Below, one piece after another: positions 1-64,000 of a stretch of DNA of 64,000 nucleotides (position 1 is the stretch's first letter; each line of letters opens with the position of its first letter). The notes below the pieces were generated by a model that was not told where the DNA came from, searched no databases, and was given only the letters and a program-made list of their open reading frames with translations. Both the position numbers and the translations under genes were made by a program. This stretch comes from Ochromonas danica (taxonomy: Eukaryota; Sar; Chrysophyceae; Chromulinales; Chromulinaceae): NCBI GenBank assembly GCA_015146655.1, contig VKHL01000053.1:86468-150467 (forward strand), given 5' to 3'.

Positions 1-1280
1 TCTTAATGAAGGAGGATGATAAAAGTCGTATCTTACAGTTAGAAACCTAAGAAATATGTAGGTTTAACCTGTCAGAGCTGGGCGGGTTTGGTTGAGTGGA
101 CTGCAATTGCACCGAAAATAACAATGACAACAACAACTAATGGACTGATGCTTGATTATATAAGGTATTTAAATACAATAACTATCTTAGGTATGTAAGA
201 AGTGGATAGTGCTTATCATCAAATATCACCAAATCCAATAGGATTCGGATTAGAGATCTACCCACTAAACCTATAGGATAGTTGTTAACATTAGATTTAA
301 TTTGATATGTACATCGATTTTAGATATACTCTACATATTAGATTTAACACCCTTCGCCTATTGAGTAGATGGCTAAATCTGGGAAACAAGATACATGACA
401 CATGATCACTACACTAATACGATCCTACAGAGCTTATTCACCTCATTATGGTATCATAACTATCTGCTGATTTCCTCCATTCAAAATAAGAACAGGGAAA
501 AGTCACAGCAACACAAAGAGGTATGAAGCATGGGTAATCAGTCTATGGGATCATAAACAACCACAACCACAGAAGAGCTAATGCCACACAAAGTTGATCG
601 AGGGCCTAACACATCAAAAGCCAGACTTAGTATTTTAACTCGTTGAAATAATGAGAACTAGAATGACAAGGTAATGAAATACAGACATCGCGAAGACAGC
701 GAAGACTTACCTTGTCAAACTACTCGATTGACTCAATAATCAAGTGGAAGATCATGAGAAGTTATCTGATTCACGAGCATTGGAGATCTATATATTTATA
801 GATGCATTGGTACTTAGAGGTTCAAGAGAATTAGAATAACATACAATCTCCAGAACCCTCCTTAAAGTAGTACAAATACAATTATATAACACGAGCAATA
901 ATTAAACAGATATTTTTATACAGCAATAATGTTAAACTACAAGGGATTATACCACAAAGACCTCATAACAACATATTACTTCGATGACTCTCCCAATTCA
1001 ATGGAACACATATAATAACCTTATATTAGAATCCAAACATAAAACTTGATCGAAAATAAAGAAAAACACAACACAAATATAGGATTTTTGTGCCTGCCAA
1101 ACAAACCCGACGACAACATGATCTACTATCACCACTCATGTTAATAGACACAAAATGACACAATCACATGGACCTATTAAGTCCACAATAACATATCCTG
1201 ATCAATAAAATAACGCAAGAACAACTTCCACATGAAGCACATAACCGACCCATCAAATCAACTATCATGACTGAACAAAT
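1..1280. other. non-coding 3' flank of kinase copy 1
   Basis: I see no convincing gene here. The stretch is AT-rich and broken by stops on both strands. It is a diverged copy of about 5285-6655, which lies in the same position downstream of the second kinase. Blocks around 60-130, 220-270, 600-720 and 1190-1280 match best, and the last ~90 bp before the kinase stop are almost identical. It is therefore part of the duplicated unit and probably includes the kinase 3' UTR. Confidence 0.6.
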
Positions 1281-3896
1281 TCATCTCCTACCAGCATTGC
1301 GATCTTCTCTCAACTTCACATAAGTTGCATAAAACATCTCGATCGAAAATGGTTTTGCTATAAAGGCATCCACACCAGCATTCAAAGCACCCTGCATTGT
1401 CTCATGGTCTGAGTTGGCTGAGACACCAATCACTACTTGGTGAAGCTGTCCTGTCATCGCTAACTCTCTAACAGTCTCCGTAACATCAGGGATCACGAAA
1501 GAACATGGATGACGAGACAATGCCAATTTCGAGACATCCCCACTGCCAATGGTACTCTCTTCTGACAACAATACTGATGATCTCACAGAGTTCTCAAATG
1601 CTCGCAAGCGACGAGTGGCTTCTAGCCCATCCATCACTGGCATCTGAAGATCCATCAACACCACATCGAACAAAGTACCACTAGATACTAATCTCTCCGA
1701 AATAAGCTTCAATGCCACATCGCCATTCTCTGCTATCGTTATGTGATGGCCTAAACGATGCAACATCATCGACATCATCTTCACGATCGTTGGTGAGTCA
1801 TCGACCACCAAAATACTCAGATCATCTTCTTTCTCATTACCTCCATTCATCTTCGCACTGTCCATGTCATACAGATGTAAGGTCGAATTCGAAGCTGGAG
1901 ACTCTAGTCGCGCTCCTTCACTTCCTTGTATAACCCATCTAGAAACGACATCACATTCCTCCGAGTGCCTATCCATTACTTCCAAGCTCCTATCCTTACC
2001 ACAATCCTCAGAAATGGTAGGGAGTTGGCATCTCATGAAACTGCGACGAGGAGAGAGCGACTTGCGAACCATATCATCTGCTGTAACCACATCCGCACGA
2101 TACGGAATCGAGAACCAAAACACACTACCTTGCTTGCCATCTCGACGATGAGACACGCCATAAAACCCATTCAATGCCTCCATGCGACGGGCCAAACTGT
2201 ACAAACCCAGGCCCGTCCCTCCAGCCAAACGTTGAGCTTGCTTGAACGGATTGAACAAGTTGGCCATCGCTTCCTCTGACAAACCGATCCCATGGTCCTC
2301 GATCTCAATGCGAAGAAAGCTCTCATACTGGTTAGGAGTTTTATCCACATGCCCATTATGATCATCATTATCTCCCATGTCTCCTCTGACCACACCATCA
2401 CCAAGATCTTCTGACATCATCATGGGATAGATCTGAGTAGAAGATGCTATCATCTGGGAAGATTCAGATCGAGGACTCTCTCGAGGAGAAAGCACATACA
2501 TTGAGTCATCATTCTCGCGTTCACCACCTATCTTTGCTTTCTCCTCTTCCAACACCTTCAGTATCATTTTCACCTCGCCTCCACTCGAATACTTCACCGC
2601 ATTGCTCAACAGACATAATACATTCTCTTGCAACCATTGCTTGTCCGTTATGATATGAGAGCAGATATCTTGCGGTAAGGGATCCAAAACGATCGACACT
2701 CGCTGCTGAATATCCTTCATGCAATTCAAAGGAAGAAGTAAGCTCTCCACCAGATCGATTGTCTCATACTTCGGCACCAGCTTCAGACCCTTCGATGCTT
2801 TAGTGTAGTCGATACAACGGTTGATTGTCATCAACATGAATGAATTTGTGTTGCGTATGTTCTGCACGCAGTTCAAGATAGAGAGAATATTGTCTTGAAC
2901 TGCATTCACATCTCTGTTGTCTCTCAGATTGTGCTGACATTCCAACGCGATGTCAGAAATCAACTCGATGCCACTCAAGAATGACATCAAAGGCTGCGAA
3001 TAAGAAACGCATAAAGGATAACAATATCAGTCAGGTTTTGTTCGCAAAGCTTAGCACATACGAATAATGCTGCTTACCGTTTTCAAGTCATGGGCTACAT
3101 TCGCGATCATGTGACGCATCTCTGTGGCATGCACTTCATCTGCCATCTCGTCCTTTTCTTTCATCGTCTTCTGTAAATCCATCATAATGAATGCCATGTA
3201 ATTGTTATAACGGTATTTTTCGAAGATTAGGATGAAGCTGGGTATGGTAAATATACCAGCAATTGTGTAAAAGAGCTCATTATCACCTAAATGAGCTGCA
3301 CAGAACAATGCTCCAATGGTAAGTCCCCAAATACTTAAGTATAGCTTCATATCTAGCTCTCGGTAAATGGCACTGAAGATAAGAGGGAGAGCCATCAAAC
3401 AAACACCAATTTCATCTGTTGTACCAAGATTCGGTCCTGACGGTAAGCAGTTCCACTTGTATTTCCCAAATAACTCTTCGTGGCATTCTTTGATAATTGA
3501 ACGAGTTAATAAGCGAAAGATGAAGCAAATGATAGAACCTAGGGCAGTATAAGTTCGCATGAAAGGCACTTTCTTCATCCAAAACATGTGATAACGTTGA
3601 CTTGGAAGATAGTTACCAAAGCATTGGTAAAAGAAAGATATCCACATGGAGAAGAAGACAGTCACCAATCCAATCGCTGGGAGAATGAACAAACAGTTCG
3701 AGTAGACAATGGCATCATAGTAAGCAGGTGCTTGGGTAGCTGACAAGAAGCAATAAGTGAGAAAGAGTGCTGCTAGAGACTCGTGATTTGCACTCCAAAT
3801 CCAAAAGTCTTTTCGAATGGAAGAATCAAAGGATTCTCTGCGTAGAGTAGCATATCGTCGACCCCAGATGAATTCATTCACAGAGAAATGCTTCAT
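1281..3896 (-). CDS. membrane hybrid sensor histidine kinase, copy 1
   Basis: Two exons on the minus strand, 3078-3896 and 1281-2993, join in phase 0 across an 84-bp GT-AG intron to give 843 aa. The N-terminal third is a membrane sensor with about five or six hydrophobic segments and no recognised ligand domain. A HisKA H-box (NVAHDLKT|PL) follows; the intron falls inside it. The HATPase domain shows the N-box (LLSNAVKYSS), DHGIGL and GGTGLGL. A C-terminal receiver begins near ILVVDDSP and carries the phosphoacceptor Asp in LMDLQMPVMDG and the Lys of AKPF. Autophosphorylation at His with transfer to the receiver Asp is expected for the family. I chose the ATG at 3896 because copy 2 starts at the same residue; an in-frame upstream extension exists. 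The signal sensed is unknown. Confidence 0.9.
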
Positions 3897-5284
3897 GATA
3901 AGAGAAGGGAGGGGATAACAACGACAACGGAAGATCATAAATGATTGTGTTCTTTAGCTTAGTATTCTGTTGTTGATGTTGATGAACTTGATTGCATTCT
4001 TCATTTCCATTTGGATTTCCACTGAGAATCTTTAAGTAGTGACAAAAGCAGTGCGGTGCACTGTTGATATGTTAACTTATGATGAGAAGATTCGACAAAC
4101 CAGATGAGAATCCCACTGTATGCAATATACAGTATCCAGCGGTCCGCCAAAACACAGACACAGCACAAATGTGGACATCCTTGGGAGGACATTTTTTTAA
4201 CATTCTTTGTTTTCAGCGTTCTCTTGAGAAACGACCATCATCGTAGAATTCTTTTCGATGAGACGAATCGAATGATGCATAATAAGACCAGGTAATGTTC
4301 AACGGCGAACAAGCAATAGCCAAAAAAACTCCATCTATGCTAGTCCATCAGCTAAGGCATTGCACCTTAAATGCTTTGTACAATTCTTCTTCAAAATAGA
4401 ATCAACGCTGAATAAGACAGGAGGACCTGGAACGTATAGGAAGCACAATGAAAATAGTGCAGGTTCATGGTATAGTCTAGTCCAGCCTCTTCCTCGCAAA
4501 TCTCACGGAATTCATGTTTGCGAGGAGCTCTTTGCTGCCGAACTTGAACCAACCATCTTTCTATAAATGCTAGACAAACCAACCCTCCCTGTCAAATAGA
4601 GAGGAGGACAACAGCCTCTTTCATGAAATTGATCGATTGTCGTTTCTTCCACTTCTCTATTCTTTCTGTTTCATCCTCCCAAGGCGTCTTTCTTTAAACT
4701 ATGGTGTCTTTCTTAAAACATGCTGGCTTGGTGTGAAAGCGTTTTGAATGCATTCCTTACGCCGAAAATAAGGCTGGCGAAGTTAATGGAATTGTTGAGG
4801 AATTTCTTTTCTCCAAGGGAGAAGGAAATTCCTAGATGAAAGTACTTTTATCTCCGACCAAATGGAAGAGACGAAAATGGAAATGGTTGTGCCATTTCCA
4901 GTGCTGACCAAAACCTCAAACGGGCCAAAACCACACAGAACTAGAAAATCTTCAAAATCAAATTCTCTTAAATCACATTATGTTGCTGATCCTTGACGGT
5001 TATTTGCACGAAGTTTCATGTAGTTCATTAAACATCTTCTTTATCTTTGTTGTAAAAAAAAGTAATTTCTGAATTGATGCGTTATTTTGGTTGAATTCCA
5101 TTTGGACGAAATTTGGTGGACCTGACCGCGCAAAACATATGGCCATTCCATGGAATTTTGATTTCCATGTTGCCTCTTCCGTAACAAATGAAATGGCCTA
5201 ATGACGTGAAAAGGTTTTGTGGTGTGATTGCGTGATATTGCATGTATTTATTAATTAATATACATATTAGTTGTGCTAAATAGT
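3897..5284. other. non-coding spacer upstream of kinase copy 1
   Basis: This 1.4-kb stretch holds no supported gene. Short open frames occur but lack recognisable domains, plausible splice partners or coding character. The first few hundred bases should contain the promoter of the minus-strand kinase. It does not match the region upstream of kinase copy 2, so the two kinases probably have different promoters. Confidence 0.5.
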
Positions 5285-6655
5285 ATTATCTATTAGTATG
5301 GAGTCACATCTTTCAGTTAGACAACAAGTTTTAACCTGCCGGCTTTAACCAACAAGTGCTGGGTGGGTTAGTTGAGTATGCTGCAATAGCACGAAAAATC
5401 ACAACAAAAACCAATGGATTCATTTTTCATTGCCAAAGTACTTTAATTATCTTACGTATATGAGACGCGGATAGTGCTCATCGCCAAATCCAATAGGGTT
5501 CCAGTTAGACATCTATCCACTCAACCTGCGGGATAGTTATTAACAATAGATTTAACATCCTTCGCCAATACAGTAGATGGCTAATTCTAAGAAACTGGAT
5601 ACACATGATCATTACACTAGACTACTATGATCCTACAGAACTTAATATCAGCCCATCGGATAGAGGAATATTTTGATTTCCTCCATTCAAAATAAGAACA
5701 GAGAAAAGCTGATGAGGATGTCACAGTAACACAAAGAGGAATGAAGCATGGGCTGGCAGTACAAAGTCGAAGTTGATCGCCGACATCATAGAAGGGCCCT
5801 AACACACCAAAAGCCAGACAATTGGACTTAGTATTATAACTCGGTAAAATAATGGGAATTAGAATGGCAAGGTAAACGAAATACAGACATCGCGAAGACA
5901 GCGAAGACTTACTTTGTCGAACTACTCGATTCGTTCAAGTGGAAGATCAAGAGAAATTATCTGATTCACGAGCAATGGATTGATCTTCACTATAGACGTA
6001 CGAAATGCATTGACACTGATTCATTATGATAGTTATCAACAACAAACTACCACATACGATGAATCGCTCTCTAAAGAAACAAGTAACTCCATGCGAAATA
6101 AAATTAAAAAGAGAAATTTCATCTCAAAGAAGAGACTTCAATACTCCTCGCACATATGAAAGAGCAGAATCAAAGCAGTGGTTGGTAGTTCATAGAGGCT
6201 CAAGAGAATTTGAAAAACATATAATCCCCAGAATCCTCCATGAAGAGTTGCACAAATACAATTGAAAAACGAACAATAATTATACAGCTATTCATATAGC
6301 AGTATAAACTACAAGAGATACAAAACAACACATTCCTTCAATTACTCTCCTAAAATCCACCAATGAAATACAATAACCAATACTTGTTGGTAATTACTAT
6401 ATACCACACATACACGAAAACAAAAAAACCACAACAAAGAATACAGAATATGCAAATCTATCATGCCTGCCAAATTAAGCTCAAGACAGCGTGATCTACT
6501 ATCACCATTCATGTTAATAGAATCAAAATACGACGCAACCACATGAACCCATCAAGTCCACGGTAACATATCCTGATCAATAAAATAACGCAAGAACAAC
6601 TTCCACATGAAGCACATAACCGACCCATCAAATCAACTATCATGACTGAACAAAT
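5285..6655. other. non-coding 3' flank of kinase copy 2
   Basis: This is the diverged counterpart of 1-1280. The 79-aa open frame at 6026-6265 on the plus strand is not conserved in the first unit and has no recognisable motif, so I do not call it a gene. Confidence 0.55.
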
Positions 6656-9293
6656 TCATCTCCTACCAGCATTGCGATCTTCTCTCAACTTCACATAAGT
6701 TGCATAAAACATCTCGATCGAAAATGGTTTTGCTATAAAGGCATCCACACCAGCATTCAAAGCACCCTGCATTGTCTCATGGTCTGAGTTGGCTGAGACA
6801 CCAATCACTACTTGGTGAAGCTGTCCTGTCATCGCTAACTCTCTAACAGTCTCCGTAACATCAGGGATCACGAAAGAACATGGATGACGAGACAATGCCA
6901 ATTTCGAGACATCCCCACTGCCAATGGTACTCTCTTCTGACAACAATACTGATGATCTCACAGAGTTCTCAAATGCTCGCAAGCGACGAGTGGCTTCTAG
7001 CCCATCCATCACTGGCATCTGAAGATCCATCAACACCACATCGAACAAAGTACCACTAGATACTAATCTCTCCGAAATAAGCTTCAATGCCACATCGCCA
7101 TTCTCTGCTATCGTTATGTGATGGCCTAAACGATGCAACATCATCGACATCATCTTCACGATCGTTGGTGAGTCATCGACCACCAAAATACTCAGATCAT
7201 CTTCTTTCTCATTACCTCCATTCATCTTCGCACTGTCCATGTCATACAGATGTAAGGTCGAATTCGAAGCTGGAGACTCTAGTCGCGCTCCTTCACTTCC
7301 TTGTATAACCCATCTAGAAACGACATCACATTCCTCCGAGTGCCTATCCATTACTTCCAAGCTCCTATCCTTACCACAATCCTCAGAAATGGTAGGGAGT
7401 TGGCATCTCATGAAACTGCGACGAGGAGAGAGCGACTTGCGAACCATATCATCTGCTGTAACCACATCCGCACGATACGGAATCGAGAACCAAAACACAC
7501 TACCTTGCTTGCCATCTCGACGATGAGACACGCCATAAAACCCATTCAATGCCTCCATGCGACGGGCCAAACTGTACAAACCCAGTCCCGTCCCTCCAGC
7601 CAAACGTTGGGCTTGCTTGAACGGATTAAACAAGTTGGCCATCGCTTCCTCTGACAAACCGATCCCATGGTCCTCGATCTCAATACGAAGAAAGCTCTCA
7701 TACTGGTTAGGAGTTTTATCCACATGCCCATTATGATCATCATTACCTCCCATGTCTCCTCTGACCACACCATCACCAAGATCTTCTGACATCACCATGG
7801 GATAGATCTGAGTAGAAGATGCTATCATCTGGGAAGATTCAGATCGAGGACTCTCTCGAGGAGAAACCATATACATTGAGTCATCATTCTCGCGCTCACC
7901 ATCTCTCTTCACACCCACACCTCCCTTCTCATACCTCTCACCTATCTTTGCCTTCTCCTCTTCCAACACCTTCAGTATCATTCTCACCTCGCCTCCACTC
8001 GAATACTTCACCGCATTGCTCAACAGACATAATACATTCTCTTGCAACCATTGCTTGTCCGTTATGATATGAGAGCAGATATCTTGCGGTAAGGGATCCA
8101 AAACGATCGACACTCGCTGCTGAATATCCTTCATGCAATTCAAAGGAAGAAGTAAGCTCTCCACCAGATCGATTGTCTCATACTTCGGCACCAGCTTCAG
8201 ACCCTTCGATGCTTTAGTGTAGTCGATACAACGGTTGATTGTCATCAACATGAATGAATTTGTGTTGCGTATGTTCTGCACGCAGTTCAAGATAGAGAGA
8301 ATATTGTCTTGAACTGCATTCACATCTCTGTTGTCTCTCAGATTGTGCTGACATTCCAACGCGATGTCAGAAATCAACTCGATGCCACTCAAGAATGACA
8401 TCAAAGGCTGCGAATAAGAAACGCATTAATGGCAACAATGTCAACAGGGTTTTCTTGGGAAGAATGCTGCTTACCGTTTTCAAATCATGGGCTACATTCG
8501 CGATCATGTGACGCATCTCTGTGGCATGCACTTCATCTGCCATCTCGTCCTTTTCTTTCATCGTCTTCTGTAACTCCATCATAATGAATGCCATGTAATT
8601 GTTATAACGGTATTTTTCGAAGATTAAGATGAAGCTGGGTATGGTAAATATACCAGCAATTGTGTAAAAGAGCTCATTATCACCTAAATGAGCTGCATAG
8701 AACAATGCTCCAATGGTAAGTCCCCAAATACTTAAGTATACCCTCATATCTAGCTCTCGGTAAATGGCACTGAAGATAAGAGGGAAAGCCATCAAACAAA
8801 CACCAACTTCATCTATTGAACCAAGACGCGGTCCTGATGGTAAGCAATTCCACTTGTACTTCTCAAATAACTCTCCATGACATTCTTTGATAAATGAACG
8901 AGTTAATAAGCGAAAGATGAAGCAAATGGTAGAACCTAGGGCAGTATAGATTCGCATGAAAGGCACTTTCTTCATCCAAAACATATGATAACGTTGATTT
9001 AGAAGATAATTACCAAAACATTGGTAAAAGAAAGATATCCACATGGAGAAGAAGACAGTCACCAATCCAATCGCTGGGAGAATGAACAAACAGTTCGAGT
9101 AGACAATGGCATCATAGTAAGCAGGTGCTTGGGTAGCTGACAAGAAGCAATAAGTGAGAAAGAGTGCTGCTAGAGACTCGTGATTTGCACTCCAAATCCA
9201 AAAGTCTTTTCGAATGGAAGAATCAAAGGATTCTCTGCGTAGAGTAGCATATCGTCGACCCCAGATGAATTCATTCACAGAGAAATGATTCAT
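6656..9293 (-). CDS. membrane hybrid sensor histidine kinase, copy 2
   Basis: Two exons, 8475-9293 and 6656-8407, join in phase 0 across a 67-bp intron at the same place in the H-box as copy 1, giving 856 aa. The architecture is the same: multi-pass membrane sensor, HisKA, HATPase with GGTGLGL, and a receiver with VLMDLQMP. It differs from copy 1 in two ways. Between the HATPase N-box and the DHGIGL motif there is a 13-residue insertion (ERYEKGGVGVKRD). In the sensor, substitutions cluster between the PFMR and PLIF motifs (for example LPSGPRLGSIDEV against LPSGPNLGTTDEI). Receiver and kinase core are otherwise nearly identical, so the two probably share downstream partners but may sense different things. 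Confidence 0.9.
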
Positions 9294-9853
9294 GTTAAGA
9301 GAAGAGAACGGATATAAACGACAACAATTTTCGAATAGGAAAGATGATCAACGGTTTTGTTCCTTTGTTCCCAGCAGCATGATGTTGTTATTGGATTGAT
9401 GATGTTGATGTTGGTGCTGGCGAGGGTGACGATGGTGGTTTTTCATTCCACTGCTGCTGCTGCTGTGGGGGGCTTTGGGTAGTGATCAAAGTAGAGACAC
9501 ACATCCTCTCCTCACTTCCGGACATCACAATTACCCAATTCCATCCAATTCCATCATGGATTTCTCTTCTTTGGATGACTTTTCCGGTTTTCGAAACAAC
9601 ATCAAAAACAAAACAACAGCCCCAATGCAGCCCCACAATGGGAAAACATAATATAGATCCCACCACATCCAATTCCAATTTGGAATTCAAACTCAAATCT
9701 ATTCCATCTCTTTAGTCCTACAGTATTGTTTCGCCAGAACCATTGTAAAAGCACTAAAAATGTTGAAAATTGATGAAGTAATGTTGGACTTCTGCTGGCG
9801 AGGGCGAAAACTCGCGTCCGGGGGAAAAATTCACGTGAGTTATGCCCCAGCAG
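9294..9853. other. spacer upstream of kinase copy 2
   Basis: There is no supported gene. A GCT-type trinucleotide run lies near 9449-9465. The stretch after about 9760 runs into the first tandem 246-bp unit. Short open frames on both strands show no motif. Confidence 0.5.
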
Positions 9854-10837
9854 GAACAGTTTCGGCCCTCGCTAGACATCCTCTCACTGAGAAAGATGAT
9901 TTTATGTCTAGGGAAAATGATAATACTACAATAATCAAGCCATGTAATTGTGGCTTTAGCATTAAGAAAGCAATCAATGCTTGAAAGACCTTATCATTCT
10001 TACATCATAGCAATGAAGATAGACTATCTACCCTGGACAAGGTAGTGAACAGTAGTGCATAACTGCAATCATTTACATCAACAAGACTGCTAGCTCGAAG
10101 AACAGTTTCGGCCCTCGCTAGACATTCTCTCACTGAGAAAGATGATTTTATGTCTAGGGAAAATGATGATACTACAATAACCAAGCCATGTAATTGTGGC
10201 TTTAGCATTAAGAAAGCAATCAATGCTTGAAAGACCTTATCATTCTTACATCATAGCAATGAAGATAGACTATCTACCCTGGACAAGGTAGTGAACAGTA
10301 GTGCATAACTGCAATCATTTACATCAACAAGACTGCTAGCTCGAAGAACAGTTTCGGCCCTCGCTAGACATTCTCTCACTGAGAAAGATGATTTTATGTC
10401 TAGGGAAAATGATGATACTACAATAACCAAGCCATGTAATTGTGGCTTTAGCATTAAGAAAGCAATCAATGCTTGAAAGACCTTATCATTCTTACATCAT
10501 AGCAATGAAGATAGACTATCTACCCTGGACAAGGTAGTGAACAGTAGTGCATAACTGCAATCATTTACATCAACAAGACTGCTAGCTCGAAGAACAGTTT
10601 CGGCCCTCGCTAGACATTCTCTCACTGAGAAAGATGATTTTATGTCTAGGGAAAATGATGATACTACAATAACCAAGCCATGTAATTGTGGCTTTAGCAT
10701 TAAGAAAGCAATCAATGCTTGAAAGACCTTATCATTCTTACATCATAGCAATGAAGATAGACTATCTACCCTGGACAAGGTAGTGAACAGTAGTGCATAA
10801 CTGCAATCATTTACATCAACAAGACTGCTAGCTCGAA
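9854..10837. repeat. four tandem copies of a 246-bp unit
   Basis: Units begin at 9854, 10100, 10346 and 10592. The last three are essentially identical and the first carries a few differences. The array ends 20 bp before the stop codon of the SAHH-like copy A gene. Read on the minus strand, the unit resembles the single-copy 3' flank of SAHH-like copy B (about 57225-57480). The array is therefore a local amplification of that gene's 3' flank. Each unit has a 72-aa open frame simply because it is repeated. Confidence 0.93.
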
Positions 10838-10839
10838 AC

Positions 10840-12800
10840 TCCTCAGAGTTGAGTTAGTTAATAGCGATAATAAGAAGGTTTGAATGGACCTTCTACAGAG
10901 ACACCAATATAGTCAGCCTGATCTTTGGTAAGCGTAGTGATCTCCATATCGAGAGCAGCCAGGTGGAGTCCGGCCACCTTTTCATCAATATGCTTGGGAA
11001 GAATGGTGACCTCACCACGCTTGTACTTGTGAGAAACTCTATTAGACCAGAGTTCAACCTGAGCCAAGACTTGGTTGGTGAAGGAAGCAGACATGACGAA
11101 AGAAGGATGGCCAGTGGTACAAGTCAAGTTGAGCTGACCACCCTCCGCCAAGACGATCACACCGTGGCCATCATCAGGGAAGATAAAGCGATCAACCTGA
11201 GGCTTGATATGCTCACGAACAGTCTTCTTGATAAGATTCTCCATATCAACTTCTTGTTCGAAATGATGACCCATGTTACCAACAATAGCGTTGTTTTTCA
11301 TTTGTGCCATGTGGTCATACAGGATGATGTTCTTGTTACCAGTAGTGGTGATAAAGATATCACATGTCTTGACCACAGACTCCAGGCGAACAACAGAGAA
11401 GCCTTCCATAGCAGCCTGGAGAGCACAGATGGGATCTACCTCAGTGATATAGACCACAGCACCAGCACCTTTCATAGCATGTGCACAACCCTTGCCAACA
11501 TCACCAAATCCACTGATAACAACATGCTTACCAGCTATCATGATATCTGTGGCACGACAGATACCATCAGGGAGTGCATGTTTAGAACCATAGAGATTGA
11601 AGAGCTTGTTCGTGGTGACAGAGTTGTTAAGGGTAATGGCAGGGAAGAGCAGCTCACTCTTCTGTGCTAAGCCAAACAATCTGCGGACACCCAGGGTATT
11701 CTCTTCAGAGACACCAACAATACGTTCAGCTAGGCGATGCCATTTCATAGGGTTCAGAGGTAGCTCACGAGCTAAGATAGAGTAAATAATCTTGAACTCC
11801 TTCGCCTCAAAGGAGGATGTATTGTGAGTGGTGTGAGGGTCAGGGAGAGAGCCTTTCTCAAAGAAATTCTTCTCAGCTTTGACACCTTCATGAATGAGGA
11901 GAGTCATATCACCACCATCATCTATGAGTAGGTCACAACCATCTCCTTTCTCATCATCGTCTGGCCAAGTGATGGCTTTGAGAATACACTCCCAGTACTC
12001 CTCGAGGGTCTCACCCTTCCAGGCGAAGACAGCAGCAGATCCTTCACGAGCAATAGCAGCAGCAGCATGGTCTTGTGTGGAGACCATGTCAGAAGAGCAG
12101 CAACGGACCTCTGCCCCCAGCGCCTTGAAGGTCTCGATAAGCACGGCAGACTGGATGGTCATGTGCAAGGAGACTGAGAGTCTAGCACCAGCGAAGAAGT
12201 CAGCAGGGAAGTCTCTTCTACAAGCCATCAGACCAGGCATCTAAGATAGCATTCAGTAGCCATTCATCATCACACAATCACACAATCACATTAATTCATC
12301 ATGACCATCACTAACTAAGAGAGAGAGAGAGAGAGAGAGAAGGTCATGACCTCCTTATTACCTCATGCTCTGCTAGCTCGATCTCTTTGCGTCCAAAGTC
12401 AGCAAGAGAGATATTATTAACACGGTAGTCTACTTCAGACATGTCTAACTTCAGAGTGTGTGGTGGGTGTGGGGGGACACAGAGAGAGAGAGGTGTGAAT
12501 TAATTGTGGGTGATTGTCTCATTGGAAGGTCATAGCTGACTCTAGGAGACACTCATACTCATTCATCCTGGTGACCTCATTCTCAGGAACCACAAGTTAG
12601 TAGTCAGTGAACGGCTCTGGGAAGATCTTCTCTTCTTCTCTTTTGCTTTTCATTTCTTTTGCGATGCTCATCAACCTGCTCATCTTAACTTCACAACCCG
12701 ATGATGTTAACTTCACAGGAACAGGTTAACTTCACAGGCTGCGCGTTAACTTCACAATCCGCTGATGTTAACTTCACAGAATATGGTTAACTTCACAGCT
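10840..12800 (-). repeat. arm A of an inverted ~2-kb duplication (partner 55290-57240)
   Basis: The SAHH-like gene, its intron and about 350 bp of upstream DNA are repeated in reverse orientation at about 55290-57240, roughly 43 kb away. Coding DNA is near-identical except for a short block around 11795-11875, where copy A has 18 extra bases and several substitutions. Weaker similarity continues into the 3' flank. Confidence 0.9.
10858..12442 (-). CDS. S-adenosylhomocysteinase-like protein, copy A
   Basis: Exons 12362-12442 and 10858-12240 join in phase 0 across a 121-bp intron holding a GA microsatellite, giving 487 aa. The fold is that of SAHH, which hydrolyses S-adenosylhomocysteine with tightly bound NAD. 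Visible signatures are [22 protein letters not shown], the NAD site [17 protein letters not shown] and the C-terminal FKPSYYRY. However, at positions equivalent to human AHCY the catalytic Lys186 is Thr, Asp190 is Phe, Cys195 is Ser and Glu59 is Gln (in [15 protein letters not shown] and LHMTIQS). Normal hydrolase activity is therefore doubtful. An AHCYL-like regulatory role is possible but is inference. The gene lies next to a 246-bp tandem array and has an inverted twin at 55649-57215. Confidence 0.9.
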
Positions 12801-12828
12801 GTCAGTGAATGGAATTCCACCCTAGTCC
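12443..12828. promoter_or_regulatory. divergent promoter with six ~20-bp-spaced TTAACTTCACA motifs
   Basis: This region separates SAHH-like copy A (minus) from the FUSC-like gene (plus). Six exact copies of TTAACTTCACA start at 12685, 12707, 12726, 12746, 12768 and 12787, that is every 19-22 bp or about two helical turns. On the SAHH strand the motif reads TGTGAAGTTAA. The same motif is arrayed upstream of copy B. Such phasing suits a transcription-factor binding array; the factor is unknown. Confidence 0.65.
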
Positions 12829-15800
12829 ATGGATTCCACTCCCTTGGTGCAATTTCCAATTTCCGATTTCGGATTTTCGAGTTTCTCAACTGCTCAACTG
12901 CAAGAAGTTGAGCAGGAAATCAGAAATTGCACCAAACAAACCAATCAATTACAAGAAGAAAGAATTTGCGTTAAAGTACAAAAGTGGAAGAGTAAAGAAA
13001 AGATGAAACCTCCTGGCAATAGTTTTCTAGACCATATGCTAAGATCCAGGAAGCTTCTGGCCTCTTCGCTGTCGCTTAAAGCTCGACACAATATTGCCTT
13101 TGGTTTACGCACTGCCTGGTCAGTCTTACTCTGTCTAATCCTAATGCATTACTGGCAATGGGCTACTATTGCCCAATATCTCTCTCCTGTCATCTCTATC
13201 GTGTCCAGTGTCTCTTATTTTGGCCTCTGGCAGGAGAAACTATTCAAAGTCACATCTTCTATCATTATTTCTGCTGCTGTTGGTGTGGTGGTGGGTTTGT
13301 CCTATGAGATGAAAGCTTTACAGCTAGTACTCATATTTGTAGGTATTTTCTGGATTAATCGAATGCCAAACTGGGATCGCTATAGCATTGTCAAGGGTAT
13401 GTTAGCCTTCTTCTTGGGAGCTGTCTGGCCTACTATAACAAAAGGAACAGTGACAGGATTAAAGGCATATCAGACCGTCCTAGCACTCAATCTGATCCCC
13501 TTAGTTATTAATGGAATCAGTATGCTCTTCCCAAAACCTGCTTTAGCATGTTATAATGCTCGTTTTCAAGCTTTGCTAATATGTCGTAAAGTCAGTCATA
13601 TGACAACTGCTATGGTGAAAGCTTTCTTATCCTATGATGATGTTGACTTTTGCTTCACAGAGTTTGATCAATACTATTCAGAGATCTTAGAGGATATGTC
13701 TGTCTTGAAGACCTTAAGTCAACATGTTGATTATGAACGTTTGATTTTCCCTTCCTTAATTGACATGCCAGCTGCTTTACAGGTTCTATTGGAAGTTCTG
13801 GAATTGTCTGTACAAGAGCTGGTAGGTCTGAAGGAAATGCTACAACGTATTACATTCAACAAGACACAAGAGCATTATGCTAGTCGTCTACAACGTCCTT
13901 TGCAGGAGATGGCAGAGGAGATGGATATTGCACTTACTATGGTAGGTGAGCATTTTGACTCGTTTGATCCATTCCGAGGAATGGTACCTGCTTGTATCAG
14001 ATCTTTTTTACGGGAACTTTGGCCTGATTGTGTGTCTTCTTTGTTGGATGGTCAAGTCCATGTCTTGAGACGTCGAATGAGAGAGTTTATGCAAATCCCT
14101 AATAGCCAAGAGCTACTCTATCAACATCTCAAAGCAAAGGATCATCATCATCTTCCTCCTAGTGATCAAGAGAATACAGTAGAGGAGGAGAAAGGTATTA
14201 AAGCATTACATCACTATCCTATAGCAGGTGTGGAGGAAGTGGTGGAAGTACATGCTGACCCACCACCAGTCAGTCATCAAGAAACCAATAGTGATTGTTT
14301 GACGACGTTCCAACAAGCTATTGATCGCTTGTGTCGTGCTCGTTCGGAAATGCTTTTTGGTTTCTTGGAAATTCGTCGTGGCTATTTGGAATTTCGTTCA
14401 GAGAGGACAGAGGAGAGGAATAGTGGTGGTGGTGGTGGTGGTGGTGGTGGTGGTGGTGGTGGTGGTGGTGGTGGTGGTGGTGGTGGTGGTGGTGGTGATG
14501 ATGATGATCATCCTCTACCCACATCCTATTCCTCCACTTCTGTTGCTGATCGTTTAGCTAAGGCAGAAGCGATGGTTTCTCTCTTACGTGAAGAGAAGTT
14601 ATTAATGGAAGAACGTCAACGAACACAAATGAACAAAGGTTCAGAAACAAAACAACAGCAGCATGATGATGATGATGAGGTAGACGGAGATTTATCTCGT
14701 CATCCTATTACCATGGGTGATGATGATGAAGAAGAAGAAGATCCACAACGCAAGGTGGTAGATGAAATATGTAGTGAGCATTTAGACAAGTTAACGATGA
14801 GGGAAGAGACTATGCGATTAAGATTACGTAACTTTGGAGCACGTGGTGCATTCTTTCATCGCTTTTCAGTGTTAGTCGAGTATTTAGCATCTTTACAATA
14901 TGTACTTATTCTAAAGGGAAGACAATTCTGTTTCTCTTCATTTGCACAAGGTTATATATTAGCAATTGTGAATTACTTTGTCTCAATAGTTATGTCTATA
15001 GGAGAAGGATGGTCATACTGTATAAATCTCTATGAGAAATCCCCTACAAGTTGTAGCTTTCTATTGAACCTTGCTGATACATTTCTTGAGACTTATATCA
15101 TGGCATTGAAAGCTGCAATAATTGTCACCATTTGTTCTTCTATTTTGATTTATAATCTTATGCCTTTTCTATATAATGGAGGGTTTTGGATGACAATGGT
15201 AGTTATCATTTTACGTCAAGATAGTACATCCTCTTCTGTTCTTACGTCAATGCAACGTCTTGAAGGTACTGTAGTAGGATCCATGTATGCCTTTCTGATT
15301 TATAGTATCTTCGGTTGTGATCAAGGACATTGTGGTTTTGCATTTTCTACACCTGCTATTGTGTTATGGGTGACTGTAATTGGATTCTTTAGAGATGGAC
15401 CACATCATGGTTATGCTGCTAGTGTAGCCTCTTTTACGCCTGTTGTTGTATTGATGAGAAGTAGTAATACAATGGCCACAGCATGGGGACGTATTGAGGA
15501 GACATGTGTTGGTATTGCTATCTTTCTAGTCGTTGATAACATATTCTTACCCAGACGTACCTATCCTATTATTAAATCCTCTGTCTTGACGTGTATTGAA
15601 CAGACACGTTTAGTATTTAAAGACTCTGCAAAAGGTGTGGAGACATTAGTTAAATTGGAGACCTTGCCATGGAAGACTAAGAAGGCAGAGGAAGGAGGGA
15701 ATCCTACTACAGACCAGGACTTAGCCACAGCTGGTCTTGGTGTTTATGGAACTACAACAGATGTACGTTATCGCTCAGGTAGTATAGCTCATGAGATGTT

Positions 15801-16716
15801 TCAAGAATCGTTACATCAACAGGAGGAAGAGAGAGAGACATCGACTTCAATTGATATTGAAAGTCATGTAGAAGTACACAATGAACACAATGAATCTGAA
15901 TCTATTCCACAACCTATTCGAGAGCTATTAGCTTCTTGTTCTGCTAATTTCTTAAGTGCTGAGAAGAAATTGAATAAAATCCGAGGTGAGTTGTTGAAAC
16001 AACGTGGACTGTTGAGTTTGGTTCAGTTTGAACCAGATCTATGGAGAAGAAGTTTCCCTAAAGCTGCTTACCAACGCCTTTTGGATACTTTCATCAAAGT
16101 CTATCGCTCTGCTTTAGCATTGAATTCAGGATCTAAAGCCTTCACTGTGGTGTTGACACATATGTTAAGACGAGGCGAGAACATCTCTCAACATCTTGAC
16201 CACTTCAAATATATGATCAATCATCTCTTCTTGGTCTCTACCAAAGCAGATAAAGCCTTGTTACAAGCTTATGAAGCTTTTCAAAAGTAAGAGCTATAAT
16301 CAATGCATGTATATCTGTATTAGTACTGCAGCTGAACTAACTATGATGTGTATATGACTTGGTTGTGCAGGTTGTATGCTCGAACAGGAGAAGAAGTCGA
16401 CCTCTCTTCCTTACTAGCTCTTCGCCGCGTCTGTGATAAATTACTTGAGGCTGTTGAAGAACATTTCCATTTGGTCTACCTTCGACAGCCTCCCGCAGTG
16501 CTCTTAACCTTCAATCCTTACTTCCTTGTGGCCTGGCAGGTAGGAGGATGCATAGCATACTGTAGATTTCTTTGGTGTGATAGGGTTGAGAATGTTGTGT
16601 ATGGTTGTGTTCCACAGGATGTCTTCGAAAGTGCTCAAGATCTGATCAAAGACCTTTCAGCACTTGGAATGGTCTTGCTGACGGTTCGTGATATGGAAGG
16701 GATTTTGTCGATTTGA
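12829..16716 (+). CDS. FUSC/ALMT-like multi-pass membrane transporter
   Basis: Three exons, 12829-16286, 16371-16539 and 16618-16716, join through 84- and 78-bp introns to give 1241 aa. Two blocks of membrane helices, near residues 90-240 and 700-910, flank a large hydrophilic region. The second block contains the motif QRLEGTVVGS, which resembles the R-x-x-GT signature of fusaric-acid-resistance and aluminium-activated malate transporter families. Efflux or channel transport of organic anions is therefore the best guess; the substrate is unknown. The hydrophilic loop contains a run of about 24 Gly codons and acidic stretches. The first ATG is used, but the Met at 13003 (MKPPGNSF) is an equally plausible start. 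The C-terminal part is helical and exposed. Confidence 0.8.
14425..14496 (+). repeat. (GGT)24 microsatellite coding poly-Gly
   Basis: An uninterrupted run of about 24 GGT units lies in frame in the FUSC-like gene and encodes a glycine tract, followed by a short Asp run. It sits in the soluble loop between the two membrane blocks and is probably length-variable. Confidence 0.95.
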
Positions 16717-17137
16717 TGAATAGGTTTACTGTTCGTCTTGATAGTGGTATTGGTAATCATGTTTGTGTTTAATCTCCTGGGACAAAGCTATTTTGTCGTG
16801 ACCCACAAGCCTATGTACCTGCACATTATTATGCTTGATAGTCATTGGTATTGTTTTGATTATATTATATTATCTCAGCAAAAAAAAAATAGCAATTTTG
16901 ACTTTTTATTAGTAACGAGGTAATATCATACTACACTGTATTGATGAGATCTCATTGGTGTTCTTCATTTACCATTCTAATAACAACGTATACATTCTAA
17001 CAACCCAACCCAATGCCTAATTCCGAATTACAACGTTTTGTTTGGTGATGGGGTTTGTGTGAGATCCGCAGAGATCAAAAGTGACCAAACAAAATCATAG
17101 TGATTTTGTTATTATTGTGGTTGCTGTTGAGAGGAAA
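16717..17137. other. short intergenic region
   Basis: This holds the 3' end of the FUSC-like gene and the promoter of the next plus-strand gene. I see nothing else. Confidence 0.5.
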
Positions 17138-18763
17138 ATGATGAGTGTTATGTGGCAGTTACCTAGAGATATCCTTCATAGTGTGTATTCAGAATGGCTG
17201 GAATGGGAGGATATGTCAGAGTTAGATATTGCCTGTGTTGAAAACACTGACCGAGACGCTTGGCTGTCCTCCTTGACTGATCTCAGGATGACTCAAACGT
17301 TATTTGATGAGAATCTGATTACATTCTATATATGGCTATATAATCGCAAAATATTTTGGATCGAAAATTTCTGGGTGACAGTACCTATCTTACAAGATTT
17401 TTTGAACTGCCATGTTGACTTGAAATCATCACTCTGTCCTGTTATTCACTCTATTGAAATTGACATAGTACTCGTTGTAAAAGATCATAACTTGTCTCAA
17501 GTGAAGAAGAATCTCTCAATCTTCTTTAGTCATTGCCATAGTCTGCGAGAAGTGACAATCTGGGCAGATTCAGATTACAGTGGTGAGGCGTCTGTGGAAA
17601 TGAAAGAGATTATCCTTGAAGTCTTAGAGGAGACTCTACCCGAGAACTCTCTCATCATGATCGATCTGATATATGCAAAGCAATGCCCTGTTGCCTTGAC
17701 AACACGTCTCCTCAGAAAACATGCCTTGAGCTTACAAGACCTTCGTCTCGAAGTATTCCATGGAATGGAAGTGCTCACTTCTACTCTCATTGAGAATAAG
17801 ATTCATCTGAAAGCATTGGATATTTATCTGTTTGGTGAAACAAGCCATACAATGGATATCTGGTTGATACCTTATCTGTCATCAGCAGGTGGAGGGTTAG
17901 AGACCCTGAAGGTTACAGAACGCTTAGAGAGAATTAGCTTTAATGGTCTCTTATCCTCATTGGCAACATCATGTCCTAAGTTAAAGCGACTAGATTTGGA
18001 TTGTTTGGAACCGTGCAGTTTAGACAAGGTGCGCCATCTTTATGAACGATGTACACATCTTCAACATGTGGATATTAGTCGTACTATCTCGACTGACGAG
18101 TACGAAAAGTCTGTGTCTGTAAATATGGTGGGGCATAACGAAGATTGGGTAGTGTGTTTATGTTATGCATTGAGAAGAACTCAGTATAAGAAGGCGTTAA
18201 TAGATCTGAAAGAAGACTACCATCCAGTAGAGAATCTGAAGTCCATGTTAGAACCTTATGAAATTTGTGTAACATCTTTCGCATCCAAGATGCCTTTGAT
18301 CGCCTTTCTGCAAGATCTTCCACGTCTGAACATGTTGACTCTCCACTGCAACAGGGATAACAACGATCAATACACTGATGCTACCGTAGCAGCAATCATA
18401 AAGCATGCGAATAGCTTGACGGAATTAGAAGTGGTAAAACCTCCACAAAACCTTGTGTCTAGTGAGATGGTGAACGAGTTAATCCGGGCATGTCAGTTGT
18501 TGAAACGCTTAAAGATCCCAAATTGTAGCGTTGAGAATCTAGTGGCTATATCCAAACATCCTAGTCTGCGAAACATTAATTTGACTATGATGAACTCTGT
18601 TTCACAAGATATGTTGGATGAATTACTGCGTAATGAGGAGATTAGTTGGCCTCTCTCTCTTGAGACAGGGCATATCGCCCTTCGAGAGCGCTTAAATTAC
18701 ACAGTACATAGGTATTCAATATATTTTAGTACTTATGACGAAATATCTCGTCGTTGGATGTGA
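17138..18763 (+). CDS. F-box/LRR-like protein
   Basis: A single exon of 541 aa from the ATG at 17138; an ATG directly follows at 17141. The N-terminus (QLPRDILHSVYSEW, then DIACVENTDRDAWLSSL) looks like an F-box-type helical motif. The rest reads as irregular leucine-rich repeats, for example LKRLDLDCLEP, LNMLTLHCNRD and LTELEVVKPP. Proteins of this plan often recruit targets to an SCF ubiquitin ligase, but no substrate can be inferred and the F-box call is tentative. It stands alone between the FUSC-like gene and a gene-poor stretch. Confidence 0.7.
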   Translation: MMSVMWQLPRDILHSVYSEWLEWEDMSELDIACVENTDRDAWLSSLTDLRMTQTLFDENLITFYIWLYNRKIFWIENFWVTVPILQDFLNCHVDLKSSLCPVIHSIEIDIVLVVKDHNLSQVKKNLSIFFSHCHSLREVTIWADSDYSGEASVEMKEIILEVLEETLPENSLIMIDLIYAKQCPVALTTRLLRKHALSLQDLRLEVFHGMEVLTSTLIENKIHLKALDIYLFGETSHTMDIWLIPYLSSAGGGLETLKVTERLERISFNGLLSSLATSCPKLKRLDLDCLEPCSLDKVRHLYERCTHLQHVDISRTISTDEYEKSVSVNMVGHNEDWVVCLCYALRRTQYKKALIDLKEDYHPVENLKSMLEPYEICVTSFASKMPLIAFLQDLPRLNMLTLHCNRDNNDQYTDATVAAIIKHANSLTELEVVKPPQNLVSSEMVNELIRACQLLKRLKIPNCSVENLVAISKHPSLRNINLTMMNSVSQDMLDELLRNEEISWPLSLETGHIALRERLNYTVHRYSIYFSTYDEISRRWM

Positions 18764-19798
18764 TGGAATAGTAAGTAGTGTTCTTACATGACAGTAATGA
18801 TGACAGGGTGGATTGCCTTGAGCTAACCTTAAGATATGCTATCTACTCATCTGTTCATATGAATGGGGAGGTACTGTATGTGACCTGCTTGATAAGCCAT
18901 ATCTATTTTGTTTTGCCGGTGGGTAGAATGAGTATTGGGCCATTTGTGTCAGAAGTTGCATGTATGTCATATAGGCATCATTGTCCAGCACTGAGTGATC
19001 GCCTCCTTCTCGGCACTCAGCATACCCTCTGCTACTTCTTTCCCCACCCACGTCTTCTTGAGTGATTACCATCATCTTCTGAACATGCTGAATACCTGGT
19101 ATGTATTAATCCTTTGAAGTTAAGTGTACACGGACTATGGGCAAAAGATTGACACACAACATACATCAAACTCGTAAAAATGGCTTTTAAAGCCAGTTTT
19201 GATGCTTAGCAAAACCCGCAAGAATAGGAAACCGTTGGCTTTTTTCAAATGCTGTGTGGAATTCCGAATTCCATCATCACTCCACACTGACTCCACACAC
19301 TCACACACTGTGTGGTTTGCGAATGATCGATCATATCAGAAACAATCAAATAATAGCCATGTCCTCTTTCTTGGTCTTCTTCGAATCCCTCTCCGATCCC
19401 CTCCAAATCCCTCCCAAGTTCACACTATTAGCTTTGTTCACATCCCCACGTTGATCATACAATAAGTTCTTAACCATTTCTACATCATAAATGGTCAAGA
19501 ATCTATAGATGAATGATCACCGAGTGGATGTGAGCAAACCTAATAATGTGAATGTGATAACTTAAGCATAACATGACATGGTTATTATTTCTATATGATA
19601 CTGGTAACATGTCTATGTTTGGTACTATTGTTTGGCTGAACAAATTGGTAATAGAAGTGCGGAGAGTACAGTAGTTGATGTAACCACAACTGATAAGGTA
19701 AGCATTGCTGTGTAGTTCAGTACTAGCTTGTATGCATGGTAATAGTCCTGCCTTGTGTATCGTATCCAAGTAATGATATAGTGTTGTGGTGTAGTGGG
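18764..19798. other. gene-poor region with one copy of a dispersed repeat
   Basis: No gene is supported. At about 19163-19220 there is a diverged copy of a ~60-bp element that is also found at 37586-37660, 39446-39522 and 39533-39609. Its core (aaaatggcttttaaagccag) is nearly self-complementary. Open frames at 18778-19075 and 19199-19465 lack motifs. Confidence 0.5.
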
Positions 19799-19951
19799 TC
19801 AAGTTGACGTGCCAGATATTCGTAACAAGTATTACACAGATGAACTCTTAAATGAGTTTCAAGCTTTTCTAATTATATTAGGAAATCTTGAAATTCATTT
19901 AAAAGTTCATCTGTGTAATACTTGTTACGAATATCTGGCACGTCAACTTGA
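19799..19951. repeat. 153-bp near-perfect palindrome
   Basis: The left arm (19799-19873) and right arm (19877-19951) are reverse complements with about five mismatches, all near the centre; the outer ~49 bp match perfectly. There is almost no loop. Both arms, read outward to centre, encode QVDVPDIRNKYYTDELLNEF, which looks like real protein sequence. On the minus strand a stop follows soon after. Transcription would give a long hairpin RNA. Confidence 0.92.
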
Positions 19952-20457
19952 CTGCCGCTTATAAGGGATAGTGTTGGTATTAGGTAGATACTGTATATAT
20001 ATGTACAATGTGTATACTGTATATACAAGTGTGTGTTGGTATGATACAAATATGTGCTTTGAAGTGGAAGGAAGTGCACAAGTAGTGCGGAAGAAGTTGT
20101 CTTGAATACCAAGTGTCTCTTTCTCCAAGAGGAACTCCAATCTATTGGCAAAAGACAAATGGAGAACAAACTTCATCACCAAGCAAGCTGAAGTCAAAGG
20201 GTATTATCATGAGAGAAGATGTGATTATGACTGCTATTTCCTCGCGAGTTCTAGTGAGAATAATAGTCTAGCTCTATTCTGAATAGCACTGGACTGCTGC
20301 TGCTGCAGCTAATAGGTAGTCAACAAGTTAATTCTGATGATAAGCTAATAGTCTACTAGGAGTCATGACGATGATGACCTACATTGTATTAATTTACCAG
20401 AACAATACACTACTAAGAGAGAGAGGTAGTAAATGTGCACACACACTGCACCACTAT
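19952..20457. other. intergenic, possible minus-strand gene fragment
   Basis: On the minus strand an open frame leads into the palindrome's right arm, with an AG (…GGCAG) just before the QVDVPDIRNKYY coding stretch. This could be a short spliced gene or remnant. The sequence 5' of it shows no known domain, so I do not call a CDS. Confidence 0.35.
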
Positions 20458-22233
20458 TTATTGTTGTTGACTAGTAGTCGATGATAGCACAGCAGGTGGT
20501 TGGCATTGTTGTTCTAGTTGATGAACAGCTTGCCAATCAATAGTACTAACAGGTAAGGTATTAATACCAATCGCTTTCAATACCATATTTAATACCGCAC
20601 TCTGTTGTGTCACAAGAGGTAAATCAGCTGGAACACCTTGTCCTTGTATCACTGTACCACGTGGTGAGACATATTGTGCTACCGTGATAGTCATACCAGC
20701 TCCATTGGACAGACCAAACACACCTTGTATCTTACCTTTACCAAAGGTTTGACTACCTATGGTAATAGCATGACATTGATCACGTAATGCAGCTGTGAGG
20801 ACTTCACTAGCTGATGCTGTTAGACCATCAACAAGGATGACAATTGGTTTAGGATAGAGAGGGAGAGAAGAAGAAGAAGAGGAGGTGGTGGTGGTGGAGG
20901 AGGAGGGTATAGATGAATAGAAGACAGTATCTTGACTACTCTCTTGTGATCGTCCATGAACACTCACCATCGGCACATGATCTCCTAAGAACAATCCACC
21001 AATATTCAATGCAAATTGAAATCCTCCTCCTGTGTTACCTCGTAGATCTAGCACTACCTCATCCACTTGCTCCGTTAGACATTTCTCTAACGAATCCTTC
21101 ACAGCTTGAGGAGCTAATTGATTAAACTCTTCTAACTGGATTAACCCTATTTTCTTGTTGGGTCTAGTTGTAGTAGAGGTAGTGGTAGTAAGGGAGGGTA
21201 GAGTGACGATATGGAAGGTAACAGGGTTATTAGCCTTTTCTAATGCTCGTTGTAATACTACCACACGATGAGAACTACTACCACTACCACTACCACTACC
21301 TACTTCCTCCTCCTCCTGAGAGAGGGGTGGACCTATTTCCAAGGTTAGTGTAGGTTGTACATCATTCGACATGTCTTCTAATAACTGTATTGCATTAATC
21401 TCTTTTGTTGATTTACCATTCACACTATAGACTATATCACCTTTCTTAATCCCTGCTAACTGACCTGATGACCCTATAATAGGTGGAGCTGCTACAACGA
21501 GACGATCATTGGTGGTAGTAGTAGTACTAGTAGTAGTACTAGTTGTCTTATCATTTAGACGATCATTGGTAGATTGGAATAGGATACCAACTCCAATAGC
21601 ATCAAACTTATATAATGATTCATATTGAGAAGGAGTTAACCATCGAGTGTATTTATCATGTAGACTAGAGATAGCCTCTTGAAGTACCTCCACCTCCACC
21701 TCCTCCACCTCCGCTACACTACCACTACCTCTATGAGAGAGTTTGTCTAGACTTGTGAGATAGAGGTGATTCCAATCGTCTAGTTGGAAGGAAGGGTCAT
21801 AGAAGTTGTCAGCGACGAGCTGCCAACCTTCTTGGAAGAGAGGGTACCTCCCTCCTCCTCCTCCTGATCCTTGTAGTAGTGACTGCTGGGTAGCAGGGGG
21901 AGGGGTAGTAGTGGTTGCATGAGCGGAGGTGAGCGAGGAGGTAGTGCTGGTCCAAGGTAGCGGAGGAGAGGAGTAGAAGAGTGTAGCAGACAGTCCTAGG
22001 GCAGCGACTATCTTTCTCAGATAATGACTTCCTCTCACTTCTTCTTCCCCCTGCTGCTGTCCTCCTCCTCCTCTTGCTGCATAGCAGCTGCTGGTATGAC
22101 GGGAATAGTGACGAGGATGATGAACATGATGATGATGAGAGAAGAGAGGGCTAGGATGAAATCTCAGACTATAGGAAAACCCTAGGAAATAGGTCGTGCA
22201 TATTGTCAACCATAATCTATTGACTTGTTGCAT
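20458..22233 (-). CDS. CTPA: C-terminal processing peptidase (CtpA-type, S41), thylakoid lumen
   Basis: A single exon of 591 aa. The N-terminus has a signal-peptide core (LWLTICTTYFLGFSYS), then a basic, Ser/His-rich stretch resembling a transit peptide. A second hydrophobic segment follows (IVAALGLSATLFY), with an Ala-X-Ala site (SAHA|T) as in thylakoid transfer domains. The mature part holds a PDZ domain with AGIKKGDIVYSVNGK, then the S41 core with DLRGNTGGGF, the nucleophile Ser in TASASE and the general-base Lys in FGKGK. In this family the enzyme trims the C-terminus of photosystem II protein D1. Low-complexity Thr/Ser/Gly insertions lengthen it. It is divergent from RAB3GAP1. Confidence 0.93.
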   Translation of the reverse strand: MQQVNRLWLTICTTYFLGFSYSLRFHPSPLFSHHHHVHHPRHYSRHTSSCYAARGGGGQQQGEEEVRGSHYLRKIVAALGLSATLFYSSPPLPWTSTTSSLTSAHATTTTPPPATQQSLLQGSGGGGGRYPLFQEGWQLVADNFYDPSFQLDDWNHLYLTSLDKLSHRGSGSVAEVEEVEVEVLQEAISSLHDKYTRWLTPSQYESLYKFDAIGVGILFQSTNDRLNDKTTSTTTSTTTTTNDRLVVAAPPIIGSSGQLAGIKKGDIVYSVNGKSTKEINAIQLLEDMSNDVQPTLTLEIGPPLSQEEEEVGSGSGSGSSSHRVVVLQRALEKANNPVTFHIVTLPSLTTTTSTTTRPNKKIGLIQLEEFNQLAPQAVKDSLEKCLTEQVDEVVLDLRGNTGGGFQFALNIGGLFLGDHVPMVSVHGRSQESSQDTVFYSSIPSSSTTTTSSSSSSLPLYPKPIVILVDGLTASASEVLTAALRDQCHAITIGSQTFGKGKIQGVFGLSNGAGMTITVAQYVSPRGTVIQGQGVPADLPLVTQQSAVLNMVLKAIGINTLPVSTIDWQAVHQLEQQCQPPAVLSSTTSQQQ

Positions 22234-22604
22234 CTTCGATCATCCAATTGATTCTGCTGCTTGCTCAAGAGTGAACAAATGTCCAAATACGGTAAAATGG
22301 GTAAAAGTGGTATTTTACCTCTTCCACGCAAGATAGTAATGAAATGAACGATTCAGAACTATAAACTCAGAAGGTTAGAGTATTTACTAACAAAGTGTGA
22401 GTTTTCTAAAGGTTGTTGTTGTGGGAAGGAGGAAGAAGAACGCGATTGTTGTTGGCTGTTGTTCTTTGGGGGTTGACTTATTGAGGTGAGATCAGATCAT
22501 TTCATTCTTTATTTTCTTTTATTTTTCAGTTGTCCAAACTGTGAAAGATACCTTTTCCTATCGTTTTCAGTCTTTCAGTCACTGTCACTGTTCTCTGTCG
22601 CTGA
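22234..22604. promoter_or_regulatory. divergent promoter region, CTPA / RAB3GAP1
   Basis: The 371-bp gap between two head-to-head genes must hold both promoters. A short imperfect inverted repeat, ggtaaaatgggtaaaagtgg followed by tattttacc, lies near 22291-22318. No clear TATA box is seen. Confidence 0.45.
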
Positions 22605-22900
22605 ATGGAGACCACATCCTTACCTTCTCCTAATGAGATGATTGCTATTAATGACAAGGACCATCCCACTACTATAACCACAGAAGAAATCCAAGACGAA
22701 GAAGTAGAAGAAGGTGAAGGTTCCTATACTCCAAATGATGGTGTTGATGGAGTAGAAACAAATGAATCCAGCAGGTACAGTAATTCCTCATTCTTTCTTT
22801 ACTATGTATATAGGGTGGGAATAATTTTACTAATTTATTTGTGATGATGATGATGATGATGATGATAACAATGATGATGATGATGATGATGATGATAACA

Positions 22901-22946
<46 letters not shown>

Positions 22947-25900
22947 CAATGATGATGATGATGATGATGATATCAATGATGATGATGATGATAACAATGA
23001 TGATGATGATGATAATGATGATGATAACAATGATGATGATGATGATGACAATGATGATGATGATGATGACAATGATGATGATGATGATAACAATGATGAT
23101 GATGATGATGATAATGGACAGGTTTGTGGATCATACCTTTGTGACTGATTGGGAGACTTTTATCGCTGACATTGAAAATGGTCTACGTCGTCTCTTTGCT
23201 AATTGGACTATTTATCCACATTCCAGTCAGAAAGAAGATATTAATTATCGTGGTTTACAATTTGCTTTAGAAGTACGTCAAACAGGACAAGGAGATTATC
23301 GATATAAATACTCTCCATCTGCTTTTTCCTCTCTAAGAAGGAATTGGATTCATACCTTATTACATCATCATATTATTGTCTGTTTTTATAAACGATCTTC
23401 TACACGATCTACAACAGATAAAAATAGTAATGGATATCTTCCAAATAGTAGTAATACGATATTAAATTCGAATTTATCAATTAATATAAAATCAGCTTTT
23501 ATTATTGCTGTTCAAGCTGTAATGGAATTTATGAAATTACCATTACCTGTCTTATATGCTTATGATGTACTACCTGCAGAGAATGACGTTACAGAAGTGA
23601 CCGTTGGATTTACTAATTATGCAGCACAATCTACTGTATCCCCAATGGTATCCAGAGCTTTGTCTAGATCAGTCTCTTCTAAGAAAGATGAATTAATAGT
23701 TCGTCCAGAGAAAGGGAAGAGTGTAAGCTATGAATGCTTCCTTTATGATAATGTAGCAAAGAAGAAGTCTTTATTCTTCTTTGATACTATTCGTAAGATT
23801 TATTTAAGAAGATTGGCAACAATTAATGCAGATCATATACGACCTATTCTAGGTGAACATTTTACAACAGAAGTGGTGGATTATTATGACTATGATATCA
23901 ATAATTGGCTTGCTAATCAGAAGCATCTATCTAGTAGTCAAGACTCTGCTTTGCCTACCAAGACAAGGTATCTACTGACCCAATTATTCGCACCTAAATT
24001 CTGCTCTTATCTGGCCAAGAATCTAACTATTGATCGATGTAAAGGATATAATCTGGTTACTATTAGTGGAATACAAGTACAACTAACTTTTCGAGAACGT
24101 ATTCAACAGGCGATTTTAGATCATGAAACATACTCTACCTTTGTTGGTAGTCGACAACCTTACTTTCATTTTCGTCTCGTTCCTTCCTACACCACCAATA
24201 GTCTGTCCTATGTCGAAAGAGACAATGTGGTTGTTGGATCTGCAGTATCACCGAATGCTAATGCTTCTTTGCCGTTGAGTTCTTCTGATGGAGGTGGTGT
24301 TCATATGGTTAAGGCTGTAGCAACTAATCAAGGGAAAACAATATTGGAAATGTTAGAAACTATTGCTTGGCGCTCTCAGAATGTTCGCAAGTTATTGGTA
24401 TTGTTCATCTCTTCTTCTCTGCAGCTATTGAAAGCTGTAGACTTGTCGTCAGAGATAACACTGGATAGTCAGAATAATACTGATGGTACCATCTCTCAAT
24501 CCTCTCTTGGAACATCAGGCAGTGATGTTCTTTTACAGCTTTCTGAAGAAACCAAAAAAGCTTTAGCGATGAATGATGACTATTTGTCATATCAACAAAC
24601 AATGCAATATGTTACTTCTAATATGCAGAACAATAGCCCTGTAGCATCTCCACCACCACCTCCTTCGAATGGCATGTCATTTTCACCTGATCTTCGCTTC
24701 CCTTCTCCTGTACCACCTTCGAGGAAAATGTCCAATCAAGGTAATGTCAATTCTTCTACTGGTTATTCAAGAAACTTCTCTGTGGATGAAGGCAGACAAG
24801 AAGAAAGCAGACTTGCTGCTGTATTGTCATATTTATTTGAACATCATCATGATTCCAATGGTATTGCCGCTAATGGAGCTCCGGGAGTGACTTTGCCAGA
24901 GGGAGGCAAACAACGAAAGAAGGATCGAATAGAGAACTTCATGGAGCATCTTTCGGTTGTCCTCTCGTTCCAACCTCAGCTTCGTCTCTCTTTTGTGATT
25001 AAATTATGGCAGCAGGTATTACATGAGATTTCAGAGGGAGTGGGCTCAGATGATAGGGAAGAAGAAGCTAACAGCAATAACTTACCTTTCTTTGCTGTCC
25101 CTCCGATCAACGCTACGATAGGAGAAGGTGAAAGGCAAAGAGAACAAGAAGTAAATGCTAAGGGTGACGAGGCGAAAGGCATTGTCATCAATGATACAAG
25201 TACACCTATATACGCCCGCCAGTTGTGGGAAGATATTCTTCAGAACTCGCAATTGACATATCCTAACTTAGACCACTCAATCTTACAACAGAAGCTTCAA
25301 ATGATTGACTTTTGTCATTCGGTGAAGGGAGAAGGCGTTCACTGTCTTGTCACCAACAATGCAGCTAGTAGCACGCTTTCAACAGATGATGACAAGTCAA
25401 TTACATCAGAAGAAAGAGTGAATCTAATTGAGCAGTTGAATAATATTGGAGGAGTTTGGTTAGCTCGTCGAGTACCTTTGACTTCAGATTTGATCTCATT
25501 ACAGCAACATATTGCTGCTAAGTATGAAAGTCGAAAGAAAGCATCGGCAACCAATACTACTCTACCTTCGTTAGGAGGTCGAAATCCTTTCTTGCAATAT
25601 CACGTCTGTATGCCAGCGCTATTAACTGATATGATTTCTTTTCGAAAGACTTGTCCAGACTTGACATTGGATGCATTTATGTGTTGGTATGGCCTTCATG
25701 ATCTTCTTCTTAAACAAAGTGCGGTCTCCCATGGCTTGGATGATGGAAAAGATACAAATGAAGTGTCATCCCAGTCGCCTATTCCAATAGATTTAGATGC
25801 GGTGGACCCTTCTAGTGGAAAATCCAATGAACAGCAGCACGATCATCAGAGCAGTGTGGAATTTAAAGATCGACCCCCTTCTTTGCATCTTGACGCTCCA

Positions 25901-27253
25901 ATGAATTCCACTGCATCATCTCATGGTGAGAACAATTCCCTTTTTGAGGATGAGCCGCCTAGTCTCTTGCATGTACGAACCGAAATGAACACTCCGTCAG
26001 TACCAACGCATCGACTTTGTGTTAACAAAGAAACCTGCATGGCGTTACAAGAACAGATTGAAGAGCTTTGGATGCAAGCTGCTGCAGTTGTTATGCAGAA
26101 TAACATCGATGATGAAAATGATCGCGAGGTCAATCATGATGGATCGTCTTCTCCTCCTCCACGATCTCTCTCGCCACTCTCTATTTCCTCTACATCGGGT
26201 GATGCTCTTCATTCGACTTCTCATTTCAAGTTCTCTGCTAAGAAAGAAATCGAAAAGGCGCTGCTGTTTTTGGAGAAGATACCAATCAATGCTCTTATAT
26301 TAGAACTGCTTGTTCACACGTTGAGAGTCAATGTCAACTTGCTCTATGCAGAGAGCATTTCTATCTTTGGTCCTCCTCCGCCTCCCCCTTCGCTGCCCAT
26401 ACCACCCCAAATTAAAGGAAAAGATGGCTCTAAACCCAAAGAAAAGACCTTCTGGAGTCGCTTTAACGTTTTGCAAGAGCTGGTGCAGGGACTGGATGAG
26501 AAGTCCATGTATATCCGCAAAGACGCCATCATAGAGCGCAAGCAAGGTCATCGCGATGATTTGGTCACAGCCACTGTCATCGTAATTAAACAAGCGGAGA
26601 TCATTGTGGGTATGATGGAGAATGTCGAACACTTGCTCATTCGTGCCTATCTCTTCCACCATCTGATCGAATGCTTGGTGCCCCCTAAAGGGAAAGAAAG
26701 CACCAGGAAGAGCATTCCTCGTCCTAATGTTCAAGAATCAAAAAAGATGATTAATCTATCTGAAGTGGAGTGTGGAGCCTACACTCTGACTTCCGACTCG
26801 GAAGCTGCTGAGGTGCTTCGTATTATGAAATCAATCTCTGCTGCCGGGTCAGGAGGTCATAACTGGCATTCGTATGATGGACGTGAAGTTGGAATGCCCA
26901 ATGCTCGCAAGTTTGTTTGTCGATCGCATTATCTATCACCTCAGAGCCATACTCCTTCATCTGCGCGCAGTGCTACGACAAGTGCTTCGAGCAGTCGACA
27001 AGTATCTGGCGAGAATCAACGTCTGCATAACTCTTCGCGTGTTCTGAGCCCTCCCCCAACTGCTGTCTCCAATGGAAATAGCCCAATAGGAGGAGTGAAG
27101 CTGGACTTCTCTTCTGAGGAAGATCATGAAGACCACTTTGATGACAGTTGTAGTAGCAGTCACACCCAGTCCCCTCCTGCAGATGTGGAAATGGTTGCTC
27201 TGGTTGATCAACAGCAGATGAGACTTGCTTTTCTTATCAAGGAGATGGATTGA
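22605..27253 (+). CDS. RAB3GAP1: Rab3 GTPase-activating protein catalytic subunit
   Basis: Two exons, 22605-22774 and 23122-27253, join in phase 2 (AG|G, Arg57) and give 1433 aa, longer than the ~980 aa of the human protein because of Ser/Pro- and Asn-rich inserts. The N-terminus FVDHTFVTDWETFIADIENG matches the family's start. The conserved catalytic block (residues ~770-925) includes LQQKLQMIDFCHS, GGVWLARRVPLTSDL and FRKTCPDLTLDAFMCWYG. With a non-catalytic partner, the protein acts on Rab3 and as an exchange factor for Rab18, in vesicle traffic and ER-lipid droplet biology. The intron is a GAT microsatellite; the poly-Met open frame across it is not coding. Confidence 0.9.
22843..23112. 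repeat. (GAT)n microsatellite filling the RAB3GAP1 intron
   Basis: About 270 bp of GAT repeats, interrupted by AACAAT/ACAAT/ATCAAT variants, make up most of the 347-bp intron 22775-23121. The donor is GTACAG and the acceptor GGACAG. Confidence 0.93.
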
Positions 27254-27603
27254 TTGAAGATCTAATTGATTGGACTTGATATAAAGTCGCAATTCATATC
27301 AAACATTACAAATCCGAAATTAGAGTTGATATTGTGTGAGTGGGAGGCATGAATTTTCGATTTTTAACTCAAAATTTGGTTCTTTTCTCACAGAAGTTTC
27401 TGTCTCTCTCTCTCGAGAGTGCTGTGCGGTCTGTTGCTGTCTTGTCTGTCAGTCTGTCTCGTCCATCATTCCGCATTGTGTCTTCTCTCTGGATGAGCGC
27501 TCTCTCTCTCTCCTGGCCTTCCTCTTCCTCTTCCCTCTCAAATCTACTTTCTACTATCCCATCAACACAAAAGAATACCTCCTTTCATCATCTCATAGAA
27601 GAA

Positions 27604-28411
27604 ATGGATGTCCTCTCTCAGGATGTGGAACTTGATCAAGACTTTGCTATGATAGAAAAGCATTCCTTAGGTAAGCCTCCTTCTCTAACCTCTCTGCCCA
27701 GACTACCTCCTGTCTACCTGTCAACTTCCCTGTGAAAATAAAGATGAATATGATAAAGAAATTTCTACTCCTTCTGTCTCTCTGTGTCTCTATTCCTTCC
27801 TATGAACGACTAGACTACTGACTAATCTCACCCATTCATTTCATGTCCTTGTCTGTCTTATCTGACTTGTTTTATTATTGCTATTATTATTGTTATTATC
27901 TATAGAGAACTATGACTCTGTAGACATCGTCTTCTTAATGAATTGTCAGTGTCTCGATCCTCATCACTGTCAGAATATCGCACATAGCAAGCAGAAGATT
28001 CAACGCTTTCTTACTCATCTACACACACTCTATGGACATCAAATGACTATCCGCATGGCCTTTATTCCCTATGGCAACTATCAACCTCAATTTACTCCAC
28101 CTGACTTACAATCTTCTGTAGAGGTCTTCACTCGTATGATGAATGATGGAGGCACACTCAGTCTCCTCACAGCTTGTCATACTTTACAACATCTTTCTTG
28201 GAAAGCTGATTTACGTCTTTTATTTCATTTTGATTTTCTTTCTTGTGCTGGTCAAGAAGTCTTATATGATGATGATGATGGTTGTGAGAGTGGCGGTAGT
28301 GGTATGGATGACTTTGTCTTAGTAAGTAATGAAGGTTGTCGAGCTCAAGAGATGATGAAAGAGATTCAATGTCAATATCGACTACTCTACCACTTCATTT
28401 CTATTCAATAA
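27604..28411 (+). CDS. small protein with degenerate vWA-like domain
   Basis: Exons 27604-27670 and 27906-28411 join in phase 1 (TTA G|AG) across a 235-bp intron, giving 190 aa. The order DIVFLMNCQC, then RFLTHLHTLYG and IRMAFIPYG, then LSLLTACHTLQHLSW, follows the strand-helix pattern of a von Willebrand factor A fold; Asp/Ser residues of a metal site are not preserved. A Cys/Asp-rich loop follows. The gene converges on a larger vWA-like gene (28790-30475) with a similar core, so the two may be old paralogues. An earlier in-frame ATG at 27340 would add a hydrophobic leader; I prefer 27604. Function unknown. Confidence 0.65.
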
Positions 28412-28555
28412 CGATAATATATCATCTCTCCTTTGCTTTACTATAGACAGTCTCATCCCCCTCCTTCTGCTTGTTTACCATCACATCCCGCTCACGTCAT
28501 GTCTTGTCTTTTGTCTGTGGTAAAGCTACTGTAGTTAGAAGAAGAAGACATGGAC

Positions 28556-28750
28556 CTACATTAGCCATGCTTTCTCTGTAGTGGTAGTAATAGTAGTTGA
28601 TTGATCAGTTAACATCTTATTACGACATGTCGTAGAAGAGAAAGTAAGGTGAGAAAGTCGCTCTCCCTGGCATGGTCCACAAATGAGCCAATAACCTCTT
28701 CTGCGTAACCTCTGTCTCTTCGCCTCCTTTTCTCTTGCTCTTTCGTCCAT
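28556..28750 (-). CDS. possible small basic protein
   Basis: A 64-aa open frame with an ATG start. It begins with a highly charged helix (MDERAREKEAKRQRLRRRG) followed by a Cys-containing stretch (YWLICGPCQGERLSHL). The composition is more protein-like than chance frames nearby. I recognise no family. It lies 39 bp downstream of the vWA/membrane gene on the same strand and could instead be its 3' UTR. Confidence 0.35.
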   Translation of the reverse strand: MDERAREKEAKRQRLRRRGYWLICGPCQGERLSHLTFSSTTCRNKMLTDQSTTITTTTEKAWLM

Positions 28751-28789
28751 TATATATACAACTAACTTAATTATACATACAGTAATATA

Positions 28790-30475
28790 TTACCAACAAT
28801 TCGCTGCTGTCATTTGTAACCATTTCTCCTTTATGAGTATAGCTAGCACGAATATCACACAGCACATAACAGACAGCAGCACTACAGGGATGAATACAAC
28901 TGGGATGTTTCTAGCGCTATTACAACTACAGTATTCCATCGGACTAATTCGATTGTTCAGCTGCTACGTGTTCACCACTTCAACACTATGTGTTTGCTCC
29001 GAAACATGCAAAAACTCAATAACACAAGAAACAAAGAGAAAACCAAATAAAACAAAGTCGACCACTGTTTTCAAAGAATTGAGATTTACGGCAGCCCAAT
29101 AGTATAAATGAATACCATCATACCCCAAAACAGAGAAACCAAACCACCACTAGCTATGAAGATCTTGAAGAGTAGATTGCTGAAGAATCCAGCAATAACA
29201 GGGAAATTAAAAATAGGATAGAATAATGGGGAGGAGATGGAAGCCTCCCCAATTACTTTCATGTGATGGGAGCACAATATGAACAATAGGGGTAAAGGCA
29301 GACAAAGGAATAATTACATGTGTGATACCGAAGACGACTGCACTGAGAAAATGGGCCAAAAAGCTAACAACTACACTAAAGCTAATGAATTAGCCAAAAG
29401 AAGAAAAAGAAAACTTATCAGAGAGGAAGAGGAAGTAAGAAAGAGTCACGAACCGCCTCACTTATACTATCCATTAAACTAGCCACATTAACCAATCCCC
29501 GATCGTCAACAGCGATATTACCAACGTCTTGATATAGCCCCTCAACTATATGTCCAGAGGACATCATAACTCCTAGACCATTTAGTCCTTCTATCACATT
29601 AACATCAAATCCTGATATCATGGGGAAGGGGGCTAGATGATACAGCACCTTTCTTGCATTCGTCCAATTCAAAGTATAAGCTGCCCATAATCCAACTAAA
29701 AGATCAGGTTGATATAATCCCTCGTCGATCACATTATTTCCCGCCAGTTCTGCAAGGTTATTTAAATGTATGATATGGTCGCCATTATCAAAATTTTCTC
29801 CGTGAACATTATTGTGATCATAACCGATGATTGCAATGCGAAGATTAACGTTGGAGGTGTTTTCGAAGAAAGCTGTTAGACCTGCAAGTCCAAGTTGTAA
29901 CCGATTAAAGTGGTGAACCATTAGGTAACTGCAATCGAAGAGAAGTGCTAAGTCAACTATTTCTCCCTCTCTTCCGTCTTCTTCTTTTGCTTCTATTGCC
30001 GCTGTAGGAGAGTGAGGGCGAGATGTAGGAGGAGGAGGAGATTGAGATGAAGGTGGAGGTGGAGGAGAAGATAGAGATTGAGATGGAGGTGGTGGAGGTG
30101 GAGGAGAAGATAGAGATTGAGATGAAGGTGGAGGTGGAGGAGGATATGGGTGTGTCAACGGTATAGCCACATCCAGTTTGACACAATCCTCTTCACTGAT
30201 ACACTCCTTGAACTGGTTCAACAATCTTCCATCATCAAACACCCAATCAATAAGATCCTCGACGCTCCTTGCTTCATAATCATTCACTAGTATCATCAAG
30301 ACCATCTCTGACAATCTATAAGAGACAAGAGAGGGAGAGAGAACGACCATTACAACAACATAATCAATCAAAACTCTCTCAAATCAATTCATCTCATAAC
30401 TGACCTGAAATGCTCAACCCATTGTTCGAGGTTATTCCCATAGAAGGGTGACGGAGAAGGGGGAGGCTGGTTCAT
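28790..30475 (-). CDS. vWA-like protein with C-terminal membrane segments
   Basis: Five exons fit in frame: 30405-30475, 29462-30315, 29257-29370, 29090-29153 and 28790-28916, total 409 aa. Introns are 89, 91, 103 and 173 bp, all GT-AG. The N-terminal ~50 residues (LEQWVEHFRLSEMVLMILVN) resemble a SAM-type helical domain. A Pro/Ser repeat linker follows, then a vWA-like domain with LALLFDCSYL (partial MIDAS), LRIAIIGYDHN and DLLVGLWAAYTL. The last three exons encode three hydrophobic segments, ending in a charged tail (IKEKWLQMTAANCW). If the second exon is not spliced at 29462, it reads to a stop at 29418 and gives a soluble 322-aa form. Exons 1-2 are firm; the membrane exons are inferred from splice signals and phase. 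Function unknown. Confidence 0.6.
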
Positions 30476-31298
30476 GTTTCTCTTTCTCTTGTATATCCTC
30501 TCCGCTCACCCTAAAGGACAAAACCTCAGAGATAATGGAACGGTAAGGAAGACCGGTTGATTATGATTGGGATAAAGTAGGATGATCACCGATCACAAAC
30601 CAGAAATAATTTCCTTCACGCAGTGTTGAAAGGGTAGTGATGTCACTCCCTCTTAAGTTATCAATCTCTGAGCTCTTGTGCACAGGTAGCTGCAGCACAC
30701 ATCCGACATTTACACAACCAACCTACCCCCATAAAGTAGCTTGTATTTAGCTTCAACAGGATAGCACTAATGGAGTTTGATCCACTTGAAAAGAGAATTA
30801 GAGATTATGCTAATCTGGGGAATACTAACAGGTGGAAGTAGCACACAGCGTGTGTTTCTTAGGTGGTCATAGCACTAGGAAGTTGTCGTGTGAGTAGTTC
30901 ATGGATCAAGTAGAGTAGTGCAGTGATATTATTTAACTTTTCGAGTGCCACCATACCTCCTTCCATCACATCTACCAATACAATATCATCAACAACACAA
31001 AGGGAAGATGATCATCAACCAATCAAAAACTCTTCACCAAGACGAAGAAGAAGAAGCAGAAGAAGAAGCAGTAGATCTATGAAGAAGGAGAGATAGAAAG
31101 AAAAGACAGCAACAACAACGACAACTATTCTACTTATCTAAGGGCACTACATACTCCCCTATTGATCCACGGATACCTCTCACTCTCTTTCTCTCTCGCT
31201 CTCTAAATCCCTCCTACCTCATCATCTCCTCATAGATGAGCATTCATGACATAGAAGAAGAGACAGGAAGAGAAGAAGAAGAAGGGAAGAGCCATTTC
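30476..31298. other. intergenic, no gene seen
   Basis: The first part should carry the promoter of the vWA-like gene. A purine-rich GAA/AGA stretch lies near 31040-31120. No conserved open frame is visible. Confidence 0.5.
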
Positions 31299-32094
31299 TC
31301 ATTTCTTTGTGGTAGCACGAGTAATAGGAGCTTGATAGGTTAATGCCTCGACAACAACAGCAAAAGCAGAAGCATCTCGTTCTTTTATCTTCCCTTTGCC
31401 TTGATTGGATGTGCCATCTAGACCATCATCATCATCGTTAGACAGTGTCAGTGAGAGGGAGAGAGACTGAAAAGTTAAGGTATCTTTCAGTTTTATAGTC
31501 ATGTTGAAGAAGTAAAAGTATCTTTCATATATGCATACACACAGAAATCAAGTGAACGACACTCATATCTTCTTCCTTTTTCAGTTTTGTTGTCATATTG
31601 AAGAAGTAAACGTATCTTCAGTAGATTTCATTGACATCAAATACAGAAGTGAAAGATACTCCTACTTCTTCTTCATTTTTCAGTTTTATTGTCTTTCCCT
31701 CATGAGCTTACCTCCAAAGGTAGAGATATCTCCACCATTCATATAGGTCACTGTGAGAGTTGAACCATTCTTCACTTGCCATCTCTGATAGAGAAGTTGT
31801 TGCTCATCAGGTGCAGCATCATAGACGATAGCAATCTTCAATCCGATAGGATCAGAAGCAGCTTGAACTTCTTTCGTCTCTCCTGGTTCAATGACATACA
31901 TCGCATAGTAGGCTATAGTACCACCAAAAAAATCAATAAATAGAGGGAAAATAAGGAAAAGCAATTTGTTAGGAAGGAGGGTTAGGAGAAGGGCAGGGGG
32001 ACTCACAATTGTAAATAAGGTCTGCATTATTAAAAGTAACAATACATAATTTCTTGTGTGTTTTATTGACAACTAATGAATGAGCTGGTCCCAT
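31299..32094 (-). CDS. small spliced protein of unknown function
   Basis: Exons 32007-32094, 31712-31912 and 31299-31483 give 157 aa. The first intron (94 bp, GTGAGT…CTATAG) is clear and yields a continuous, β-rich core: LCIVTFNNADLIYN, YYAMYVIEPGETKEVQ, LKIAIVYDA, WQVKNGSTLTVTYMNGG. The third exon is less certain. The frame is kept only with an acceptor ending AAAG at 31484; the better CAG acceptor at 31466 would give a stop ten codons on. The C-terminus (ERDASAFAVVVEALTY) looks coding, which favours the first. I recognise no family. Confidence 0.55.
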
Positions 32095-32649
32095 TCTTTC
32101 TCTTTCTCTTTCTTTTTCTTAACGAAAGCTTCTTTCTCTTTGATTATGATTATCTTGACCCAGGTCAGCCCTGCTCAGCTGGGCAACTCTCAACAGCTCG
32201 GGCTAAACCTGGCTAAACCTGGCTAAAGTGGCTTTTCGGTGCTTGAAACATCCATCGTCTCATAAACAAAGATGGAGAGTTCCAGGTAGGGAGAGCTTCC
32301 TTGTCTCAATAGCCACTGAAGAAGATAATAGTTGCAATCTCAAAGATGACCAATTCATTTAACTTGTGATTATTTTCAATCTCCCATCATTCAACTTAAA
32401 TGGATATGCTGTATCACATACAAGAGTTGGGGAAACTGTGAGACCAGAATTGATATCAGCATTACATACAAAATGTAGCATAGGGACAGCAGGGACTAGC
32501 AGTCACTTGTTGTAGATAGGGAGTAGAGTATAGCCCTACTATATCCTCTGTCCCACCCTGTCAGTCACAGCTAGACTGTCCGACCTTTTCACTGCAAAAG
32601 CTGAAGAAATCTCCTCTTTCGTTGTCATTATCATTCGATCATTATCATC

Positions 32650-32808
32650 ATGTCTTTACCCTTCTCCAAGGCTCTCTCCTCCTCTAATGAAGGTCTACTG
32701 CTCTTCCTCATAGCATGTTTGTCATCTGTCCTAGTGCATCGCTGGAATTTATTCCTAGTCCATATCGATGAAGAGCATCAAGACAACCCCATGCCTCGAC
32801 AAGTCTAG
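32650..32808 (+). CDS. 52-aa single-pass membrane protein (putative)
   Basis: A short open frame from the ATG at 32650. It has a Ser-rich N-terminus, one hydrophobic segment (GLLLFLIACLSSVLVH) and a short acidic tail (HIDEEHQDNPMPRQV). It resembles the small single-helix subunits found in membrane complexes, but no family is recognised. It stands head to head with the gene at 31299-32094. Confidence 0.45.
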   Translation: MSLPFSKALSSSNEGLLLFLIACLSSVLVHRWNLFLVHIDEEHQDNPMPRQV

Positions 32809-33299
32809 TAGCTGTTATCTCTCCATTTATTCTTCATTATATCAATAAGATGTCTGTATGTTGTGAACAGAGATGGTTAATGCTGTTAGTGCCTTGTATT
32901 GTGATGATAATTAACATCTGAATTGGCTTATGCTTCTATCTCTCTAGTTACTATGACGATAGTGATCAATATCCACAAGAAAACGATAAGAAAATACACA
33001 CACTTCCCACGCATTGCGGGGAAATGTCGATTTTGCGGGTTGGGGAAAGCGGATTTATCGGCAGAGTAGGATTTTTGTGTTTTCGGTGCTTGGCTCTGTT
33101 TATTTCATTTTGCGGATGTTCTGCTCAAGTGCTGCTGCTGCTGCTGGTGGTGAGGTTGAAAATCAACAACAACAAGTCATCTTGCTGCTGCTGTTCTGTT
33201 GCTGCAGAAGAAGAAAAAGAAGAAGAAGAAGACCTTCATCACAATCCTCTCTCTCTCTCTTGTCAGTAGAAAGGATTATAATAATAGTAGAGAAAAACC

Positions 33300-33992
33300 A
33301 TGAGGTCACTTCTACTGACTACCTTCTCCTTCTCTCTGTTCTACCTCTTCTTCTTCACCTTAGCCACTACCACCTCCTCCTATACCTCCTACACCTCCTC
33401 TCTACGACAAGTAAGAAGACATACTATAAGCATCTCTCCTTACTCTTTAAGATCTTTTTCAAGAGAGAAGAGGACAGTATCATATTCATTTTCATCTTTT
33501 CGACTAGCCTCCTCTTCCTCTTCTACCACTGACTCCAACACTTCCCCTCCTCCTACTCCTCCTCCTACTCCATCCTGTATTGCTACGATAGGAAGTCGAG
33601 CAGAATATGATGCTCTAACTAGTCAAAATCCAACCTCTCGTCTAGTCGTAATTGATTTCCAGAAGAGCAAATGTCGTCCTTGTATGAAAGCTGCACCTCA
33701 CTATTACGCACTAGCTGAGAAACATCATCATCGTGCTTCCTTCTATATGATTGATGCAGATAGCTCACGAGATGCGCTCATGTTGTTGAAGGATATTGGT
33801 ATTAAGAGTGTGCCTACCTTCTATGTGTATCGTAGTGGTAGCCGAGTGGATACTATCCAAGGTGCACGTGTGGATGATTTGGAATTCTTAGTCGAGCAAG
33901 AATTGAGAAAAGAAGATGAAGAAGCGGCAGCGTCATCAGTAACATCAGTGGCGGGGGTAGTGAAGGAGGAGGTAGTGCGTGGAGGGGAGTAG
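33300..33992 (+). CDS. thioredoxin-like protein with N-terminal targeting leader
   Basis: A single exon of 230 aa. Residues 1-24 form a strong signal-peptide core (LLLTTFSFSLFYLFFFTLA). They are followed by a basic, Ser/Tyr-rich, transit-like segment and a Pro/Thr linker. The thioredoxin fold starts near residue 95, with VVIDFQKSKCRPCMKAAP carrying the CRPC redox pair, and the cis-Pro region SVPTFYVYRSG. A disulphide-exchange role in the plastid or secretory pathway is likely. The bipartite leader favours the plastid, by comparison with the CTPA leader in this window; this is inference. Confidence 0.85.
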   Translation: MRSLLLTTFSFSLFYLFFFTLATTTSSYTSYTSSLRQVRRHTISISPYSLRSFSREKRTVSYSFSSFRLASSSSSTTDSNTSPPPTPPPTPSCIATIGSRAEYDALTSQNPTSRLVVIDFQKSKCRPCMKAAPHYYALAEKHHHRASFYMIDADSSRDALMLLKDIGIKSVPTFYVYRSGSRVDTIQGARVDDLEFLVEQELRKEDEEAAASSVTSVAGVVKEEVVRGGE

Positions 33993-34526
33993 TCAGCATT
34001 ATCTATCCATTAGACACTCTCAACTCAGTTATGGTTGTTATTGTTGGTGTTGTTCTTGGTGTTGTTTTTTTAGTGTTCACTATGAAATAATAATAGATTA
34101 GGTTGTGTTAGAGACAGTCACACCTTCCTCTTCTTATTGTTGTTGTTGTTGTTGTTGTTCATGATGATATTAATGATGATGTTTAGTGACAGAGAAAGAG
34201 TTAACTTGTCTAATCACTACTATTATTATCACTATTAGTATAACTGTTGTTACTACTAGTCAACAGTGTTGGAATTGGTCTAATTGTAGACTAGCTAGTA
34301 ATACAGTAGTACACAACTAGACTAGGTAGACCAGGATACTATAGTTCTAAGAGACAGTCCTAGTCTATTATCCAAGTCTTTATCCATTGTCATTACACAC
34401 AACATCTCCCTTCTATCAGATCTCATTATGACATCATTATGCAACAAAAATAGTGCCCAGATCACATCAGCCAGAGCAGTCATCTGTGGTGCAGGAGACA
34501 TAATAATGTTTCAGCAAAAGTTCGTG
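33993..34526. other. intergenic between thioredoxin gene and tRNA
   Basis: AT-rich DNA with a short GTT microsatellite (34137-34160). No gene is seen; it includes the thioredoxin 3' UTR. Confidence 0.5.
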
Positions 34527-34598
34527 TTCCTTCGCCGGGAATCGAACCCGGATCTCGAGAATGAGAATCTCATATCCTAACCATTAGACTACGAAGGA
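34527..34598 (-). tRNA. tRNA-Glu (anticodon CTC)
   Basis: The minus strand folds as a 72-nt tRNA. The acceptor stem pairs TCCTTCG with CGAAGGA, and the discriminator is A. The D arm is GTCTAATGGTTAGGA. The anticodon stem pairs TGAGA with TCTCG around the loop TTCTCAT, which gives the anticodon CTC. The T arm is CCGGG-TTCGATT-CCCGG. It has no intron and CCA is not encoded, as usual for nuclear tRNA genes. The internal A and B boxes are intact. Confidence 0.96.
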
Positions 34599-34679
34599 GC
34601 TGTTTAGTGTTCGTAAAACAGATAATAGAAAACAATGACAAAGGACATCGGGTTTGACCAATCATAATCAGCAGATGAC

Positions 34680-35936
34680 ATGAGTTATCAATCATATCTG
34701 AAACAAGACTTGATCAAGTCTTTATCAGGCGAAGAAAGTGATGTCTTATATTGCCGTGGCTTCTCTAAGCATGCTTCAGATGAAGAAGTCATGTCTCTCC
34801 TATCAGAATGGTCTATTCCCTCTGCAGTGGATCTCTCTCAGCGGAGGGCAAGAGGGACAGTGTGGGTGAAGTACAACAGTCTAGCAGATGCACAGCTGAC
34901 ACAGTCTAGACTCCATCAGAGAGTCTGGATGGGTAAGAGTCTGTCAATGAGGTTTGAATTAGGTGTAGACAGTGAAGGTCATCCAATACTGCCTGCTAAT
35001 AGACATCATACCATTCTAAGAGAGATACAATTGATACAGCAGAGGGGAGGGGGAGATGGAGACAAGACACCCCCACCACTACCCTCCTCCTCCTCCTCCT
35101 CCACCACCACCACCACCACCTCCTCCACCACTAAGACACCAAGGATGACTCCCACTACTACTACTAATGACATTATACGTAATACTCATTACTCATCCAA
35201 GTCTCTTATCGTAGGAGAGGTAGAGTTCCCCTTCCCTTCTGGTCTCTACCTCAGTCGTCTTATCACGTGGTGTAGGGTACTACCCCCTCAAGACCCCCTT
35301 CTCTCTTTACTAACTGACACTACCGCTATGGGGTCAAGGTATAGTAAAGAAGTGAGTGAAGCTATGGCTATGGTAGATAGTCTAGAGAGAGGGATGAAGA
35401 TGGTCTATGGCTCCATCTACCCTCCTCCTCCTGCTCCTGCTACGACTACCACTCCTACCCCGGTAAGAGTGTTTGTATTAGGAGATGGTAAGAAGGCATT
35501 CTGTGCAGCAGCTTGTTGTTTATACTTCCCCAAGCATTGGGTATACTATTCCATTGACCCTCTGCTAGAGGCCATTGAGGTAGGAGAAGACTATAATAGT
35601 CGATCCCATCAAATGAGAATGAAGAGTGAGGACTTTATCATACCCTCTTGGCAGAAGACTACAACAACAACAACTTCATGTGACCAACAGCAGCAGGAGG
35701 AGGATGATGTGGAGCAGGAGGAGGGTAGTGGTAGAGGGATTAGTATAGTGGTAGCATGTCATAGTCATGCCCCATTAAATGAGTTTTGGTCTCGTCTCAA
35801 AGATGAGAAGATGGCGATTGTTATGCCATGTTGTGCAAACTATTCTGACTTGCCCAATGATCGTCCATTGTTCAGCTTCCAAGACTATGAGGTCTACTCG
35901 GCAAAGAGAACCATTGCTATCTATTCGCAGAGATGA
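34680..35936 (+). CDS. RRM protein with Rossmann-like C-terminal domain
   Basis: A single exon of 418 aa. Residues ~18-95 form an RNA-recognition motif (VLYCRGFSKHASDEEVMSLL, then ARGTVWVKYNSLADAQ and GKSLSMRF). A low-complexity Ser/Thr/Pro linker follows. The C-terminal half has a glycine-containing strand-turn (VFVLGDGKKAFCAAACCLYF), then ISIVVACHSHAPLNEF and MAIVMPCCANYSDLP. That pattern is reminiscent of methyltransferase-like proteins with an H…PCC motif, though the usual SAM-binding glycines are weak. RNA modification is a guess. It starts 82 bp from the tRNA-Glu gene on the opposite strand. Confidence 0.65.
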   Translation: MSYQSYLKQDLIKSLSGEESDVLYCRGFSKHASDEEVMSLLSEWSIPSAVDLSQRRARGTVWVKYNSLADAQLTQSRLHQRVWMGKSLSMRFELGVDSEGHPILPANRHHTILREIQLIQQRGGGDGDKTPPPLPSSSSSSTTTTTTSSTTKTPRMTPTTTTNDIIRNTHYSSKSLIVGEVEFPFPSGLYLSRLITWCRVLPPQDPLLSLLTDTTAMGSRYSKEVSEAMAMVDSLERGMKMVYGSIYPPPPAPATTTTPTPVRVFVLGDGKKAFCAAACCLYFPKHWVYYSIDPLLEAIEVGEDYNSRSHQMRMKSEDFIIPSWQKTTTTTTSCDQQQQEEDDVEQEEGSGRGISIVVACHSHAPLNEFWSRLKDEKMAIVMPCCANYSDLPNDRPLFSFQDYEVYSAKRTIAIYSQR

Positions 35937-36702
35937 GATGGCAGATGAAGGTGTGGTAGTTGTAGTAATAGTAATAGTGTAGGTAGTAGATGTGGTTATA
36001 GTAAAAACTAGGTGGTGTTAGGTAGTGGGTAGTGGTAGAAGAAGGCTAGCACTACCTGCAATAACACTCCCCTATAAACTGTAGCAGTAACGTAATGTAG
36101 TAGCTATACCACATCAATACACCAAAAGAAAAGATCGCACAAGACACACAAAAGTAACAATATCCTCATTTCAACTTCAATCAGAATTATGCTTTGTTCC
36201 GAATTAATGGTACCTTATTCTTGTTGGGATTCGTCACATGTTGAAATGTTCAAAATTTTGTTTTTCTTCTGAATTGATTCCGAAATTTAAATAGCAAAAT
36301 GATGCTTTGTTTTTTGAATTCTTTCAATGTGAAATTAGTGGTCCTATCGCCACCAAGCAAGAGCTAAACTTAGAAGTAACCACTGTTAACTTCTTTCAGA
36401 CATCATTTGTTTTGGCAAGTGCTTTGAGGTTTGTAAAGAAAGACTAAGAGAAGGAAAAGATCAAACTTTGTTGAAGTTAAGTTTTGGGACTCTGGTGGGA
36501 GTTTTCTTGCTGCTGAGGTGGGTGTTTACTTGGACTGTGGAATTACACTTTCACTGATTGCACCTCCTCCATCAAACTCCATCAAGCCATCATTTCCAAT
36601 TGCGTCACACCAACCAATAACCCACAAACGTTTGATCACATAGTTCTGCGTTATCGATACCAGTCTTGGAAGTAATACTTTCAATAGGATAAAGCATCTC
36701 AA
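35937..36702. other. intergenic; start of a duplicated block
   Basis: The 3' end of the RRM gene and the 3' flank of the next minus-strand gene. From about 36246 onward it is repeated at 38105-38558 with few differences. No gene is seen. Confidence 0.55.
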
Positions 36703-37403
36703 TTAGAATAGAAAATCTTCAGGAAACACAGAACCAATGAACTTGCGAAACATCTCCACGTCCACACCTGGCAGATGCTCCTTGATAGGCTCGAACACTT
36801 TGTCCAGATTCTCTTCTGGGAAGCGACAATCTTCGTTAGAGACCACAAAGGCACGACCACATGTGACAGTGTAGCAGAGACTTCCCGATCCCTCATTGTC
36901 TCCATTGTAGTCGCAACTGACGGTGAATGGACCAAAATCAATAGTAACTTCTGAGCAGACATGGTAATCGGCCCGCTCGAAGTGAGAGTTAGTGCATTTC
37001 AGATTCTTGGCAAGGTCGAATAATACTGGAGGGATGACTCGTTTCGCATCATTATTGTTCTCACCATCGCCCTTATCACCACTGTCATAATCATCAAAGT
37101 AGTTTTCGGGTGTGAGTGTTTTCAACATGTCTCTTCGAAATGACTCAGTGCGAGCTTCCAGTTCACCCGCTTCCATTTCTTCGTCAACCATTTCTTTAAG
37201 AGCTTTCATGAGCTTGACGCGCTGATTCTTATCAAAATCTGCCAACTTAGTTCGACAGTCCTCGACAAACTTCTTGACATCATTTCCTACGATCGGCGGT
37301 AATGCAACAACGATGAGAGAAGAAAATATTTGTTTTTGGGAAGAAGTAGAAAAAATAAAATACCTTGAATTTCACTTGCTTTTCTCTTGTTGTTTGAAGG
37401 CAT
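36703..37403 (-). CDS. unknown protein of tandem pair, copy 1
   Basis: Exons 37364-37403 and 36703-37286 join in phase 1 (CAA G|GA) over a 77-bp intron, giving 207 aa. The start MPSNNKRKASEIQ has a nuclear-signal-like KRK. The N-terminal half is a charged helix (KNQRVKLMKALKEMVDEEME), followed by an acidic loop (NYFDDYDSGDKGDGENNND). The C-terminal half, with IDFGPFTVSCDYNG and YTVTCGRAF, is β-like and ends in a conserved EHLPGVDVEMFRKFIGSVF. I recognise no family. It is identical to copy 2 outside residues ~115-175 and differs at 26 of 60 residues within. A TGTGAAGTTAA motif lies about 130 bp upstream of the start. Confidence 0.75.
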
Positions 37404-37585
37404 AATTCCTGATTTAAGAGAATCTTGTTGCTGATGTAAGAGATCTCTTGTTGGTTGAAGAGAATTGATTTGACTGTGAAGATGTTTTGATGAGAGAGAG
37501 TGAGAGAGAGTGTGTGTGATGAACACTGAACAGAGGCTTTAACTTCACACAACACACAACTTTTTGTCTGTCCCTCGAAACCAGA

Positions 37586-37660
37586 CATCTACACCAAACT
37601 CATGAAAATAGCTTTAAAAACCAATTTTGATGATTAGCAAAGTCACAAAACGCTGTTAGT
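37586..37660. repeat. dispersed ~75-bp repeat with quasi-palindromic core
   Basis: The sequence beginning ctacaccaaactcatgaaaa is found here, at 39446-39522, at 39533-39609 (just across the assembly gap) and, diverged, at 19163-19220. Its core around tagctttaaaaaccaatttt is partly self-complementary. It lies just upstream of each copy of the tandem gene pair, so it may be a small mobile element or part of the duplicated promoter. Confidence 0.75.
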
Positions 37661-37832
37661 GAACATAATCACCATGTCACATCTCCGATACGCGGGAGCT
37701 GCAGCACGACCAGCTCGTAAAGTTAAAGTAAAAGTTGAACCTACTAGATGATGGATCAAACTATCTTTCCATCCATTGTTGTCACTGATGATCATCATGA
37801 AGAAGAAGATGACGAAGAGGAAGATGATCTGA

Positions 37833-37842
37833 ATGATGATGG

Positions 37843-37933
<91 letters not shown>

Positions 37934-37934
37934 A

Positions 37935-37978
<44 letters not shown>

Positions 37979-38003
37979 AATGATGATGATGATGATGATG
38001 ATG
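37833..38003. repeat. (GAT)n microsatellite between the tandem genes
   Basis: About 170 bp of nearly pure GAT. It gives overlapping poly-Asp, poly-Met, poly-Ser and poly-Ile open frames. The plus-strand poly-Asp frame (37748-38131) starts with plausible acidic sequence and ends with a non-repetitive tail (VAIIHNSRLTRDMYYREQMQ). It could be a remnant of a real acidic protein, but I cannot support it as a gene. Confidence 0.9.
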
Positions 38004-38558
38004 AAAGAGTTGCCATCATCCACAACTCTCGCCTCACAAGAGACATGTACTACCGTGAGCAGATGCAGCTAGTTGAACAAGTGTCATGTCAGATGTCCAG
38101 CAAAAAGTGCAAAATTTTGGTTTACTTCTGAATTGATTCCGAAATTTAAATAGCAAAATGATGCTTTGTTTTTTGAAATCTGTCAATATGAAATTAGAGG
38201 TCCTATCGCCACCAAGCAAGAGCTCTTAGAAGTAACCACTGTTAACTTCTTTCCGTCATCATTTGTTTTGGCAAGTGCTTTGAGGTTTGTAAAGAAAGAC
38301 TAAGAGAAGGAAAAGATCAAACTTTGTTGAAGTTAAGTTTTGGGACTCTGGTGGGAGTTTTCTTGCTGCTGAGGTGGGTGTTTACTTGGACTGTGGAATT
38401 ACACTTTCACTGATTGCACCTCCTCCATCAAACTCCATCAAGCCATCATTTCCAATTGCGTCACACCAACCAATAACCCACAAACGTTTGATCACATAGT
38501 TCTGCGTTATCGATACCAGTCTTGGAAGTAATACTTTCAATAGGATAAAGCATCTCAA

Positions 38559-39259
38559 TTAGAATAGAAAATCTTCAGGAAACACAGAACCAATGAACTT
38601 GCGAAACATCTCCACGTCCACACCTGGTAGATGCTCCTTGATAGGCTCGAACACTTCGTCCAGATTCTCTTTTGTGAAGTGAGGATCTTCTTCAGAGACC
38701 TCCCAGGCACGACCACATCTGACAGTGTAGGCGGGACTATCACATCCATCATTGTGACCACTGTACTCGCAAGTGACGGTGAATCGACCAAAATCAATAG
38801 TAACGATTGAGTAGATGGTGGCGTTGGCCTGCTCGAAGTGAGAGTTAGTGCATTTCAGATTCTTGGCAAGGTCGAATAATACTGGAGGGATGACTCGTTT
38901 CGCATCATTATTGTTCTCACCATCGCCCTTATCACCACTGTCATAATCATCAAAGTAGTTTTCGGGTGTGAGTGTTTTCAACATGTCTCTTCGAAATGAC
39001 TCAGTGCGAGCTTCCAGTTCACCCGCTTCCATTTCTTCGTCAACCATTTCTTTAAGAGCTTTCATGAGCTTGACGCGCTGATTCTTATCAAAATCTGCCA
39101 ACTTAGTTCGACAGTCCTCGACAAACTTCTTGACATCATTTCCTACGATCGGCGGTAATGCAACAACGATGAGAGAAGAAAATATTTGTTTTTGGGAAGA
39201 AGTAGAAAAAATAAAATACCTTGAATTTCACTTGCTTTTCTCTTGTTGTTTGAAGGCAT
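38559..39259 (-). CDS. unknown protein of tandem pair, copy 2
   Basis: Exons 39220-39259 and 38559-39142 join as in copy 1, giving 207 aa. The first ~114 residues and the last ~32 are identical to copy 1. The window between carries the changes, such as HFEQANATIYSIV against HFERADYHVCSEV and DPHFTKENLDE against DCRFPEENLDK. Framework residues (VTIDFG, FTV, CGRA) are kept, so the fold is probably preserved while its surface is altered. An interaction or recognition role would fit such a pattern; that is inference. Confidence 0.75.
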
Positions 39260-39522
39260 AATTCCTGATTTAAGAGAATCTTGTTGCTGATGTAAGAGAT
39301 CTCTTGTTGGTTGAAGAGAATTGATTTGACTGTGAAGATGTTTTGATGAGAGAGAGTGAGAGAGAGTGTGTGTGATGAACACTGAACAGAGGCTTTAACT
39401 TCACACAACACACAACTTTTTGTCTGTCCCTCGAAACCAGACATCTACACCAAACTCATGAAAATAGCTTTAAAAACCAATTTTGATGATTAGCAAAGTC
39501 ACAAAACGCTGTTAGTGAACAT

Positions 39523-39532
39523 NNNNNNNNNN
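39523..39532. other. assembly gap (10 N) flanked by a duplicated end
   Basis: Ten Ns join two contig ends. The ~77 bp after the gap (39533-39609) repeat the ~77 bp before it (39446-39522), so the true join is probably an overlap or the tandem array is longer than shown. Confidence 0.95.
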
Positions 39533-39609
39533 TACACCAAACTCATGAAAATAGCTTTAAAAACCAATTTTGATGATTAGCAAAGTCACAAAACGCTGTT
39601 AGTGAACAT

Positions 39610-40765
39610 CATCGATTTCTTTACCAAAATCGTCATAAATAAATTAAAGTCTAATGTTAGATGTCCAGCGATTAATGAGCTCTGGCTGGTCTCTACCAAC
39701 CCTTTCTATGACCTTAAGATAGATACATTTAGTGTCTGCTCCTAGGTCTGCTGACTGATCCGCACAGGATAGAACAATGAGTGAAACAAATACAGTCTGG
39801 GAAGAATACATTTGGTTTGAAAAAGAAAGACAAGAATAATGGGGTAAACTGGTTTTGTTTTGTTTTGATTGGATGGTAACTTATCACAACGTACTGTAGT
39901 ATAATAATAAGAACAACAACATAACGACATGTTAATAGAGAGAGAGAGAAGTTGATTGTCGTCATGTACAGTAGTTCATGTAATGAAACGTTACTGTGTA
40001 GTTCACTTCTTTGGAACCATTAGTAAGAAGAAAACCAATAAGAAGAGGGGTAGAAAGGAGAGACAAGGAGAAGAGACCAACCACGTCATGCTACATCCCA
40101 CTCTAGTATCAACATGACACACTCTTGCGGTATTGCATACTAACGCTAAAGTAAACTATGGTATAGTATGGTATGGTAATGTACGATAGTCTAGATCTTC
40201 TTCTTCCTTCCCTTCCATCCATCCTTCTCATCGTAGTATATCCACCAGAATAACAACAAGCACAAGCACGACAATAGCATGCAGCAGACGCAGTAGACAA
40301 GAGGAAAATGAAAACATCTTGATCTCACTGATTGCTAAACACTAAATGTAAACTATCAAACCACCCGTCAGCCTGGTATTGTCTACTATAGTATATGAAC
40401 AAGAACAACACAAACACGATACAGCAGCTCAAACAACTCTTCTGAGATACATAGTTAACACACGAAGTAGAATAGCAGCAACACAAACGACAAGAACATA
40501 ACTGAATGATGATTGGATAAAACAACAACAACAAACACAACAAACACAGTATAGAAAAACAATATAACCAAATAGAGAATATCAAACAAGAACAGGAAAC
40601 GAAAATAAATTGTTTTGATTGACTGTCACTGGATGTTCCCGACAATCGGGCATATGTCTGATGTACATACAGTAGATAGATCCACTACCACAAATTAGAC
40701 AAACTAGCGATTCAGAATGCCAGTGATGAGTAAAACCACAAACACTCACTCAATACCAACAGTTC
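39610..40765. other. gene-poor region
   Basis: Over 1.1 kb without a supported gene. Minus-strand open frames at 39729-39965, 40109-40300 and 40325-40645 are Cys/Tyr-rich or hydrophobic without motifs and show no linked splice signals. A non-coding transcript cannot be excluded. Confidence 0.45.
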
Positions 40766-43140
40766 TTAACTTTCCTTCTCAGTGTTTTGAGCGAGTGTTT
40801 GTGGGTTTGTTCCGTTTGTAGTTTTGCTCATCACTACTGGAATGCGGTTTGTTGGAGAAGGTGATGCACTGCCTGGTACACTACTATGTTGTCGATGTCC
40901 ATAGAATGAGAGAAGACGACCAGAAGTAGAGGTACTGCTTGTTGAGACTTGTAAACCAGCAAGAATCTTCTGCGGATTGACACTTTCTCTTCTACCTTTG
41001 ACTCCTTTTTTCTTTTCTCTGTTAGCTGGTAGAATCATACGACAACATTCATTAGTTAGTACACACCAACACCAACACACGCATATACACGCATATATAT
41101 ACATACACGCACACATACACAGGGAAAAGCTACTCCCTTACCATTGACAATATAAGCCTTTAAGAACTTTTCCTGTTCTTCTTGAGAATAGAACTGCTTA
41201 CGACTTGCAATGACAAAATAATAAGTCATACAAACGACATAGAAAAATAAGACAGACAATCCTTCCCATAGACGATCAGTTTCATCTTGATAATATGAAT
41301 TAGCAACAAATAGAAACCCCCAATATAGCATTGCTAACACTGCTCCAACAATACCAAATGGACTTTTCAATCCACGTTCCATATTAGCAAATCGTGTAGA
41401 GAAGATTAAATAAGCTCCCATCATTAAGAAACCTTCTACACTTGCTAAAGATATTCCAATACGAATAATATGAGATAGAAAATTATTCACTTTATAATAG
41501 AATATTACTAATAAGGTATAAGAAAGTATACCACAAAGGGAAAGAGGTAGAATAGTTTGATAAAGGTTTTTCATATTTAACGTGTCATTTTCTTCTTCTG
41601 GTAGACTATCCATTGCCGTGTTAGTAGTTGTAGTGATAATTCCACCACCTTGCATGACAATCACTGATCGTATTACACGACCACTACCACTATTAGGATA
41701 CTTCCTTGATGATGATGATGGTGATGAGGATGGTAATACTGCTATCCCACCATTCTTCCAAATAGGAAAAGAAGGAAATAATCCAGAATCAATCATAGAA
41801 CTAACTTGTTTCCCACCACTATAAAAGAATCCTAATGTTGCACCCATAATACATGGGAAATTCAATAAATTCACCCATTTCTTATCAACATCTGGTAAAA
41901 CTTTAACTAATCCTGGTTGATAAGGAAAGAAATCTGTACCAAATAATAATGGATTCATTGAATAAGCACGCATGGCAATGACACTTGCTAAAGCAGTTAA
42001 AATAGAGATATAGGTAATTGTAACCATTAATTGTGGTACGATTTTATTGGATTCATTATCCATACATGTTCGTACAGAATCAATACCAAAGAAGAAATAT
42101 CCTGCTGAACTTAATGCTTGTAAGATATCATCACGTTTTGTATCATATGGATTCAAATCTTTACGAAAATTTTGCCAATTACTTGGTTTAATAGAACCAA
42201 TGATAAAGATACCTTGTGTGACCATAGTAGATAATAATAATACTCCCCAAACATAGACAGTATAACGTAAAGGGATGATTTTTAATAGTATACCAAAGAG
42301 ATAACAAGTTAACCAAATGACAGGTAACCAATCATCTTCAATAGCAAATGAATTTTGAAATAAGACACCTACAGTATAGGCAGTCATCATATTAAAGAGT
42401 GTATACTTAGCAGCTTCAGAACATCCCGTAAGAAAGCCAAGGGTTGGACCTAGTGTACATCGTACATAACCATAACATCCACCTGAGAAGGGGATAATGG
42501 AGACGAGTTCAGCTAGACAATAGGTAAGGCAGAGATAGAAGAAGGCACAAGCTGCGGTGGCGGTTAAGAATGCCCATACACCATAGTATAGGAACCCTAA
42601 TTGGCATAGAGGTACAGTACAGAGCGCATTAGAAAAACACATACACAAAGTTTACACACAACACATACAAAATATACATATACACACACGCGCATGCACA
42701 CGCATGTATACATACACACACAATACACGCACGCACAGTACACACACATGTATATATAGATATACACAACCACATATACACACAAAGGCATACATACACA
42801 CACATAATACAGCTATAGTCAAGTGCGTATATGCTACTTCAATACACTCTAGAAGACATGTCTATATATATCTACAAGAGGTTGTAATAGGATGGAAGAT
42901 ATCAGAATATTCTTTATCTAACCTGATTGCCAGATTGCCGCTTGTTTACCATTCATCACACAAAACCCTAACAAAGACATAGTGACGACACATTAGTTCT
43001 AACAGATATCTAAAGGTTTGGAGTGTGTGTGTGTGTAATGCCTCACCTAGAGCATAGACATAAAGGACATGCTTGTGATCCATACTCCATGCATTCTCCC
43101 AAGACCAGGATGATGTTGATTTTGTTGATTTTGATGACAT
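40766..43140 (-). CDS. APC-superfamily amino acid/amine permease
   Basis: Four exons, 43047-43140, 42923-42967, 41142-42596 and 40766-41025, give 617 aa; all join in phase 1. The first two small exons encode the cytoplasmic start and the head of helix 1 (YALGFCVMNGKQAAIWQSG), which continues without break into exon 3 (FLYYGVWAFLTATAACAF). About twelve hydrophobic segments follow, with the family-typical CLAELVSIIPFSGGCYGYVR and SSAGYFFFGIDSVRTC. The last exon is a basic soluble tail. Proton- or sodium-coupled uptake of amino acids or ethanolamine-like amines is the usual role; substrate not assignable. A long CA-rich intron separates exons 2 and 3. Confidence 0.85.
42597..42922. repeat. CA/TACA-rich microsatellite intron of the permease
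   Basis: A 326-bp intron, much of it ACACAC/ATACAC repeats (about 42640-42810). Its minus-strand Cys/Val/Tyr-rich open frames are not coding. Confidence 0.85.
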
Positions 43141-44294
43141 GATATATAAAGATATATAAAGATGATCAAAATAAATAAACAATAGAAGAACTAATCTTCT
43201 TCTTCCCTTTATATAATACTCTTTTTTTTTTGAATAAAATAATAGACAAAGAAAAGGTAATAAACCGTAAAGCAAAGCAATACAAAATCTCTCAAGCAAC
43301 CCAACCGACGACGACTTCGCATGTCCTCCTCTTCATTCCAAACTTCCATGGAATCCATGGAATCCAACTAAATGGTTTGCATTCATCAACATTCATCATC
43401 ACGGGGAACCACTATGTGGTGTTATAGTCAGAGTGTAGTCACTACCTTTCAAAAGTGTGAATCATCACTTTGTGGGCCTGAAGACATTCATTCTATGTAC
43501 GTCTGTTAGTAGGCCATTTCACACTCATTCCACCTTTTGCCTTTGCTCTAACAATACAAGAAGTTGATTTATCTCATTTTATTACAATTTTTTTCTAACC
43601 TCCATGATGCAGACGAGGAATAGTAAATAACTACACTACTAACTACAAGACATTATTCATGCATAGTCTTACACATAGAACAGCTGCTCAAGACTAGATG
43701 AGCAACGACGTCGACAACAACAAGAAGAATTCCACCAAAATAATTCAAATAACAATCGTAACCAGGTGCTAACCCTCCACCACACAACTATACGATCGCT
43801 TACTGAACTTTATACAACAACTTCTCAACAAAATAAAGAAAAACTCATCACTTACTACTTATATTTACTGAGAATGTAACCTCATCAATATCCAACGCTT
43901 ACATCATGTCATTTATTCCACACGCACAGGCATACAGGTTAACAAAGGAGAAAGAGGAGAGAGATGGAGAGAAAGGAGAGAAAGAGGAGAGAGAGGGCGC
44001 TATCACCTCTCGGAGATTGTCTTCATTGGGGTTGTCAACCAAGTGATGTCAGTGGCTGTTTGGAAGATCATCTGCCTGAGAGCATGTGCTTATCTACAAT
44101 CTTGCAGGGAAATCAAATATGAAAGGTCCACAGAAATCAAACAGTCACAGACAGCGATAATAATACAATCTAGTCATTCATGCTATAGCAGACGACCTTG
44201 CACATGATAGTTTAGCACTCCTGTCTAGAAGCAGCAAACGAAGCAACACTTCCTTCAATCAAATGCCATGGTGATCTGTTTTCTTCTCTCTTGA
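43141..44294. other. intergenic, no gene seen
   Basis: About 1.15 kb with the permease promoter at one end and the globin 3' UTR at the other. A GAGA-rich stretch lies near 43946-43996. No conserved open frame was found. Confidence 0.5.
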
Positions 44295-45595
44295 CTAAAA
44301 CTTATTCACAGCCACAGCATTTTGTGTTTGATAGCCGTTTTGATAACCATTCTGATAGAGAGCCAAAGCTTGATTAGAGCCTTGGTAGGTCATATTTTGC
44401 TGCGAAAAAGAGCCGTTTGATCCCGACCCACCTAACGGTTGTTGAAGAAATGAATGGTTTGAGCCTTGATATGTCAATCCAGCACTGTATCCAACCACTG
44501 CTGGTGAGTTTGCTCCTCCAGTTCCTTCAGCACCAGGCAACTTTCCTAGAGATCCAGTTCCAGACAAAGGTTGCTGCAGAGCACAATTGGAACCAGCTGA
44601 ACCTGGAGGAGTACGTACAGCAGGAGCGCAGACGTCTTTCAATGTTGGGGCTGGCGAAGTGACAGGAGGATTCTGCAAGATCGGCGCAGGAGGCATACTC
44701 TCGCATGCTTCTTTGCTTTCTTTGTCCTTCACTGCTTGTTCAGCTTGAGTAACCGAAGTTGCTGGTTCAGTCTCTTTGTGTGTTGGGGTGGAAGCAGTGG
44801 TGGACTTTGGTTCCGCACGTTCTGATGGACGAAGGGAATCTTCACCACTACGACTTTCACGATGAGTGAACGTAGCAGCTTCAGCAATCGTTGTCTGACG
44901 CTTGGAAAGCATTTCTTCGAAGGTTTCTTTGTGTGACATCTCATAGTGCACCACGTCAGGAATGATAACATCTAAGATGAGAGAGTAGATCTTTGCCCAA
45001 CCAAAATGAACAGCTGGAGTATATTCTTTTGGACCTACACATTTCTTTATGGTGTAGAGTAACACCTCGCCCATAATGCTATCTGTAAATCAGTTAGAAG
45101 AGGGTCAGTAACCTAACAGATATACATTGTAGGGAAACACGACTTACATTCCACAGCTTTTACACCAATCTTATTGTGGAGATTGGTCATGTTTAACAAG
45201 GTTTTACGAAATTTAGGAGGATCTTCCGCTTCAGCAATTAATAATGAAATCATTCGCAACAAGAAGCTTCCTTGTTTATTAATAGAACGATGGAATAGAC
45301 CACGGCAACTTGGATTGACATCAAACATTCGATTGTAGAGAACATCAAAGAAGTATTCAGAGACTAATTTAAACTCAATCTCAGGATGTTCTGCTTTTAT
45401 TTCAAAGAAATGTTGACATTGATTATTTAAGATCAACTTCCAGGCATGCACGGCGGCATCTTTCTCTTCTCCTGTCAAAGGTAACTTGGTATAGAATAAA
45501 GGCATAATAAAACGAACAACTTCTTCTTCCGTTTTTTCTTCAGTAATTGCCAAAGCAACAGCATCTTTCTTAGAACTTGACACTATTCCACCCAT
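44295..45595 (-). CDS. N-myristoylated globin with long disordered tail
   Basis: Exons 45148-45595 and 44295-45082 join in phase 1 over a 65-bp intron (GAA T|AT), giving 411 aa. Residues ~35-190 form a globin fold: LTGEEKDAAVHAWKLI, YFFDVLYNRMFDVNPSCRGLF (CD Phe), a likely distal Gln in NKQGSFLLRM, the proximal His in LHNKIGVKAVEY, then GEVLLYTIKKCVG. The first residues MGGIVSSS fit the N-myristoylation rule (Gly2, Ser6), suggesting a membrane-bound globin, as known for globin X. The ~220-residue tail is rich in Ser, Thr, Pro and Gln, with YQNGYQNGYQ and SNHSFLQQPL-type repeats. Oxygen or NO chemistry or redox signalling is likely. The tail is unusual for globins. Confidence 0.88.
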
Positions 45596-46521
45596 TATGA
45601 TTTATGGTATTTATTTGCTAAATAGAATTGATTTCGGATTTTTTTCTCTCCTTCAACAAGAATCAAAGGATGATGATGTAGAAAGGATTCGTAGGATTTG
45701 AAATGCAGATTGGAGATGATAATAATAATACTACGAAAGCCACTATACTACCACACAATTCTAACCGATGACTTTATTCTATGCTTTTTTTCTGTTCCTT
45801 TCTTTCGGATCAATACTGATTTTCTTTTTATGCAATTTCGAATATCTCTTTGGATAAAGAAATCACACTAAAGAGCAAGAGAGAGAGAGACTACACGTAA
45901 GTCTGAATTTATTTTCTTAGATAGGTATTAGGATAGACTTCTTTTTATTTTTCAATCCCGTTAGGAAATGATAGTCAGCAATCGAATTGTTTTCTATTAT
46001 CAACACGCTTGCTCACTCGCTTTGGCCGCTTGCTGTGTGTGTGTGTGTCACTCACCCCTCCTCACAGTGGCGCCTCACTGTGCGATAGTTCCAGCGGCAA
46101 CAGTCCAGTGGCGATGCGCGCGTTGTGCAGAGTGGGGAAGTTCAACATGCCACCCCGCCATTGCCACTTCCACACAGAAGCACTTCCTCAACTTCTGCGT
46201 GGATGACAAGTTAACCTATAGGAGACACTGCCGAGGAAGTGAGAAGAACCACTTCCGCAGGTGTGGAATTTAGAATTGATAGCCAGGAGTGTGTAGAGGA
46301 AGGTCCCAAAGGTGTGTGGATCTTTGACATCAGAACATTGAGGCACGGCCAGAAGTGTATTGAGGGAGGTGCTTGAATCTGAAAATACTGTGCTTAGCGC
46401 AACTAAATAATGATGTATAACATATTAGAATCTTTACACAGTGCGCCATCATCCACCAAACTCAGCTGACACTTCTTGAATTCAGAAATACAAGAGGAAC
46501 TAGTAAACAGGTCAGTGGCGC
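45596..46521. other. intergenic with a GC-richer patch
   Basis: It holds the globin promoter and the 3' side of the proline-rich gene. At 46040-46330 the DNA is more GC-rich than its surroundings and has repeated CACTTCC/GGAAGTG words. The plus-strand open frame there (45968-46273) has no recognisable domain. Confidence 0.4.
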
Positions 46522-48946
46522 CTACAGATCACGACCCCGAATAGCAACTCGAAAATATTCGTCAATTCGGGAGCGATATTGGGTAGGTTTGGCAGGAGAA
46601 GGAGGCAGACCATTACTAGCACGGCCTGAACCAACAACTGTAGCTCGTTCACTGAGCTCAACAGATGTGCCTCTTAGCGAATAGTTCTCTTTGGAAGATC
46701 CACCGCCCATACCAGGAGATCGAGTCTTCCTCATAGAGGCATTGGGAGAAAATCCTCCTGCAGTTGGTGATGAGAAAGGTGAACTATCATTCACTTGCAA
46801 TCCCGTGGAGAAATACTCCAACAGTCTATCCAGTATGTCTGGTGCACCAGCATGACGGGATAAGAATGTTTGCAGACGATCTTTACCTACAATTTGAACA
46901 ATCAATCGAATGGCTTTGTCTTTCTCTCGCTTTGTTTTCTGAAGCTATGAGCAAAGATATCAAATCACACAACAGAAACATAAAATAACAGTCTAATCAC
47001 AGGCTAGTAGACAAAGTACTTACCAACAGCTCAAGTTGCTTTTCTCGCTCTCCTCTTCGTATCGCTGCATCCAAACTTGACGTATCAGGCCCTTTCGCTT
47101 CACCATTATCCCGGTTATGCTTGGATCGACTTGAGCTAGAGGCTGGAGAGGAATTGTAGTTACCAGCAGCTTGAGCTTCACGTTCCAATAGCTTGGATTG
47201 AAGTTCCTGTAATTATCAAACACAACCCTTATCACACGAAGTCATGCCGTATTGCTGCTTGTACTTACCTTAACGCTCTCTTCCAGAGCCTGTTTGTCCG
47301 TGCGAAGACGACTCAACTTTTCATGAGCTTCATCTAACTCACGTTCCAAAGCCACTTCTCGAGATAATACTCCTGCTGTTCCCTCTTTCTGTGCTAGACG
47401 GCCTTCCGCACGAGATAGTTTGCGACGTAATTCGGCGACTTCTTCTTCCAACTCTACAAGTCGTCCAGAGGACTGTTGAGGTGCTTTCAAATTGACGCTA
47501 CTACTACTTTGAGCCTCTCCTTGGGATGACTTTTGAAGGGGAGGAGGTGAGGATATGGCATTGTTGGGGGCTGGAGCTGATGGAGGACGAGAACTTGGAG
47601 CTGAAGGAGGGGGTCCAGAAGGAGCAGGTGCTGGGGCAGGTTTAGGATTCGACGGAATACTACTAGATGTTGATTCACTCTCAGCAGACCCTTTCGATTC
47701 TGCTTCCTTCTCAATCACCACTGTTGCTGGAGGTGCTGCTGGTGGAGGAGGCCCCATAGGTGGAGCTGCTGGAGGAGGTGCTGTTGATGACGTTGTTGAG
47801 GAAGAAGGCACGATATCAACATGTGGAGAAGGAACAGGAGTGAGAACGGCAGGGGGAGATGGTGCTGCTGGCTGTGTTGAAGGACTGACGAGAGGCGCAG
47901 GGCGAGGGGGTGGCTTTCGAGATACTTCAGGTGGCTTCGCAACAGCTTGTTTCACAACTGCACCAGAAGGATGACGTGATCCAGGGGCTAGTACTTGTGG
48001 ACCAGCAGTGGCTACACTAGGGGAGGGAGCATCGTCATCAGACCATCCCTCCTCATCAGAGTCTCCTCCTTGCCCACCATTCCCGCCACCACCTTCTCCA
48101 TTCTTCTGCGCAGCTCTTTGAAGCATTTGTGTGTTAAAACCACCAGTTGATTGTTGCGTTTGTAAAGGGGCTGGTGGAGGGCCTCGAGCGGGAGCTGAAG
48201 CTGGGGGTGGACCTGGAGGCCTTGCCATCGCATCTAGAGCCAGCCAAACTCTAATGACACAATGCTCGACCAATATCAGGGAACTTCACTTACTTGGAGG
48301 CCCAGGAGGCCCAGGAGGTCGCGGACCAGGAGCTCCTGGGGGGCCTGGAGGTCCCGGAGGACCTGGCGGCCGAGCAGAAGGTGCTCCAGGCGGTCCTGGT
48401 GGACCTGGAGGTCTAGGAAGAGGTGCTCCTGGTGGTCCCGGCGGTCTAGGTAAAGGTGCACCAGGAGGTCCAGGTGGGCGCGGAGGGCCTGGAGGGGCAG
48501 CCATCGGGGTGGCACTGGGTGGACCTGGAGGACCAGGTGGACGAGGAGGTGGAGCTGCAGCACCTGGTGGACCAGGAGGTCCTGGAGGCCCAGGAGGACG
48601 AGGAGGAGCTATTAGATCCATAGTTTATTATTTATATGATATAACTCAATATCAAAAAGCACATCACTTACCCCCAGGTGGCCCAGGAGGTCTGGGGGAA
48701 GCTCCCGGCGGTCCAGGGGGCCCAGGAGGTCCAGGAGGAGCTAAAACAACAAATCAATCCAAGATCCTGATCAGCAACAAGCAAGGAAAGCGCTGCTTGA
48801 AAACGAGAGAGGGTATAATCTATTACCTCCAGGAGGTGGTATTGCCCTCGGTGGAGCAGGAGGAGGTCTTGGCACTCCTATAAGTTAAGAATAATCATGA
48901 AGGACTGTCTATGAACTCAGTCGAATTATCATTTCTTACCTGACAT
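46522..48946 (-). CDS. proline-rich, coiled-coil protein (possible actin regulator)
   Basis: Seven exons fit in frame: 48940-48946, 48827-48877, 48672-48740, 48294-48608, 47269-48233, 47024-47206 and 46522-46944, giving 670 aa. Introns are 60-86 bp. Exon 1 codes only MS plus one base. Residues 3-150 are Gly-Pro-Pro triplets like a collagen or formin FH1 tract (PRPPGPPGPPGPPG). An acidic DSDEEGWSDDD and a second Pro/Ala-rich region follow. Residues ~405-545 form a coiled coil (LEEEVAELRRKLSRAEGRLA). The C-terminus has a conserved-looking helical segment (DKAIRLIVQIVGKDRLQTFL) and a Ser-rich tail. No FH2 or WH2 domain is seen, so profilin/actin or SH3 binding is only a suggestion. Confidence 0.75.
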
Positions 48947-49258
48947 CGTGCAGAAGGATACTGAGATATTACTATCAATACTAATAGATGGGGAAAGAAC
49001 AACAGCCCGCTGCTGTGCTGTGTTGGAGAAGAAACCGTTATTGACTAAAATCTCACCATTTCAGAGGTTCTTATAAGATAAATGAGAGTTTTCGAGTTTG
49101 CGATAGTTTTTCTGGCTTTGTCGTCATTTCTGTGCGCCTGGGCAAAGTCGACTAAAATCTCATAATTTCATAGATTTGTATAAGATAAATGAGAGTTTTC
49201 GAGTTTGTGCTGGCTATTGGTTGATTTATCTCGTATGGAATAGAAAAGAAACAGAGAG
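48947..49258. promoter_or_regulatory. divergent promoter with a 58-bp direct repeat
   Basis: Between the proline-rich gene (minus) and the Sel1 gene (plus). Two 58-bp copies beginning gactaaaatctca and ending gagagttttcgagtttg lie at 49043-49100 and 49150-49207, 107 bp apart and about 90% identical. They could be regulatory repeats shared by the two genes. Confidence 0.6.
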
Positions 49259-55025
<5,767 letters not shown>

Positions 55026-55648
55026 CAACAACTGTAACAACAACTATAACAACAACTATAGTAACAACTATAACTGTGCCAAGTTAGTTTAGTAGGTTTG
55101 ATTTTAAGTATGAGGTTGGTAATGCTTGTTGAAGTAACAGCCTTTGTTTGGCGTCATTAAAGATCATTTCCCGAAACCAATCAATTAGCAGTTAGATGCA
55201 TAGATGCCACTACACTGTAGTGATCAAATGCTACAAACTGTTAAAGTTGGACAAGTTAAAGTTATAGGAGGTGAAGTTAAGAGAAGCAAGCTGTGAAGTT
55301 AACCTGTTCCTGTGAAGTTTACACATGCGAATGGTGAAGTTTAGAAATGCAAGCTGTGAAGTTAACCTGTTCCTGTGAAGTTAACATTATCGGGTTGTGA
55401 AGTTAAGACGAGCAGGTTGATGAGCATCGCAAAAGAAATGAAAAGCAAAAGAGAAGAAGAGAAGATCTTCCCAGAGCCGTTCACTGACTACTAACTTGTG
55501 GTTCCTGAGAATGAGGTCACCAGGATGAATGAGTATGAGTGTCTCCTAGAGTCAGCTATGACCTTCCAATGAGACAATCACCCACAATTAATTCACACCT
55601 CTCTCTCTCTGTGTCCCCCCACACCCACCACACACTCTGAAGTTAGAC
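55026..55648. promoter_or_regulatory. upstream region of SAHH-like copy B with TGTGAAGTTAA array
   Basis: Several exact or one-mismatch copies of TGTGAAGTTAA lie between about 55270 and 55406, in the same orientation relative to the gene as at copy A. The part from ~55290 is the duplicated counterpart of 12443-12800, but spacing and some motif copies have drifted. The first 250 bp hold the 3' UTR of the Sel1 gene. Confidence 0.6.
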
Positions 55649-57240
55649 ATGTCTGAAGTAGACTACCGTGTTAATAATATCTCTCTTGCTGACTTTGGAC
55701 GCAAAGAGATCGAGCTAGCAGAGCATGAGGTAATAAGGAGGTCATGACCTTCTCTCTCTCTCTCTCTCTCTCTTAGTTAGTGATGGTCATGATGAATTAA
55801 TGTGATTGTGTGATTGTGTGATGATGAATGGCTACTGAATGCTATCTTAGATGCCTGGTCTGATGGCTTGTAGAAGAGACTTCCCTGCTGACTTCTTCGC
55901 TGGTGCTAGACTCTCAGTCTCCTTGCACATGACCATCCAGTCTGCCGTGCTTATCGAGACCTTCAAGGCGCTGGGGGCAGAGGTCCGTTGCTGCTCTTCT
56001 GACATGGTCTCCACACAAGACCATGCTGCTGCTGCTATTGCTCGTGAAGGATCTGCTGCTGTCTTCGCCTGGAAGGGTGAGACCCTCGAGGAGTACTGGG
56101 AGTGTATTCTCAAAGCCATCACTTGGCCAGACGATGATGAGAAAGGAGATGGTTGTGACCTACTCATAGATGATGGTGGTGATATGACTCTCCTCATTCA
56201 TGAAGGTGTCAAAGCTGAGAAGAAGTTCGCTGAGGATGGCTCTCTCCCTGACCCTCACACCACTCACAACTCACAGTTCAAGATTATTTACTCTATCTTA
56301 GCTCGTGAGCTACCTCTGAACCCTATGAAATGGCATCGCCTAGCTGAACGTATTGTTGGTGTCTCTGAAGAGAATACCCTGGGTGTCCGCAGATTGTTTG
56401 GCTTAGCACAGAAGAGTGAGCTGCTCTTCCCTGCCATTACCCTTAACAACTCTGTCACCACGAACAAGCTCTTCAATCTCTATGGTTCTAAACATGCACT
56501 CCCTGATGGTATCTGTCGTGCCACAGATATCATGATAGCTGGTAAGCATGTTGTTATCAGTGGATTTGGTGATGTTGGCAAGGGTTGTGCACATGCTATG
56601 AAAGGTGCTGGTGCTGTGGTCTATATCACTGAGGTAGATCCCATCTGTGCTCTCCAGGCTGCTATGGAAGGCTTCTCTGTTGTTCGCCTGGAGTCTGTGG
56701 TCAAGACATGTGATATCTTTATCACCACTACTGGTAACAAGAACATCATCCTGTATGACCACATGGCACAAATGAAAAACAACGCTATTGTTGGTAACAT
56801 GGGTCATCATTTCGAACAAGAAGTTGATATGGAGAATCTTATCAAGAAGACTGTTCGTGAGCATATCAAGCCTCAGGTTGATCGCTTTATCTTCCCTGAT
56901 GATGGCCACGGTGTGATCGTCTTGGCGGAGGGTGGTCAGCTCAACTTGACTTGTACCACTGGCCATCCTTCTTTCGTCATGTCTGCTTCCTTCACCAACC
57001 AAGTCTTGGCTCAGGTTGAACTCTGGTCTAATAGAGTTTCTCACAAGTACAAGCGTGGTGAGGTCACCATTCTTCCCAAGCATATTGATGAAAAGGTGGC
57101 CGGACTCCACCTGGCTGCTCTCGATATGGAGATCACTACGCTTACCAAAGATCAGGCTGACTATATTGGTGTCTCTGTAGAAGGTCCATTCAAACCTTCT
57201 TATTATCGCTATTAACTAACTCAACTGCTGTCCCGAGTTA
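55290..57240 (+). repeat. arm B of the inverted ~2-kb duplication (partner 10840-12800)
   Basis: It contains SAHH-like copy B, its intron and upstream region in opposite orientation to arm A. Weaker similarity continues to about 57480, where a single copy of the sequence amplified four times at 9854-10837 is present. Confidence 0.9.
55649..57215 (+). CDS. S-adenosylhomocysteinase-like protein, copy B
   Basis: Exons 55649-55729 and 55851-57215 join in phase 0 to give 481 aa. The protein equals copy A except near residue 140-165, where B reads [11 protein letters not shown]…NSQFKIIY and A reads [11 protein letters not shown]…[14 protein letters not shown]. Both have the NAD-binding [14 protein letters not shown] and GHPSFVMS. 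Both share the same replacements at human AHCY catalytic positions: Thr231 for Lys186, Phe235 for Asp190, Ser240 for Cys195 and Gln57 for Glu59. His53, the Asp of DDGGD and the Glu of VSEENT are kept. Since neither copy is canonical, a true SAHH should exist elsewhere in the genome. Confidence 0.9.
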
Positions 57241-58127
57241 GCAGTCTTGTTGTAGTTAATACCGCTGTGCTGCACTACCTTGCACTACCTTGTCAGGAGT
57301 AGATAGTCTATCTTCATTGTTATGATCAGTAAGAATGATAAAGTCTTTCAAGCAGTCATTTCCCTCTCTTTGTACACCAGCAGTTACAAGTAGTTTAGTT
57401 TACATCATATGCTATAGCTTGACTGTTATTGTAGTGGATAGACAGAAAGTCATATTTCTCACTGAGAGAAAGCGCAGTTTTGAAGATAAAAGTCGATACA
57501 AATGATACAGTACAGGTGTAGAGGTAATAGTGGCTTCTGAGTAGTGTAATGTAGTGTGGTGTAGTTTAGTGTAGAAATAGCACACTTACTGATGAATGTA
57601 TGGCGAATTAGACTATGGCTATGACTATGATGATGTTTGTTTGTATTGTGTTAGACAATGATAATAATGATGATTTACTACTATACAGTGTACACACACA
57701 TCACACATTAGTACTAGTGCTAGTATAGTTTAACTTAACTAACAACAACAATATAGTTAGCCTTCTTTAACTTAACCTCATCATATTGATCATCACTATC
57801 ACTACCACTACCACATCATCATCACAATCACTGTTACATCATCATCATATTGATCATCATCACCTTCTTCTACCACTATCTGACCTCCTCCTCCTCCTTC
57901 TCCTCTTCTTTCATTCATTCTTGTTGTTGTTGTTATTGTAAAGCCTGTAATGACATGGTTAGTCACATACAGCTAGTCTACACCACACAACCACCACCAC
58001 ACCAGAGAGACAGACAAGACAGACTGTAACTTTACTACCTTGTTAACTTAACCTAGCATTATGTAATAACATAATCCCTGGATTACGTAATAACATAACT
58101 CCATTACCTCTTCTTCTTCATCTTCTT
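57216..58127. other. convergent intergenic region
   Basis: It holds the 3' flank of SAHH-like copy B (similar to one 246-bp unit up to about 57480) and the 3' side of DIM1. The rest is AT-rich with short CAT/CTT runs. No gene is seen. Confidence 0.55.
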
Positions 58128-60204
<2,077 letters not shown>

Positions 60205-62406
60205 TCAAATTTTCCCTTTACGTGGATCATATCCAATACTCTGTCTTAAAGACTGATCTAGACTATTCGATACAGTAGCAGTCATAGTTAAGACAGGGTC
60301 TTGTAGATGCTTACTAATATAGTCTTGTACTAACTCAGAGCCTAACGGTTGTAACTTACGAATATTACGAATATGTCCATCTCGTTCCCATGCTTCAACT
60401 AATGCTTTCTGCTTCTCTAAATAACGTGATCGTTCTACTACTTGATGTAATTCTCTCTCTAAAGAAAGTCGATCCATATAATCGCGTTCTTTCTTTTGTG
60501 TTTCTTTTCGCGTTTTTTCTTTGGTTTCAGCATTCATTTGAATTTGATTAGCTAAATCTTTAGCTATTCTTTGTCGACTATTAATGACATGACCATTCTC
60601 ATCTAGTATACTTCCTAAAGGAGATGGTGCCATACCAGCTGTTTCGGGGAGAATAAACTTCATCACAGTATCGCGTTTTTCCTGTTGTCGAGCTAAAAAA
60701 CGCTTTCGATTATCTTCCATTTGATCATCTAAAGCTTTTTTCAATTCAAAAACTGAAGATTTCATTTTTTCACGATCTTGTATCGTTGTTGTCTTCCAAT
60801 CTTCAGTTTCTTTCATTTGTTCATATCTTTGACGATCATCTTGATGAGCATCATGTTGGACTTCTTCTAAACAACGTTGAAAAGCTTGAGCCATCACACG
60901 TTCTTTTGCTTGACTTCGTATCGCTTTCTTATTATGACGATAAGCTACCATCATATTCATGAGTTCATCTAACGAGGGACTAGAACTAGAACTGTGTGCC
61001 CCTCCTCCTCCTCCTCCTCCTGCTACTTGAGTGTTCGTGTTCATGTCCCCATCATCTGTAGGGAAAGTTCTAGAATAGGAAAGAGAGTCTTGGGTATTGC
61101 TATATCCTCCTGCTCCTCCTCCTACCATAGACTGGTCGTTGATATCATCGTTGTCATCATAGGAAGGACTTTGTTGTCCTGACTGAGATAATAGACCACC
61201 ACTAGCGACACCAGGTACAGTAGAGGAGAGTTGTAGACTGGGTATGAGAGGAGGTCTGCCACTACCACTACTACCTCCTCCTCCTCCTCCAGCCTGCTGG
61301 GTGGTATTGATCAACTGAGGTAAAGAGAGGGAGGATGAGAAGGAAGAAGTCTTCCTTGCTGTTCCAAGTGAAGTAGAAGGTCTAGGAGAGTCATTGGATG
61401 TCTCGTTGTCATCAAGTTGTTGGTCGATGTATCGCATTGGCTTGTCATCATGAGCATAGACACCAGGTTCAATAGTCTCAGGTAAGATCTATTAATGCAA
61501 TTAACATTAACATTAGTATTATTATTAGTATTATTATTATTCCATGACAAAACAAATATTCCATTAAATATATCGTTTATTATAATAACAACAAATAAAT
61601 AAATAAATAAATAAATAAACGAACAAATAAATACATACATATGCATATATCAAACAAACCAACCAACCAACAAATAAACAAATAAACAAATAAAATCATA
61701 ACACAAACAAAGGAAGTGTTTATTGATGGAGAAGAAGAAATATCAACTAGAAATATAAAATACCTCGAACCAGTTAATTTATAAATAATATATAATACAT
61801 TAATATATAATACACACATATATATAATACACACACATAATACATATATATAATACATATATATAATACACATATATAATACATATAATATATAATACAT
61901 ATATATATTGTGGTATGTGAAGGATATCTTGTGCTAGTCACTTAACACACTCAACACACTAACTAACTAACTCACTAACTGCTTACCTGAACTAATCGAG
62001 CCTGATTGAAGACAAACTTTACTCGACTTTCTTTAGCTCGTAAGACACCAAAGGTAAACTCAATCTCTATTTCATATCCACGACTAATAAACTCTCCTAC
62101 TTTACGAAAAATATCTCTTAAACCAGAGAATATCATATCTTTGGTTAAGACTTTTGAAAAGCGAATAGCTAAAGAAGAATAATTGATTTCTTCTACAGGG
62201 GTTAGTTGAGGGATATGATGAATACGTTGACGACGAACACGATGTGTTTTAACAAAGTCATCACTTAGAAGGAAGATAGGACGACAATGTGTCTCATGAT
62301 CTTTCTCTAACATTTCCCAAGCAAAGGAAGCAAAACCTGAGATTCTTGCTCCCTGACATGAGTGAGTGAGAGACACACATATGAGAGAGGGACATGAGAT
62401 AGATAG

Positions 62407-62443
<37 letters not shown>

Positions 62444-62845
62444 TGAGTGAGTGAGTGAGTCAGAGAGATAGAGACACACACATATATGAGAGAGAGAGAA
62501 AGAGACATGAGATAGATAGAGATAGATGGATAGAGAGACATGAGTGAGTGAGTGAGAGACAGACACAGTGAGAGAGAGTGTGTGTATGTGAGAAGAGAGA
62601 GAGACAGAGAGAGACAGAGAGAGTGAGTGAGTGAGTTAGAGGTTAAGACAGTGAAGAGAATAGAAGAGAATACTTACCTTTTGTTTAGCAAGACGAGATT
62701 CTATCCAGGCATTAACAGCAATCCATGACTGAGCATAGATATCAATTTTAGCTTCTGTATTCTTCCCTCGTGCTGTATTAAGAACTTTAGCTTTTTCATG
62801 AAGACATTCTTGAATTACATGGTCTAACACATAACAACTAGCCAT
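60205..62845 (-). CDS. CCDC81: CCDC81-like protein with tandem HU domains
   Basis: Exons 62678-62845, 61987-62352 and 60205-61488 join in phase 0 to give 605 aa. Residues ~1-90 and ~95-178 match the two eukaryotic HU-like domains of CCDC81 (SWIAVNAWIESRLAKQKG, ISGFASFAWEMLEK, RPIFLLSDDFVKTH, FRKVGEFISRGYEIEIEFTF). A Ser/Gly-rich linker follows, then a long charged coiled coil (RYEQMKETEDWKTTTIQDRE). In animals CCDC81 is linked to centrosomes and cilia, so a basal-body or flagellar role is likely; this also suggests the organism has a flagellate stage. Both introns are long and filled with microsatellites. It is head to head with SNF5. Confidence 0.85.
61590..61910. repeat. AAAT and AT/TACA microsatellites in CCDC81-like intron 2
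   Basis: An (AAAT)n run at about 61591-61636 and an AT-rich TATATAATACACA-type repeat at about 61790-61910 lie in the 498-bp intron 61489-61986. Confidence 0.9.
62390..62640. repeat. GATA and GAGT/GAGA microsatellites in CCDC81-like intron 1
   Basis: The 325-bp intron 62353-62677 consists largely of (GATA)n at 62401-62442 and GAGT/GAGA blocks to about 62636. The minus-strand Tyr/Ser/Leu-rich frames across it are not coding. Confidence 0.92.
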
Positions 62846-62857
62846 TTTATCTAATTG

Positions 62858-62889
<32 letters not shown>

Positions 62890-63137
62890 TCTATATATTA
62901 TATTGGAGACTAGACTAGACTATGAACAGTTTGTTGTTGTTAGTTGATGGTGCTGCTCCAGTTGAGTGGGTCAATAGGATATGAAACCGTTGAGTGAATG
63001 AGCCCTCGCATCACAATAATAGATCACTCTCTACCGCGTACAGTAATAATAATCACCCCTTCTTTCTCTACGCAACACAATAATATTGCACTCTTCCCCT
63101 TCACCATCCCAACAACCCCATCATTATCATTATCATC
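62846..63137. promoter_or_regulatory. divergent promoter, CCDC81-like / SNF5
   Basis: A 292-bp gap between two head-to-head genes, AT-rich with a TTA run near the CCDC81-like start. No specific motif is recognised. Confidence 0.5.
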
Positions 63138-63860
63138 ATGTCCCATTCGACTATTCCAACTTTTCTTCGTGGTTCTTCTGTCTTAGTTCCTATTAAGATT
63201 GATCTAACCTATCAAGGTGCTCGTCTTGTTGATACCTTTTGTTGGGATATCTATAATGAATCAACAACACCAGAAGAATTTGTTTCTCGTACTTGTTCTG
63301 ATTTAAACCTTCCGATAGGATTTCAACATCGTATTACAGCACAAATTATTGAACAAATTCAATCCTATCGTTTGTTAGTTAACTTTATACGAGAATACCA
63401 TTCACTGATACCAGATTGGGAAAAAAAAGTTATTCGTTGTCAATCGATCACAATCGGAATTAGACATAATAGTATTGATTATTCTGATCGTATTGAATGG
63501 AATCCAATGGATGAATATCTTACACCTGAACTCTTTGCACGTTCAACATGTTATGATTTAGGTCTAGCTTCTGAGATTGAAGCAGCTATTGGACATAAAA
63601 TACGAGAATCATTATTTCGTTGGTTAATTAATTTAGTTGAAAAGCCAAACTTACCTGATGGTGATTTACAACCTGAATTTAAAGTGACTGATAATAAGAT
63701 CTCGTTAGTACCACCAAATCAAGTTGTTGATATGACGACTAATCTATGGAAGAGAGCTAAACCTGCTTCATTAGATGATATTTCTTCTGTACCACAACCT
63801 ATGCTTCCTTCAGAAAAGGAATCAACAGCTCCTATCTGGTTAAAGAAGCTTAATCTCTAG
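63138..63860 (+). CDS. SNF5: SNF5/SMARCB1 subunit of SWI/SNF chromatin remodeller
   Basis: A single exon of 240 aa, near the length of short plant BSH proteins and shorter than human SMARCB1 (385 aa). It is mostly the SNF5 domain with its two repeats. Repeat 1 is VPIKIDLTYQGARLVDTFCW to QIIEQIQSY. Repeat 2 is SITIGIRHNSIDYSDRIEWN to LFRWLINLVE. Each repeat has the aspartate- or tryptophan-centred 'W-D/N' strand pattern and the following helix. The N-terminal winged-helix region of animal SNF5 is missing. It acts in the nucleus as a core subunit of SWI/SNF. Confidence 0.93.
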   Translation: MSHSTIPTFLRGSSVLVPIKIDLTYQGARLVDTFCWDIYNESTTPEEFVSRTCSDLNLPIGFQHRITAQIIEQIQSYRLLVNFIREYHSLIPDWEKKVIRCQSITIGIRHNSIDYSDRIEWNPMDEYLTPELFARSTCYDLGLASEIEAAIGHKIRESLFRWLINLVEKPNLPDGDLQPEFKVTDNKISLVPPNQVVDMTTNLWKRAKPASLDDISSVPQPMLPSEKESTAPIWLKKLNL

Positions 63861-64000
63861 TTCTATCAGAGTACAAGCATATTGAAAAGTCAAGGATAGG
63901 GTAGGGAAGGTCTGTTGCGGTAGTTGTTATTGTCTGAGTGTTGTTGTTACTGTAGTAACTATAGTAGTAAATTGTTAGTCTTGCTAAGGTTGTGTGACCA
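63861..64000. other. 3' flank of SNF5
   Basis: Non-coding tail of the window; nothing recognised. Confidence 0.5.

Follow-up and report, generated by a model that had tools for sequence, protein, structure and literature searches.

A paralogue of SAH hydrolase with an altered active site in an apparent alga: a likely nucleoside- and NAD-binding pseudoenzyme

The analyzed window (the whole 64-kb stretch, on contig C53 of a 31.2-Mb, 337-contig genome) contains two genes of the SAH hydrolase (SAHH) family, named copy A and copy B, which are inverted relative to each other and encode proteins of 487 and 481 aa, respectively (Table 1). A GT-AG intron and a stop codon are in place in both genes, and the start and end of the proteins coincide with those of the canonical enzyme in the alignment. 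The spliced protein of copy B is identical to an existing EukProt gene model (P0001). Both copies have a one-residue insertion after His301, and copy A alone has a six-residue, in-frame insertion. Copy B matches the Pfam families PF05221 and PF00670 with 337.2 and 234.3 bits (cut-offs 25 and 27); for the exon-2 proteins, the Pfam SAHH score is 337.2 bits in copy B and 332.9 bits in copy A against the cut-off of 25. When the exon-2 proteins of copy A, copy B and the canonical gene were scored alike, both copies missed the TIGR00936 equivalog cut-off of 497.6 bits (464.9 and 464.4), which the canonical protein passed (558.8). The NF004005 (NCBIfam) cut-off of 275 was passed by the copies (326.7 and 326.8) and by the canonical protein.

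Table 1. SAHH-family genes and associated features (window coordinates unless another contig is named)
Feature	Position	Strand	Remarks
Duplicated segment, copy B side	55289..57360	+	96% identical to 10710-12800 inverted, 27 gap columns
Duplicated segment, copy A side	10710..12800	-	
Homogenised tract (probable gene conversion)	55410..57225	+	Zero differences to copy A outside 56225-56274
Island of difference within identical tract	56225..56274	+	Copy A counterpart 11799-11866, 18 bases longer
GTGAAGTT elements (putative)	55271..55407	+	Seven, upstream of copy B
GTGAAGTT elements (putative)	12687-12799		Six, upstream of copy A
Copy B exon 1	55649..55729	+	27 codons; aligns to exon 1 of canonical gene (L005:3814-3894)
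Copy B intron	55730..55850	+	121 bases, GT...AG, between codons; position of canonical gene's intron
Copy B exon 2	55851..57215	+	454 codons plus stop; SAHH fold
Copy B altered hinge / active-site motif	56445..56489	+	K186T, D190F, C195S
Copy A exon 1	12362..12442	-	
Copy A intron	12241..12361	-	
Copy A exon 2	10858..12240	-	460 codons plus stop
Copy A altered motif	11584..11628	-	Identical to copy B motif
Canonical SAHH gene	Contig C24, L005:3814-3894 plus 3976-5331		478 aa; unaltered NDSVTKSKFDNLYGC

The two genes lie in a duplicated segment whose identity varies along its length: the 60-base bins adjoining the homogenised tract are about 75-82% identical between the copies, and within the tract the only differences fall in one short island. 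It is in this island that copy A encodes its six extra residues; the canonical enzyme and a metagenomic relative (P0002, see below) resemble copy B there. The copy A counterpart of the island holds CTCCTTTGAGGCGAAGGAG, a short inverted repeat, and its 18-base insertion appears as if it had come from hairpin templating. The inverted pair looks like an older duplication homogenised by gene conversion, and its diverged flanks argue against a mere assembly duplicate. Gene conversion would explain the identity of A and B, so their sameness is not independent evidence of selection on each copy. Thus, of the statement in the preliminary description that the gene is kept in two copies, the presence of two near-identical genes stands, whereas the uneven identity along the segment indicates that their sameness is largely due to conversion; the idea that A and B are independently retained genes is weakened to that extent.

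The putative GTGAAGTT elements occur 21 times in the whole window, 13 of them upstream of copies A and B, and two more (L005:3023 and 3604), in reverse orientation, are located in the 814 bases that precede the canonical gene. Immediately downstream of copy A (9854-10837), a 246-base unit is present four times in tandem. In three of the four units, a stretch matches the 3' flank of copy B at 83% identity, which means that this flanking DNA of an SAHH copy was multiplied as well.

Other features were also observed in the window. Two tandem duplicates are present, one of a membrane histidine-kinase / response-regulator-like gene, labelled so from its translations (815-3928 and 6193-9325, 92.7% identical), and one of a 180-aa ORF (36244-37666 and 38103-39522, 96% identical) with two versions that diverge in their middle to C-terminal part. 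A 1153-aa ORF with a FUSC / aromatic-acid exporter domain match (12829-16290) points away from copy A. A 591-aa S41 peptidase is encoded at 20458-22233; its PDZ-like match (PDZ_6, 25.8 bits) is below the cut-off of 27, and its leader gives the impression of being plastid-directed. At 47242-48883, a GPGG-rich ORF on the forward strand overlaps a proline-rich ORF on the reverse strand, in low-complexity sequence.

A PF05221 profile search of the whole genome returned four matches, two of them being copies A and B and the other two belonging to a single canonical gene on contig C24, in which the catalytic Lys and Asp are in place. This gene rules out a genome with no other SAHH, and the cell therefore need not rely on the copies for SAH hydrolysis. 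Its intron is at the same position as in copies A and B, so the copies originated from a duplication that preserved the intron. Used as a DNA query (three candidates scored), the duplicated segment matched copies A and B, the canonical gene and, in addition, three short pieces of 3' flank, and it revealed no further gene copy.

To describe the residue changes, the copies were aligned with human AHCY, whose numbering is used throughout (its sequence was matched to 1LI4), and with 155 canonical relatives. The latter were derived from 193 database proteins, 156 of which were 440-530 aa in length, by removing P0001 and P0002 and adding the genome's own canonical enzyme. In both copies the hinge motif aligns gap-free to NDSVTKSKFDNLYGC. 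The preliminary description had reported Lys186 replaced by Thr, Asp190 by Phe and Cys195 by Ser, with both copies sharing the changes; all of this is confirmed, and D182N, S187N and F189L are found in addition. Neither Lys nor Asp is present at the catalytic positions, and another alignment that would restore them is ruled out by the absence of gaps in the motif. The near-invariance claimed for these positions in true SAHH holds for Lys186 and Asp190 (155 of 155 canonical relatives) and fails for Glu59, whose replacement by Gln had been counted as a loss. Gln is the normal residue there, being present in all 155 relatives including the genome's own canonical enzyme, and the available part of PMC4647836 also gives Gln at this position for some SAHHs, such as those of Mycobacterium and lupin.

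The equivalents of His55, Asp131 and Glu156 are intact, as had been described, and His301 is kept too. The NAD site had likewise been called intact, which is true of Gly222, Asp223, Val224, Glu243, Asn346, Lys426 and Tyr430 but not of Thr157, Thr159 and Ile299, now Asn, Leu and Met; which residues touch NAD is here in part our assumption. Six changes were missing from the earlier list (N80D, F82V, R343G, L344Q, G348T and A350T). The copies differ from 154 or 155 of the 155 canonical proteins at N80D, F82V, T157N, T159L, D182N, K186T, D190F, C195S, I299M, R343G and L344Q. Besides the residues named above as intact, L54, T57, Q59, N181, N191, L347, H353, M358 and F362 are kept, along with the C-terminal KPxxYRY tail. 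Among the 193 database proteins, 188 hold TKSKFDN; the exceptions are P0001, P0002, P0146 and two fragments without the motif region (P0147 and P0183). P0146 (616 aa), in which pieces are repeated and the single motif has Glu at 186, was not counted in the altered lineage, since it is likely a chimera.

The altered positions were then compared with the adenosine contacts of SAHH given in the available part of PMC4647836. According to this source, the 3'-OH is contacted by Thr157 and Lys186, the 2'-OH by Glu156 and Asp190, the 5'-OH by His55, Asp131 and His301, and the base by Leu54, Thr57, residue 59, Leu347, His353, Met358 and Phe362, and Lys186 serves as the acid at the 3'-oxygen. In the copies, three of the four 2'/3'-OH contacts are changed (both 3'-OH contacts and one of the two 2'-OH contacts) against none of the ten 5'-OH and adenine contacts (Fisher p = 0.011, a test picked post hoc); all seven adenine contacts are kept.

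It is worth noting that a further lineage has the same alterations. The metagenomic protein P0002 (458 aa, encoded on a contig of 1,822 bases) shares 83% identity with copy B as well as the changes N80D, F82V, T157N, D182N, D190F, C195S, I299M, R343G, L344Q, G348T and A350T; position 159 is Ile in this protein, and 186 is Arg. The changes common to the copies and P0002 are therefore older than the lineage split. Its N-terminus has MITVQ before MPGLM, which is not exon 1; we infer that this start fits an intron at the same place, translated from genomic DNA. A total of 208 columns are near-invariant (98% or more in the 155 canonical proteins). Copy B is altered at 33 of them and P0002 at 34, with the same change at 20 and different changes at 6, whereas the 155 canonical proteins have a median of 0 and at most 18 differences, a control that is partly circular because the columns were defined on them. 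Within the hinge (182-196), both lineages are altered at six of the 12 near-invariant columns, whereas outside it this holds for 20 of 196 (p = 0.001, again a test picked post hoc).

In the phylogenetic tree (40 of 196 rows, LG+G4 without a mixture model, AHCYL left out), P0002 groups with the copies in a single clade (100/100) whose sister is the own canonical enzyme of the genome (99/92), and a grouping of the copies with the canonical enzyme to the exclusion of P0002 was rejected (AU p = 1.3e-8). The own canonical enzyme belongs, together with P0016 of Chromulina nebulosa, to a group of 13 rows (92/94). The branch lengths, in changes per column, are 0.20 for the stem of the altered clade and 0.14 and 0.15 afterwards, compared with 0.025 for the canonical enzyme. 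Relatives were collected by a full-length search (best 120 of 7,998), a P0001 region search (33) and a P0002 region search (best 120 of 7,983); among the 193 distinct proteins listed, no member of the altered lineage was found beyond P0001 and P0002, and distant members may be missed. Taken together, the sequences show a real SAHH paralogue with an altered active site, common to two lineages.

Several lines of evidence bear on constraint. For copy B versus the canonical gene, NG86 gives dN 0.112, dS 0.793 and a ratio of 0.14, and YN00 gives dN 0.101, dS 1.688 and a ratio of 0.06; these ratios are pairwise and mix both branches, including the slow canonical one, with an uncertain dS (0.79 or 1.69). 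Of the 62 private changes that followed the split, 15 hit near-invariant columns, compared with 208 such columns among all 456 (p = 3e-4); the fold therefore remains under constraint. Changes on the shared stem do not avoid such columns (20 of 47), and the direct comparison of stem and private changes gives only p = 0.06. In 300 neutral, substitution-only simulations run to 83% identity, a mean of 2.7 stops arose and about 5% remained without a stop, which makes intact frames weak evidence by themselves. GC3 amounts to 0.478 in the copies, 0.699 in the canonical gene and 0.18-0.49 in nine other ORFs of the window.

The AlphaFold model of the paralogue has a pLDDT of 87.9, versus 91.6 for a canonical relative (P0003). 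Residues 221-250, corresponding to the altered hinge, score 76/67/81 in the paralogue versus 87/71/90 in the canonical relative, and confidence is also lower around 391-400. The best PDB match by Foldseek is lupin SAHH with adenosine (3OND, TM 0.87, 61% identity).

These results support the preliminary view of a pseudoenzyme or a changed reaction, given the canonical SAHH in the genome, the second lineage, the low dN/dS and the avoidance of family-invariant columns. Most likely, the paralogue is a pseudoenzyme in which the binding of nucleoside and NAD has been retained. The fuller proposal, that copies A and B encode a redox-dead protein which senses SAH or adenosine, or tunes the canonical enzyme in mixed oligomers, is on balance modestly probable. 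The sequences show that an SAHH gene was duplicated in the lineage, intron included, and that one daughter stayed canonical. In the other, the inter-domain hinge and the surroundings of the ribose 2'/3'-OH changed most, and these changes outlasted the later split. Without Lys186, Thr157 and Asp190, the NAD-dependent 3'-oxidation that starts SAH hydrolysis should fail, a prediction made because of the roles that the available text of PMC4647836 assigns to these residues. Because the adenine and 5'-side contacts, the checked Rossmann residues and the Lys426/Tyr430 tail are kept, the paralogue would still fold, oligomerise and bind both NAD and a ligand of the adenosine type (SAH or adenosine). 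It might then act as a ligand-sensing regulatory subunit in oligomers mixed with the canonical enzyme, or sense SAH/adenosine as a free protein. The available part of the review PMC12955632 states that Lys426 and Tyr430 of AHCY extend into the adjacent subunit, whose NAD they stabilise, and that lupin SAHH is a homodimer. Since both residues are kept in the copies, a mixed oligomer could serve the canonical partner, whose NAD site the tail of the paralogue would complete. Against this explanation speak the homodimeric state of lupin SAHH, the dispute over AHCYL1-AHCY heterotetramers, the lower AlphaFold confidence in the altered parts and the finding of a single further member of the lineage among the proteins listed (P0002), whose Arg186 keeps a positive charge there; moreover, Phe190 could hinder ribose binding, so that ligand binding by the paralogue is not assured. 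The Phe in place of a 2'-OH contact and the loss of the 3'-OH machinery also suggest a further version, to which we give a small chance: the pocket may recognise a nucleoside other than SAH or adenosine (e.g. lacking or blocked at 2'/3'), followed by redox-free catalysis or by reporting of its level to methylation metabolism via mixed oligomers with the canonical enzyme.

Other explanations have to be weighed against the proposed pseudoenzyme. The paralogue may be a neofunctionalised enzyme whose remodelled pocket supports a different reaction or accepts a different nucleoside (e.g. altered at 2' or 3') by means of the His55/Asp131/His301 side. The 5'-side catalytic residues are indeed kept, both lineages have kept the pocket changes of the stem (T157N, D182N, D190F, R343G and L344Q), and a precedent exists in AgmF of angustmycin A biosynthesis, an SAHH relative that acts as an NAD-dependent dehydratase on the SAHH fold and does not accept SAH, as reported in the available part of PMC8599513. 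The same source, however, shows that AgmF retains key catalytic residues and that K184A and D188A abolish its activity. We infer that Lys184 and Asp188 are the equivalents of Lys186 and Asp190, and on this equivalence the AgmF mutants support the inactivity of a protein lacking both. In addition, position 186 is Thr in one lineage and Arg in the other, unlike a new catalytic residue, and we regard neofunctionalisation as unlikely. Alternatively, the protein could remain an SAH hydrolase of low or conditional activity, with neighbouring residues replacing the lost ones. This would agree with the kept fold, checked Rossmann residues, gate His353, His301 and Glu156, with the charge of Arg186 in P0002 and with the NF004005 scores; but both 3'-OH contacts (as assigned in the available part of PMC4647836) and Asp190 are replaced, the TIGR00936 cut-off is missed and a canonical enzyme is present in the genome, which makes residual hydrolysis quite unlikely.

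Two further alternatives were considered. A structural or moonlighting protein unrelated to SAH, for instance a scaffold using only the NAD/Rossmann half, would account for the conservation of the checked residues of that half and of the tail, and AHCYL1 does act on ion channels and transporters according to the available part of PMC12955632. A pure scaffold would, however, not need the seven kept adenine contacts (as listed in the available part of PMC4647836), and there is no extra domain like the IRBIT extension, the ends of the copies matching those of the canonical protein; such a role is very unlikely. Finally, the duplicate might be decaying into a pseudogene, A and B being similar by gene conversion only. 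Conversion does explain their identity, the altered lineage has evolved faster than the canonical one, and the in-frame insertions are oddities of the kind that decay could leave. Yet the frames are open in two lineages 17% apart, intron signals and stops are in place, the dN/dS values are low, private changes avoid invariant columns, and 20 identical changes at near-invariant columns are found in both lineages. Decay is thus hardly likely.

Compared with known systems, the paralogue is closest to the canonical plant-type long SAHH (lupin 3OND and the own gene on contig C24), with which it shares the fold, length, adenine contacts, checked Rossmann residues and KPxxYRY tail; copy B differs from it at Lys186, Asp190, Thr157, Asp182, Cys195, Arg343 and 27 further positions of the 208 near-invariant ones. 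The prozymes of trypanosomes, catalytically dead paralogues of AdoMet decarboxylase and deoxyhypusine synthase (PMC5201418, PMC6221367 and PMC3663545, as far as their available parts go), offer an analogy, in that the copies may likewise work as a dead paralogue beside an active enzyme and tune it in mixed oligomers. The enzymes are different, however; in the copies, the tail residues Lys426 and Tyr430, which could serve such a partnership, are kept. AgmF resembles the copies as an SAHH relative with another job, but it keeps and needs the Lys and Asp that are apparently lost in them (PMC8599513, available part).

The nearest parallel in kind is the IRBIT family, AHCYL1 and AHCYL2 (3MTG and 3GVP), described in the available part of PMC12955632 as SAHH paralogues with a damaged active site that exist beside active AHCY. 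AHCYL1 shares with the copies Met299 and a polar residue at 348 and 350. Within the C-terminal half, the sole part compared, the losses are otherwise complementary, as the preliminary description had anticipated in speaking of different losses: AHCYL1 keeps Lys186, Asp190, Cys195 and Arg343 and loses 352/353, Met358 and Phe362, whereas the copies keep Gly, His, Met and Phe at 352/353, 358 and 362 and have lost 186, 190, 195 and 343. In the copies it is thus the residues of the chemistry that are gone and those gripping the nucleoside that remain, the opposite of AHCYL1 in that half. The copies do not have the N-terminal IRBIT extension, a feature described in the same review, and start like the canonical enzyme, beside which they branch in the 40-row tree without AHCYL. 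They would therefore be an inactive SAHH paralogue whose origin is apparently distinct from that of AHCYL and whose losses complement those of AHCYL1 in the compared half. According to the available part of the review, inactive SAHH relatives belong to animals (vertebrates and arthropods, for example) and not to plants; our literature search, made at the level of listed titles and abstracts and covering few subscription papers, found no SAHH pseudoenzyme in an alga. AHCYL1-AHCY heterotetramers are disputed, and the authors of the review doubt the association (PMC12955632, available part). With an active and an altered enzyme in one genome, the mixed-oligomer idea is directly testable in this alga. 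As SAHH removes the by-product of S-adenosylmethionine-dependent methylation, the proposed algal pseudoenzyme and AHCYL1 would together offer a natural way to ask which purpose a dead SAHH serves, be it SAH sensing, tuning of the active enzyme or something different.
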